A DNA stretch of 64,000 nt from Romanomermis culicivorax. Lineage: Eukaryota; Nematoda; Enoplea; Mermithida; Mermithidae. The stretch lies in contig CAWUHX010000007.1 of the NCBI GenBank assembly GCA_963922205.1, positions 2,542,001 to 2,606,000 of the forward strand, given 5' to 3'. The first letter of the stretch is position 1; each line of letters starts with the position of its first letter. Below the pieces are notes generated by a model, which searched no databases, was not told the origin of the DNA, and worked only from the letters and a program-made list of their open reading frames with translations. A program made the position numbers and the translations under genes. This document shows, in pieces, positions 1 to 64,000 of this stretch.

Positions 1-20
1 CCTTTTTTCTGTGGCGCTCC

Positions 21-610
21 TGTTGTAGTGTGTTTCCACCGATTTTTATGATTTTGTGATAGATTGTCGTTTTTCGAGAAGATGCCGCAGGTATGATTCA
101 GATTGGGCAAAACGGACCATCTCAGGCATCTTGCTGTAGCATGGATTTGGTACGTGTGCGCGGGTGAAATCTCTCATTGTTATTCTTGTTGTATGATTTT
201 TATTGGCCACTAGTGTTTCCCATGCACTCGTTTAGTTTTCCCCCAGCACTAGGGAATCATTGTATAACTCCGCCCACTAGTCGCCATTTCATAATCATCT
301 TCCATAGTTACACAAGTGTATAGTAAAATTTTAGGTTAAATTTCTATAGGAGGAACGTCTCCTTTTTTTCAGCTAAGCCTTTGGGAATTCAAATCAGGAA
401 ACCGAAGGTTTACTAATTTGGATTATTTCATTGTGGGGTTTAGGTACTTTAACATTGGTAATTTTCGGGTAAGGGTGGTTGTAGGAAACATGTGCATTTA
501 GGAGGATCCCCGCATATTTCTCCTGAGGACTATGTACTTCTCCTCCAACTTACGGACCAGGACAGGTAACTGCCTGAGGGATCTCTTAACCCCTCATCTA
601 TTTTACAACA
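21..610 (+). repeat. degenerate LTR, + orientation
   Basis: The segment starts TGTTGTAGTGTG and ends TTACAACA. It aligns along its length, with many substitutions, to the sense strand of the LTRs of the intact element at 8545-22707 and to the LTR at 62291-62911. Shared blocks include the CCGATTTTT start region, the CTGTAGC..GGTACGTGTGCG block near 130-165 and the GGGTAAG block near 468. The conserved hairpin of the other LTRs is not recognisable here. No clear PBS or PPT adjoins either end. This is an old copy of a related LTR family. Its orientation disagrees with the minus-strand remnants to its right. Confidence 0.65.
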
Positions 611-921
611 TAACACTCCATTGCTATGCAAATTGTCTGTGCCACTGGTCATCCAATTTTTAGATTTGCATGTCGACTTCCCAATCTAGACTTTGACAGC
701 AACAGGGCGCCCCTTGAGCATCGAAACTGACCTATGGAAGGTAGAAAATTTTTGGGCCAGGTTGCCCCGATGTCACGAAAATTTCCTACTCTAACTTGGC
801 CAGCTCCCAGCGAGCTGGTCTGCCTAGCTCAATTAGTCCTGTACTTACTAGGTCGCCTGACACAACAAATACTAAGGGCTGGCAAGTGATGTCCATGTTG
901 ACTTGGGCCTTGATGAAATAA
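611..921 (+). pseudogene. decayed small LTR-adjacent ORF
   Basis: This stretch is related at nucleotide level to the intact-looking small ORF at 63265-63663, which also follows a + strand LTR. The two share the CTATGCAAAT..TCTG start block, the GCCC-rich middle and an identically placed end. There the right copy reads [18 protein letters not shown] and this copy reads GWQVMSMLTWALMK-stop. Several in-frame stops show that it is broken. The differences at the C-terminal end keep a readable frame, which suggests past protein-level constraint. Its function is unknown. Confidence 0.45.
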
Positions 922-1997
922 CCTCCTGCCCTAAGGAGTTGATGTTGCCATCCATGCCAAATTGGGTTGATTCCATGCTCAGTCTTTTGGTCTGCATGTT
1001 GTGGCAAAATCATTGGCCGATTGGTTTAGTCATACATGCAAATTCCCTCTCCTGCTTTCTATTTTTCTAAAATAAACTAAATTAGGAGATTATTATTGTG
1101 ATTCCAAAAAAATGGCGCGGGAATGTACGAGTATCACAAAAATTAAAATGTGCTAAAAATTGAGCAAAATGTGGCCAAAATTTGGAAAAAGAATTTACAG
1201 TGGCGTTTTGCACTGGTTTGTCAAAAAGAAAATTTTTGTGGGCCGACAGCACCAAAAATTTAAATAATATTTTTGGATTTTGTGATTTTGTAATTTTTTG
1301 GATAGTTTTTGGATTTTGTGTTTTATAAAATAAGTAAAATATTATGCAAAAAAGAAAATTTTGGGCCAAAATTATGGGGCTGGTTATTGCTGCTGTGGCC
1401 ACCTCTATAACCTCCTCAAGGCCTTCATCGATAACTGGAGTTGCCTCCCCTTCGGCCTTGGCCATGGGTCTGACCTCCATCCTGGCCCTGATTTTGACCT
1501 CCTTGGTTCCTGTCATGTCTATCAAGCAGTTTGAAATTCAGATTATAGAATTGTGCATCAGGGTCTTGGTTTTGGGGTTGCCAATTTCCTTGGCCTCCGT
1601 AGGGTTGTGGAATGTGCCCTCCAAAACCTCTTCTGGCTCTGCCTCCACCATACCCTGGTCTACCTTGGTACGGAGCAGGGTTTGCAAAGGTATCATCTCT
1701 CCCCTGCTGCCTTCATGCCCATCTGCTGCTTGTGGAGCTGCTATATTGTTCATTTGGTTGTCAAAAAGTTTAATTTAAGGATTTAGATGTTGATAATTGA
1801 GATTTTGTGGAATGAATTTTGTATGAAGATGTAGCAGGCTCCACTTACAACCTCTGGCTGGTCGAACTTGATGACTGTTGCATTGGCGGCTATTATTTCT
1901 TAGCTGCTGGAAGCTTGGGTACCTTAAACTTACCTGGGCTTTTGGCCTCTGTGTGTTGATACTTATTGGGTTGCACTCAGTCATCACCTGGTGCCTT
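922..1997. other. non-coding/degenerate element interior
   Basis: Positions 922-1270 match 63664-64000 in the same orientation (CCTCCTG.CCTAAGGAG block, GGGAATGTACGA block, GTTTTGCAC.GGTTT block), so this is shared element sequence. Beyond 1340 there are opposing short frames on both strands. The minus-strand ones (1082-1525 and 1538-1753) are hydrophilic and rich in E/K/P, and may be the decayed end of the accessory polyprotein. I cannot assign any of them. Confidence 0.4.
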
Positions 1998-2237
1998 CTA
2001 CTTCATGCCCATCTGGTTTAGCCTTTGCGAGCCCATAAAGATATGCTGATTAAAGGCTGCAATATAATACTCATCTACTGGGCTTCCGTGGGCTTTGACA
2101 ACTAGCTGTCTGTTCGCAAACAAACAGGCTTGGGCATACCACCTTCCGATGGCTGTTGGCGTGATTGGAGTGAAATCCAGCTGCAAAAAGACCACCAGGG
2201 TCACGTACGATGGCTGTAAAGATGTCAGAAGCATCAT
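1998..2237 (-). pseudogene. remnant of last accessory ORF
   Basis: The 79-residue minus-strand frame resembles part of the ORF at 9782-10327 in the intact element. An (E/K)AHG motif is followed by five to nine variable residues and an A(Y/F)N motif, and a WxA stretch lies upstream in both. Similarity is weak, but the order relative to the exonuclease remnant (upstream on this strand) is the same as in the intact element. Function unknown. Confidence 0.35.
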
Positions 2238-2239
2238 AC

Positions 2240-3467
2240 TCTTGAAGCTATCCAGGGATGAGAACTAAAATTATCCATTCCCAAATTTCCTCAGGTACTG
2301 TTTCTCCCTCAAACATGAAACCACCTTGCATTTGGAACTGTTCACAGTAATTATCATAAATTTCGGCCATAGCATTGTTGACTATTCTTTACACTATCAG
2401 CCTTTCTTGGTCATCAAAGATGAAATAGTTGGCCACTTCAGGATTTTCAAAAAAATAGGCCCTATTTGTCATCTGTTCCATTTTCCATTCCTAATAATCA
2501 ATGAGAGCCTACTAAATGACCTGGCCTGACATACTCAACTACTTTCTATGTAGGTCTAGTAGTTACGTGGAGTTTGACATTTTTGATCAACTTTTCCTCC
2601 GATTGAAAATCAGGCTTGACCAACACGCTTCCCCCTTGTTCACTGTAAAACTTTTTATAACTCCCGGTAAATCTTTGGGGCTAATATAGATTAGCCAGAT
2701 TTACTACTTACCTCTCCACTGGTTTTCGATACCCATTGCATTAGAGAGTAAGCTGTCACAGATGTAGTAGGCGTATCTGAAATCGTTTGACTCCCAGAAG
2801 TCTCCAATTGCGATTTTCAAGTTCTTGTAGTGGCCAGAGTCATTGTTTCTTCAGCTGTGTCGTAGGCATCATTTTCCCAAACAGTTGCTGGCATTCCTTT
2901 GGCCTGTTGTTCGAACGTTTGTCTATGTTGACATGCTTTACTGAGGCATACTGGGTACTTGACTTCCTCTTTGGCCAATTGTTGAATAAATTTCTTTTAC
3001 ACATCCCTTCAGCCAACATCTGTTAGACTCTTTCAGGAGAACACACTCCTAGGATTCCCTCTTCACAAAGTTTACCCCTTTTCATTAAGTTGGTAGCTGC
3101 AATGGCTGTATCTGACACCTCATAAGAGTACATTTGCTCTTTCAGCCGCTTTTGTATTGCCTGCTGGTGCACAAATTCCTGCTGCATCGGGCGCTTTCAT
3201 TCTTGAATTTTGGCCTGAAGGGCCTGGGGTCTTGCCTTTTGGTCATCTACTTTAGGGTTCTTGCTCTGGACAGCTATTTCCTGTGATGTTTCCTGCATTT
3301 CGTCCAGTTTAACATCTATACCTGACATTTTTAGGGCAGTTTCATCAATAAGGTTCTGAACCTTAGCTTCTTTTATTTCCTCCTATTGTGTCTTGGCCTC
3401 CATGGAAGTTTTATCTTCCAGTGTTTGGCTTGGAGGTTCTAAAATTTCACCTTGCTCCTCCTCCAAA
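2240..3467. other. degenerate accessory-region sequence
   Basis: No intact frame is present. The minus strand around 3020-3400 translates to broken K/E/Q-rich segments of coiled-coil character, which would correspond to the charged middle part of the accessory polyprotein of the intact element. The two short + frames (2326-2529 and 2787-3026) look like antisense shadows. Confidence 0.3.
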
Positions 3468-3929
3468 CTAGATTCCCATTTTGAAGCCCATATCTTCAGC
3501 AACAGCTGTTTGATTTTTACTCGTAATACAGGTGCAGCCAGAGGCATAGATTTCAAAACTGGTGACTACTACCAGTTCTGTTTCTGCTGATGTTTGTGGC
3601 TGAGTTAACATAGTTTGTTGTGCTGCTGCTGATTGAGCTTGCAGTGGCACAACTACTACTACCACAGCAGCTTGTGAGGTTAGGGTGGTAACTGCTGATT
3701 GTTGCAGTTTGACCACTGGTGCAGCTGGGGTTTTTACTTGCCCTAATCCTCCAGCTTGTGCTGTTTGGGATGTCCATGGTTGATTTGACGGTACTTTTGA
3801 AACTAACTCACCGGCTGGGGTATACCTTAAAGAATATCCTGGCAAATCGAATGCTAAGGTTCTCTCCCAGAAACTGTTGGTTACGAATTCTGGTATGATT
3901 TGTATTGGGTTACGCGGTGCATATGCCAT
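3468..3929 (-). pseudogene. remnant of Pro/Gln-rich accessory segment
   Basis: The 153-residue frame begins with a WERTLAF..PGYSLRYTP segment and continues into a low-complexity stretch rich in T, Q, A, P and V. Its place downstream of the exonuclease remnant and its composition match the acidic/Pro-rich part of the intact accessory region (11604-12290 and 10527-11600). It is probably the diverged counterpart. No domain is recognisable. Confidence 0.4.
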
Positions 3930-4228
3930 GGGATAATCGCAAGGATAAACGTCTACTGCATGGGGTACTGCAATCCTGGTGTAAGAGTCTCGAGGCCTAA
4001 ATGGTAAAATGTTACATAATAGTAAGGATTTACCTTATAGACTCCATCCTTCAATATGGATTTAGCATCACCAATTTCTAGTCTTGACTCTGTTTCTGTG
4101 AATCATAGTGGTACAAACCAGAATCGATTCTGCCAAGTGTATACCCCAATCTTAAGTGGATTCTGGGGTTCAGACAGCAGTAATTTCACCACAAGCTGCA
4201 AATAATAACCCAGGTGGTTGCCTGACTT

Positions 4229-6211
4229 CTAAGACATGTGCTTCAACGCTTCCTGGCTGTCCTTACTATAACTGTTCAGAAAACTATTGCTTAATAGCTG
4301 AGCAGTTTCTGAATCACATTCCTCTCTAGAATGTGCCCAAGCAAGGTGATATGCTAAAGGAATAAATTTACATAATTCCTCCAACTGCAAGAAATTTGGT
4401 TCGTCCAATACTTTTGAAATTTTCACCAAGTTAGGAGTATAATAATTGACTTTATATTTTTCCATGTGCCCTTCTATCCCAACTGGATAATAATTATTAC
4501 AGGAAAATACATCCTGCAGAACTTCTTGTGGCTTCCTGCCTTGTAGCCAGTATAGCTTCACATTTTCATAGAGTGCTAACAATACTTTCCCATCTAAATC
4601 TCAGTAACTTTTTTGTTTTTGAGATTTTCCAGGATATCTGCGCTAATGTTATCCCAGTCAGGAACTTAAACATCCTTAATTTTATTGGGATCACTATCTT
4701 CAGTATACCCCTCAGCTTTGACAGGCCTGCTGTCCCTTGGTATTAGTATGGTATTACCTTCTGAAGCATACATGTAACAGAACCCCGAGGTCTGGGGGGA
4801 GTTGGGCCACTTTTTTTGGGTCCGGGGGTCAGTAATTCCAAAAATTTTGGGGTGAGGGGTCTCTGAGAAGAAAAAAATTCGATTTTTTCACGAAAAAATT
4901 CCGAAAAACAGTTAAAAAAATAGTAGTTTCAGTCTGAAAATGATAAAAAAAAGTATTTATGGTGTGAAGTGGTGAGAAAATGGACGTTTTTGACCATTTT
5001 TTGTTCAAAATTGATATTTTTCATCAAAAAATTGACATTTTTCATCAAAAAATTGACATTTTTCCCACCAAAAGTATGGGGGTCCCTAGGGCTACCCTAT
5101 GGCTAGCCATGGGATTGGAAAATCCTGGGGGCAGTTGCCCAATGGCTAGCCATATGGTGGACGATTTATGGGGGGTTCCCATAGCCCTCCCCCCAATTAC
5201 ATGTATAAATGGAACATCACATTCTCTGGCTGGGTTGCACTCAGACGCAGACATGTAGTACCCTGTTTCACTGCGTTGCAACTGAATTGCCGATCTGTTG
5301 TACATTTCACATTTCATCATATGGTACACCATATTGGGTTGTACCTGGTCGGTCTCTAAAGCCTGCAAGCCTAGTCACATTTCACCATTTATATGCCATT
5401 CTATCATGGTCCAACACCTGTATTTCCATTAGCAGATAATTGGGCATGCCATAATAGATTGCTGCAAACATAAATAATAAAGAGTAATATGCATCTGGAG
5501 CTGCGTACCTCAGCTCCTTTGGTAATATGTATTGGCAAATCAGTCACCCTTCGCCCCAACCCAAGCATGAAATCATACTGACAGGGCGCCTTGTCTATTA
5601 GGTAAAATTCTGTGAAGAGCTCTTCTAACCTGACAGTTTCAGTGCATATTCCAAGTTGAAAACATTTTTTCTTAAGGTTTGGCCCAACCATAGTTAGGGC
5701 AAGGCAGTCTAAATCAAACTAATGAATGACCCTTGGTCCTTCTGAGATGTTCCTGCATTGGGACAGTTTTGTCTCTATCCTTGTTATCTCAACCTGCTCT
5801 GCATACATTGTTGATGCTAACAAGGTTTTCTAGCACCAAATAACCAGCTAAGAGTACAGAGGAGTCTAGGATTTCATACAAACTTACCCAATCTTTCTCT
5901 ATGAGACTGGTTGTATCGATTACATATGTTTGACCATTCTTTAGTGCAACACTAATATAATGGGGGAATTGTTTACCCATCGGATTGTCAACCTCTCTCA
6001 TTTGTCGACCTCTCTCCTGTCAGGTTTTTTTGATGTCATACCCGCAGACCCGATAGCCATGAGAGATGGATGATTCCTGGATAAACTGGAGCAACTGGCG
6101 AACCTTTCCAATGTCTACCAGGATTGGTTCCTTTGGATTGGCTGGCCAGTAGCCAAACATTTCCTTGATCCACTGGTCCAACACGTGGATTTGGATGACT
6201 CGTTTGACATT
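4229..6211 (-). pseudogene. decayed DEDDy exonuclease-like accessory gene
   Basis: Minus-strand fragments align in order with the intact exonuclease ORF at 12342-14252. They are an NVKR start followed by HGYxVxGxD (about 6020-6211), P-Y-x5-A-x2-NG-x3-V-x2-T-x5-DW (5789-6001), the third-motif region with an LLF tail (5404-5691), and the Y-x8-L-x12-L-x6-F/IPLA region (4229-4582). The first motif reads D-I-K instead of D-T-E, and the D of the YxxxD motif is missing. Frameshifts and a roughly 450-bp foreign stretch (about 4760-5210) interrupt the gene. It would be inactive. Pol sequence is not visible upstream; recognisable similarity stops near 6240. Confidence 0.65.
4760..5210. repeat. insertion with short tandem and inverted repeats
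   Basis: This stretch interrupts the decayed exonuclease frame. It holds T/A-rich DNA, about two and a half copies of a 21-bp unit (ATTGACATTTTTCATCAAAAA, near 5010-5060), and two ATGGCTAGCCAT-containing segments near 5100 and 5145 joined by CC/GG-rich sequence. No coding frame or target duplication was found. Confidence 0.4.
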
Positions 6212-6244
6212 CTAGTCCAAAGTTTAAAGGAAAATATTAATTTT

Positions 6245-7435
6245 GGTGTTTATTCCCCTTCTTTCAGCATTGGTTTTACATTTAAAGTTCACCACCACGA
6301 ATACACCAAGCAGGTTAAGTTCCACAGATACAAAAGTTAGTTCAGACATTGTGTAAAGTGCACCACTGATATAACAAACATATAGCTGGTAGGCAACTAA
6401 CACCTTACCAAGTTCTTACCCTTGCTACCTCTATATATTTTATTATTCCTTAAAACAATCGCTTTGTTCGTGTTCTTCTAAAGCACTTTCGAGCCTGTAA
6501 TCAATAGCCCACAGATTATAGTAAAAACCAAATCAATTTTTCAGCATTTTCAGACAATAAGGGATTGCGACTATCACTGATTATTCATTTTCCCACTTTA
6601 AACTCTCTTTCAGAGGCAACACTGCTTAACGGTGTCGAAAGGTACTGCTGAGCTAGCTGAAATGCAATAATTTTCGGATTTCGACTGTGATGCGACATTA
6701 GGACTCAAGACATTAGGATGCAGGACATTATTAGGTACACAATATAACTAATATATTGATTTGTCAGATACTTTGTATCTCAAGTCTCAAGGTCTTCTAG
6801 TCCACAATTAGCTTAAGCTTACGGTTTCGTCTTTTACTTCCTAAACATGTCCATTCAGGCCTACAACTTTGCTATTATTTGTATGAACTCCATCAATTAT
6901 AGGATTTGAGTTAAGATCAGGTGCTAGTTTTGAAGCATTTTTGAATATGAACAAATCTAGAGAAGGTTTTTCAAAAATTTTACTTTGTTTTTCAATCTTT
7001 TTAATTTTTAACTTATATCAGCTCAATCAATAAACACACTAGAAGCATAATTTTTTGATTTTGAGCATTTTGACGTATTTACAACAAATGTGTAAAGAGA
7101 TATTTAGAATTTTTGTAAATAAAAATTGAACATAAAAACTCAGCAGCATTACATGATCTACTCACCCAGACTTGTCGAAGTTTAACAGTATTCACTTCTC
7201 GTCTGAACCAAATTGACTCAATTTATGGAAAAAAATTTCAAAGTGCAAGTGTAACCCCAAAAAACGTTCAACCCCGACTCAGTTTTTCTTTTCAGGTCAG
7301 GGTTGAAATGTGGGGGATCCCCGACTTTTCTTATGGGGTCGGGGACCCCATGGGATCACTAACAGCATAACAAAGTTATGTTCATTTTCAGACAATGTAG
7401 AAAGTTGCTCAATCCAACAATATTTTTACAGGGGA
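6245..7435. other. AT-rich gene-free stretch
   Basis: No supported gene. It contains a GC-rich palindromic patch near 7255-7360 with repeated CCCCGAC / GTCGGGG words (for example GGGTCGGGGACCCC), in otherwise AT-rich DNA. Confidence 0.4.
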
Positions 7436-7640
7436 ACACAGTGTGCAACAAAGTTGTGACATTTTGCACCGACTAATTCTCACCTGTGGCTTCATGAAAC
7501 ATAAACTTTATGGATTTAAGTAATATGCTATATGTGGTTCAAAAGAGCATCCATTTTAAAGCTACTGTTCCTTGCTTTACACTATCCCAACTATTCATTC
7601 CACTGCCCAGCTTGAAGAATATCTTGGGGCAGGTTTCTTG
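7436..7640 (+). repeat. dispersed repeat, copy 1
   Basis: Matches 60000-60215 in the same orientation. The shared words run from GAACACAGTGTGC through TTATGAAACA.AA and AATATGCT.TA.ATGGTTC to CTTGAAGAAT. It is about 200 bp with no coding frame. Family unknown. Confidence 0.55.
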
Positions 7641-7877
7641 CAAGAAGTAGAATCACATTTTCATTTCTTTTAGTTTTTTCACAGTGACTAGATAAATGGT
7701 TGACAAGCATGTGATAAAAAAAATGTTGATGAGCTGCAGCTGGAAATGTAGAGATTTCTTGTGCTTAAAACACTAAATTTTGTACTTGTTTCTTGACGGT
7801 TTATACTGTATACAATTCTCTTGAGCATCCAGTGGAATACGCTTCGCGAAGTTTAAACCTGCTGAATATTATGGAAT

Positions 7878-8127
7878 TATAGTATGTTTTTCTAGAAGTG
7901 CTTCTAAATGATGAAGGTGGAAAGAAAGTAGTATTTCAGATTTTCACGATTTTCTGATAAACAGTATACCATATAGGACTGGAAATTTGTGAACATACTG
8001 ATCTCACTTTAACAATTCTTTGAGTGAAAAATTTTATGAGAAGAGCTTTATATAAACGATTTTGATGATAGTACTGATCTGTGTCACTTTTTTATTTGGA
8101 AGCATTTTGTAAAAAACAAACTAAAAA
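7878..8127 (-). mobile_element. MITE with TATAGTCTG-type ends, copy 1
   Basis: A 250-bp non-coding element with imperfect terminal inverted repeats. It begins TATAGTATGTTTTTCTAGAA and ends GGAAGCATTTTGTAAAAAAC. Its interior matches the copy at 45672-45930 in reverse orientation, including a shared CGATTTTCTGATAAACA block and an AAACGATTTTGA block. It is probably non-autonomous. Confidence 0.6.
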
Positions 8128-8540
8128 AACATACAGAGACTCTGGCTGTCTTTTCGTTTGTGAAATATTTCCGATCTTATCTCTAGAGGGGTTGAAGACA
8201 TTGTTGAAACTGATCATAATGCAGTAAAACATACAGTACTCGAAAAAAATATAAGTGAGTAAGTGAACACCTTCCTGATTTAGATGAAGAAGGAAACTTG
8301 TCAGACTGCATTGTTATCACCATTGGAGCTAGGACTTTTAGGGTCCAGCCAATTGCAAGGTTCATACACAACCTAGGAGCCTGGTATGTCAGGCGATATT
8401 TTCTTTTTCTGGGAAACCTGGAATAGAAGGATTTTGGGTGAAGTTGAAAAACAATTGTATGATCTTTATGAAATTCTGCAGTCAGTTGTGAAAATGTTTT
8501 GGCCTCCCTCGCCGAATTAACATTATTGAAATTTCTATTT
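8128..8540. other. flank of the LTR retrotransposon
   Basis: Gene-free. A + frame of about 55 residues (around 8255-8420) is open and has non-repetitive composition, but I cannot connect it to any family or to splice signals. Confidence 0.3.
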
Positions 8541-8544
8541 ATAG

Positions 8545-9127
8545 TGTTGTATCTTGGTCTGGTCGGGGCGGTGATGATGCAGCGTGAGCAGGATTGGGAT
8601 TCCAATGTTGCGTCCTTAATGTACGTGCTTCCCACGCCCACGTTTACCCGATAAGTTAATTACTAATACTTAAACCCCAACACTAATTATCCCAACAATT
8701 AAAGAAAGGTCTACTTTCTTTAATTGTCTCCCTGGTTGCGCAAGATTGAAAGGCGATGGATTTTCTACCTTTTAATGTTACGCAATAATGTACAAAACTT
8801 ACGTGAACAAAAGGGAGACGGGCGAGATGAAAAATAAAAACACTAAATCAACTCCCACGCATGGGCGAGAAAGAGAGAGACGAAAAAGGCGTGGTGGGAG
8901 GTGGCAAGTATGTACTAGCGGTGGCCAACGGGGCACACAACTAGTAAGAAAACATAAAAATTATAACACTAATAATAGCAATAGAGAGAGACCAGCGCAC
9001 GCGTACCGACCTGCGCTACAGTAAGATGGCCACTAGTGGTCTGCGTTGCTCTCTCCACTTGCCACCTGCGGGCCTCTAACGCGCTTTGACAAAACGATAA
9101 AAAATCGGCGGAAAACACACTACAACA
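8545..9127 (-). repeat. 3' LTR
   Basis: The + strand reads TGTTGTATC...CACTACAACA, so the terminal TG..CA dinucleotides are intact. It is the same length as the copy at 22125-22707. It contains a conserved hairpin at 8695-8727. Confidence 0.95.
8695..8727. other. conserved LTR hairpin (3' LTR copy)
   Basis: A perfect 14-bp stem (ACAATTAAAGAAAG with CTTTCTTTAATTGT) encloses a 5-nt loop. It is identical in the other LTR at 22275-22307. The related LTR at 62291 has the same stem at 62662-62690 with one compensated base pair. It is probably a structured RNA element of the transcript; its role is unknown. Confidence 0.7.
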
Positions 9128-9140
9128 CCCCTCGCCCCTT
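9128..9140 (-). promoter_or_regulatory. polypurine tract
   Basis: On the sense strand AAGGGGCGAGGGG sits directly against the start of the 3' LTR. This is where a PPT primes plus-strand DNA synthesis in LTR elements. One C interrupts the purine run. Confidence 0.75.
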
Positions 9141-9153
9141 GCGGTAGATCGCC

Positions 9154-9446
9154 TTAAGGGATCATCAGGAAATAACCTAAACATGCAAGGGGAAGGGCTC
9201 CGCCACTACAGGCTGTCGCCGGGGTTGCCGAAGAATTCTTCGACGTCACACAGCGGGGCCGGCGGAGTTGTTGGGGTAGTTTGAGCCGATTTTTGGGGCG
9301 GCGACAATAGTGCGTCCAGCGGCGAAGGCAAGGACAAAAGCGGTGCAAGTGGGGGCGTGTAGCGGGCCACCAGCGGTCAACCTACTGTGTGGTTGCAGCA
9401 TCGGCTGCACGTGCGCTGGAAAGACTAGTACAAAAATATAAAGCAC
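9154..9446 (-). CDS. small 3'-terminal ORF region, unknown function
   Basis: Two overlapping frames (9246-9446, 66 aa, and 9154-9348, 64 aa) lie just upstream of the PPT. The first starts with a hydrophobic stretch and an AGGPLHAPTC segment that loosely resembles the AGRPFCPIC segment of the small ORF at 63265-63663. A T-rich TTTGCTTTTCTTAG sequence about 50 nt upstream could act as a splice acceptor. Neither frame is long enough to be certain; a frameshift between them is possible. Confidence 0.3.
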
Positions 9447-9519
9447 GAACGAGATTAGAAATTAAACAACCGGTTTGAAATGAGACTAAGAAAAGCAAAC
9501 AAAGACAAAGAAAACAAAA

Positions 9520-9723
9520 TTACTGTACAAAAAGCTTCGTTTTAATGGCGGTGGCAGTGGCGAGTATCGGATGCAGATCGGTAGTTTCGAGGAGAATCGC
9601 GGCGATCGCGTTCGTTTCATCGGTATCGATCGTTATGGTAGCCATGTGGATCGCGAGGGTCGTCGTGGCCATCAAAACGGATATTACGGGAGTAGCGGGA
9701 TCGACCGTAATCGGCGGTATCAT
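9520..9723 (-). CDS. possible small ORF, low complexity
   Basis: A 67-residue frame rich in T, A and I between the last large accessory ORF and the 3'-terminal small ORF. No motif is visible and the opposite strand is open too, so coding status is doubtful. Confidence 0.15.
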   Translation of the reverse strand: MIPPITVDPATPVISVLMATTTLAIHMATITIDTDETNAIAAILLETTDLHPILATATAIKTKLFVQ

Positions 9724-9781
9724 GGCGACGCGAAGACGAGGTATACGTTTGAGGTTGAAGCGGTGAGAGTGGGTTGACGCC

Positions 9782-10440
9782 TCAAGGCGGTAGTTGTGTG
9801 GCGATTAGTGATGGGCGATCGGACGGCATTCCTGTTGGCGGCAACGGTCGCGGTGGTGGTAGGTTCCACCGGGCAGAAAAGTCGTGCCGACGCAGCAGGG
9901 GTGCGGGGCGATCCGTCTCGCTGTGATACTGCAGATAGATTTGTTGAATGTCGGCGATTTCCAGCGGTTGTGGAAACGGGGCGTAGCGTGGATAAGCCAT
10001 CCAACTGTCTATGAGTCCGACAGCGGTGTTATAGGCTTGTAGCAGACACGAAGGGTTATCCAAACCGTGGGCTTCGTATAAGAAAAGGGTCAAGTGGGCG
10101 GTGTGAACGGCGTCAACGACGCCGAGCTCCTCAGCCCAAAGGCCGGCGACCCATTTCAATATCAGAGTGGCCACGTCGTGCGAGATGGGCGGTTGTTGTT
10201 CTTGATATGCGGGGCGGTAATGGTCTCGAAAATACTGGTACAACGGGAGCGAAGCGTTCGTAGCACGGATGTGCACGGGCATGATGATGCGAATACCGAG
10301 GTGGCCGAAGAAGTTGATCAGAACCATTTCGTGCAGCGTGCGCGGCGAGAAAAACTCGACGGCGGGATCGATATTCGGCGGGTAGCCAGGTGTTACTAGC
10401 GTGACGCAATGTGGCGTATTGGTGGTTCGGAAATGCGTAT
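9782..10440 (-). CDS. last large accessory ORF, unknown function
   Basis: The ATG-started product is 181 aa (from 10327), but the frame stays open upstream to about 10440, adding some 35 residues. It is largely helical in character, with a hydrophobic N-terminal stretch, several aromatic residues in the middle ([20 protein letters not shown]) and a proline-rich tail. The EAHG..AYN segment has a likely relative in the decayed copy at 1998-2237, so the gene belongs to the accessory cassette. It is in a different frame (+1) from the ORF before it, so it is made either by frameshift or from its own spliced message. No known domain is recognised. Confidence 0.55.
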
Positions 10441-10526
10441 AATTCGGTAATCACGTGGCTTCGCTAGGCAACCGGGGTTTGATAGTTGGTGCGGGAATTG
10501 GTGGCGGAGGAGCTCCAAGAACCGGC

Positions 10527-11606
10527 CTAGTGGCGATGATCACTGGCGGCTGTTTGAACGCAGCAACCGGAGCCGACGTCCGGGCCATAGGGGGCAGCGA
10601 CGTGGTGTGGGTGGGTTACCGTAGTCGTAGCAGCAGTTGTCTGAACTGTAGGCGTTTGCGATGTGACCGTTGGCGGAATCGTGGTAGCAGTGGACGTGGC
10701 GGCATCCACGTCCATAGGAGGCGGTGGAAACGGGACTTTGAACTCATCTTTCGGCGGGTTTTTCAAAGCTTCCAGACGACGTTGGATCTCAGCGTCCCTA
10801 TGCAACGGGCTAATAAAGTCCGTCAACTTGGGCAGTGACCGGCGGAACTGGCGGCGATGTGCCTCTTGGTAGAAACCGGTCGAACGTACCTGGCGTGTTT
10901 GCTCGCTTTGAGTACGGTGGGGCAGTACATCATTGTGGCGTTCGTGTTGACGACTATCTTGGCTGGTTGGTTGGGGTTGCTTTGTTTCTCTACGGTGGCG
11001 ATCATCACGGGAGTGTGACTCGTGACGTGACCGGTGGCTATCGGGTTGATGAGCAGGTGGTAGTTTCGTTGCCGGCGCTGCTGTTTTGGAGGAGGCGACT
11101 TTGGGTTTCGGCGTTGACGTGGCGTGCGAAGATCTTTCAGCCTCTTCACGGGCTCTCTGTTTATCGCGTTGTTCGCGGCGTCGAGTTGTACGTTCGCTGG
11201 GCGTTCTGCCGCGCTCAGCACGCGAAGTGCTGGGTGGCGGCGTTCGCCGCGTGCTCGGTTCGTCCGTTGTTCGTGTTTTGTGGGATTTGCGGTACGCCGA
11301 TTCTTCCTGAAGATGTTGTTTTCGCTTTGTTGAGTGTTCATACCGGCCGGGTCTTCGGATAGGATTACCATAGCGATCTAGAGCCGGCGCGGACGTGCTG
11401 GGTGCCTGTGGGGTTTGAACATCCACAGGCGCCGTCGGCGGCACTAGAGTTGCGGGTTGCGGCGGTTGCGGCATCGGTTGCGGTTGCAATGTGATCGGCG
11501 GCGGTAAGGGAGCCGGTGTTTGCACGACGGGTTGTACCATTACCGTAGCCGTTTGGGCGACTTGCGGGACCGGGGCGATCAACGTCGGTGGAGGCAACAA
11601 AATTCA
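10527..11606 (-). CDS. Pro- and Arg/Ser/His-rich accessory ORF
   Basis: About 357 residues in the same frame as the exonuclease ORF and the acidic ORF, separated from the latter only by one TGA (11604-11606) with no in-frame ATG at its start. It begins with P/Q/V-rich sequence and moves into a long, very basic, Arg/Ser/His/Thr-rich stretch. It ends with a [12 protein letters not shown] motif and T-rich sequence. The composition suggests a disordered nucleic-acid-binding region, perhaps a nucleocapsid-like or packaging function. This is inference from composition only. The lack of its own start supports its being the C-terminal part of one large accessory polyprotein. Confidence 0.55.
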
Positions 11607-12290
11607 TTGTATCTCGTCCTTTAGTGCTGCTGGGAAATCTTTCCACTGATGTTTAGGGAACAACATACTGGGCGGCGGTGGCGGAAAATGATACGCGGCG
11701 AGCGCTGCGGCCAAGGCGTCCCATTGAGTAGCTGAAATAATCTGTTGCGAAAAATGTACGGGAGCACTATACCTGGCTGCGGCAACGGTGGCAATTATCA
11801 GAGGTCCCGGCAAAACTGCCGGTGTCGCCAAATATATTCGTGGGTCCACAGCGGGTGCCGTGGTAGGTATCATGGCGGCGGGTTCTATAAGGGCGACGTC
11901 CATAGACGTAGATTGATCTACCGTGCTTTCTTCGGGTATATCGGTCAACATTTGTTCTGACGTCATCATTTCGGAATCAATTGTGGTGGGTTGGATGGGA
12001 GTAGATTCGTCCATCGGAGCCGGAGCAATATTGGAAATTTCGTCGAGCGTGAGTTTCAAGAAATCGGAGATCTGCGCAGCAGTTGCCGTTATATCAGATG
12101 GTGCAGCGGACATAGGAAGGGCCGATGCGTCTGTTGACGGCGGCAGCTTCGCTATGTTGAGATCGAAAACTGGCGTATCGAGTAGCTCATCATCGGCAGG
12201 TTCGACTTCGACATCGATGGGGGGTTCGAGTAGTTCATCGGCAGTGAGCGTTTGCACCGAAGCCGTAGTCGGCATGGGGTACGCGTACAC
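11604..12290 (-). CDS. acidic/Pro-rich accessory ORF
   Basis: A 228-residue product, strongly acidic in its first half (EVEPADDELLDTP and similar) and proline/alanine-rich at its end (HFPPPPPSMLFP). It continues the exonuclease frame after a TGA at 12342-12344. The sequence between the two (about 51 nt) is open in frame, so exonuclease and acidic segment may originally have been one protein. No enzyme motif is visible. The tail has a W-x-DFPAAL segment that could be a short folded motif. The decayed left-hand element has a similarly composed segment at 3468-3929. Confidence 0.6.
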   Translation of the reverse strand: MYAYPMPTTASVQTLTADELLEPPIDVEVEPADDELLDTPVFDLNIAKLPPSTDASALPMSAAPSDITATAAQISDFLKLTLDEISNIAPAPMDESTPIQPTTIDSEMMTSEQMLTDIPEESTVDQSTSMDVALIEPAAMIPTTAPAVDPRIYLATPAVLPGPLIIATVAAARYSAPVHFSQQIISATQWDALAAALAAYHFPPPPPSMLFPKHQWKDFPAALKDEIQ

Positions 12291-12341
12291 CGGCGCGGGG
12301 AACGAAAAACGGTTTTGAAAATCGATGAGCGCAATAAACGA

Positions 12342-14252
12342 TCAGTAAAAATGGAAACGGCTGTGTGGATTGGCCGTATAGTCGTGTTCATCGATTTCAA
12401 TTTCTTCGACGGACGTTTCCATGTGGAAGTCTTCGATGAACACAATCGGGCGCAAGGCAAACCGATTGCAAATATACGCGCCGGGATCGCTGGAGAAACT
12501 CAGTTCTCGTTCCGGGATGCGGTTCGAGTTGGGATTGCCGTCGCTGCCATACCACATGCACTCGTAGAATGCGGCGCGTATTTCTGGTTTCATCGATTGA
12601 GCGTGGCGAAGAAGAACGTCGTTGACGGAGGCATATTCTGCGGTGGAACACGGCAATGCAAGAAGCGCAGCCAATGGCATGAAAGAAGTCAGCTTTCCGA
12701 ACCAGTCTCCGTCCACCTGTAAAAAATTAAGAATGGTGGAGGGGTGATAACGATAATGAGTACCATAATAGGTGCGCTCGCGTAGGGGTTGATCGGCGGC
12801 AACGCGTTCTGTCCAGAGATCATCAACCTCGTGATGAAGCGGCGGTAACGCGGGATCATTGTATGGGATCGGATCGCGGATGGCCAACTTGTATATCGGG
12901 GAAACCGGAAAGTTGAGCAGCTCGATAATCCGGTCGGTGAGGTTGCTCTTCATGGCCGACGTGACGGCCGCTTGGAGGCGTTTGGGATCGTCGAACATGG
13001 ATCGTGGTTTGAGAGCCGGATCTTCATCATCGGAAACGTCCGGTGATTTGTTCCATTCGTCTTTTTGTTTCTTTTTCTTTTTCTTTGGCGCTTTCGGAAC
13101 GGGGAGAAGTTTCGGGTGAGTTGTGCGCGTCAAAGCTTTGACGTCCCGGAAGCCATTGGTTACCGTTCCTAAACAAAAAGACCGACAGTGGTCAGACGCT
13201 GTGCAATCATACATGAAAAATTTGTAAGCCAAAAGAACTTCGTCTCGCATAATCGTGGGTAAGGCGACTTGCGATGTCGTCGGGTATACTCGGTTGGTGT
13301 AGTCGGGGGGCAAGGCATCCGACAACGCGACGTTGTTAAAGGTGGCGATAACGTATTCGGCGAGGTGGTCGATTTCGGCGGCATCCAGCGAGTCGTGGGG
13401 CAACAACGCGGGGGCGTTGTAAACCTCGGGAATGAAACCGTAGCGACCAAAAGCCAAAAACAACAACAGCGGATAGTAGGCGTCGAGGGCCCCGTAGGCA
13501 AGGACGTTGGATTGCAGGAACGACGTGGTCGGGTTGTTGAAGAAACGCAGGGCTGCTGGGAAGCGTAGCGTGAGCTTTGAAACGTCCAGCGCCCACATGG
13601 CGGAAGCGGTTGCTTTTAGCGTACATTTTTCGGGGAAGAAGCCAATTCGTCGCCCCAGCTCGTACAGTGGCGGGGATATGTCGATGTTTCGAATAACGCG
13701 GTACACGTCGAAATGAATGGCTTTTACGACGGGATCTTTGTTTTTCTTTTGCCAATTGGTCCGGAATTGAGTACCCAGAAGAGCATATATTCCCGCCCAG
13801 TCGTCGGCTCCATCGAAGGAAATTATGATGGTGTGTTCGCCGTCGACTAGGGAGAATAGCGCGGTCCAGTCTTCCGGGGTAGCGGTGAACGTTTCGAAGA
13901 CAAACATCGTGCCGTTCGGGAATGCAAGTTGAACATACCGGGGGTAGCTAGACGCCGTGGGGTCGGCTGGCATGGGCACGGTGAACTGGAAATGTTTTAT
14001 ATCAGCGGCCATGATCGATTCGGTGTCGAAGCCGACCAGCGTATAGCCATGGAAGTTTGGTGTGGGTGGGGCGGCCAAGGCCTGCCCCAAACTTCCGGAT
14101 GAAAGAAATATCGGTGGCGGCAAGACATTCGGGGGTCGTGCGTACATGGATATGTACCACGACTCCAAATCGGCGATGCGAGTCAGGCGTTTGACATTGT
14201 TTTCTAAACAAGAGCGAGCGCGATATTCATCATGTGACACATGGGGCACCAA
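12342..14252 (-). CDS. DEDDy 3'-5' exonuclease-like protein
   Basis: A 636-residue ORF downstream of pol. Near the N-terminus it has the signature of RNase D/WRN-type 3'-5' exonucleases: VGFDTES with D76 and E78 (motif I), a beta strand reading YVQLAF and then FVFET, a D150/D151 region (IIISFDGADDW, motif II), and AYGALDAYYPLLL with Y253 and D257 (YxxxD, motif III). All four acidic residues and the motif III tyrosine are present, so the fold is predicted to be active as a two-metal exonuclease on DNA or RNA. A lysine-rich segment (about residues 390-400) could be a nuclear localisation signal. The remaining 300 residues resemble nothing I know. It lies about 1 kb after integrase and is probably expressed by splicing. 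It ends at TGA and the frame reopens immediately afterwards. Confidence 0.85.
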   Translation of the reverse strand: MVPHVSHDEYRARSCLENNVKRLTRIADLESWYISMYARPPNVLPPPIFLSSGSLGQALAAPPTPNFHGYTLVGFDTESIMAADIKHFQFTVPMPADPTASSYPRYVQLAFPNGTMFVFETFTATPEDWTALFSLVDGEHTIIISFDGADDWAGIYALLGTQFRTNWQKKNKDPVVKAIHFDVYRVIRNIDISPPLYELGRRIGFFPEKCTLKATASAMWALDVSKLTLRFPAALRFFNNPTTSFLQSNVLAYGALDAYYPLLLFLAFGRYGFIPEVYNAPALLPHDSLDAAEIDHLAEYVIATFNNVALSDALPPDYTNRVYPTTSQVALPTIMRDEVLLAYKFFMYDCTASDHCRSFCLGTVTNGFRDVKALTRTTHPKLLPVPKAPKKKKKKQKDEWNKSPDVSDDEDPALKPRSMFDDPKRLQAAVTSAMKSNLTDRIIELLNFPVSPIYKLAIRDPIPYNDPALPPLHHEVDDLWTERVAADQPLRERTYYGTHYRYHPSTILNFLQVDGDWFGKLTSFMPLAALLALPCSTAEYASVNDVLLRHAQSMKPEIRAAFYECMWYGSDGNPNSNRIPERELSFSSDPGAYICNRFALRPIVFIEDFHMETSVEEIEIDEHDYTANPHSRFHFY

Positions 14253-14411
14253 ATCGAAAGAGCAAAATGGGAATTAAAGGATGATATAAACGTGAAGCAG
14301 GAGGGAGGCGGGGTGTTGCTTTCGATTCGTTAGGAGGGCACATGCTCGGAGAAGACGTTGGCTTGGGCGGCGATGTCACCTTGATGGGCGCATTTGGACA
14401 ACTGGATCGGG

Positions 14412-14762
14412 CTACGATAGCGAGATAATGAGAGTTGTCGTATGCGGAAATAAAAGCAGCAGCTGGTTGTGGACTGAGGAGGCCACAACTTGACGATGGC
14501 GGGGATCGCGGCAGCTGACCATGGGTCTCTGGCGCAAACTACGGAATGGGGGAGTTACCCATGGGGTCCCAAGCAAAGAGCATGCAAGAATAAGCAGCAA
14601 AAGCATAAAATGGAGAAAAATACCGTCGCAGGCGAAGCTTAGATCGTTTTGGTGGGGCTGCTGCTCGGCCCAACGTACGTATCGTTCGTTGACGTTTATC
14701 GATTCAGGATACGGCCGAGGCTCGTCGGCCGTGGAGGTGGATCCAGTCGACGGCGTCATCAT
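14412..14762 (-). CDS. small ORF with one membrane segment
   Basis: A 116-residue frame with a single strongly hydrophobic stretch (about residues 49-68, FLHFMLLLLILACSLL) flanked by polar sequence. It sits between pol and the exonuclease ORF, where envelope genes lie in env-bearing elements. It is far too short and has no furin site, cysteine pattern or fusion-peptide-like region, so I do not call it env. It may be a chance frame. Confidence 0.25.
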   Translation of the reverse strand: MMTPSTGSTSTADEPRPYPESINVNERYVRWAEQQPHQNDLSFACDGIFLHFMLLLLILACSLLGTPWVTPPFRSLRQRPMVSCRDPRHRQVVASSVHNQLLLLFPHTTTLIISLS

Positions 14763-14944
14763 TTTGAAAAAATAAATTTAAGGAGCGGCTGGAAAATGCG
14801 ATTATTGCGGATGGAAGCGAAAAGTGGAAATGGAATAGTAAAAGAATAAGCCGCTGAAAGGTGAAGAAAGTGTAAAGTAAGAAAATGCAAACACTACCGT
14901 TACGAAAAGCAACACAAACACCACTATGTTAATGGGGACTACAA

Positions 14945-15187
14945 TCAACCTTTCCCAATTAGTCTTATGAGAGTGATAGCGGCCAGGGTCGGGCGGAAAT
15001 AAACCGAATGGCCTCGTGCTGAACAGAACCTATCATTAAAGAAGAAACCCCCTCCTATCATAATACGTGGGGACCGGGGCAGGATGTAAGGTGATGTTGT
15101 AAAGTCGGCCGAGTGCTTGGAAAAGACGGGTCGAAGGGAAGTGTTTCGAAACTGCTGTGCATCCTTGCTCATCAACGAGGTCGCCAT
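14945..15187 (-). CDS. small ORF after splice acceptor
   Basis: An 80-residue frame whose ATG (15187) lies 3 nt after a good 3' splice site. It starts the accessory region just after the pol stop. Composition is unremarkable, with basic residues and a glycine-phenylalanine patch (GGGFFFND). Function is unknown. It could be the short first exon or leader peptide of the spliced accessory message. Confidence 0.35.
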   Translation of the reverse strand: MATSLMSKDAQQFRNTSLRPVFSKHSADFTTSPYILPRSPRIMIGGGFFFNDRFCSARGHSVYFRPTLAAITLIRLIGKG

Positions 15188-15190
15188 GAT

Positions 15191-15212
15191 CTAAATTAAA
15201 CAAACGTAAAGA
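15191..15212 (-). promoter_or_regulatory. putative splice acceptor for accessory mRNA
   Basis: The sense strand reads GTTTGTTTAATTTAG immediately before ATCATGGCG. This pyrimidine/T-rich tract plus AG, placed just after the pol ORF, fits an acceptor joined to the donor in the 5' LTR (GGGTAAAC at about 22222-22228). Confidence 0.45.
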
Positions 15213-15269
15213 TTATTTACAATGCGGCGTGATGAGCGCCGTATCACAAAAGAAAAATTTCAAAGCAAA

Positions 15270-18230
15270 CTATTGCCGGCGAGAAGTGTGGGGCATACGT
15301 GGTCCACCTTGTTCATTTTCGAAAGCGTCCTTTGCCGGTCGTGGAACAAACGGTTTTAAACATGTTATGGAGACGGTCTGCAGGCGGCTGGGCGCATCGA
15401 GTGAGTCGATTGTGACAACATTTTCGGCTGCGTGGGAGGCGTCCGTGATAAGAAAAGGTCCGATAGAGTCGGGTTGAATTTTGTTGGCTTTGCGCATGTT
15501 AGTTAAAAGAACCAAGTCGTTGATGACGAACTCGCGTTTTCGGGCTTTGCGATCAAAGTATTCTTTGCTAGCGGCGGCTGCGGCATCGAGGTTTGCTTTA
15601 ATTTTTTCGTGCATTTTGATTTGTGCTTGGGTGAGGATATGCTGATAGGCATCGTAATTCAACGGCAAAGTGAGTCGGCGGGCGCAGTCGTAGTCGAAGG
15701 TGATGCGCGGCTCATATCCTCGTAGTAAACTGAAAGGCGAGTGACGGGTAGCTGTGTGCGGCGTGGCGTTGTAGGCGAACACGGCGTAGGGCAGGTAGCG
15801 CTCCCAGTTGTCTGGATTGTCGGCGGTATACTTTTTTAGCTGGGCGATCAATGTTTGATTGAAACGTTCGACCATTCCCTTGCACTGGGGGTGGTATGCC
15901 GTCGTTTTAACCTTCCGAACTTTGAGAAGCTCGCATATATCTTGCATAAGCTTTGATGTAAAACATCCACCTTGGTCGGAGAGGAGGACAAGCGGGCTAC
16001 CGTGCGTAAGGACAACGTTGTTGATGAAACATTCCACTATTGTTGAAGCTTTTTGATCTGGTATCCGGTGCGCGGACACGAATTTTGTAAAGTAATCCTG
16101 AAAAACAATAACATATGGGTGTTTCTCACCTACAGGGGAAATGTTGACGATGTCGGTTGCCACGATTTCAAATGGGTGTTTGGGTTGAATTGGCAGTAGT
16201 GGCGGGGGCGGTGACGTGCGGGGCATTGTTAGTTGGCAAATTTTGCAAGTTTTAATCCAATCTCGAACGTTTTCTTCCATGCCGGGCCACCAAAAGTGAG
16301 CTTTAATTGCTGCTAGCATGTGGTTTGTTCCTTGATGATTCAAAATTTTTGCGCCATGGAATTGGTGAAGAGTTTGGTCGACCATGGAGGCGGGTACGAC
16401 TAATTGCTTGACCTCTTTAAGTTGACGATACAAAATTTGGTCTTGGAGGAAGAAAATCGGTGGATGTTTGGCGACGTTATCTGTTCTGAGGGTGGTGACG
16501 ATTTTTGTTATGGCTGGGTCCGCCGCTTGAGCTTTCAAAACTTCCTCGTGGGCAGCTATCGTAATGACCTCTGCCGGGGGCGGTTCGTGGTCGACAGCTG
16601 CTGGCATTGAATTAGAGAGTGTGGGTTGACTGATTGTCTTTTTCGTCATTGCATGGGTGATGGCGTTGATTTCGGCGTCGACTTTCGTGGGCGGTGAGGC
16701 CCCTGCTGGGCGTGTTTCCGGTACTGTTAAGTCGGTTTCCGTAGTTGCACCAGCAGGGTGAAAATTCTCATGGAAAATGGTGGCGGTCAAATTTTCAGCG
16801 GTCTGGATTGGGGATTTGTCGCGGTCGTCCTTCCTGGACAGGAAATCGGCACAAGCGTTGTCTTTTACCTTAATGTATTCAACTTTATAATCGTAGTCCT
16901 GGAGGCTAATGGCGAAACGTTGGAGGCGTGAGTTTCGATGTTTTTCGTCTTTGAGCCATTCGAGCGGCTTGTGATCGGTGCGGACAATAACTTTTTGGCC
17001 GTACACATAGTGGCGGTACATCCGGAAGCCATAGACAATGGCGAGGCATTCACGCTCAGTTGTACTGTAGCGGGTTTCGGCATCAGTGAGTATGCGACTA
17101 TTGTAGGCAATGACCCATTGATCGTTTCCGTTTTCTTGATACAAAATTGCTCCAATGGTGGTTGTGCTGGCGTCGGTTTGGATAACGAATTGCCCTTTGC
17201 CATCGTAAACTGGGTAGCGGAGAAAAGGCGATGACGTAAGGGCGGTTTTGATACCTTCGAATGCGGCGTGGTGTTCGTCCGTGGCGATATATTGGGCGTC
17301 TTTATGTAGAAGTCCGTACAAAGGACTGGACAATGTTGCCAAATTCGGGATAAAGCGTTTGCACCATTGGACTAAGCCTAAAAAACTTTGCATATCTTTT
17401 TTGGTCTTTAGGAATTCGTATTCGGCGATAGCTTTGACTTTCTCCGGATCGGCTGCTATTCCGCGAGCGCTAAGAAGATGTCCCAAAAATTTGACTTGCG
17501 GCGGCAGGAATTCGCATTTGTCCGGCCGAAGCGTAAGGTTGGCTGCGCGGAGGGCGTCCAAAATGATTTGTAAATGTTCCAAATGTTCTTCAAACAAATT
17601 CGAGAAAATAATAATATCGTCAATATAAATGAGACAAATCTTCCAAATATACGGGCGGAGAATTCTTTCCATTAGACGTTGAAATTCGGCAGGCGCGTTT
17701 TTCAGGCCGAACAGTAAAACTTTGAATCGAAACAAACCTTCTTGGCAGATGAAGGTTGTTTTATCGCGGGAGTCCGCGTCGAGGGGTACCTGACAATATC
17801 CGGCTTTGAGATCGAGCGTGGTGAAAAATTTCGTGTGTCCCATTGCGTCCAAATAGTCGTCAATGCGCGGGATCGGAAATTCGTCGCTTGGCGTGACGTC
17901 GTTTATTCCATGGTAGTCGACAACGGGTCTCCATGAGTCATCTCTCTTTTTTACCAAGAACAGCGGTGCGGCCCAGGGCGAGCGGGATGGTTTGATAAAA
18001 TTGTTGTCGAGCATTTCTTGGATATGGCGGCGTACAATCGGTCTTTGCTCCATTGCGGCGCGGTAATAATGGCGGGAAATGGGTTTTGCGGTGCTGGTGT
18101 CGATACTGATGGTCAACTCGCTGGTTATAGTTGGTTTGTCGCTGGGAAGGCTGAAGACATCATGGTGTTGTCGAAGCATCTTGAGGGCTTTTGCTTTTTG
18201 CGCGGCAGAAACGTAAGTTTTTTCGGTCAT
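15270..18230 (-). CDS. pol: Pol: reverse transcriptase, RNase H, integrase
   Basis: A 986-residue ORF with no internal stop. The reverse transcriptase core (about residues 40-270) shows LDLKAGY (139-145) and YIDD (202-205). RNase H follows with TDAS (D353), TERE (about 391-394), RTDHKPL (D419) and ACADFLSR (D462). The integrase has an HHCC zinc domain (H622/H625, H632, C662, C665) and the DDE triad (TDIV D693, SDQGG D752, VERFN E788), then a C-terminal domain with NDLVLL and a GPF motif. The order places it with Ty3/gypsy-like elements. The ORF begins in the +1 frame relative to protease with a 71-nt overlap, so synthesis needs a frameshift (or an old indel disrupted a fusion). It is the best-preserved gene of the element. 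Confidence 0.95.
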
Positions 18231-19404
18231 TTTGTTTAGGGCGTACTCCAGCTTTTGTTGTCCAGCTTTGTTGTTTGTGTGCGGCTGGCTCGTGGTCAGT
18301 TATGTAGCGGTCGGCGGCAGCGGTTGCTATCTGGCAGTTGGCGTGGGTTTCGGAATACTCTAGTGTGTGCTTTGCCATTGCGATGAGCTGATTTGGTCTG
18401 AGTTTGATGCTGTTTGGTGTGTTGTTAATGAAGAGGAGCGGACAATGACCGTTGGTGATGTTGACCACTGCGGTTTTGACTGGAAGTTCTGCGGCTACGT
18501 TATCGGTGGCGAGGGGTTGTACGATCACGTCGGGAATGGTTGCCGATGTTGTGGGAAAAACGATACCTTTGACCCATTGTTGACAGTGTGGCGAAATCGA
18601 GACGGAAACTTGGGCGACGAGAAAGATCGGTTCGGCGAGCTCGGTAACCTCCAGCTGCCGTGGGGGCGGTTGGTGTGGACTAGGTTGAGCCTGCCGTATC
18701 GGTTGTTCAACTTCGATTTCTTCGGGTTGGCTGAAAATATCGGATTTATCGTCATAGAAACTTACTCGTTCGTCCTCTGGTATTTCTTCTAGGACATTGT
18801 TGTTGGGGGTGTTCAGGAACAATTCCGTTCGAGGGGGGACCGAGGCGATTACCTTAAGCCGCAGTTTGACGTCTTGAATTTCTATGTAATTGTCTTTAAA
18901 ATTCAAAATGGCGTGGATATCTGGGTGGGCGAGGAAATCGGTCGCGATGATACATTGGTCGTTTCCATCGTCATCGAGGATTACGCATTTGATCATGTGC
19001 TCTCCGAAGGCGGATTCCATTGTAACGACTACCGGGCCATGAGCATTGACAACGGCGCCATCGGCTACTTTGATTTTTCCGCAAATCGGGAGTTGGAGCG
19101 ATTGTTTGTCGAAAGCGCGTTTGACTAAGCCTGATGACAAAACGGAGCATTGGGCACCTGTGTCGATGAGCGCGTGTGCTTTAACGGCTCCAATTTTGAT
19201 TGGAATTTGAAAGGCTCTCGTGGAAGCGTACTTGCGGACAAAGGACTTGGAAGATGGCATAAGGTTATCAATTTGACAGATGGACGAGCGAATGTGGCAG
19301 GGGTCTTGAAAAGCGCAGCCCGTTGCGTTCCAACAGACTATGCTGGGGCTAACGATGGGTGTGGCGGAAGCGATTTCTTTGGATGGGATAACCATATTGG
19401 CCAT
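18160..19404 (-). CDS. pro: retroelement aspartic protease segment
   Basis: A 414-residue frame. The catalytic motif [11 protein letters not shown] has its aspartate at about residue 81. A later ATDFLAHPD segment matches the conserved second half of retropepsin-like proteases. It is in exactly the same frame as both gag segments upstream, separated from them only by stop codons, so gag and protease were probably one polyprotein. The last 71 nt overlap pol in another frame. The ATG at 19404 is unlikely to be a genuine start. Residues beyond about 200 are a Pro/Glu-rich linker towards RT. Confidence 0.85.
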
Positions 19405-20079
19405 TGATGTCGATTGATTGTTAATGCGTGTTTCGAGCGCGGGTATTGACGCTGTATTCGGTGCAGGAAGTGGGGGTAGGGTTATCTGTAACTCTGAAGA
19501 TTGAGAACTAGCGCGCGATGAATCTGTCGGCGTCGTGACATATGGGGCCGGTACAGCATTGTAATGGATATGTTGTTCCCACGGTGCCAGAAATTGATGG
19601 TTCGGGTAAACGGCGTAGGTATTCTGAACAAAATCATGTGGGCGCTGTATAGAGTTACCTTCGTAAAAATGGTTTCACGTGCCGCGGGCGTAGTTTGTGC
19701 CTCGTTGGGGCGGTCCTCTGCAGCGGGGTCGCCTATCGCATTGTCCACGAATGTCGTTCGAATTGGTTCGGAAATTGGCTTGCCGTGGGTGGGCAGCGTA
19801 ATTTGGGCGGTTTGATTCAAGTCGGGTTAACTGTTGAGCGTTTTGCCGCTTGAGCCAGACGCAATCTTCGGTGTTGTGGGTGCGGGATTTGTGGGCATCG
19901 CACCAAAGACCTGTAGGTTGCGTCGTGCGTGCGGGGTCTCGGCTGGCAGATCGGTCGAAGCGATTGGTGTACGGCTCTCTGCTTTGAGATTGATGGCGTG
20001 GACTTTGTTGCCTGTTGTTGGTTATCGTTTCATCAGGGCGTTGTCGGGATTTTCGTTCTTCATAGTCGCGGTCGTATCA
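19405..20079 (-). pseudogene. gag: Gag nucleocapsid segment with CXXH zinc knuckle
   Basis: Reading through the TGA at 20077-20079, in the capsid frame, gives a basic R/Q/S-rich region. It is followed by a zinc-knuckle-like WCDAH..THNTEDCVWLK motif (C-x2-H-x5-H-x4-C type, as in some gypsy-like Gag proteins). A second in-frame TGA lies at 19675-19677. The frame then stays open into the protease. The knuckle is too well formed to be chance, so this is the missing nucleocapsid part of Gag, cut off in this copy by stop codons. Confidence 0.6.
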
Positions 20080-21264
20080 CTGAATTAATTGCTCCAATCG
20101 TATTTCCGTGCGCAGCCGCTGTGGGGGCGGTGGCTCAATCGCTTGTGGTTGAAAGGAAACGAATTTAGTGGGTGGTGGTGTCGAATTTTGTGGCCTGCGG
20201 TCCGTAGATGGAGAGCGCTCGCGGTAGCGGTGCTGGGGGCGATCCATACTGCGGCGGCGTTCAAAACGGCGATCAAATGGTTGCGGCGACTTCAGTGGTG
20301 GTACATCCTGATCGGCTTTATTTACAAGGATGGGTCGTTCCCCCGTTCTGATTTCGGCTTTGGTTGCATTGAGGACACTACGGGCTTTAGCTACGGCGTC
20401 GGCCAATTGTTGGACATTTGTGAAGCCTTTTGCTTGTTCCCCAATTGTTAGTTGATAGAAAACAGGCATTTTGGTCAAAAAGGTGTCAATTACTTGTTTG
20501 TGCCGAAAAGTTTGATCTTCATGCTGATACAATAATTGTACATAAGTCATTACCTTACTCAGAAACGCAGCGGGTTCTTCTCCAACTTCTGGGGTGATTG
20601 ACGCGAGTTCGCGTTTGAGAGTCATCGGGTTGCAATCGGGAGCCAATTGGAACATGAGTAAGTGTTTGGCGTCTTCGTACCGCGTCATATCTTGGATCAT
20701 ATCGCTCGGCGTATCGTGGGTGAGTCGGCGTAGGGCACTCATCTTTACGTGGTTGGAGGCGTCGTAGCCGAACTCATTTTCCAGGCGGATGAAGAAACGT
20801 AACAGGCGTTTATTTGTTGCGGCGCCGTCGATAATCAACGGGTGCATGTTGTCGACGATTGTTTTGATGCGGCTATCTTCCTCACGATGAGACGTGCGCC
20901 GCATGTCGTACTGAGGATTCGGATGTTCATAATAATCCTCTGGTGGATAATCTGAGAAACCGAAATGGTTTGCCGCGGGGGGTGGGCGTCTTTGAAGCGC
21001 GGAACGGTGTAACCCTTCATCGGCGCGCGTAGTGCGGGCGAATTCGTTATTATACAGGGTATCCGTTGATGGTGCTTTGGGTTTAACTTGATTCGGTAGC
21101 CTGCCAAAGACTGGAGCCGGTTCAGTTTCACGGAGAGTTTGGTTTGGGATATAAATATCTCTTGTTTCCTCACCGTGAAACCGTGAGGACACCAGCGGCG
21201 GTCTTGGTGTGGGCGGATTGCGCACATTAGTTGCGGCGGCAGTTGTAGAAATCAATTGTTGCAT
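20077..21264 (-). CDS. gag: Gag capsid segment
   Basis: A 395-residue frame. After a disordered N-terminus, residues about 125-310 form a helical retrotransposon-capsid-like region ([49 protein letters not shown]). An Arg-rich linker with [15 protein letters not shown] follows, in front of the zinc knuckle. It is in frame with the N-terminal segment (ending at 21268) across a single TAA followed by CAA ATG. It assembles the virus-like particle in related elements. Confidence 0.75.
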
Positions 21265-21267
21265 TTG

Positions 21268-22221
21268 TTAGGTGAGTGCAGCGAAACGCGCGTTAGTGGC
21301 CTTGGTTTGTTCCTGGATTTCACGTTGGACGCGTAATTGCTGGGCTTGGAATTGGTCGGAGACGGCGCCGATAATTTGATCGATCGTTTGTACCGTAGGA
21401 ACATTGTTGGTTATGCACGCGGCGGCGGTGTTGAGTTGGTCCAGTGGGTCGCCTGCTTCAATTCGAAAATTTTGAACTTCATTGGCATTTGCAATGGCTA
21501 GGCTGCTGCGGTGATTGTTTACTGGAGCACGGGTGGCGGATGGGGCTTGCGGTGGTTCGATATTGACAAAGGATTCGGAGGAATCGGTTCTGGCGACAAC
21601 TTGGTCATTGTTACTTCGGATCGGGGCACTTGGCGGCAGCATTTGCGATGCAGGCAGCGCGTTAGGGCAGTTTTCGGTGGCGGTACGGAGGTTTTGATTT
21701 AGCGACCTCGAGGGTTGAGAATTGATCATTGCCGCAGTTGCAGGGATGAGCGGTACTTGCGGTTGTGCCGTCCCGTCCAGCGCGGGAGTACTGAAATTAG
21801 ACAAGGGTGGATTATGGGGCAGGAGGCTTACCGTGGGTACCGCTGTCGATTGCGTAATATTTGACGGTCGCGGCAACAGCATTTGGTCAAAACTTAGGGC
21901 GCGGCGTGCTGCTGTGGCGGCGTTCGGAGAACTGGATTGCGACGGAAAGCGGGTGAAGTCCGGCGGTGTGTGGCTTACCGTTGGCATCTTTTTTTGCAGG
22001 GTGTAATAACCTCTTTTGTACCCTTTGGCGCAGCTGCGGCGGGGTCGAATTTTGGACTCTTTGAGCGTTTTCGGATGCAACGCAACGGCGGGGAGAGGCA
22101 GCGTACAATCCAAGCGGTCACCAGTGTTGTATCTTGGTCTGGTCGGGGCGGTGATGATGCGGCATGAGCAGGATTGGGATTCCAAGGTTGCGTCCTTAAT
22201 GTACGTGCTTCCCACGCCCAT
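21268..22221 (-). CDS. gag: Gag N-terminal segment
   Basis: A 317-residue frame starting with an ATG inside the 5' LTR. The more plausible start is the internal [11 protein letters not shown], because the LTR ATG is GTG in the 3' LTR and overlaps a putative splice donor. The product is P/S/T/N-rich and disordered, ending in a helical segment ([25 protein letters not shown]). It ends at TAA (21268-21270). The next codons CAA ATG open the capsid segment in the same frame, so this was probably one Gag. Confidence 0.6.
22106..22123 (-). promoter_or_regulatory. primer-binding site
   Basis: One nucleotide after the end of the 5' LTR the sense strand reads TGGTGACCGCTTGGATTG. It begins with the TGG needed to pair with a tRNA 3' CCA. 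The matching tRNA would end CAATCCAAGCGGTCACCA; I cannot say which isoacceptor this is. Confidence 0.65.
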
Positions 22222-22707
22222 GTTTACCCGATAAGTTAATTACTAATACTTAAACCCCAACACTAATTATCCCAACAATTAAAGAAAGGTCTACTTTCTT
22301 TAATTGTCTCCCTGGTTGCGCAAGATTGAAAGGCGATGGATTTTCTACCTTTTAATGTTACGCAATAATGTACAAAACTTACGTGAACAAAACGGAGACG
22401 GGCGAGACGAAAAATAAAAACACTAAATCAACTCCCACGCAGGGGCGAGAAAGAGAGAGACGAAAAAGGCGTGGTGGGAGGCGGCAAGTATGTACTAGCG
22501 GTGGCCAATGGGGCACACAACTAGTAAGAAAACATAAAAATTATAACACTAATAATAGCAATTGAGAGAGACCAGCACACGCGTACCGACGTGCGCTACA
22601 GTAAGATGGCCACTGGTGGTCCGCGTTGCTCTCTCCACTTGCCACCTGCGGGCCTCTAACGCGCTTTGACAAAACGATAAAAAATCGGCGGAAAACACAC
22701 TACAACA
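22125..22707 (-). repeat. 5' LTR
   Basis: A 583-bp copy of the LTR at 8545-9127 with about 14 substitutions by my reading (9 transitions, 5 transversions) and no length difference. It contains the hairpin (22275-22307) and, on the sense strand, GGGTAAAC near 22222-22230. That block is conserved as GGGTAAG in the LTRs at 468 and 62740 and looks like a 5' splice site. Confidence 0.95.
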
Positions 22708-22711
22708 ATAG

Positions 22712-23134
22712 TGCCAGCATTTTCCTACACAGCTCCATCTGCACGGTGCTCAAATATTTTAAAATAATTTCTGTGCCGAACAAATTATTGCTATTTAAAT
22801 TTGAAAATAAGTTCGAAATATTGCAGTAATAACTGTAGTTTATTCAAAGTCTTTTCCATGAATGCATCAGGTGGCCGGATAGCGACAACTAATAATACTT
22901 GGACCTCCAGAGTTGGCCTCAGAGGCAGAACGGTATGAGCTAGAACCTTGGGGTTTTCATAATTTAGGATGAAAAAAAAAATTGATGAAAATTTTTGAAC
23001 CCTTCCGGGAGCTGCACTGCTCTGAAGAAGGCATACTTATGAAAATTTCATAGGAATCATTGTATTTGTCAGGTGGCTATTGTCTACCCCTTGTGATATA
23101 TTTATTACCTATACTGTAGAATTATAAAATAACT
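22712..23134. other. gene-free flank with composite-repeat fragment
   Basis: No gene. Positions about 22885-22965 resemble 51270-51355 (an AATA.ACTTGG block and an ACGGTA.GAGCTAGAACCTT block), so a fragment of the composite repeat lies here. Confidence 0.4.
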
Positions 23135-23803
23135 AACAGACTATAGTTTGATGTATTAATTGCTTCACAAGCAAACATTTTACACTCTGCAAGAAAGTTT
23201 AAAGAGTCAAAAATTAGAAGGAAAAATGAAGAAAAATCCTGCTTAGAGGCACTCCCGAGCACCTTCACCTATCATGCTACAGAATTTTATCTTTTTATTT
23301 TTTTTCATACATTCCTACCTACAGTAGCTGTGAAATCAACATCACGATTTGAATACCCCTTGAGAAGCTACAGAGATCCAAAGAATGCAAAACCCTGAAA
23401 ATTGCTCAAAAGTCAATATTTTTTTTTGTATTTTTTTGCATTTAGCATTTTTCATTTGTTAAGGAAGTTGGTTCAGTATCTTGATACTAGAACCAGAAAA
23501 TAAGGGGCATACATCATCTGAAAGCACCACTAAAATGCCATCATCATGTGTAGCAACAACTCTTACAATTGAAAGCATGGAAAGTCAAGTGACAGAAGCT
23601 ACTTCAAACATTGTACCAGTGTAAGCATGTTTCATCGAAGATAGTATACATAATCCAGGACCATGTGGTACTATCAATGATGAAACTTTACTCCATCTAT
23701 TGTCGGAATTAGCAAGCATCCTTATAACAGATTCATATCCCTATGCACCTCGCATTGAAACAGAAGCGGAATTTATACTAGCAAGAGGAATGCTGTATTT
23801 GAT

Positions 23804-23998
23804 TTGAGTGAAGTGAATTTGAGACAAACTTTTGTTTGTGGCAAACATTTGAAAGAACTTGGACAGAATGGAATTTTCAAAAGCTTGAGACAACATCGAG
23901 GAGAGACCATATTTACAGCTTGGGGCTTTCCACCACTACCATGCATTAGGTCCTACTCTATGGCCACCAAGGCTAATGATCAAGCTTACTTGTCATGA
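23804..23998 (+). pseudogene. N-terminal transposase-like fragment
   Basis: A 65-residue frame with a VCGKHLKELG segment, reminiscent of a Cys/His zinc-binding start in large uncharacterised metazoan transposon proteins. Both neighbours in the same element are longer fragments. It is too broken for a firm assignment. Confidence 0.3.
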
Positions 23999-24563
23999 GA
24001 TCAATCTGAAGTCATATTTGAAATGAAGAACAAATTGGTAGCAGTTGGAACACCTAAGATCATTTTGACACAGTTGTGAAATATGAAAAGTAGCATTGTA
24101 TCATTTTTCTAGCTCTATGCTGAATCCATCAGAAAGTTGCCAGAGAACTTCTAGCTGAGCAGATTGTTGTAAGTTTAATTTATCAAGTATATATTTTGCA
24201 GCATTATGTGACCCCTCTTCAAGATATTTTGCATAATTGTAAATGTTCAAGAATATCAGGGGTCAGCATTTCTCAGTTATGGTATAAGTTGTCTATGAAA
24301 AATTTCTCTTTATTGTTGTGATATAACTTTACTAAGCTTTACTAGTTTCAGGACACCACTTGAAGTAGCAGGTTTGACTTGATCCAGTTACATGAGCTCC
24401 AGAATAAAATTGACACAAAATTCATTTATAAAAACTTGAGTCTAGTTTCAACCAACATTCATGCCATTGTCATGCAGAAACTCATTCTCTCAGCACACCC
24501 TTAAGTTGTGTGATTTTTTTTCTTTTTTAGAGAGATAGGAGATATTGCCTTCATCCATCTCTG

Positions 24564-25916
24564 ATGAAAAGATTGGCTGAATCACCTAGTTTGAAGAAGA
24601 CATCTGTATTCTCAAAAAGTGATGAAAGTTTTTATTTCACCAGTGATGTGGATGAAACACCTTCATCTTCAGAAAGATTTACTGTGGGGATTGTAAAGAA
24701 GCAAATTGGCGCCATTGCTGAAGAGGTTAAAATATCAAACATTCACTTCACCAATAATTTTCACCATCTTTCTGAGGCTACAAAACTCAGATACACTGCA
24801 GCAGCAGCATCATTTATGAGGCTTGTATTTACATTTATAGCCTCAGATGCAGCCGGCAAATTGCAAAAATATGCCTGTAAAGAACATACTTCAACTTGGC
24901 TACAAGGAGAGGATTATAAGCTATCAAGAATAATGGAGACAATTGCAGAATCCTTCTGCATTGGCCAGTCACCATCTATCAGAAAGCATTGCCTAGGAAT
25001 GGTGACACCTTATGTTTCTTTTGGTGAAATCCAAATGTATCTACTTGGTGTTAGTATACACAGCAACAGAACATCCAGGTTTTTAGCAAGGAAGTACAGA
25101 AGTGGTACACTAACAAAGCCTGAGGTACAGCAAATCCGTTATGAACCAAAGAAAGTCAACAGCTTCATTTCCTTCATTACCTCACCCCATATCATGCCGG
25201 AGTTGCCATTTGGAACTTCTACTGCTACACTTTCATCTGGTGAAAAAGTTGATATTCCGAAAATGATGCGAAGCATCATCAATAAAAGAATTGTAATGTT
25301 ATACTAGAAATTCCTTGAGGAGAGGAATGAAGATCATTTAATGATGAGCCGAAGCTCTTTACTGCGAATCCTCAGCTTTTGCACTGCTTTCACAAGGAAG
25401 TCTGTGTATGGCTTAGATTATATCATTTTTTGGGCAACTGCATCAATTGACAGGCTCATCAAGATGATCACAACCTTTGGTACACCACTTGGCAAAGAAT
25501 GGATCTCAAGCATTGTAGTCAAATTAAAAGATGCAAAGTTTTACCTCAAAGGTGACTATGGTTTACACATAAAACAAAGTTCACATATTGCCAAACATTG
25601 TTCTTCGTTTGCCCTGAGTGATCCAATGGATAAGGACTTACAGAGTTTATGTGACGATCACAACCATAATCTGCAATGTGACAACTGTCAACAAATTAAT
25701 GCTGTCATTGAAGAAATTCAACTGAAGCTAAATGATATGGCTTTCAGTAATCATTTGGACAGAGTAGAAAATGAATACTTAACTCAAGAAGATGCAAAGA
25801 ATGTGCTGGAATGGCAGAAACATCAATTGCGATCTGTGCCTCAGGACCTAGCTCGAACAGAACTCATTGGGAACCTAAAAATTAATGAAGTATATGCTCA
25901 GTCGATTGGACCATGA
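24564..25916 (+). pseudogene. transposase-like protein, uncharacterised family
   Basis: Two open stretches (24564-25307 and 25341-25916) are in the same frame, separated by one TAG at 25305-25307, giving about 450 readable residues. The second part has STLLRIL-like sequence, KSVYGLDYI and a KDAKFYLKGDYGLH segment, then an HCSSFALSD motif and a cysteine/histidine-rich CDDHNHNLQCDNCQQ cluster. This pattern is familiar to me from repeated, unnamed metazoan proteins, but I cannot name the superfamily. It is bracketed by the long inverted repeats, so a transposition role is inferred. Confidence 0.5.
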
Positions 25917-26581
25917 AGTGATTGCCAGCAAGTGGTCAAGAAGATCAGGTTTCTTGGTTTGGAAAATGATGAATTCCCTGGCATATAAGTTATGTTCTTA
26001 TGTCAGTAGATAGACAGCTCCAGTACCGCATTTACGTACATGTCTTTGACCCTATGAAGCAATGCAGTTCTTGGAATAGTCATGGACACATTAAATTGAA
26101 TTTGATCTGAGAATTCATTCAACAACACAGCCTTCTATTGATCGGACAATGCAGCCTGTTATCATAGTGCTTCAACCCTGCTTGCCTTGCCAGTTATTTC
26201 CAAACTGACTGGTATTAAAATACAGTGATGGGATTTCAGTGAACCTCAGTATGGCAAGGGTGCTTGTGATTGAATAGCAGCGTTGGTAAAATGTCAGGTA
26301 TGCTTGTATGTTGATGAAAATAACAAATGTTCAAATTCAAAAGAATTTGTGAGGTGGGCATCTTCTTATCAGGCTACCAAAGGAATTCATTGATCTATAG
26401 CAAATTAACAACATCAAATACTGTGCTTCAAAAGCAGCCTGGTGTAAATTTATATTCAGACTTTTTGTTTGAGTTGAATGCTATACGTGCTTAGCATGCT
26501 TATAAAATTGGCACTGGAAAGATTATAGCAGTTATTAAAGAGAACCAGAGAACCATTGTCCCAGAACTAGAAGCACTGGTT

Positions 26582-26824
26582 GTGTATCATGCAAATCAGC
26601 TAGCTACATCAGCCATGCTAGAAAGCAATTTTTGGATTGAACTGAAGATACTGTCAAAAGATTCACAACAGAAATGCAACATTGAAGTCCTAGAGAATGA
26701 AGATGCTATGGAACCAGCCCAGGCTGATTTCAGCCAAGACAATATGTTCAGTCGTCCAGAAGAAGGTTACATTATGTCATTTGCAAAGCAAAGAAACCTG
26801 TTATGTCATCTTCTAACAGGCTGA
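26582..26824 (+). pseudogene. C-terminal transposase-like fragment
   Basis: An 80-residue open stretch in the same element, downstream of the main fragment, with polar acidic composition. It is preceded by frame-broken sequence. It is probably part of the same lost gene. Confidence 0.25.
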
Positions 26825-27380
26825 CATCAGTTGGCACCTCAGCATGTTAGCCTCAAGGATGCTCTGATACAAAGCTACAGCTTTGTAATATTTTCAGTAA
26901 GGATGATTTCCTAACACCCCAGGAAAACAAAAAAGTAAACAAAAATAAGTAAATAAACAAAACAGTAAAAAATTGGTCCTGCAGAATATAACTTCTGACG
27001 TCACTTTCAGCAAATTTTCTACCTATGCTCCTTATTTTCTGGTTCTAGTATCGAGATACTGAACCAACTTTGTTAACAAGTGCAAAATGCTAAATGCAAA
27101 AAAATGCAAAAAAAAGACTTTTGAGCAATTTTCAGGGTTTTGCTTTCTTTGGATCTCTGTAGCTTCTCAAGGGGTATTAAAATCGCGATGCTTCTTTCAC
27201 AGCTACTGTAGGAATGTATAATCAAAAGAATAAAAAGATAAAATTCTGCAGCATGTTAGGTGAAGATGCTCGGGAGTGCCTCTGAGCAGGATTTTTCTTC
27301 ATTTTTCTTCATTTCAACCTTCTTACAGAGTGTAAAATGTTTGCTTGTGAAACAATTAATACATCAAACTATAGTCTGTT

Positions 27381-28329
27381 GGACGGGCTAAAATATAGGA
27401 AAATAAAATTCTGCAGCTTCGGATGGGAAGGTGCTTAGGAGTGCCCATAAACAAAATTTTTTTAATTAAGTGTAATATGCAATTATTTACTGTAAATAAT
27501 ACATCAAAAAAAACTTATTCTCTCCTCTAAAATGAATATTTATTTATCAAATAAGATCAAGCCGATCTCGAAATATCACTTGGCTAGCAAGATCACTGAA
27601 AAATCCCAAAAAATAATCAATTTTCAAATTTTGGCATACTGTAGCGGTGCGAATTTTTGTTTACAAGCAAAACGAATGGTACCATGAAACAGCGCGTGAA
27701 ACTACCCAAAATATCTGGTTTTGAGGTATGATTAATTTTCAACTTATCATAGGGAAAGTAGAACCTCTCAGAAATCGTGTCTTAAGGCCTCCAGTTCCTG
27801 CACGCCCCACATTGGGTATAGCTTCTCCAAGCTCGATATTTCGCCCCATGCATCTACTTCAGAGTCCCCCAGATGACACTTCTTTTTGAAAAAATGACTT
27901 CAATCCAATTACACCACGGCCCAAAGACCCGGGAACGCCCAAAATTTAGCAATTTTGTTATATAAAGTTTATGGCTTCAAAAAAATAATTGTTTGCATAA
28001 AATTTTTTGCTCTATATTTTTCTAAGCACTGTACATTCATGCCCACATTCTGCATGCATAAAACCGTAAATGAACTGAGTATATGGGGTGCATGTGGTCA
28101 TTGTGCCTCAACATTGCCACCATCCCAACATTGCCACTATCTCATCATTGCCATGATTTCATATGAGGGCATAATATGCTGACATGATTTTGCGAAGCAA
28201 ACGGTAGTCTGTTTTTTTCAAATGCTTATAACCGAAAAAAGATGAAATGAAGTGTACATTGCTTGTTCAACTATGGCGCGGGCGCACTCTATACTGTATT
28301 ATGGGAAAAAACGTGTTAATGAAAGTTAT
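27381..28329. other. AT-rich gene-free spacer with repeat fragments
   Basis: No gene. Positions 27905-27990 match the lead of the composite repeat (GGCCCAAAGACCCGGGAACGCC, then TTGTTATATAA). Positions 28105-28152 hold several copies of an AACATTGCCA-type word, seen in the opposite sense at 39370-39440. A MITE-type end (GTAGTCTGTTTTTTTCAAATGCTT region) is at about 28206-28230. Confidence 0.4.
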
Positions 28330-28522
28330 TTATACTTATTTTGGATATACTGTAGGAAAACTATGCTCCCTGAGCATCTGTTCTTTATGAAACAGTGTCA
28401 GCTGTTTTTCACTGCTACTTCACTTTGGGTGCTTTTTGCTACAGCATAGTCACTTTTGCTCCTTGGCCCTGCATTTCTCCTCATATCTCACAAGTGCTAC
28501 CCAGCTTGGTTTAGCTCATCTC
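28330..28522 (+). repeat. DIRS direct repeat, copy 1
   Basis: 193 bp, starting TTATACTTATTTTGG and ending just 4 nt before the gag ATG (28527). It is about 94% identical by eye to 31920-32112. It resembles one unit of the split direct repeats of PAT-like elements, or a shared leader. Confidence 0.75.
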
Positions 28523-28526
28523 GATT

Positions 28527-29202
28527 ATGACTGAGAGCCCTCCTCAAAACGACGTCGTTTTACAGGACAACAATATTGGTCAAAATGGGCCAGCAGCCAC
28601 CCGCCATCAACATCATCATTCTTCTTCTACAGACTGGGACGATTATAGCACCAATGATCATTTAAAAATTTTGATCGATGATAGTGTCAAAAAACATTTG
28701 TCAAAGAAACGATCCTCTTCTATGAACGTCGAAAGAATCAACAAAAGACAAAAAAGTTCCGGTTTTGCTCAAAAAGCATCGGAAATTTCGTGGAAAGGCC
28801 AAGGAAATCAGTCGACAGTTCGAATTTAATGAGGAGCTTATGAACGATTTGAAAGACCTAAAATATTATTTGAATCGGGATTCATCCTCATCAGGGACCA
28901 AGGCACGCGAGATTCTGGAAGATATAGATGATACGATTTTACATCGTCAAAAATTGATTAGAATCGCAGATTGCAGCGAAGGTGGTTGGAAAACTGCCTT
29001 GGAATATGAACACGACGAGTTAGCTGAGGACGACAAAGACAAACGTCAGATTCGATCAGCAGAAAGCCGGGCCCTAAAATCGAGAAAATCGTGGTTACAT
29101 TTTTCCTCTACAGCCAGTCAAAAAACGGTCCTGATTGGCTGGCCCCGAAACTTCTCAAATGGGGCCACAAATTTCTTCCTCCTGAACCGTCAGCAAGCCT
29201 AA
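28527..29202 (+). pseudogene. DIRS Gag-like protein, frameshifted
   Basis: Two frames, 28527-28829 and 28765-29202, cover it with a +1 shift. The second contains a D-I-R-S-type Gag segment (LIRIADCSEGGWKTALEYEHDEL), with the ADxSExGW..YxxDEL pattern common in these elements, then a basic tail that shifts frame again near 29090 (next frame to 29348). The N-terminal part is polar with a His run. It would form the particle core. Confidence 0.6.
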
Positions 29203-29239
29203 ACGTCTACGGCAAAGCCTTGTTTCCAGTGCAGATCGT

Positions 29240-30616
29240 TTGGTCACTGGAGATCGAATTGCCCCAACCGAAACGAACCTGGAGCATTCAGTTCAAGGCA
29301 AAGAAATTAAACGTGCATTGCAGGATCACGATTGTAAGTTTACTGTAGACGAATTAGGCATTTTTCGATTGTGTGGGATTCTAACAGGAATTTTTGATAA
29401 TTCAGATCTTCTAAGCTTGTGGAGGAAATCGGAATATTTCAATGTTCAAAATCTTAAGAAATCCGTCCCTTTCTGGCGATCTATTCAAGCCAGTCAGGAT
29501 CACATCAACATCTTGTCTGAAGGTTATAAATTACCTTTCTCATCTACCCCTTCCTCCAGATATTTCAAGAACAATCGAAGTTCACTCAAAAATTCAAATT
29601 TCGTCTCCCATTCAATTTTAGAGCTTTTGAAAAATGACTGCATCTCCTTGGTTAGTCATAAACCTGCAGTAATCAGCCCTCTCAGTGTTTCCACTCAGGG
29701 GAATGGTAAGAAACGCCTTATTCTAGACCTTCATTATGTAAGTACTCACCTAACTCCTGTAAGTTTCAAATTAGATGACTACAGAATTGCATCTCAACTT
29801 TGGTCTAGAGACGGTTTCATGTTTTCATTTGACTTGAAAAAAGGCTATTACCACATAAACATTTCCGAAGAATCCCGTACATTTCTGGGTTTTTCTTGGA
29901 ATTTTGGCCCTAAATCATATTCCTTCGTTTTTAACGTTTTGCCTTTTGGCCTCAGTACAGCTCCTTATCTTTTCACGAAGCTGCTTAAGCCCATAGTTAC
30001 GTTCCTCAGGTCTGAGGGAATCAAACTCGTCCTTTACCTAGACGATGGCATTGGTTATTCCAATGATAAAGCAGTAGCACAGAAACATGCTTTCTTTGTT
30101 AAAGAGACCTTGTTCAAAGCCGGTTTTTCTTTTAACTCGGAAAAATCTATACGGAAGATCACTCAGTCCCTTACTTGGCTTGGTTTCCACATTAATCTTA
30201 AGCTATTCCAAATCTCTCTACCGGAGGAGAAAAGACTTTATATCTTAAAGAATTTAGAAAATCTTTCTAAGCAAAGTAGTTGCAAAATTAGATCCCTAGC
30301 CTTTTGTGCTGGCTTGATTATCTCAACGTCTCTTGTTCTAGGCAAGTTATCTCTGCTTCGAACAAAAAGCTTTTTTCATCATATCGTTTCTCACAGTCAG
30401 GGACATAATCCTCTATGGGACCATGTGTTCCCCATATCAAAATTTTGCATAACAGACTTATTATTTTGGGTCACGATTTTCACTCAACTAAAGCCAAAAA
30501 CTTTAGAAACAAAAGATCATATTCCCATCGTTACTATTTTTTCTGATGCCAGCAAAACATCTGCTGCCTCTTTTGTTTATCCAAAAGCCACGCATCTCAA
30601 GTTCTGGAGGAGATAG
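29240..30616 (+). CDS. DIRS reverse transcriptase
   Basis: A 458-residue open frame with the RT fingers/palm motifs: KRLILDLHYVS, FSFDLKKGYYHI, FNVLPFGLSTAPYLFTK and the catalytic LYLDDGIGYS. A connection region follows, then the first RNase H motif, TIFSDASKTSAA. These match DIRS/PAT-type RTs rather than gypsy or LINE RTs. The ATG at 29240 is arbitrary; the gag frame breaks just before it. It stops inside RNase H at 30616. Confidence 0.8.
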   Translation: MVTGDRIAPTETNLEHSVQGKEIKRALQDHDCKFTVDELGIFRLCGILTGIFDNSDLLSLWRKSEYFNVQNLKKSVPFWRSIQASQDHINILSEGYKLPFSSTPSSRYFKNNRSSLKNSNFVSHSILELLKNDCISLVSHKPAVISPLSVSTQGNGKKRLILDLHYVSTHLTPVSFKLDDYRIASQLWSRDGFMFSFDLKKGYYHINISEESRTFLGFSWNFGPKSYSFVFNVLPFGLSTAPYLFTKLLKPIVTFLRSEGIKLVLYLDDGIGYSNDKAVAQKHAFFVKETLFKAGFSFNSEKSIRKITQSLTWLGFHINLKLFQISLPEEKRLYILKNLENLSKQSSCKIRSLAFCAGLIISTSLVLGKLSLLRTKSFFHHIVSHSQGHNPLWDHVFPISKFCITDLLFWVTIFTQLKPKTLETKDHIPIVTIFSDASKTSAASFVYPKATHLKFWRR

Positions 30617-30852
30617 AGAAACCCAACAAAATGAAAACAAAAGAAATACGACACCTCTCGAGTAAGGATGGCGATTTGAATGGCTTTTGTGCCGATGGTC
30701 CTTTTTTTGCATGGCCTCTACTCGCGCCTGTTGAAAGCCGTTGTTGTGGCAGAAGAGGAAATGACCTTTGCAAAAATGTGAATGGCCTTTGTGCTAGTGG
30801 TCCGTCTATTGCACGGCTTTAGTCTGCGTCTATAGAACGCATTTGGAATGAT
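30617..30852 (+). other. insertion/duplication within RNase H
   Basis: Between the first RNase H motif and the next open frame lie about 235 bp. They include two similar segments (AATGGC.TTTGTGC...GGTCC...TTGCA.GGC near 30677-30715 and 30780-30820). All frames are stopped. This is probably a local duplication or insertion that broke the gene. Confidence 0.4.
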
Positions 30853-31818
30853 ATGCCAACTGACAGTGACGGTTTGTTTCCCAGCGACGCATATGGAGAA
30901 AAATTTTTATATGATGAACAGAAAAAAGACTCTTTTTCTCATCTCTACCCCTCTCAAAACCAATTTTTTGATGATTCAAATTTTGATGAAAAAATTTTCG
31001 AACCAGTTCAAATCTTGAATAAAGCAATGAAGAAAAACTTCCACAAAACAAATTATGTGAGTAAAAAGATCGCACATACACAGTGGCAAGGAGAAGCAAA
31101 GGAAATGGGCGCCACCTGGCGAGAATTAAAAACCATTGAATATGGGATTGTTTGCTTTGGGGGAAAACTAAAGAACTGTCGAGTTCTGTGGTTTACGGAT
31201 AACCAGGCTTTACCTTTCATCTTGAAAAAAGGAAGTATGAAACAGCATATTAATATTCTGTCTATAAAAATCTTTGAACTCTGTGAAGGATATAACCTGG
31301 AGTTAATGGTACACTGGATACCAAGGAGTATGGATGAATTTGCAGACGTTCTTAGCAGAATAGTTGACTATGATGATTGGTCAATAACAAACGAGGTCTT
31401 TGAATGGATTGATGCACAATGGGGTCCTCATACAGTTGACAGATTTGCAACTTTTTACAACAGAAAGCTTCATAGATTCAACTCTCGTTTTTGGAATCCT
31501 GGCACAGAGGCTGTAGACTGCTTCACAACTTCTTGGACTCAAGACATCAACTGGCTCGTTCCACCACCTTATCTAGTCATAAAAGCCGTTAATTTTGCTC
31601 TATCTTGCAGATGTCGAGGTACTCTAGTAATTCCAGAATGGAAAAGCGCACCTTACTGGCCAGTCCTTTTTCCAACCCTCTTAGAAAGCCATTTCATTCA
31701 AGAAATTTTAATTTTGCCAGAGTCCAGCATCTGGCTTGTTGCAGCAACACTGGAAAAGAGCATTTTTAAGCCTTCCCTTTTCAAATCTCGTTTTTTGGCT
31801 CTCCGTTTCCAGTCTTGA
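30853..31818 (+). CDS. DIRS RNase H (C-part) and methyltransferase-like domain
   Basis: A 321-residue frame. GATWRELKTIEYGI, WFTDNQALPFIL and HWIPRSMDEFADVLSR are the later RNase H motifs. The following WGPHTVDRFATFYNRKLHRFNSRFW and NWLVPPPYLVIKAV segments are typical of the DNA-methyltransferase-like domain found in DIRS elements. It continues the RT gene after the break at 30617-30852. Confidence 0.75.
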   Translation: MPTDSDGLFPSDAYGEKFLYDEQKKDSFSHLYPSQNQFFDDSNFDEKIFEPVQILNKAMKKNFHKTNYVSKKIAHTQWQGEAKEMGATWRELKTIEYGIVCFGGKLKNCRVLWFTDNQALPFILKKGSMKQHINILSIKIFELCEGYNLELMVHWIPRSMDEFADVLSRIVDYDDWSITNEVFEWIDAQWGPHTVDRFATFYNRKLHRFNSRFWNPGTEAVDCFTTSWTQDINWLVPPPYLVIKAVNFALSCRCRGTLVIPEWKSAPYWPVLFPTLLESHFIQEILILPESSIWLVAATLEKSIFKPSLFKSRFLALRFQS

Positions 31819-31919
31819 GCTCAGAAAAATGTACTTTACCTCCTCCTAATAAATTCACGTTTGACTTAGAATTTACAAAATAAGTGTTTTATGTTCGGTT
31901 GCATAGCATTAGAACATAA

Positions 31920-32112
31920 TTATACTTATTTTGGGTATACTGTAGGAAAACGATGCTCCCTGAGCATCTGTTCTTTATGAAACAGTATCAGCTGTTTCTC
32001 ACCGCTACTTCACTTTGGGTGCTTTTTGCTACAGCATAGTCGCTTTTGCTCCTTGGCTCTGCATTTCTCCTCATATCTCACAAGTTCTACCCAGCTCGGT
32101 TTAGCTCATCTC
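31920..32112 (+). repeat. DIRS direct repeat, copy 2
   Basis: Second copy of 28330-28522 in the same orientation, placed between the methyltransferase-like end and the recombinase. It is internal to the element, as expected for the inner copy of split direct repeats. Confidence 0.75.
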
Positions 32113-32281
32113 AATATCCCACCTCCCTCCCTCTATCTCTTACTCTCCTCTCTCCCTTAACTTTCTTAACTTACCCCTTGTTTTAGACTACTTCGATTTG
32201 ACTAATTACACAAACTTGCAACTACTTCTCGGCAATCCCAACCTATAATATCATCGTCAAATCCATGATCGAAGCCTCGCG

Positions 32282-32857
32282 TTGTCACTGCCCGCCAAAC
32301 ATAATAGGAAGGAACCATTCATTCCAGACATAATCCACAGAATTTCAGTCTTTTGCACAGACAATCCTAGCCTGGCGAATCAACGCCTTTTAGCCATGGT
32401 CACTCTAGGTTACGCTGGTTTTCTTCGAATTAGAGAAATCTTAAATTTGTGTGCTAGCGATATTTTATTTGGATCATCCTCATTTACAGTAAAAATTCGT
32501 CAAAGCAAGACAGATGTCTACTGGACAGGATCTACTATAACAATTCCTAAAGTACCTCATCTTTCTTGCCTTTTTACGGCACTCCTCAATTATTTCCACA
32601 TGGCAAAGATATTGCCTAATTCCGAACAACTACTGTTTCGAGCCATTTCCAAAAGTCACAATCATGAGCAGTTGAAATCATCACAGCCACTTTCATATGG
32701 TAGATTCAGGGAACAGCTCCTGGATACTTTGGAAATGCTGCAGATTGATGCAAGCAAGTTTGGCACTCACAGTTTGCGATCAGGAGGTGCTACAGCAGCA
32801 GCAGCTGCAGGTGTTCCAGATCACATAATCCAGATGCTAAATTTATGTTTCTTCTAG
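32282..32857 (+). pseudogene. tyrosine recombinase, truncated
   Basis: 191 residues. Conserved recombinase residues are present: the first arginine in GFLRIREILNL, a lysine in RQSKTD, and the H-x-x-R box in THSLRSGG. The region after GVPDHIIQ, which should carry the second histidine/tryptophan and the catalytic tyrosine, is replaced by unrelated sequence (MLNLCFF-stop). Without the tyrosine it cannot cut DNA. The N-terminal part also appears frame-broken upstream of 32282. Confidence 0.75.
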
Positions 32858-33088
32858 CAGTATGCCCACGCGTCGAGAATAAAGTTTTGGGATTTAGATT
32901 TTCTCTTTTCCCGTTAAAATTGGTTCATCAACATTTCACAGAGATTTCAACAGGAAGCGGCCTTATATTTCTTATCAAAGAATTTTGTTATGTTTGTTAT
33001 TGCGTTTCCTTTTTCACATCATTGGTTTGAGCGTTTTTTCAGATTGTTTCATGTATGTTACGATTGTAAAATGTGACATACTGTAGCC
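32858..33088. other. gene-free junction
   Basis: AT-rich sequence between the truncated recombinase and the first composite repeat. Nothing is recognised; a TACTGTAG octamer lies at about 33082. Confidence 0.3.
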
Positions 33089-34411
33089 TATTCGGGCATA
33101 AGGGCAAACTATGGGGTGCCTTTTGTCATTTCGCCTCTATCTGCAAGTGGTGCTGATGGTTCCCCAAAAACACGCAAAAAACGCACTTTTTAGGCCCCCC
33201 AGTTCCACCATGCCCAGCAATGGGTGTGCCATATCCAACCTCCATACTTCAGCCTAAGCATCTTGGTGGTGAAATCTCGAATGCAATTTTTTTATCGTTT
33301 TAAAATATGGCCTCAATTCAATTATATGGTGGTCCAAAGTCCCGAGAAACGCCAAATTCCCCAATTTTGTTATATAATACTTATGGCTTCAAAAAAATAA
33401 TTTTTTGTGGCACAATGCACCACTATTTTTTTGCACTTTCAATTAAACCGGTAGCCTTATTGGGATTTTTGGACTGTAAAAGTTTCCGACCATTGGGAAT
33501 TCGATGGACGCGGTTACTTTACATGAAAAATTATCCCGTGTGTAAACAAGCATAGTTCCGTGATTTTTCAGTGGAGGGAGTTTTCAACCGCAGGGAGTTC
33601 AATAGATGTGGTCACTTGACACAAAAAAATTATCCCGGGTGTAAACAAGCGTATTTCCGGAATTTTAATGAGGAGGGGTTTTTGACCACAGGGAATTTGA
33701 TGAATGTGATAACTTTACACAGAATTCATTCCAGGTGTAAACAAATGTATATTTGTGATTTTTCGGTGGAAGGGGTTTTGGGCCACAGGGAATTTGATGA
33801 TTGTGATCATTTTACCTAAAAACTATCCTGGGTGTAAACAATCGTATTTTTGCGATTTTTTTGTAGAAGGGGTTTTCGACCACGGCGAATTTAATGAGTG
33901 CGATCACTTTACGCAAAAAATTATTCCGGGTGTAAATTTTTCTTCGGAATGGGTTTTCGACCATGGGGAATTTAATGAATGTGGTCACTTTACACACACA
34001 CAGAATCATATTGAGTGTAAGCAAATGTATTTCTGCAATTTTTGAGGGAAGACGTTTCTGACCATGGGGAATTCAATGGATGCAGTCAGTTTACACGAAG
34101 AATAGTCATTTGTGTAAACAAAGGTATTTCTGTGATTTTTTGGGTTGAGAGGTTCTAAACCATGAGGAATTCGATAGATATTCGATAGGAATTTGATACC
34201 CTTCAGTCTGTTTACAAAGTTTTTTAAGTACTATGCGATTTACACATCATTTAATTTTACCTAAAGCGGGGAATTCGTAGCTTGAAGATTGTTTTTTATT
34301 GTTTTTCGACGTGAAGATGACCAATTTAAAAGTTCAATGTGCTTCCATGAAGATTTTCGTGCATGGTTGAGGCCCACTAAAAAGAGGTGAACTAGTTTAT
34401 TATAGGCGGCG
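33089..34411 (+). repeat. composite repeat, copy A
   Basis: The lead block (33089-33490) contains GGGCATAAGGGCAAACTATG, the CCATGCCCAGCAATGGGTGT block and the GTTATATAATACTTA block, all shared with 51350-51740. It is followed by a roughly 97-bp tandem array, then a tail (34200-34411) ending CACTAAAAAGAGGTGAACTAG. Unlike copies B and C, no inverted-repeat element follows the tail. Confidence 0.65.
33495..34180 (+). repeat. ~97-bp tandem repeat array A
   Basis: About seven degenerate units. Anchors TGTAAACAA (or close variants) occur at about 33541, 33640, 33736, 33833, 33931, 34016 and 34112, giving spacings of 85-99 bp. Each unit also has GGGGAATT, GATCACTTTACAC and GTGATTTTT words. Units open in one frame by chance, but the period is not a multiple of three, so it is not protein-coding. 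Confidence 0.75.
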
Positions 34412-34481
34412 CGATAGCGTCAACCTATAATATACTTGGCCCCTTAATTTCATGTCCCCCCTCCTTCTAGAGCCAAAATGG

Positions 34482-35406
34482 TAAAGCCGTAGGCATACTT
34501 AGCGGCAACGGGCGAAAAAGTCTGCGGCTCGCACACTTTTTTGCGGTTTTCAAAAATTGCGACCCGCAAGTCACCCGCAAAACCGCAATGCGGTTGCGGT
34601 TGGCAACCCGCAACCGCATTGCGGTTTATCGACCCGCAAAGAGTTCTCGAGTGGAGTACTTTTTGCGGTTCTGGCAGCCGCACTCGATACAGTATATGCC
34701 GTTTCGCGCTGAATAACACTGAATACCTGATCTTTATCAACTAGAAAACTCAATTATTTCCAGAATTTGCTTTGTCCAGTGTTTTTTTTTTCTGCAAAGG
34801 AATCTTTTGAGGAGAAAAATTCGGGAACAAAGAATAAAATTTATGCAAGGTTCTCATTGTCGAAAAAATTTTCGGGAATCGGAAACTGAAAAGATGTATT
34901 TTGGTGAACACTGTTTTTCCCCCCGGCTTTTTCGTCAAATGGCGATAGGGGTAGAAAATTTTCCCCCAATTTTCTAAAGTCTTTTTTCGCTTAAAAATGC
35001 TCATAGACGGTTTATTTTAGTGTTTTTAAGCTTAAAACATGATGTTTTTAGAGCGGTTGATTTTTTCCACATGAGAACCGGACCCAAAATTTTTTTTCCT
35101 CATTTTCCAAAAATTTTCCCCATTTAACGTTTGTAATGTGCCTACCTACGGATGCTTTTCCATGCAATTAGGAGCATACCCAAGCATTTTGACGCTTTTG
35201 GATTCGGAAACCTACAACCTTGCATCTCTTAAGTAATTTCCGGTTCGAAATTGCGGTTAACTATGCTTACATTTGAGGTTTTCCGGTTCCGCATTTTTGC
35301 GGAACCGCGGGAAAGTATGCCATTGTGAGAGCCGCAACCGACCCGCAATTACGGGTCACAAAATTTGCGGCCGCAAAAAAAACGGTCAAGTATGCCTACG
35401 GCTTAA
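34482..35406. mobile_element. foldback element with TAA duplication (919 bp)
   Basis: Inverted ends AGCCGTAGGCATACTT (34485) and AAGTATGCCTACGGCT (to 35403) are flanked by TAA on both sides. Both arms are rich in TGCGGTT/AACCGCA words. The interior (about 34740-35270) is non-coding. It splits composite repeat B. The 3-bp TAA duplication fits PIF/Harbinger-type MITEs. Confidence 0.75.
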
Positions 35407-35699
35407 GGGTCCCCAGTCCTACCATGCCCCACAATGGGTGTGCCATATCCAAGCTCCATACTTCGGCCGAAGCATCTTGGCGGTGCAATCTCAAATGCGA
35501 TTTTTTATCTTTTTAAAATATCGCCTCAATTCAATTATATGGTGGTCCAAAGACCCGGAAAACGCCAAATTCCCCAATTTTGTTATATAATACTTACGGC
35601 TTCAAAAAAATAATTTTTTGCAACATAATACATACACTACTAATTTTTTGCAGTTTCAACTGAACCGGTAGCCTTATTGGGGTTTTTGGGCAGTATCAG

Positions 35700-36640
35700 T
35701 TTTCGACCATTGGGAATTCGATGAACACGGTCACTTTACACAACAAAATTATCCCGGTTGTAAACAAGCGTATTTTCGTGATTTTTTGTTGGAAGGGATT
35801 TTCGACCACGGGGAATTTGATGAATACGATCACTTTACACAAAAAGATTATCCCGGTTGTAAACACGCGTATTTTCGTGACTTTTTAGTGGAAGGATTCT
35901 AATTTGATTAATTCGATTACTGTACACAAGAAATTATCTCGAGTGTAAACAAGCGCTTTAGTGGACGGAGTTTTCGACCGCAGGGGATTTAATGAATGTG
36001 ATCACTTTACACAAAAAAATTATGCCGGGTGTAAACAGGCGTATTTTCCTGATTTTTTGACGGAATGGGTTTTCCACCACGGGAATTTGGTGAATGCGAT
36101 TACTTTACACAAAAAAACTATCTCGGGTGCAAATGAGCGTATTTTTGTGATTTTTCAGTGGAAGGGGTTTTCGACCACGGGAAATTTGATGAATGCGATC
36201 ACATTACTTAAAAAATTATCCCTGGTGTAAACAAGTGTATCTTCTTAATTTTTTCGGGGATGGGTTTTTGGATACGAAGAATTTGATGAATGCGATCACT
36301 TTACACAAAACTTATTCACAGTGTAAACATCCGTATTTTCGTGATTTTTTTGTGAAAGGGGTTTTCGGCTGCGAGAAATCAATGGATGTGTCACTCTACA
36401 CAAAAAAATTATCTTGGGCGTACTCAAGCTCATTTTCGTGATTTTTTTGTGGAAGGAGTTTTTGATGACGGGGAATTTAATGAATGCTGTCACTTTACAC
36501 ACAAAATTATATTGAGTGTATTTCAAATGTATTTCTGCGATTTTTGAGGGGAGGGGTTTCTGACCATGTGGAATTGAAAAAACTGTTCTGTGTGTATTTA
36601 AAACAAAGGTACTTCTCCGGGTTTTTTGGGTTGAGGGGTT
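35700..36640 (+). repeat. ~97-bp tandem repeat array B
   Basis: Nine to ten degenerate units of the family at 33495, recognisable by TGTAAAC, GGGGAATT and CACTTTACAC words. It is the longest of the three arrays. Confidence 0.7.
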
Positions 36641-36861
36641 CTTGTTTATGGGAATTCAATGGAAATCTTCACTTTACACTCTGTTTATAATGTGTTTTAA
36701 GTTCTATGCTGTTTAAACATCTTTTACTTTCACTGAAAGTGAGAATTCGTAGCTTTAAGATTTTTTATTGTTTCTTTGATGTGAAAATGACCAAATTTAA
36801 AACTTCGATGCAGTTCTATGAAGGTTTTCTCGTATGGTTGAAGACCACTAAAAAGAAGTGA

Positions 36862-38494
36862 ACTAGTTTATTAGAAAATGCCACGATAGGGCAGAAAAAA
36901 GAAGAATATACTTTGCTTGGATAGTTGCCAAGCTAGGAAAAGGATAGAACTAGATTTTTGAGAACTTGGGTTGGAGTTGGAAAAAATTCACTTTCGTTAT
37001 ATTGGATTTTCATTCTTTCTCAAAAAAAATTTTCCATGTCTGTGAAAAGGTATATTCTGCAGCTGAGTGCATCAACACACTTTCCAACCAAACATGTAGA
37101 TCTCCGGAGCTTCGAGGCGAGTACAAGGCTGGACCTTTATTTTTTGGCGTTTTTTGAGACAAAAAATTCAAAAAAGGTTGACCAAAAATTTTTTTTCATA
37201 ACAAATTTTCCAGTTTCAAAACTTTTGGGTTAGTTTGTACCCCCATGTCCTCCCTCACACATGTGTGCCTCTAACTGCGTTGAACTTTTTTGCTAAATTT
37301 AGTGTCAATAAAACAGGAATCAACTGCGGAAAATTGGCACGTGAAATTCCAGTCGGCTTTTTCAGAAAAAAGGCTATATCATAAAGTCTTCTTAAAACGA
37401 AATCGATTGTGCAAGATATGTTTAATTCACTTATTTTACATAACATATCGCATAGGATTCACTTTATAAGTTCTACTGATTACTAGCTATAAACAAATTT
37501 ATTCTCTTCTATTTAACTATTCAACAAAATAGCATCATTCACAGTTTTTCGATTTAAACAGAAATTAGCAAAAAGAGCGCTTTCTGTGGGATTGCAGACG
37601 AGAAGCAATTTCTCCCATCTCTGTCGCTCTGGTCCTGCTTTCAAAAAAGTCGTACTGTTGCAGTGGGAGTGCGAGTAGGGTCGGGGAGAACCGGATACGA
37701 TATTTGGCGCACACCCCTAATAGGCACGGCTGAACCAGGAGCATTTTTGTATGCTTTACCTTGTTCGCTCATTTGCAGATCGGTGCCAAATGACTGTAAC
37801 CAAGGCCCAGTTGCACTAAAGGGGTCTGAGCTCGAGCTCAACATAATCTCGAACAAAAAAGCGACTAACATTTTCCCATAATTTTCTTATCTTTAGAGCA
37901 AATAAATATAAAAATGTCTGCAATTCTCAAACTCGAACTTACACTTCAGTAGTAGTTAATCCTGAAGCGAGTACTGTTGGTGCACTGGAAGAGAATCCTA
38001 TGGACATTGCGATTAGCTCAAATTCAGGATCAGCAATGAAATTCCGATGTTGAGATTATCCTCATGTTGGGTTAGTACAGCCAACCTCAGGTTTCTTTAT
38101 AGTTCTGAAAATGACTATAATATGCCTGCCTCACTATTTTTCAGCTAGTGTGAGAGGCAGGAGTTTCGAATCGGTCGGGAGTTAGAAAGCTATTGGTTTA
38201 CCATTTCTTTACATTTGAAATCATGTGCATATAATTTTAATATAGAAAAACTTTGCTGTAGTTAATGCCAGGGGAAGGACAAAATGCACGATGCTGCAGA
38301 ATATACTTTTTCACAGACATGGAAAGTTTTTTTTGAGAAAGAATGAAAATCCAATATAACGAAAGTGAATTTTTTTCCAACTCCGACCCAAGTTCTCAAA
38401 AATCTAGTTCGATCCTTTTTCTAGCTTGGCAACTATCCAAGCAAGTATATTCGCCTTTTTTCTGCCCTATTGGGGCATTTTCTAATAAACTGGT
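36862..38494. mobile_element. 1.6-kb inverted-repeat element, copy 1
   Basis: The arms of about 200 bp are inverted: left ACTAGTTTATTAGAAAATGCC (36862) and right GGCATTTTCTAATAAACTGGT (to 38494), with a shared ATCTAGTTC / GAACTAGAT and GCAGAATATAC block. The interior (for example 37640-37880) also matches copy 2. No convincing gene; the short frames at 37641-37881 overlap on opposite strands. Confidence 0.7.
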
Positions 38495-39444
38495 TGAAAG
38501 CTATTTGTTAGGAAAAAAATAGGTTGGAGAGGAGAAAAAAATTTTCGCACATGGTTCTCATTCAACGCAAAAATTTGGGAGTTAAGATCGTGATACAATT
38601 GGTGTGCTTTGGAAAGTTGAAATCTCAAAATCCGGCACATTGCGCCTCATCGCTGGTCATTTGTTTAGCTTTTTCTCGCAGAGTCAATATTTTTTTAGCG
38701 GTGCAAAATTTTTTTTTGAACATTTTTCGCATCGAACGGGAATTATGTTCAAAAGAATTGCCGAGTTAAGTTGAGAGTTTAATCACTGTTTACAGTCGCC
38801 GGTTAATCGATTCCTAACATACAGTCAACAATGATATTATCTTGGCACGAAATTCTGCATGCGTACCTACTTTCAGCATTTTTGTGTTACAAGCATTTGG
38901 GAAAAAACAGACTATAGGTGTCTCCATTTTCTAACTTATTTCCTGTTTTACAAATAACTTATTTCCTAAATTTTACTGAATCAATCAAAAACTTCAACGG
39001 AGCAGGCACACTAAGTGCTCCAAATATCGACGAACTCCAGCACAGAAATCATCATCTTAAAAACCTACAAAAGCGTTCACACAAAAGATTTTCGTCCACT
39101 TGTACATAGTGCGAGGCTAATATCAGGAAAGACGTTACCGCCTACCTGAAGAAATTGCATGCAGAACGCCCTGGTTGTGCAAACGTGCACTGAAAAGAGC
39201 AACCCAACTAACCATCACAAGTCAATCATTTCCAAAAAAATGAAAATTAAAGACGGCATGATTAATATACATGTTTCATGAATTTGGAGGCACCCTGTTT
39301 GCTTTGCAAGGTTATAGGTATCTCATTATGTTACACCAAATTTTTATCCCTGATGCCACTTTAAAAAAATTATGGCAATGTTGGGACAGTGGCAATGTTG
39401 GGATGAGGAACAGTGTTGAAACGTTGGCAATGTTGGGACAATAT
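38495..39444. other. AT-rich gene-free stretch
   Basis: No gene. A MITE-type right end (AAGCATTTGGGAAAAAACAG..CTATAG) lies at about 38890-38912. Positions 39370-39440 carry several GGCAATGTTGGGA words. Confidence 0.35.
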
Positions 39445-39862
39445 TTGCACGTGGGGGGGTTTGGGGGGGTTTTGACCCCCAGCAGATTTTTATTGACCCC
39501 CAGCAGATTCTTGCTGACCCCCAGCAGATTTAACTTTTCCAGCAATGATTGAGAAGATGGCGAAGGAAAATGAGCAAGAGAGAAAGAAAGTCGTCATAAA
39601 AATGGAAATGACGTTGTAGTTTGACAATTTTTCTAAACAAATCATACTTGATTCCAAAAAAGTAACATGGAAACTTTAAAAAGTGCTGTCTAAGCGAATA
39701 GTTTCACATATCGGACTAATATAGGTTAAATAATATGCTGCTTGGATGTTAGAAGACTTTCTGAGACCCTTCTTTTCATTATATCAAGAATGAAAAAAAA
39801 TTTTGTATTTCACCCCCTGTCCTGGCTGACCCCCCGCAGAATTTCTATGCTGTGCATGTATG
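39445..39862. repeat. CCCCCAGCAG repeat element, copy 1
   Basis: It runs from TTGCACGTGGGGG to CTGTGCATGTATG. Near its left end TTGACCCCCAGCAGATT is repeated three times. It is homologous to 42872-43253, which is cleanly flanked by CTCG. About 420 bp, non-coding. Confidence 0.6.
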
Positions 39863-40369
39863 GTTGGGACTACATCATTTGACCACCCTGGCCCGCAATG
39901 TTTAAGAATAGGCGAAGCAAGTTGTCGACAACTATGTACGTTGTCACATGACCACGAAGGCGTTCCGGTGGATGGGGCGGCAGCAGACACGTCTAAATGT
40001 GCTTGGCGAGTGGCCATTGGTAACTTCCGCTACCGAGTTACTTCTGCCATGGGGTCACTTCCGTCATGGGTCATTTCAGCCACTGTGTTACCTTACCGTA
40101 TCTGTTTGTAACCTGAAATAAAATCATAGGTGGCACGGTAGTTCATACACCTGGTCGAATTATCGGAGCTCCACCTAGTTGGACAGTGCAATCATCGTCC
40201 AGAGCACGTGAGACGCAACTGTCCACAAGTGAAACGCAGCTGTCCGCATGCTAGAAGCAGTCGTCTGCAGGCATTATCACAATCTACCAGAACTTCGTCA
40301 AATAGTTAAAAATAGTCGGAGCAAACTGAACAAAAGAAAAATTTAATCGATAGTGAAATGGAAACTAAA
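39863..40369. other. gene-free stretch
   Basis: Slightly GC-richer than its surroundings, with short overlapping frames on both strands (39784-40111). It contains short repeats such as ACGCAACTGTCC / ACGCAGCTGTCC near 40212-40250. No feature can be assigned. Confidence 0.3.
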
Positions 40370-41290
40370 AGTAGTTTTCGACCATGTTTACAATGTATCT
40401 CAAGTACTATGCAGTTTACACATCTTTTACATATGCGGAAAGTGAGAATTCGTAGCTTTAAGATTGTTGTTGGGAAGATGACCAACTTTGTGCTTGAATG
40501 AAGGTTTGCATGCAAGGTCAAGGCCCACTAAAAAGGGATGGGCTAGTCTATCGGAAAATGCCCCTATCATACCTGTAATTGTGGGAGGGTTGGGGGACCC
40601 CCAACTTGGCCAACCCTATACCCAACCCCCATCAAACTTGGAAAAATTGGGAAAAAGTGCCTTTTTGGCCTTTTGTGGAAAATTTTCGACCCCTAAAATT
40701 GCGGGTTTACCCCCGCCCCCAACTGGTCGGACCTCTTACAGAAAAAGGATACTTGCATGGATAGTTGCCAGGCTAGAAAAATGGGTGGACTAGATTTTTG
40801 AGAACCTGAGTTTAAAAAATCCAATTTTGTTATATTGGATTTTCGTTCTTTTTCATTAAAAAATTTTCCATGTCTCTGAAAAAGAATATTTTGCAGTTGA
40901 GTGCATCAATACACCTTCCAACCACACATGTGCAGCTTCAAAATTCTCAGGAGGGTACAGCGGGTGAACCCTGGTTTTTCGACGTTTTTTGAGACAAAAA
41001 TCCGATAAAGTTGACCAAATTTTTTTTCACATGAAAAATTTTATAATTTCAAAATTCTGGAGGCTACGCACCCCCATACCCCCTTCCCTTCTCGCGCATG
41101 TGTGCCTTCAACTGCATTGAACTTGTTTACTAAATTTATCGTTCATAAAACAGGAATCAACTGTGGGAAACAAACATATAATCCAACTCTTTTTTGCAAA
41201 AAAAAATTTTGCCCCATTGCAATTTCGATGAAGATTTTGAGAGAAAATTTCTCAAACTTCGTATTCCAAACGCCAACCTCTGTAAAATGA
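40370..41290 (+). repeat. partial copy of composite tail plus inverted-repeat element
   Basis: Positions 40375-40540 match the composite-repeat tail (AGTGAGAATTCGTAGCTTTAAG, CCCACTAAAAAG). Positions 40540-41280 match only the left half of the 36862 element (CTAGATTTTTGAGAAC and AACAGGAATCAACTG blocks). A palindromic TTGGGGGACCCCCAA lies near 40591. The right half is missing. Confidence 0.55.
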
Positions 41291-41369
41291 AAAATGACAT
41301 GAATATTTGGAAGCATTTCAGGGACTATAAATAAGAAAACCGTTTAAGCAAGATGTATGTAGTATTCAC

Positions 41370-42270
41370 AAAGATAAGAAATTTCAGCAAGATAAATATC
41401 AAGATAAGGATAAAGATATAAATACGGATTTATATTTTTAAAAGATAAAGATAAAGACAGGAAAATCAAAAAGATAAAGATAAGGATAATTTGCAAGATG
41501 AAAAATCAAAAAATAAAGATAAAATAGATTTAGTAGTTTATTTCGGCACAAATCAGTAAAATTGGGTATTTAATCAAATTGAAGCAAGAAAACTGAACAA
41601 AGAACCCTTAATTTGCAGGCAAATTCGATTGCTGCCATCTCTGTGCTCAGCCAAAATGAATAATAATGGACTCGATTCAAATCGTTCTTCCTTTCGGATG
41701 ATCATATACTAGGAGGCTAGAAAATGAACCTTTTGAACATTCACTCCGTGTTAAAGGTTTAATGCTTTCGGCCTAAAATGATGTCCATACCTGAACAATA
41801 AGATGGTGTTTTCAATCAGCTAACGAGATAACGATGTTTCATAATTCTTTTCATAATTTTGATTATACAATTCTTTTCATAATTTTATTTTTTTCATAAT
41901 TTTGATTTGTCTTAACAGTAGATTTCTCGTGTAATTCAAGACCGTTATGCTCCTGAATAGCTCGTTGGAACATTTGTTCCACTACGCTTGCAAATAAGAC
42001 TTCAAATTCGAAAATTCCAATTGTTTCTTTAATTTTGTAGAATTAACGGCTATAAATATATCAGCATAATCGAAAAAGCTTAAAAACACTAATTGAAGCA
42101 TCTATGAGCATTTTTAAGAGAATTTTGAGCAAGATAGACAATGTCAAAAAGATAAAGATAAAGATGAACGGTTTGGAAACAAAAAAATAAAAGTAAACAT
42201 AAGAAAATAGCAAGATAAAGATGAAAGCAAGATAATCCTCTTTATCTTTATCTTGCTATTTTCTTTATAA
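41370..42270. repeat. GATA-type simple repeats, foldback arrangement
   Basis: The left part (41385-41530) carries many AAGATAAAGATAAGGATA-type words. The right part (42145-42265) begins with the same sense and ends in the inverse (CTTTATCTTTATCTTGCTATTTT). The interior is AT-rich with no frame. It may be a foldback element whose arms expanded as simple repeats. Confidence 0.5.
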
Positions 42271-42867
42271 CATTTTATATTTTTACTTTCTGCTATGAAA
42301 CTAAAAATTTGTGTGCCCTCACTGACCTAGAGAAATGCTGCATTGCGTAGTTTTTTAGAAAAAGATAATGTAAAGTGGTTATAAAGTTGAATAGTTGGTA
42401 ATTCATTCATTGGCTAGGATGCCCATAACTTACGACGTTTAAAGTGGAAATTTACGATACTTCGTCATAGCAATATCTACACTAGCTCACATCATGCCAG
42501 AAAACTTTGGGTTTCGCTGATAAGTTATTAATGCACCCACGTGACAAATTCAAAATATGCAAACGTATGCAGTTTTGGAACGCAAATAGAAAAAATACAT
42601 GTTCCTCAAATTTTTTTATTTTCGATTTGGTTCGACAGAGCGCTTTTTCTTCATAAAAAACGGGAAAAGATTCAGTGGGATTTCTTCTTCCTGAAGAAAT
42701 AATCGACCCTAAAGTAGGTAACAATGCTATCCTCCAAGCATGAAAAAAATTTCGTTTTCACGTTTGTGCCTCTAGGAATTTCATTATTAGAGCTCCGGGT
42801 ACCTTCTACAGTTCTCACTTTATTGATAGTATCTGATGGATATTCTAATTTAAATGAAAACATTGTA

Positions 42868-43257
42868 CTCGAAGTCATGCATGCACGTGGGGGGTTTGGG
42901 GAGGTTTTGACCCTAGCAGACTTTGATTGACCCCCAGCAGATTTTACTACCCCAGCAATGATCGAGAAGATGACGAATGAAAATAAGCAAGAGAGAAGAG
43001 AAAGTCGTCAAAAAATGGGAAGGATGCTGTAGTTTAGCAATTTTTCTAAAAAAAGGATACTTGAAATCCAAAAAAGTAACATTAAACCTTTAAAAAGTGC
43101 AGTCTAGGCAAATAATTTCACATATCTGGCTAATATAAAATGAAGAATATGCTGCTTGGATGTTAGAAGACCGATCTGATTTTTTTCGTTATCAATAACA
43201 ACAAAAATTTTCGTGGCTGACCCCCAGCAGAATTTCTATGCTGTGCATGTATGCTCG
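42868..43257. mobile_element. nested CCCCCAGCAG element, copy 2
   Basis: Compared with the uninterrupted right arm (around 44790), an insert of 382 bp sits between CTCG (42868-42871) and CTCG (43254-43257). This gives a 4-bp duplication. The ends are near-inverted (CATGCATGCAC and GTGCATGTATG). It is the same family as 39445-39862. Confidence 0.65.
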
Positions 43258-43742
43258 TAATATATTTATAAACAAAAAAATCCTTTCATTCGTCCGTGGA
43301 TGGCGTCCACCACGCCATCATAGGTTGGTGACCCCATCGCCTAGGGGTCGCAACACATATCCAGGCAAGATCGTGCGGTGGACCATTCATATACCTAGTT
43401 GTTATGCAACAAAACATATGGTAAGTAGATGAGTGGGGTTTTCTTTGAAAGGTTTCCCGGAACTTCATGTTGGTTTTTAATCAACGTCTTCAAGCTTTAA
43501 TTGGGCTCTTTGTCTAGGTTACCAAGCCTGACTTACTCAAAAATTTAAATGTAGAAAAGTGAAAAACATGACATCCCTATTGGATATAATATTATTTATG
43601 CTTAGTCATTATGAGACGAACTGTAATTTAACTGCTGAATGGCTTTTTCGGGATATGCGATGGAAAAAACCTGTTATGGAATCGGCGGCTGTTAAGAGAC
43701 TAGCTGCAACCGCAGGCTTCGAAGCGGCCTATACATGGCCAA

Positions 43743-43985
43743 GGGCTGGTTTCATCAAGGAGACTAAAGCTCTAGCTGAGCTGCAGCCTAAGCTGTAGCT
43801 TAACTTTGTATATTATAATGTAGTCGTTAAAGCGCATCTCAGTTGCAGCTTAATTTTTTCAATACGTTCTCTGTGAATGAATTCAGCAACAGCTGAGTCA
43901 CACCTTAATCGCAATAACATATAGATTTAAGCTACAACTTAAGCTGCAGCTCAGCTAGAGCCTAAGTCTTTTTGATAAAACCGGT
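43743..43985. mobile_element. small foldback MITE
   Basis: The left end (GCTGGTTTCATCAAGGAGAC, then CTAGCTGAGCTGCAGC) and the right end are inverted copies (GCTGCAGCTCAGCTAG, then AAAACCGGTCGC). About 55-bp arms, 240 bp in total. It lies in the centre of the large palindrome. Confidence 0.6.
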
Positions 43986-45299
43986 CGCAGATCTTCTCAC
44001 CACTGGATTTGTTTGCATTTCGTGACAAATTAATTAAATGAATAACATTCTCCACTACATAGAGGGTAATGGTATTCAAATAATAAAGTGCTGAGACTTT
44101 TGAATAGAAAATTCTGTTGCAGAGATTAAAGAAGCCAATAGGGATTAACAAAGTCGGTGTCCGTCAAACGATGACTGCTGGTTTATTGTTGGTGACCTCA
44201 AGTTCTGTACCTACACATAGAAAGGTGCAAATTTATGATCAGTAGCCAGGAAAATTTCTAGCTTCGTATTTGATGACAAGCGGTGATTCGGCAACATAAA
44301 TGAAGTGTGTACTGAAGAACTCGACATATCGGTCAATATTATGCTTCCTTCAGGTTCATATACTTCATTTTCGTGGCCTATAAAAAAGAATATTCGTTAC
44401 ATTTCGGTTATCATTCGACTTCCAAATTCAATTGTAACTTCAAAGGGTAGGGTGTTGTAATAGTAGGAACATTACATCCAACGTGGATGCTATGTTTTTG
44501 CTATGCCGAATGAAAATTAAGATACCCATTTCAGACTAGGGATCTTAGGCAAAGAGCCCTATTAAGGCTTGAGGACATTGATTAATAATCAACTTGATGG
44601 TCCATGAAACCTTCCAATGAAAACTCCACATATTTACTAACCATTGATTGTATAGTAAGTAAGTGGATGAATAGCCCGCAGCAGAACCTTGCCTGGATAT
44701 GTGTTGTGATCCCTAGGCGATGTGGTTACCAACCACTGACGGCGTGATGGACGCCAGCACGGACGAATGCTAGGATTTTTCTGGTTATAAATATTACGAG
44801 TACAATGTTTTCATTTCAATTAGAATATCCATCAGATACTATCAATAAAGTGAGAATTGTAGAAGGCACTCAGAGCTCTAATAATGAAATTCTCAAAGGC
44901 ATACACGTGAAAACGAAATTTTTTTCATGCTTGGAGGATAGCATTGTTACCTACTTTAGGGTCGATTATTTCTTCAGGAAGAAGAAGTCCCACTGAATCT
45001 TTTCCCGTTTTTATGAAGAAAAAGCGCTCTGTCGAACCAAATCGAAAATAAAAAAATTTGAGGAACATGTATTTTTTCTATTTGCGTTCCAAAACTGCAT
45101 ACGTTTGCATATTTTGAATTTGTCACGTGGGTGCATTAATAACTTATCAGCGAAACCCAAAGTTTTCTGGCATGATGTGAGCTAGTGTAGATATTGCTAT
45201 GACGAAGTATCGTAAAGTTCCAGTTTAAATGTCATAAGTTATGGGTACCCTAGTCAATGAATGAGTTATCAACTATTCGATTTTATAACCACCTTACAC

Positions 45300-45671
45300 C
45301 ATTTTTTTGGAATTTGCATTTCCTAAAGGGCATAACTGGAATCAGAGCAAAGAAGTGTTCAAGGCTGCAAACGTTCGAATCGCGATTTAGATTTTCAGGG
45401 CGACAGTGTGGCTCGAAAGTAGGCAATTTATTGAGTTGGAAATCTTCAAAAAAGTAGGGTCCACCAAAAACCCTATAGCTTCTGCAATTTCGGGATTTGG
45501 ATGGGAAAATTTTGCCGAAGTTAGTTTTGGACTTCCGATGACATCCACACAGAATCTGCTCAAAATCTGAGATGGTCGAGCAGGGATGATTTTCAAAACT
45601 GGACCGCTTGGCGTGACCCGGATCAAAAAATGGGAACAGCATGAGAAAGGGATTGAGCGTATGAAAGCGGA
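45300..45671. other. gene-free stretch
   Basis: Overlapping frames on the minus strand (45283-45642) have ordinary composition but no motif or splice context. I do not call them genes. Confidence 0.3.
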
Positions 45672-45930
45672 TTTATAGTCAGTTTTTTATAAAATGCTTC
45701 CAAATAGAAAAGTGACACAAATCACTACTGTCGTCAAAATCGTTTACATAAAGTTGTTTTTGTAAAGTTTCTCACTCGAAAAACTGGTAAAGACTAGGTC
45801 AGTATGCTCACAAATTTCCAGTCCTTCATGATATATTGTTTATCAGAAAATCGCAAAAATCTGAAATACTATTGCTTTCCACTTTCATTATTTGTAAGCA
45901 TTTCAAGAAAAACAGACTATAGATAGATTA
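45672..45930 (+). mobile_element. MITE with TATAGTCTG-type ends, copy 2
   Basis: The left end TATAGTCAGTTTTTTATAAA..GCTT and right end AAGCATTTC..GAAAAACAGACTATA are inverted. The interior matches 7878-8127 in reverse. About 260 bp, non-coding. Confidence 0.65.
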
Positions 45931-46097
45931 CATCATTGGAATCGATCTTTCTTAGAAAGTGCCAACAATGCTTAGTTTACAATTAAACAATGTTTAACAT
46001 CAACTAGGATTGAGTTTTAGTTGGCTGCATCGGTTTTTCGCTCCATTCCTCCCTGTGCATTCGTACTCCGTGACGCTAATCGACCACCCGCAACAAG

Positions 46098-46196
46098 ATG
46101 AGCGACGAATTTCGTTTACCGATCGGCGAAGTGATTGATAAACGCTGGCAGCTGAACAAATTATTGGGCGCCGGCGCATTCGGCGCCGTTTACGAA
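46098..46196 (+). CDS. kinase exon 1
   Basis: 33 codons from the ATG at 46098 to TACGAA, coding the N-terminus and glycine loop. The donor GAA|GTCTCC is weak. Reading on would hit a TAG within the 57-bp intron, and splicing to TTTTGCAG (46253) restores VYEV-IDLAD, so splicing is required. Confidence 0.8.
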
Positions 46197-49100
46197 GTCT
46201 CCTTAGCCATTTTTTCGAAATTTGAATTTTTCTAGAAAATTTCCATTTTGCAGGTTATTGACTTGGCGGATGTGAATAGACCGACGTATGCATTAAAAGT
46301 AAGTAAAATATTTGGCACATCTGCATCTTAGCGACCTCTGAATTTTTTCCAAGTTTTTTAACGTGTAACAGCATACAGGTATATGCCAGGTAGGCTAGCT
46401 AGTTTTTAACGTGTAAGGTATATACAACGTGCATGTATATGCGAAGTATGAGATAGTATAAACTGATGTTAGTGTAAAGATGACTACCTGCCCCGAAGTA
46501 AGGGAAACTACAGTGTATTGCCTGTCATTCACCTACTTATTCTCAAGGGTCATTTATACTTGCCTTTTCCGACTAAATGGAACAGATCGTCAACAGCTTG
46601 AAATGTTTATCCTTTCCGATCGAAAGTGGATGTTTAGGCTGAACGTTTCAAGCTGTTGGCTATCGGTTCCGTTCCGTTTCATCGAAAACGGCAAGTATAA
46701 ATGACCCTTGGCTCAGGGCGGAGTGGAGCCATGTAGGCGGACGCGTAGCGCCCGTCCTGTTATAGGAATCTTTAAAATTAAGTTCATTACTGAGTTTACA
46801 AGGATGCTTGCCTTTTTCGCATTTACCGGTTTACACATGCAAGTTTACACTCTCATACTTACTGCACCAAAGAATTTTTTTAAGGTGGGTGGCTGGGGGG
46901 CGGAGGCGCATAAATTTGCCCATGTTCCATAAGTGTCATTTATACTTGCCTTTTCCGATGGAACGGAATGCAATCGACACAACGTAACCGAACGAAAGGG
47001 AAATTTTCGCTCCGTTCGGTTGTAGGTTACCATTGATCGTTTTCTGCAAAATTGTAGTTATCTTTTCCAACTGGCAATGGATCTTCAGGCTGAACGTGTC
47101 AAGGTGTTGGTGATCTGTTCCGTCGAAAAAGGCAAGTATAAATGACCCTTCAGTCGTTCAAAAACTAGCTATTGTACTGTCACATTAACTGAAATTGGGA
47201 GCCATGTCACATTAAGTAGATTGGTGATCAGTCACATTGATGGGTAAACCCATACCATATCCCGTAGGAAATACAGCCATGACACTGTGAGTGACATGCT
47301 GTGACCCCGTTGGGTGGCTCCGTTTGATATTCAGTTCGGGAACCTAACCCAGCTGGTACTGACTACAGGAAAACCTATAGTGTACCTCGGAACTGTCCTC
47401 CCGTTCTGCTGTAGCATAATAGACAACGCCGCCGGGTCAGGGGTGGCAATCCCTAGTCCTCATTCACTGAGAATGAGGGACTGTGCCATTTGTGGAATGG
47501 CTTACTGTAAGGGACCCAATTGTAAACCTAAATCCCCTATTTGGCCCTGACCGTAAGGGTTCAAGGGTTGTTCTAACTGAGGGGATTCTCAAGGGGAAAC
47601 GAGTTTAAGGAGGTTTCCCATGAATATACCCTCAACAACAATAACCCCTGAGAAGACTCACCTAGTCCTCTTCTCAACTACTTCTCGGCGCAGGAGCAAG
47701 GGGGTCAAGGGTTCACGGATTCGGTGGATGATGGGAGCGGGTGACGGCGATCCGATTCGGGTTTGGTGCGGGTGGTTTACTGTAAGTGGGTCGGTGAGCG
47801 ACGGGAAAACGTTCCTCGAGGGAGGTGACAGGGGATCTCTAACCGAAAGGCGATGGGGTAACTCCTAGGGTCGGAATACGGTAATGTAAACGCAAGGGAG
47901 GCACCAAAGGCAATATGTAAATTTATTAATAAAGTTGGTGGCGGACGCAGGAATATGCAAATTTATATAAAATAAGTTGACGAATGCGGAGACGCAAGCT
48001 AAAAATCCAAGGAGACAATTAGGCCCAAAAATGAGTGCAAAACTAAAGAAACAAGCCCTTTTAAAGGGTCCCGTAAACCTACAGTATGCCTTGGGTGGAG
48101 CTAGCCACACCCAAGCTAACTTCTACAGTGGAAATCGCTGCAGAAGATGCCTATGGTCACATAGACATTTTCCAGTTCAACTATGTTAAGCATTGGGGCG
48201 AGTTTCACTCTCCATGCTAAACATATGAACGTCATTTAGAGAGAATCTCCAAACTAGGCGTTTCACGTTGCAAAATGTCGCTAGTTTTTGCTGATAAGAG
48301 GTGCACGTTGTGCTCCAATTATAGGGATGAGCTCGGAGAGCTTATCTTTGGCAGAAATTCTAACTAATGGGTTACATACCATAGTCTACGTGTGCAAGGG
48401 AAAAATTACAAATCATAACGGAAATGAAAGTACAAAAATGAAACAGAAACGAAACGCAAAAAGTACACACAGAAATTGCATGTAAAATATAAAAACGAAA
48501 CACAAAATTAAAGTAAGTGACTGTGAAACAGAAAGTGGCGAAAAACATAACAAAAAAGCATGATGTGAATCACGTGACATTGGGCGAAATTCGTCGGCAC
48601 GTCACAGTTTGTTGCCTATACATGCATGCTGTATTACCGTACAGGTTAAAAAACTTGGAAAAAATTCAGAGGTCGCTAAAGTGCATAAGTACCGAACATC
48701 TTGAAATTTTTGTAGTTGTGCATGTCCAACAATTTATGGGAGAGGATCTGCAAAGTGTAATTGGAATTTAAAGAAATGAATTTTTGAGGTAACCTATAGA
48801 TTCATCCACAGCCCTTTGCAATGCTTAATTTTTTTGTTTTTTGGCATTCCAGCGTCTACTGTAGTTCTTTTTACAGTAATCTCGATTCATATATCCTATC
48901 TCTCTCGAAATGCTTATGAATTAATAACAGTAAAAAGGAAGTATACTATTTTATATTTTTACGATTTTCTGCTGAACTGACTATAGAAATTTAATGATTT
49001 TCAACGCAATTTTCTAATTAGTCTTGCTCGTTCTTCTTTCCAGTTAGAAAAGAACAACCTGAAAGATCGTTCGATGAATTTATTGAAACTGGAAGTGACA

Positions 49101-52100
49101 GTTCTCAGATACTTACGGGAAGCCAAAGCCAAACATTGCCCGGGCTATGTGTCGTGCGGTCAAGCGCCGCAATATAATTTCGTCGTCATGGGGTTGGTGG
49201 GCAAAAGCGTGAGCGAAACGCGAAAAATGATGCCCAATAGACGATTCACGTTGAGGACTTGCTTGCACATCGGTATCGAGGGCGTCAAAAGCATAGACGA
49301 AATCCACCAAGTTGGGTGAGTAATAGTGAACAGACGGCCCCGGCCGGGGTTTTTTTTTAAAAATGACCGATTTTAAGCGTTTATTTTATTAGCATTTAGG
49401 GCATTTATTGATCAAGAAATGACAAAAATTCGATTAATCAACCGACGGTTGCACAAATCTCAACACTAAATATTTTCTCATTTTTATCAAAATGACCGTT
49501 TATAGTTTGAAAATATCTCTTTTAATGTAACAATGATTCGATGGAGATTGAGAATTAGTAAGTAAAATAGTCAAAAATTCAACTCAGCTGTAGATGAGAA
49601 TTTAGTTTGCTACATATGTAACGAGTTATACGAATGTCAACTATAAAACTAAATCAACCTTCCAGTTTAACTCGTACTTCAAACAGTTCTGTAACATCCT
49701 GCCCAATGTTCACTCCACATGTTTGCATTAGACTTCTTACCGTGATTACAAAATATTTTTGTATTGGCATCTTTAGCAAGACGAAAAGAAGGGTACGTTT
49801 GGAAGTACCTACTTGATAGAATGGTTACAGTTCTGATAAAAGACTCATATGAAAAGTTCATTCATCACATCAATTAGTTTCATGCCGAATTGAACGAATA
49901 ATATCAGGAAGTTCATAATTAGTTTTTTCACCCACGTAATAATGAAGTTCGACAGCATTTCAAAAAAAAGACTAACCATACTCCACTCCGTTCGTTCAAA
50001 CTGAAAATGACAATTATTTCAAATTTAATTCAAATTCAAATCTAATTTCAACTGGTAAAAATGGTGTTAAACTTTCTTTTCAATATGCTCAATTTTTAGT
50101 TTTATAATCATAATAAATAATTACAGAACTTCACTCTAGGAGTAAGTGGGTCAAAAGTGTATAGCCAATAAGATCAAAAATACATTCACCTAACTTAATT
50201 TACAGATTCGGATGACGTCACTTTGGTAGTGGTAGACTTGAACGTTCTATGTAATCATTCTGATTCAAAAGAAGAGAATTATTGTGATCTGTTTTGATTA
50301 CTGCTATCAGAAATTTTCAACTAAAACTTCTACTAATGAACAATTTAATATGGGAAATGTAAAAGTATCGCTTCCCAACTTCCTTAGTCACAAGCATTTA
50401 TAAAACAGACTGCAAATTATATTCTTTGTTTCTAATAAAACTTGATTCCACACGCTGACCAATTTTATTCAATGGATCTCATTTCATTTTCATTAAATAG
50501 TAATGTTTCTAGACTCAAAAATGAGTGTCAAAATGTTTACTGAAAGTTTCGACCGTAAGATTTTTCATTCAAATAATTCACAAAATTAGTTGAGTAAGTC
50601 TACAAATTTTAAGTCCTTTGTGACTCGCGGTTTAGCCAGCAATCGTAGAAACATGAAATAGTAATTTAGAAGCATTTCAAGAAAAACAGACTATAATGGT
50701 ATGTATAATTCCCGGCCGGCCGGAGCCGGGAAGTTTGCTCGCTCTGGCCCGAATAAAAAGGCTTGCCACGGCCGTTCCCCAGTAAGTGACTTTAGTTTGT
50801 CAACGTCGCCCTAGTTCTTCGTGGTGATCAATAACGCTATCGAAACAAATATGAAGAGTACCGTTTTCCAAACCTAACAAAAAGTGATAAAAAAATCAGA
50901 AAACTATAAATTTGAAAAGAACAAGGAATTTCAACGCAACGACAAAAATAGAAACTTGAGATGATAAAATAGAAAAATGAGAGGAAAGTACAACGAAGAG
51001 AATGGACAAACGTCAATCGAGCATGAAGGAAAAATAGAGATGTTAAACAAAAGACAGTGTCAAAAAGAAAGGAAAGATAAAAAATGACATGCAAAATCGA
51101 AGTAGTCTGTTATAAAATACTTGTAAGTCGGAAGGTTACGAAAATTGGGACTGTCATTGAAATCGTTTACACAAAGCTTTTACAGTAGAATTCTTTCTCA
51201 AGAGATTATTAAAGATTAGTTCGAGTATTGCCACAAATTTTCAGTCTTAGCGCGATAGCGTCAACCTATAATATACTTGGCCCCCAAATTTCACGTCCCC
51301 CCACCCTAGAGCCAAAACGGTAAGAGCTAGAACCTTCGTGTTTTTTCATAATTCCGGGCATAAGGGCAAACTATGGGGTGCATTTTGTCATTTCGCGTCT
51401 ATCTGCAAGTGGTGCTCGGTGCAAAAAAAAACATGCAAAAAACGCACTTTTTTAGGCCCCGTGGATTCACCATGCCCAGCAATGGGTGTGCCATATCCAA
51501 CTTCCATACTTCGGCCTAAGCATCTTGGGGTGCAATCTCAAATGCGATTTTTCATTTTTTAAAAATATGGTCTCAATTCAATTACATGGTGGTCCAAACT
51601 CCCGGAAAACGCCAAATTCCCCAATTTTGTTATATAATACTTACGGCTTCAAAGAAAATAATTTTTGCAGCACAATGCACTACTAATTTTTTGCAGTTTC
51701 AATTGAACCGGTAGTCTATTTGGGATTTTTGGGCTGCAATGATTTTCAACCATTGGGAATTCGATGGACACGGTCACTTTACACGAAAAATTATCCCGGG
51801 TGTAAACAAGCGTATTTCCGTGATTTTTCAGCGGAGGGAGTCGACCGCGGGAAATTTAATAGACGTGGTCACTTTACAGAAAAAATTATCGCGGGTGTAA
51901 ACAGGCGTATTTCCGTTAATTTTTTGCTGGAACTGAGAATTTGATGAATGCGATCACTTTATACAAAAACTTATCCCCGGTGTAAACAAACGTATTTTCG
52001 TGTTTTTTGGTGGAAGGGGTTTTCGACTGCGGGGAATTCAATGGATGCGCCATTTTACACAAAAAACTATCTGGGGTGTAAACAAGCATATTTTTGTGAT

Positions 52101-55100
52101 TTTTTTGTGGAAGGGGTTTTTGACTGTGGTGAATTCAATGGATGCGTCACTTTACACAATAAAATTATCTCGGATTTAACCAAGCCTATTTTCGAGATTT
52201 TTTTGTGGAAGGAGTTTTCGATCACGGGGAATTTAATGAATGTGCTCACTTTACACACAAAATCATATTGAGTGTAAACAAATGTATTTCTGCGATTTTT
52301 GAGGGAAGCTGTTTCTGACCATGGGGAATTCAATGGGCGCAGTAAGTTTACACGAAAAAAAGTCATGTGTGTAAACAAAGGTATTTCTGCGACTTTTTGG
52401 GTTGAGGGATTCTAGATCATGAGGAATTCAATAGATATGGTCACCTTTCAGTCTGTTTACAACTTTTTAAGTACTATGCGGTTTACACATCTTCTCGTAG
52501 CTTGAAGATTGTTTTTTACTGTTTTTTTTGATGTGAAAATGGCCAAATTTAAAACTTCAATATGCTTCTATGAAGGTTTTTGTGCATGGTTGAGGCCTAC
52601 TAAAAAGAGGTGAACTAGTTTATTAGAAAATGCCCCGATGGGGCAGAAAAAAACAAGAATATACTTGCTTCGATAGTTGCCATGCTAGAAACAGAAGTGG
52701 ACTAGATTTTTGAGAATTTGGATCACAGTTGGAAACAATTCACTTTCTTTATATTAGATTTTTATTCTTTCTCAAAAAATTTTTCCAAGTCTGTGAAAAA
52801 GTATATTCTGCAGCTGAGAGCATCAACACACTTTCCAACCAAACATGTGCATCTCTGAAATTTTTAGGAGGGTAGAGGGGTGGACCTTGGTTTTTTTGCG
52901 TTTTTTGAGACAAAAAATTCAAAAAAAGTTGACAAATTTTCCAATTTCAAAACCCTTGTGGAAGTTTGTACCCCCATGTCCCCTCTCACACATGTTTGCT
53001 TCCAACTGTGTTAAACATTTTTGGTGTCAACAAAAGGAATCAAGTGTGGGAAAGTGGAAAAAAAATCCCACTCAGCTTTTTAAGAAAAAAAGCTACAGCA
53101 CTAAAGGCCCTGTCATACTTCACCGCGAGGCGCCGGTTGTTCTATCCATACTTAAAAGCGGCGCCGCGCAGTACCGCACGGTAGCACCTTTGAAGTTTGA
53201 ATAGGTTTTTGTAATTTTTGCGGCGCCGCGCGGCACCGCCATCAGGTTTCAAGTGAGACGAAATTTTCGAACAATTTATGTGCTCTAAAGTTGCAGCATG
53301 CTGTTGTTGTGACATATTGTTGCATACTGTGACATCTATACATGTAGTTGAATCATATTTTCCACTTGAATGGTGAATTCTGACACTTGTCCAACTATTT
53401 TACCAAATTGATTACTTAATTTTCAATGAAGATATACTAAGAAGTTGATCACTTAATTTGCAATGAAGACATTAATGTGTAAAAATTATGAATATGCAAA
53501 GTAGGTGTAAACATGTTCCTACAGCAAGTGTACTCGCTCATTTTGGTTGTGTCTTTATTCCCCCAACATCTCTTTTCCGCAAATATCCCGATTGTCCGAA
53601 AGTCCATATTCCCCGCAGGTCCTGATTCCCCGAACAATAAATAGATTTCCTATTTCCCCGAAAAATGCATTAGTCCCTATTCCCTGAACGTCCCGATTTC
53701 CCGAATACTAGGGAAAGGATGGATCCACTTTGAACCTGGGTCCTGAACAGCAGGTCCGACCGGAACCAGATCAGATCTGGATCCTGTATATAGCACATAT
53801 GTGAATGAATAATCGTGTATATATATTCAATTTTTCAAAATCAATTTATATAAATTGATATTTCTTAGTAGTTCAAGAACTAATAATCGTTGGAATGAGA
53901 AGCAAATTGAAGCAAGAGCCCAAAATCTTTAGACTAGGCTTTTTGCTAGCTTCTATCTGCACCGTGCAGGAATGATTGATTTCATTTTTCTTTTGCGCTT
54001 TTTATTTTTCGATTTTTTTTGTATTTTTCATCTTTTCCGCGTTTTTCGTATTACGCATTTGTCGAGACGAGTAATACACATTTTTTTGGGAAGAGCAAAA
54101 TCCAAAAGCGTCATACAGCGCCACTCGGTACCGCGCGGCGAAGTATGACAGGGCCTTAAGTCTTCTAAGAACTAAATCGATTGTGCAAGATACGTTTCAT
54201 TCGCTCATTTTAGATAACATATCGTATAGAATTCACTCCGTAACCTCTGCTTATTACAAGTTATAAACAAATTTATTCTCTTTTATTTAATTATTCAACA
54301 AAATAGCATCATTCACAGTTTTTGGATTTAAACTGAAATTGTAGAAAGAGCACTTTTTACGGGATGGCAGACGGGAAGCTATTTCACCCATCCCTGTCGC
54401 TCGCGTCCTGCTTTCAAAAAAGTCGTACTGTTGCCGTGGGAGTGCCAGTAGAGTCGGGGAGAACCGGGTGCGGGATTTGGCGACACCCCTAATATAGGCA
54501 CGGCTGAATCCCATTTGCAGATCGGTGCCCAATGACTGTAACCAAGGCTCAGTTGCACTAAAGGGGTCTGAGCTCGAGCTCAAGGTAATCTCGAACAAAA
54601 AGGCGAATCGGTTTGATCTCAAGTTCGGTATAATTTGAATGTCATCAGGATTATAACGAGCTCAATGTCGAGATTATCCCCAGCTCGAACTGTCGGGTTG
54701 CACTAACATTTTCCCACAATTTTCTTATCTCTAAAGCAAATAAATATAAAAATTTCTGCGATTCCCAGACTCGAACTCAAACCTCAATATTAGTTAATCC
54801 TGAAGTGAGTGTTGTTTGTACATTGGACGAGAATAATTTGGACATTGCGATTAGCTCAACCTCAGGATCGTCAATTTAATCCCGATGTTGAGATTATCCT
54901 CATGTTCGGTTAGTGCAACCACCCAGGTTTCTTCATAGTTCTGAAAATTACTATAATATGCCTCCCTCACTATATTTCAGCTAGTGTGAGAGGCAGGAGT
55001 TTTGAATTGGTCGGGAGTTAGAATGCTATTGGTTTACCATTTCCTTACATTTGAAATCATGCGCATATAATTTTCATATAGAAAAATTTTACTGTAGTTG

Positions 55101-58100
55101 ATGCCAGGGGAAGGACAAAATGCACGATGCTGCAGAATATACTTTTTCACAGACATGGAAAATTTTTTTGAGAAAGAACGAAAATCCAATATAAAGAAAT
55201 TGAATTTTTTCCAACTTTAACCCAAGTTCCCAAAAATTTAGTCCACTTCTTTATCTAGCATGGCAACTATCGAAGCAAGTATATTCTTTTTTTCTGCCCC
55301 ATCGGGGCATTTTCTAAAAAACTAGTGTGACATATAATTCAGTCCTAATGTGACATATAGTTCAGCAGAAAGTTGCGAAAATATAAAGTAGTACTTGTTG
55401 TTTACTGTTGCTATTTACAAGCATTTCTAGAAAAACGGACTATAATCTCTCAGCCTACATTTCCTTCAGTTCATCGAGCCAGTGGATATATAAAATTTTA
55501 CATTACACTGACGATAAATTTGAAATTTCTGCAACGGAGTATGAGTATTTTCACTTTTTTAATTTTCCGATTTTTGATGCCTCTACCTACGCGATCTACT
55601 ACATCATCATCATGTACGCAAATTCAAGCTTGGTTTACCAAACCATAGGAAGTTAATCGTTAACGCTGCACGTAATTTCAATCGAAAGTCTCTCAAGGTG
55701 GAGATATTCAATAAAATGATAAAAATTACTTTCAATTGAAGTTTTTCGACTGTTTTCGTCATATATGTCAAAACTTGAATCCGTATTCATTTGGCCAAGA
55801 TTTTTTTCTTTCAGCTTTATTCATAGAGATTACAAACCGGCAAATTTGGCCGTCGGAAGGCCGCCCGACGGACTTCGCTCCATATTTTTACTAGACTGGG
55901 GCTTGTGCCGCCGTTACGTCAACACTAAAGGGCAATTATTGCCGGCCAGACCGGTGGCGCCTTTCCGAGGAACACCCAGGTTTGAAAGGCGTGTTTTCTT
56001 GATAAATTTTATCATAAAAACGACCGTGTTTTACTGTAGATTCGCACAAGCATTTACTCACACCTTTTAAATTCTCTATTTTATTTTCTAGATATGCTTC
56101 GCCCAACGCTCTCGCCCTCAAAGAACAGGGTCGTTTAGACGACATGTGGTCATGGCTTTATACTTTGATAGATTTGACCGTTGGACAATTACCGTGGGAC
56201 GAAGGATTACCGGACGATTCAGTGAGTGTAGAGTTCATCAATGTTTTCTCTTAGAATTTTTCACCGTATGTCCTTCATTTTTTGAAATTCTAATTAGGAA
56301 AAATGACCAGTATTTACTGTACGAACAGAATTGAAGATTTTGTTCTTCCGAACCAAAAAACAATTTTTGTACGGTGAAGTACAAGTTCACTCAGTTCCGC
56401 AAAAAATGTTGTATTCTAACCGAATAGTTTTGGGTATGCCAACTTCCAACACTCAAGAAATTTCAAATGGAAAACTCACCAAAATATACTTTGAGAAACT
56501 GAACGTTTCAGAATTTACAGTGATTCGATTTTTCTGTGCAACACTATGAATCTATGACTCTCTTGAAGTAATTACAATTAGCTGAAGTCGCACTAAATTA
56601 GGAGTGAGAACAGTTATCCGTAGCAGACATATTTTTCCGTAATGTTAGTTCAGATTACAAAAAGTAAGTGTCATATCGGAAATCAAGATGGAACTACAGC
56701 AATTTAAGAAAGAAAGCTTTTGCATTCAATGCATTGAATTTCAAAACCTGAGCTGATGCGCTGTTAAACGCAGGATAATGTCTTCCTCATTCAGTAGTTA
56801 AGACATGATTTCTGAGAGTCTATTAACTTATGAGTTCAAAATTAATAATATCTGAAAAAGAGATTTTTGAGTAGTTTTGCATGCTGAGTATCGTAGCAGC
56901 ATTTATTTTGCATAAAATCAGAATTCGCATAGCTACAGTACTCCAAAGTTTGACAGTTTCAGATTTTTTGGCATTTTTCGGTCTGTACACGTAATCGAAA
57001 TAACACAGCTCAGGAAAGATGTGACTCTGAAGCCAAATGTTCATTACATGCAGAAGACCATGCTCTATATGCAGGTATGAAAAACTTTTTCTTATTCCTT
57101 ACTTTACATTTTTTATTCAATTTTAAAGTGTCAAAACGGAAGTTAAAATGAACCGAAAAAGTCCTTTTGGGCATATTTGGGCACCTTTCCGTAGGATACC
57201 GCAGAATTTTTTTCTTGATTTGTGTAGCCGCTAATATCTGATATAGTGTTAAAAATGTCAATCGGATTTGTGTACTGTTTTGGGAGCTGAACGTGTCTGC
57301 ACATTCTGAAAGTTGATACAAAAATGCTGATTAATCCCATTGAATATGCCATCAACGAAATGCACAAAAAATTGAAAACGTTCAGATTAGACGAATAACA
57401 GTGGCTCTTACAGGGGGTGACACGGTGACATTTCACCTAGCTGAAGAAGCGAAAATTTTTTTTTCAAATCAAGTTGCATTTCAACAACAGCTACTGTACC
57501 TTCAAACAGGCTTTTTTTGCACACAGCAACCGAATTTCGGGCTGTGTAACAATATTTTTTCTGTCAACTTGCACCATGCAACTTGAAGCCTGACTGCCCT
57601 TTTGATTAGGTTGTAGGATTTTCTGTCCGGAGATGCATTTTTATATGCGTCATAAAATGGAAAAAGCGAAAATTTTCCGACGCTTCACGCCGGATTTCAA
57701 TTATTTAATAATTTTTCTTTATTATTCCAGCACGCGGTTAGAAAATGTCATTCTAGCTAATCCTTATAGCGTTGAATTATCAACATATTATGGATAATTG
57801 TTTGATCCTGTGTTGTTTTTGGTGAATTTAAGAAAAGCAAGATTTTTCTCGGCTATTTTTCCATTTTTTTAAATCTTTAAAAACATTTCAACATTTGTAT
57901 GATTAGAACATTTTGAGTCCAAGTAGAAATTCTTGCTGGTTGAAGAATTGAAATTCTTGGTTGCTTTCTTCTAGCTTTTGAATTCTAGTCTGCTCGACTA
58001 AAAATTGATTGAATTCACTGAAAAATTAAACTTTCTGTTTTGGAAATAAAAGTTGAAAAGATTAATTTTCCAGCGTTTCGGGATACTCATGCACCAACCG

Positions 58101-59167
58101 CACCGCTTCATTTTCTCTTCAAAACTAAAAAAATAGGGTTTTAAAAGCCTAAAACTGACACAAATCGAATGGTATACGCGCCAGTAACATTAACATTTTT
58201 TTGGGTTTTCACTTGTCATCATAGAGGACTTAACCATCCATTTATCATCATCTAATGCAAATTCATTATGCTATTGGATAGTTTTCTAGAAAATTTGTCC
58301 CACAGTGCTTGCAAATTAGACTTGAAACTCGAAAATTTCAATTTTTTGCTCAATTTTAATCAATTTCTTTTCGTAGTTATAAATAAAATTTGAAAATTAT
58401 ACGGATTTGGTTATTAGTCTTTGGCCATGACCTAGAGGAACATAGGTTACTTATTTATACCTATTTTTGCTATGTACAAATTGTACAAATGAAATATTGG
58501 TTGCCGTTTGTACATGTGCAAATGGGTCATGTACGAAAAAACCCTGCCATTACATCAAAAGATAACCTATCGTCTCCTGTGTAGAATGAATATTCATTTA
58601 TTGAATAAGATCTCCCCAATACGGAAATATCGCTTGACTACTGAAAAATGCCAAAAAATTATCGATTTTCAGACTTTGACGTACTGTAGCCGCGTGAATT
58701 TTCATTTTTAAGCAAAACCAATGGTACCGTGAAACTCAGCGCACGAAATTTCTCATTTTGAGAATTTTCAACTTATCATATAGAAGGTTGAAAGTCTCAG
58801 AAATCGTGTCTTAAACTATTTCTTTCAGGACGAGCAAGTCGACTATTTGAGAGTAGAAAAAGCAAAAGCGGCAAAAGACGCTAAACAGCTTTTGCGGGGC
58901 TGTCCCCTCGAATATGTCCGTTTATTGAAATATTTAAATTCATTGAAATTCGCCGACCCGCCCAATTACGCCCGTTTTAGGCGCGTGTTGCACAAAGTAG
59001 TGAGCAGAAAACAACTTGAGACATTGCCCTTGGACTGGGAACCGACTTCCAATCTATACCCTCTTATGAAACAAGTGCCCAACGCCAGTATGGTTTACAC
59101 GCCACCGCGTAAGGTCGAAGATTTGGAAGAAGATGACTACGAACGATCGTCGAAATCTTTTCTTTAA
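46098..59167 (+). CDS. CK1/TTBK-like protein kinase (six exons)
   Basis: Joining 46098-46196, 46254-46298, 49044-49315, 55815-55979, 56092-56221 and 58829-59167 gives an uninterrupted protein of 349 residues. All five introns are GT..AG with consistent phases. It shows a glycine loop [10 protein letters not shown], the ATP lysine in TYALK (K48), a helix-C-like [11 protein letters not shown], a catalytic loop HRDYKPAN (H142-N149), LLDWGL at 166-168 where DFG is usual, and RGTPRYASPNA plus [11 protein letters not shown] of the casein-kinase-1 superfamily. The pattern matches the TTBK-like kinases that are numerous in nematodes. The C-terminal tail is acidic. A probable AATAAA follows at 59263. 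Substrate and tissue are unknown. The tryptophan in DWG may alter activity but leaves the metal-binding Asp intact. Confidence 0.88.
46254..46298 (+). CDS. kinase exon 2
   Basis: 15 codons ending TATGCATTAAAA, the ATP-binding lysine. The acceptor is TTTTGCAG and the donor is a strong GTAAGT. Phase 0 on both sides. Confidence 0.85.
46545..46709. mobile_element. MITE with AAGGGTCATTTATACTTGCC ends, copy 1
   Basis: 165 bp. The left end AAGGGTCATTTATACTTGCC and right end GGCAAGTATAAATGACCCTT are perfect inverted copies. The interior has CTTTTCCGA and GTTCCGTTCC words. Confidence 0.75.
46931..47150. mobile_element. MITE with AAGGGTCATTTATACTTGCC ends, copy 2
   Basis: 220 bp with the same ends (AAGTGTCATTTATACTTGCC and its inverse) and related interior. 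It lies 221 bp after copy 1 in the same intron. Confidence 0.75.
47290..47880. other. GC-richer patch of unknown origin
   Basis: Richer in G and C than the surrounding intron, with an open + frame at 47314-47550 containing [17 protein letters not shown], a cluster of four cysteines. It contains a GGCGATCCGATTCGGG-type block. It does not match any other part of the window that I can see. It may be a fragment of another retroelement. Confidence 0.35.
49044..49315 (+). CDS. kinase exon 3
   Basis: 272 nt after TTCTTTCCAG, coding residues 49-138 plus two bases of Gly139, ending GTTGG before GTGAGT. It includes helix C and the hinge/helix-D region ([12 protein letters not shown]). Confidence 0.9.
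50415..50697 (+). mobile_element. MITE with CAGACTATA end, copy 3
   Basis: The right end AAGCATTTCAAGAAAAACAG..CTATA matches copy 2. The interior shares the AAATTTTAAGTCCTTTGTGA-like block. The left end is degraded. A related right end occurs at about 50395-50412. Confidence 0.45.
51104..51247 (+). mobile_element. MITE copy 4, truncated
   Basis: The left end GTAGTCTGTTATAAAATACTT is present. The interior matches 45690-45830 (GAAATCGTTTACA.AAAG, CACAAATTTTCAGTC). It is cut off where composite repeat C begins. Confidence 0.5.
51248..52613 (+). repeat. composite repeat, copy C
   Basis: It starts GCGATAGCGTCAACCTATAATATACTTGG, has the same lead, 97-bp array and tail as copies A and B, and passes directly into the inverted-repeat element at 52614. 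Confidence 0.7.
51735..52420 (+). repeat. ~97-bp tandem repeat array C
   Basis: About seven units. TGTAAAC anchors at about 51801, 51896, 51981, 52077, 52175 (mutated), 52272 and 52370. Confidence 0.75.
52614..55326. mobile_element. 1.6-kb inverted-repeat element, copy 2 (interrupted)
   Basis: Ends ACTAGTTTATTAGAAAATGCC and GGCATTTTCTAAAAAACTAGT are inverted. Removing the foldback at 53105-54156 and one TAA leaves 1658 bp, close to the 1633 bp of copy 1, and the interior matches 37380-38150. It lies in kinase intron 3. Confidence 0.75.
53102..54159. mobile_element. foldback element with TAA duplication (1052 bp)
   Basis: Ends AGGCCCTGTCATACTTC (53105) and GAAGTATGACAGGGCCT (to 54156) are perfect inverted copies flanked by TAA. 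The arms carry GGCGCCGCGC-type sequence. The interior is AT-rich, apart from a run of CCCCGA/CCCGAT words near 53560-53710. Confidence 0.8.
55330..55443 (+). repeat. MITE right-end fragment
   Basis: AAGCATTTCTAGAAAAACGG..CTATA end preceded by matching interior. Truncated on its left by the inverted-repeat element. Confidence 0.4.
55815..55979 (+). CDS. kinase exon 4
   Basis: 165 nt after TTTCTTTCAG, completing Gly139 and coding [14 protein letters not shown] and RGTP. It ends with two bases of the Arg codon at CCCAG|GTTTGA. Confidence 0.9.
56092..56221 (+). CDS. kinase exon 5
   Basis: 130 nt after ATTTTCTAG, coding RYASPNA through VGQLPWDEG. Donor TCA|GTGAGT. Phase 0 at its end. Confidence 0.9.
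56222..58828 (+). other. kinase intron 5 (2.6 kb)
   Basis: AT-rich. Short frames on both strands (for example 57010-57436 and 57401-57586) are without motifs. Positions 58590-58800 resemble 27520-27790 (TGAATATT.ATTTAT, TACTGTAG..CG.GAATTTT, AACTTATCATA blocks), so a dispersed repeat is present. Confidence 0.55.
58829..59167 (+). CDS. kinase exon 6
   Basis: 339 nt after TTTCTTTCAG, coding the last helices of the kinase lobe ([24 protein letters not shown]) and an acidic tail ending SSKSFL, then TAA. Confidence 0.9.
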   Translation, partial: DEQVDYLRVEKAKAAKDAKQLLRGCPLEYVRLLKYLNSLKFADPPNYARFRRVLHKVVSRKQLETLPLDWEPTSNLYPLMKQVPNASMVYTPPRKVEDLEEDDYERSSKSFL

Positions 59168-59262
59168 CTCGTTTTTATGCGATGTAAAGCGCAGGGCTAG
59201 AAATCACGTGGCTAATAATACTAATTGCGTTTTTGCGAATACATTTCAAACCACATTGGTAG

Positions 59263-59268
59263 AATAAA
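59263..59268 (+). terminator. polyadenylation signal AATAAA
   Basis: AATAAA about 95 nt after the kinase stop codon, in a T/A-rich context. It is the first perfect AATAAA after the stop that I see. Confidence 0.6.
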
Positions 59269-59289
59269 ATTCTTTATCGATGTCATCAT

Positions 59290-59999
59290 AACTAATTTTA
59301 TTAGGGATGGAGCGGATACCCATATCTGACCCATTTTCTGGATCCGGTAGTCAGGACTTCCATCTACTTCAATTTAAATTCATTTTTCAATAAATATTTC
59401 AACGAAACTGTGACCAGGCTAAATAATGTAAATCGAATATTCTATATTCGGTAGCCTACAGACGTGAAAGCTTCTCCAATCTTTTAGCAATCAGCAATAG
59501 TTACATTATAAGCAAATCACACACATAAACCAAATTTTGCATCGCGATGTTCAAGATTACGATAAAAAATCAAGTTACAAAGCCTTTACCATAGAATTTT
59601 TGCTAAAAAATTATGAGTCTATGTTTGTAAAAAATCAATCCCGGTGTGCAATAAGCTGGACAACTAAAATTACGATCAATGCGCAAAAACAGGTTCAGTT
59701 TCTCTTGCTGAATTGAAGACGGCAGTGCAACTCGTTTTACACAGAGACGAATTTTCTATTTACTGTGACAGTGTTGTTGCAAAGTTTTGCCGAAATGATA
59801 AATTTGGTGTGTGTTTAGTATTTTATCCATAGTACCTCAAGGACCTGTTCGTCCTCCGCATTTTTTAGAATGAAGCTAGAGCAGGTATACTTTAACTAAT
59901 ATATATATTTGTGTAAATTAGATTGTCGAACGATTAAATATAAGTTCAAAAAAACTTTCTAGGGCTAGATATTTATTTTTAATCATGTTATAAAAGAAC
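59290..59999. other. gene-free AT-rich stretch
   Basis: Nothing recognised beyond weak MITE-like words near 59550-59640. Confidence 0.3.
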
Positions 60000-60215
60000 A
60001 CAGTGTGCTAGAAAGTCGAGAAGACCCGAGCAACGTGAAAAAGTTGCCTCAACACCTATCAATTCTCAACTGTCGCTTTATGAAACACAATTATTACGGA
60101 TTTGAATAATATGCTGTACATGGTTCGAAAGAACATCCATTTTTCTTTAAACTGCAGTTGTGTGGTTTGCACTACCTCAGGTATTCATTCCGTTGCTGAA
60201 CTTGAAGAATTCGTT
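60000..60215 (+). repeat. dispersed repeat, copy 2
   Basis: Matches 7436-7640 (GAACACAGTGTGC, ATATGCTGTACATGGTTC, CTTGAAGAAT). Same orientation. Confidence 0.55.
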
Positions 60216-60639
60216 GGAGGACATAAAATTATGGAATTAAATGAGCGCGACCTGATTTTCAAATAATCAATAACAAACGAAAAATAAAACACATTTTATG
60301 TGAAGTGAAAAATACTATTATTGAGGAAAATAAAGTTCTTAATTCAAAAATTAATCACAGGTTTATCAAGCCTACTAATTTTAAAACCTTACTCTTTAAA
60401 AAGTATTCTTCAAAACCATTATAATCCTTCTTTTCACAGCCTTGTCTCGTCTGCCATATACAATTTTGTGCCATATATAAAACAATATTGGCCACAGTAA
60501 GTTATTCCTTACTACGAGAATCCAATTTCAAACCAAAGACAAAATTTATTATATTTACATTAAAATTTTTATCAATTCTTCAGCAGTTTTACAATCTTTA
60601 CCCAAAAATCTATTAATCTTGGACATCGTTCTATCCCAC

Positions 60640-61540
60640 TTTGGCGTCCGTCCCAACTTGACGTCCATCCTAAGTTAGCGTCCGTCCTAACTTGGCGTCC
60701 AATTCTATATTAGAGACTAAACAAAGAAATCTCAACTTGGCCTCCAGTGTTAAAGGAAAAAATCTTAACTTGGCGTCGATTCCCAGCTTGGCGTCCAATG
60801 CATCATAAAATCAAAGTTAAATTCACGAAATTATTTTGAGCTTGTTGTTTAGTCATGTTCCTCCCTTCCTTCATTCGGTCCTCCATTCTGCTTGTTCGCC
60901 CCCTCCTCCTTTACATTCTCTCTCAAAGAAAAAAGTTAAAGCGAATAAATAAAAAATAAATGAAAAATACATTATGATGTAAAGAAAGAAAATGTAAAAG
61001 AAAATGTGAATGGGTTGCAAGGATTTATCGGGCGATCTCTTTGCCTCTCCAAAATCACCCATATTTCAGAGAACAGCGCAATGGGTTAACCATATTCAAA
61101 AACTGAAATTCAAAAGTATATTTTTACCGGAAGTCTGTTAGACTTTGAGAACGTAGATAATTTATTGAGTTCTCGAAATCCTGGGAACCTACGAGTTTGC
61201 ATACAAAACTGCAATATTTCTTTGTGAAACTATGTGCTTTTTTCTTTGGAAAACTGTTTCTATGTATAGAAAAATGGTAGTAAAAGTTGCGCATTTTGAA
61301 TAACTCCATTAACCGTAATGATATGAATATTTTGAATAACTCCATTAACCGTAATGATAACTCGCAAATGCATATTTTTCAATAATCAATAAAAAGTGAA
61401 ATTGGATTAATTTTGATCCAAAGCATATAATACGCCAAGTTAAGACGGAGGCCAAGTTAGGATGGACGCCAACATGGGACTAATACGCCAAGTTAAGACG
61501 GATGCCAGGTTAGGATGGACGCCAAGTTCGGACATAATCT
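60640..61540. mobile_element. foldback element with AACTTGGCGTCC-repeat arms
   Basis: The left arm (60640-60800) carries about seven AACTTGGCGTCC-like words at irregular 15-40 bp spacing. The right arm (61430-61540) carries the inverse, GGACGCCAAGTT-like words, about six copies. The interior is AT-rich with no gene and includes a direct duplication ATTTTGAATAACTCCATTAA near 61297 and 61330. Confidence 0.65.
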
Positions 61541-61619
61541 TGGACATAAGGCTATTGCATGAATAATATCTTCTTGACTCGCGTCTAAAATGACGTCATA
61601 TGTTTATCCAAAGTTTCTC

Positions 61620-61770
61620 AAAACGCGTTCAAGTTAAGCACCGTAACCGCTAACGTAAAAATTTTGTGCCACGGTTCTAACCGTAACCGTGCCTGCTCTT
61701 TACGGTTATAACCGTAACCATCCATATTATTGGCGGTTATCCCACGGTTACACATATTTTAAAGCATGCT
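61620..61770. repeat. TAACCGT / ACGGTTA short repeats
   Basis: About ten copies of ACCGTAACC or its inverse within 150 bp (for example ACCGTAACCGT and ACGGTTATAACCGTAACC). This may be one arm of another foldback. A partner arm was not found. Confidence 0.5.
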
Positions 61771-62095
61771 ACTTTTATTTTATTGAAACGTTTCATGCAC
61801 TCAAATAAGAGCTCTTGCATCTTTTCTTCCAATTCTACAGGACAACAAAAGAGACTTTTTCCTGGATTTTAAATTAGGCTGTCAGTAGAGATGCCATGCC
61901 TTATGGGTTTCACAGAAAAAAAGAGATGATGTTAGGCTGCAATGGGCTAAAATTTTCGCTATAAGGTGCACCTTTCCAAACAAGAAAATTATCAAAAAAC
62001 TGTACTATCATTTGGTGTTCCTGTATAGTGTGGAAAATTTTGATTATTGACAAAAATTTGTGTTCACAGCGACTCGTACTTAGTTTGTGGAAATG

Positions 62096-62287
62096 TTAGG
62101 GGCCAACAATACTTTGCCGTATGGTGCCCTACAGTGCCTGATGAGTGGCTGCTATACTTCTCGCCGTACAGTGGTAAATGATAATAAGTAAATCAAAATG
62201 ATAAGTAGCTGCTATACTTACGTGTCGTACGACACTGTTCCACATTGTACGGCAGGCGCCGTACAGCGAAGTATAGTTGGCCCCTTA
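62096..62287. mobile_element. MITE with TTA duplication (186 bp)
   Basis: Ends GGGGCCAACAATACTT (62099) and AAGTATAGTTGGCCCC (to 62284) are inverted, flanked by TTA on both sides. CCGTACAG/CTGTACGG-like words fill the arms. It ends 3 nt before the LTR at 62291. Confidence 0.75.
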
Positions 62288-62290
62288 GTT

Positions 62291-62911
62291 TGTTGTAGTG
62301 TGTTTTCGCCGATTTTTGTCATTTTTGTCAAACCGCGCATGAGGCCCCCAGGTAGCAAGTGGAGTGAGCAACGCGGACCATCAACAGTCGTCTTACTGTA
62401 GCGCACGTCGGTACGTGTGCGCTGGCTCTCTTTTTGTGCATGATTGATATATGTTTTTCTTATTATACGCATGCCCTGCTGGCCACTTTATTTTCTACTC
62501 ACCGCCTCCCCACATGCAACTCATCATTTGTTTTTCTTCCCAGTGCGTGGGAGTGAATCGTCTATATTCTCGCCCCGTATCGTTTGAAGGTAAGTGTTTT
62601 TCGATTTAGTAAGATAAAAGTAGAAAAGTCTCTCCTTTCGGTTTATACTTAATTAGGGAGACAATTAAGGAAACATCTTTTCCTTAATTGGTGGGATAAT
62701 TAGCGTCGGGTTTAAGTATAACCAATTAAGTTACTTGGGTAAGCGTGGGCATGGGAAATACATACATTAAGGACAAATCTGTTGTGCAGGTCTTTTCTTA
62801 GGAGGTTTAAGAAAAGATGGAGGCTTCGGGTCTGATCTGACCTGTTAGAACCACTCCCTTGGCTAAGCCTCGGTGATAGTGCAACAGTCCGATTATCCCC
62901 GACCTACAACA
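62291..62911 (+). repeat. LTR of a related retrotransposon, + orientation
   Basis: It starts TGTTGTAGTGTG and ends CCTACAACA, 621 bp. It aligns with the sense strand of the 583-bp LTRs (TTTTCGCCGATTTTTGTCAT, TTACTGTAGCGCA..TCGGTACG, GGGTAAGCGTGGGCATGGG, CATTAAGGAC). It keeps the hairpin at 62662-62690. No TGG-type primer site directly follows the end, so whether it is a 5' LTR or a solo LTR is open. Confidence 0.75.
62662..62690. other. conserved LTR hairpin (second family)
   Basis: A 12-bp stem CAATTAAGGAAA / TTTCCTTAATTG with a 5-nt loop. Compared with the 8695 hairpin one A-T pair has become G-C on both sides, preserving pairing. Confidence 0.7.
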
Positions 62912-63264
62912 ACAAAGATAAACTTAACCTCAAATGCGGGGCCTCACCAAAGAGCTCCGCAGTCTCCTAGCTGAGACAAGGAATCCCCTCAGGGATAAAC
63001 TTACTTGAGTATAACCCTTAAAGGGTTTCCCAAAGCTTGCTGGGTGCAAGCCGGCACCTGGGCCTTTGGCCCTCCGCCTTCGACGATCGATATAATCTAA
63101 ATAAATAAACAAATACATTAAGCAATATATCTGACGAAATATGTAAAAAGAATGTGGATAAACCACAGTGAATATTATGCAAAAACAAAACGGAATGCTG
63201 GGAAGTATATTTATGGACGCCAGCAATAACAAGAATATTATAAAAATAACGAATATAGTGAACA
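62912..63264 (+). other. leader-like non-coding region
   Basis: No open frame of note on the + strand. It is mostly GC-moderate sequence up to 63080 and then AT-rich. The minus-strand frames here (62930-63281) have no recognisable motif. Confidence 0.35.
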
Positions 63265-63663
63265 ATGATTTTCACTATCATTTTTGGTCTTTCTTTGGCA
63301 CTCCACTTCTATGCAAATGTCTGCGCCGCTGGTCGTCCATTTTGTCCGATTTGCATGGCAATTTCCCCACGCGAATTGCCATCAACAGGGTGCCCAACAT
63401 CCCTCGCGCGTCGAAACCGACCTACGGGAGGTAGAAAAAAAACTTTCGGCCGGGTTACCCCGGCATTAAAAAGAATTAATCAAAAGAAAAAATCTACTAC
63501 TCCGGCTGACTCCTGTTATTACAGTTTGTCTCACTTGGACTCCCGTTTCACAGTCTGTCCTAATCGGACTCCTGTGCTGGTCATTGGACACAACGAATAC
63601 CAAGGACTTCGCCGCAATGGCTGGCAAGTGACGCCCATTTTGACCTCGGCCTTGATGGAATAA
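63265..63663 (+). CDS. small ORF, secreted- or membrane-like start, unknown function
   Basis: A 132-residue frame starting with a hydrophobic stretch (about residues 2-20, [20 protein letters not shown]) that looks like a signal peptide, followed by [10 protein letters not shown] with two cysteines, then basic sequence ([19 protein letters not shown]). Its end [14 protein letters not shown] and the TAA are conserved in the decayed copy at 611-921. A short ORF of loosely similar start lies near the 3' end of the intact element (9246-9446). Function unknown. Confidence 0.45.
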
Positions 63664-64000
63664 CCTCCTGTCCTAAGGAGTACGACGATGACGTCGGCGC
63701 CAAATTTGGTCGATTTCGGGGTTCAGCTGCTCGGTCTGCATGCTGTGGCAAATCGTTGGCCGTGGGTCTAACCGCATGCAAATCGTTTTCCCACATCTCT
63801 ATTTTTTCTAAATTAAACTAAAATATGAGATTATATTACGATACAATAAAGACGATGCGGGAATGTACGAATATCACAAAATAAAAATGCGCTAAAAATT
63901 GAGCATAAAATGTGGCCAATAATTTAAAATGTTTTTGCAGTTGCGTTTTGCACCGGTTTTGTCAAAAAGAAAATTTTAGTTGGCCAGCAGCATCAAAATT
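63664..64000 (+). other. element interior shared with left edge
   Basis: Matches 922-1270 in the same orientation, including the TATTTTTTCTAAATTAAACTA-like block and the final TTGTCAAAAAGAAAATTTT block. The window ends inside it. Confidence 0.6.

What the first reader, a model, noticed from the sequence alone, without database searches (positions are those of the whole stretch)
12342..14252. LTR retrotransposon encoding its own DEDDy 3'-5' exonuclease
Seen: a 636-residue ORF between integrase and the 3' LTR of an intact element carries FDTES (D76, E78), a D150/D151 motif and YGALD (Y253, D257), with a YVQLAF strand between motifs I and II. Established: this constellation defines RNase D/WRN/EXD2-type DEDDy exonucleases. 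Ordinary Ty3/gypsy-like elements carry RNase H and integrase but no such enzyme as far as I know. Inference: it may trim cDNA ends, remove non-templated bases, proofread, or counter host small-RNA or mRNA pathways. This is my main candidate for an undescribed system.
Basis: partly seen in the sequence, partly recalled or inferred. Interest (0 to 1): 0.92.

Follow-up and report, generated by a model that had tools for sequence, protein, structure and literature searches.

The report
Nematode retrotransposon carrying RNase D-like exonuclease
A very abundant jumping element in a mosquito-killing roundworm carries, next to its usual copying and pasting genes, a gene that looks like a working enzyme for trimming the 3' ends of RNA or DNA; as far as we found, similar add-on genes had been reported only in rotifer elements.

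Summary
The ORF is real. It lies on the minus strand of a 14,163-bp Ty3/gypsy LTR element of the mermithid nematode Romanomermis culicivorax (583-bp LTRs, 97.6% identical; 4-bp target duplication). The 643-codon frame is only part of a longer ORF3: 48 of 48 fetched copies read on past its end. A small first exon upstream keeps its ATG and GT donor in 48 of 48. Direct Pfam and PDB searches with the window family are sub-threshold, and both AlphaFold models failed (pLDDT 40). The exonuclease assignment rests on a bridge. Sister family F4, whose integrase is 48% identical, has an ORF3 that matches PF01612 (E 7e-8) and aligns with this domain with the catalytic residues in register (hhalign E 2e-5; 0 of 200 shuffles as good). 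Catalytic residues are kept in 45-48 of 48 copies; dN/dS is 0.08. Four Ty3/gypsy families of this genome have such an ORF after integrase. A DEDDy ORF3 in LTR elements is not undescribed: bdelloid rotifer Juno/Vesta elements have one (PMC5408684). This is a new variant in a nematode: multi-copy, under purifying selection, part of a much larger protein. Catalysis and role are inferred, most likely 3'-end processing for the element.

The parts
22125..22707 (-). 5' LTR (583 bp, TGTTGT...ACAACA); target duplication CTAT at 22708-22711
8545..9127 (-). 3' LTR (583 bp, 569/583 identical to the 5' LTR, K2P 0.0245); target duplication CTAT at 8541-8544
20077..22239 (-). gag-position frame, two abutting same-frame pieces (21268-22239 and 20077-21267) with a stop between; no Pfam gag match
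18160..19674 (-). ORF with retropepsin-like aspartyl protease (PF13650 E 3.9e-6)
15270..18299 (-). pol: RT, RNase H, H2C2 and rve integrase; best solved relative Ty3 Gag-Pol
14625..14762 (-). probable first exon of ORF3: 46 codons starting with ATG (48 of 48 copies) and followed after one base by a GT donor (48 of 48 copies); 4 of 48 copies have an in-frame stop in it and 1 a net frame shift. Use as an exon is inferred; the acceptor was not tested and there are no RNA data
12342..14273 (-). first large piece of ORF3 (643 codons stop to stop) containing the finding
13374..14051 (-). DEDDy exonuclease-like domain (residues 75-300: D83, E85, Q115, D158, Y260, D264)
13068..13085 (-). run of six lysines (residues 397-402) after the exonuclease domain, NLS-like
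   Evidence: sequence; meaning inferred
11604..12341 (-). second piece of ORF3, Pro/Thr-rich; same frame, after an in-frame stop not shared by the 48 fetched copies
10527..11603 (-). third piece of ORF3, Pro/Thr/Arg-rich (R 10.9%); same frame, after a second stop
9782..10450 (-). last piece of ORF3 (222 codons), fused to earlier ORF3 parts in UniRef gene model P0026; no Pfam match

Best explanation
ORF3 of this Ty3/gypsy element family encodes a large accessory protein (open frames up to about 1,650-1,750 codons in other copies) with an N-terminal RNase D-like DEDDy domain, followed by a lysine run and Pro-, Thr- and Arg-rich tails. Shown: position after integrase, copy number, motif conservation, purifying selection, a conserved small ATG exon with GT donor upstream, and the bridge to PF01612 through a sister family. 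Inferred: it is made from a spliced RNA, binds two divalent metal ions through D83/E85/D158/D264 with Y260, removes nucleotides 3' to 5' from RNA or single-stranded DNA, and does so for the benefit of the element (3' ends of its RNA or cDNA). The domain is an old part of these elements, inherited with pol at least within each pair of sister families, not a fresh host-gene capture.
For: 69 scored matches in the window's genome. Integrase about 1.0 kb upstream on the same strand in 48 of 48 fetched copies. Small first exon: ATG 48 of 48, GT donor 48 of 48. Catalytic residues in 45-48 of 48. dN/dS 0.081 in the exonuclease domain, 0.053 in the integrase core and 0.107 in the integrase C-terminus of the same copies. 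Sister family F4: hhalign E 2.3e-5 over 222 columns with D83, E85, D158, Y260, D264 aligned to the same residues, score 40.7 against at most 23.3 in 200 column shuffles; F4 matches PF01612 at E 7.2e-8 over most of the profile and follows an integrase 48% identical to this one. F2 ORF3 matches PF01612 at E 1.4e-10 and 1.7e-13 and follows RNase H/integrase; F3 likewise follows RNase H and integrase.
Against: No direct significant Pfam, NCBIfam or PDB match for the window family. A weak match to another family, DUF4350, in 33 of 37 stretches (best E 0.0014; the window's own has 12.2 bits against a cut-off of 30.4). Both AlphaFold models failed (pLDDT 40) and Foldseek gave nothing. The profile match to RNase D itself is weak and to F3 no better than shuffles. 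5 substitutions at E85 or D264 among 48 copies and more among UniRef fragments. 19 of 48 copies have a stop in the 643-residue stretch. No expression, splicing or activity data.
Confidence: 0.73

Rival explanations
1. Counter-defence: the enzyme trims or destroys host small RNAs (Dicer-type siRNAs) or blocks a host trimming nuclease, protecting the element from silencing.
For: Strong conservation of a non-core enzyme. R. culicivorax lacks PIWI and 5'-triphosphate small RNAs, and clade I nematodes keep an RRF-3-type RdRP (PMC4323106, passages), so siRNAs would be the main small-RNA threat (inference). TE load is very high (PMC10879605, passages).
Against: No data on substrate. Absence of piRNAs removes the best known small-RNA target. 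An element-serving role explains the same facts.
Confidence: 0.22
2. Inactive DEDD derivative kept for binding RNA, like Maelstrom or EXD1.
For: Such derivatives are known (discussed in PMC5408684). Some copies have lost E85 or D264; the single F3 copy examined has Ser at the motif III Tyr position.
Against: Active-site residues are kept in 45-48 of 48 copies and motif I-III residues in the F2 and F4 loci as far as each was covered.
Confidence: 0.15
3. Not an exonuclease: chance motifs in an unrelated retroelement ORF3 (for example a DUF4350-like or orphan fold).
For: Sub-threshold DUF4350 match in 33 of 37 stretches; no direct PF01612 match over cut-off.
Against: Alignment to F4 with five motif residues in register, 0 of 200 shuffles as good; F2 and F4 ORFs in the same position of related elements match PF01612 over cut-off.
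Confidence: 0.07
4. Host gene fragment captured by this copy only.
For: None found.
Against: 69 scored matches, 48 of 48 fetched ones with integrase upstream.
Confidence: 0.01

Closest known systems
DEDDy ORF3 of bdelloid rotifer LTR retrotransposons Juno and Vesta (Rodriguez, Kenefick and Arkhipova 2017, PMC5408684; first part of the text and passages read)
   Same: LTR retrotransposon with an extra ORF after pol that is RNase D/DnaQ-like; found in more than one lineage; the paper writes that ORF3s are expressed from spliced messages, as inferred here
   Different: Nematode host; no dUTPase found by Pfam in this element, whereas Juno, Vesta and TelKA carry one; [quoted passage not shown] ORF3 here spans about 1,500 codons in the window and more in other copies; at least 69 copies, against an average of 1-2 full-length copies per TE family in A. 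vaga. Sequence relation to rotifer ORFs not tested.
Terminons (Athena Penelope-like elements of rotifers; PMC6431247, passages)
   Same: Retroelements carrying DEDDy 3' exonucleases among accessory ORFs
   Different: Penelope-like RT, telomeric, no LTR-type integrase; this is Ty3/gypsy with integrase
RNase D / WRN / Rrp6 / mut-7 exonucleases (PF01612)
   Same: Motif order and spacing; sister families F2 and F4 match the profile over cut-off
   Different: The window family itself is below every curated threshold; fused to a long low-complexity ORF3
Ty3 (Metaviridae)
   Same: [quoted passage not shown] best solved relative of pol is Ty3 Gag-Pol (E 6.1e-109)
   Different: Ty3 carries no exonuclease ORF (recalled)

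Membership tests
Ty3/gypsy (Metaviridae) LTR retrotransposon | Paired LTRs with short target duplication | tested here: met
   583-bp LTRs, 569/583 identical, CTAT duplication
Ty3/gypsy (Metaviridae) LTR retrotransposon | Domain order PR-RT-RH-IN, closest to Ty3 | tested here: met
Ty3/gypsy (Metaviridae) LTR retrotransposon | RT placed in the clade by a tree | not tested
   no tree with reference elements was built
PF01612 DEDDy exonuclease | Profile score over the curated cut-off | tested here: not met
   window ORF no hit; 1 of 37 stretches at E 0.042. Sister families F2 (41.7 and 51.2 bits) and F4 (32.9) meet the cut-off of 23.6; the F3 stretch alone has 22.8
PF01612 DEDDy exonuclease | Catalytic D-x-E, D, Y-x3-D in order and conserved | tested here: met
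   45-48 of 48 copies
PF01612 DEDDy exonuclease | Homology to members of the family beyond motifs | tested here: met
   hhalign to F4 E 2.3e-5, 0 of 200 shuffles; to RNase D itself only just above shuffles
PF01612 DEDDy exonuclease | RNase H-like exonuclease fold | tested here: inconclusive
   AlphaFold models failed, pLDDT 40
PF01612 DEDDy exonuclease | 3'-5' exonuclease activity | not testable with these tools
   needs purified protein
Bdelloid Juno/Vesta DEDDy elements | dUTPase domain between PR and RT | tested here: not met
   no dUTPase in the Pfam scan of the PR and pol ORFs
Bdelloid Juno/Vesta DEDDy elements | ORF3 sequence closest to rotifer retroelement DEDDy ORFs | not tested
   rotifer ORFs were not available; protein searches, two of three capped at about 8,000 candidates, returned only R. 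culicivorax

The most novel reading that the evidence does not exclude
A DEDDy exonuclease is a standing, selected part of whole Ty3/gypsy lineages in mermithid nematodes (four families in two integrase lineages), fused to a large nucleic-acid-binding protein, and acts as a retroelement weapon against the siRNA silencing of a host that has lost PIWI.
Probability: 0.15. Interest if true: 0.8.

Novelty: new variant of a known kind. Interest (0 to 1): 0.5.

Why it matters
It shows that DEDDy exonuclease ORFs in LTR retrotransposons are not a rotifer peculiarity. They occur in a nematode, in four families, one of them in at least 69 copies and under purifying selection comparable to that on integrase. 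That argues that the enzyme does something useful for the element, a point the rotifer paper left open because it saw no unambiguous link to copy number and no significant departure from neutrality. It also gives a separate set of sequences with which to ask what a retroelement gains from a 3' exonuclease.

Tried and rejected
Host-gene fragment in this copy only: rejected by 69 matches. Direct profile matches: sub-threshold. Sequence or profile against solved structures: nothing useful. AlphaFold of the whole 643-residue frame and of residues 60-310: pLDDT 40 each; Foldseek on the latter gave 0 matches at E <= 0.001 (155 at E <= 10) and is not used. Viral contigs: no match. A phage search with RNase D gave 4 records, not used further. 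hhalign of the window family to F3 was no better than shuffles (2 of 200 reached it) and to F2 and RNase D only just better (0 of 200, maxima 27.8 and 21.2 against 28.2 and 23.2), so only F4 carries weight. A search with P0006 for divergent members returned the same family. A start ATG within residues 1-24 of the 643-residue frame was sought and no common one found. My first donor check used a pattern that did not fit even the window and counts for nothing; one search replaced it. PMC5348765, which came up beside the rotifer paper, does not hold the word exonuclease (passages).

Full report
What the window is. The window lies in a genome of 359,112,060 bases in 595 contigs. That equals the Romanomermis culicivorax v2 assembly (359.1 Mb, 595 scaffolds; PMC10879605, passages), and all 33 proteins listed for the ORF are from that species. 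It is a mermithid nematode, a parasite of mosquito larvae.

The element. On the minus strand, 22707 to 8545, lies a 14,163-bp element. Its two 583-bp LTRs match at 569 of 583 positions (K2P 0.0245) and a CTAT target duplication flanks it. It encodes a gag-position frame without a Pfam gag match, an aspartyl protease, and RT-RNase H-integrase. The best solved relative of pol is Ty3 Gag-Pol, E 6.1e-109. No dUTPase was seen in the Pfam scan.

The ORF. In 48 of 48 fetched copies the frame reads on past its end, in 39 of them to the end of the fetched stretch (166 codons). Of 69 scored genome matches 29 have an open frame of at least 1,500 codons, up to 1,746; 25 of the 29 have no stop inside the match (counted and by hand). 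In the window copy the same stretch is four pieces. A UniRef gene model, P0026, runs from the second half of this frame into the last piece.

A small first exon. Integrase ends about 1.0 kb upstream in 48 of 48 copies. In that gap lies a 46-codon frame (14762-14625). Its ATG is present in 48 of 48 copies and a GT one base after its end in 48 of 48; 4 copies have a stop in it and 1 a net frame shift. Two UniRef gene models (P0008, P0014) contain it, joined to later parts of the exonuclease frame. The large frame has no ATG common to the copies in its first 24 codons. So ORF3 probably starts in this exon and is spliced; the acceptor was not tested and no RNA was examined.

Copy number and selection. 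The search scored 69 matches out of 3,783 first-look candidates, so 69 is a lower bound. I fetched 48 of the 68 places other than the window; 20 were not given. Across the 48, D83 is kept in 48, E85 in 46, D157 in 47, D158 in 48, Y260 in 48, D264 in 45. Among 33 UniRef fragments, counted where they cover the site: D83 7 of 8, E85 8 of 9, D158 14 of 16, Y260 12 of 13, D264 10 of 13. Mean pairwise dN/dS over 1,176 pairs (window included) is 0.081 in residues 75-300 (dN 0.038, dS 0.469), 0.099 in residues 301-395 and 0.099 in 420-643. In the same copies it is 0.053 in the integrase core and 0.107 in its C-terminus over 1,128 pairs. No stop lies in the 643-residue stretch in 29 of 48. So the exonuclease region is held by selection about as tightly as integrase. 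Because copies share source elements, this is selection on the sources.

Is it a DEDDy exonuclease? Direct tests are weak. Pfam gave no PF01612 match for the window ORF. One UniRef relative matched PF01612 at E 0.13, over motif III only and in the right profile position. Of 37 stop-free exonuclease stretches (window plus 36 of 48 copies) one reached E 0.042, while 33 showed a weak match to DUF4350, best E 0.0014. PDB searches found nothing useful. Both AlphaFold jobs failed. What settles it, in my view, is a bridge through the same genome. A PF01612 search listed 91 places at E <= 0.01, all marked over the cut-off by the tool, two of them only with neighbours in the frame. I looked at 12 of the 91. 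They fall into three further groups: F2 (7 loci), F3 (1 locus) and F4 (4 loci). The two F2 ORFs tested match PF01612 at E 1.4e-10 and 1.7e-13; the F4 stretch L061 at E 7.2e-8, 32.9 bits, profile positions 20-166; the F3 stretch at E 9.1e-5, 22.8 bits, just under the cut-off of 23.6. F3 aligns to F2 with hhalign E 1.7e-35. The window family aligned to F4 with hhalign probability 75.8, E 2.3e-5 (a single comparison), 222 columns, with FDTE to IDAE, DDW to QDI and YGALD to YATLD in register. The score of 40.7 was not reached in 200 column shuffles, maximum 23.3; reversed columns gave 13.0. F2 (28.2 against a shuffle maximum of 27.8) and RNase D (23.2 against 21.2) were only just above shuffles, and F3 was not (2 of 200 reached it). 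An earlier, smaller profile gave RNase D 24.1 against a maximum of 21.9 in 60 shuffles.

All four families are LTR-type elements by their integrase. Upstream of the ORF, on the same strand, lie: in F2 (L058, L059) RNase H, and an H2C2 integrase domain which in L058 is just under its cut-off (24.8 against 25.5 bits), with BLASTP E 4e-20 to the window's pol; in F3 (L071) RNase H, H2C2 and rve, all over cut-off; in F4 (L070) H2C2 at E 1.7e-16 and a sub-threshold rve, and an RNase H-like frame that I recognise by eye but Pfam does not. One locus each was examined with a flank for F3 and F4, two for F2 (Pfam on L058 only for pol); LTRs of F2-F4 were not sought. Integrase or pol identity is 48% between the window family and F4, 39-49% between F2 and F3, and 22-36% across the pairs. 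The exonucleases follow the same pairing. So within each pair the gene was probably inherited with pol; whether the two pairs share one capture is open. Among 7 F2 copies (21 pairs) dN is 0.003-0.19; dS is too high to compute in 11 pairs and above 1 in 5 more; within the subgroup L064/L066/L067 constraint is relaxed (dN about 0.06, dS about 0.17).

How it most likely works. Shown: position, copy number, conserved catalytic residues, selection, a conserved ATG exon with donor, homology bridge. Inferred: translation from a spliced RNA; a metal-dependent 3'-5' exonuclease; nuclear or nucleic-acid location suggested by a six-lysine run and an Arg-rich (10.9%) piece; a role in finishing 3' ends of the element's RNA or cDNA. 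A counter-defence role is the main rival. R. culicivorax shows no PIWI, piRNAs or 5'-triphosphate small RNAs (PMC4323106, passages), which removes piRNA trimming as a target but leaves Dicer-type siRNAs (inference).

What is known. Rodriguez and colleagues (PMC5408684; first part of the text and passages) described DEDDy ORF3s in bdelloid Juno and Vesta LTR elements and in Athena elements, acquired at least twice, and suggested 3'-end processing; they saw no unambiguous link to copy number and no significant departure from neutrality. A 2019 review repeats this for Terminons (PMC6431247, passages), and an opinion paper counts a DnaQ-like exonuclease among the well-known accessory domains of LTR elements (PMC6338049, passages). 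Paper searches for DEDDy with retrotransposon, with nematode and with Terminon, for Romanomermis with retrotransposon and with exonuclease, and for DnaQ-like, RNase D or exonuclease domain with LTR elements (one search listed 10 of 354) showed no title or abstract start that reports it in a nematode; the library lacks most subscription journals. Relation to the rotifer ORFs by sequence could not be tested: three protein searches, two of them capped at about 8,000 candidates, returned R. culicivorax only.

Verdict. A real, conserved, multi-copy DEDDy-type ORF3 of a nematode Ty3/gypsy family: a new variant of a known kind.

Noticed in passing
L058 (G000:C69:274400-279700), L059 (G000:C344:249300-254300), L065/L071 (G000:C429), L061/L070 (G000:C130): Three more Ty3/gypsy-type groups of the same genome with a PF01612-type ORF after integrase (F2 7 loci, F3 1, F4 4 examined).
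   Followed up: yes
L065: The one F3 copy examined has Ser where the motif III Tyr is expected (YSAALDA).
   Followed up: partly
window:21268: An in-frame stop (TAA) splits the gag-position frame into two abutting pieces; not compared with other copies.
   Followed up: no
window:23135-23511 and 27024-27380: Long inverted repeats (83-94% complementary) around a 247-aa ORF (24564-25307): looks like a DNA transposon with long terminal inverted repeats.
   Followed up: no
window:42359-42871 and 44797-45308: Inverted repeats of about 510 nt, 94-95% complementary, with 1.9 kb between: a foldback or TIR element.
   Followed up: no
window:28327-28525 and 31917-32115: 199-bp direct repeats (94%) flank ORFs of 458 and 321 aa on the + strand: possible small LTR-like element.
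   Followed up: no
window:33189-38333 and 51451-55169: A diverged large duplication (pieces 77-95% alike) with arrays of about 97-99-bp spacing.
   Followed up: no
A4 (window:13344-14216 and copies): 33 of 37 exonuclease-region stretches give a weak match to DUF4350 (best E 0.0014); unexplained, perhaps a shared strand-helix pattern.
   Followed up: no
G000:C158:182213, 187991, 193769: Three PF01612 fragments at exact 5,778-bp spacing: a tandem array carrying a piece of such an ORF or gene.
   Followed up: no
P0006 (UniRef): Its best match in the genome held here is only 74% identical, so that copy or subfamily seems missing from this assembly.
   Followed up: partly
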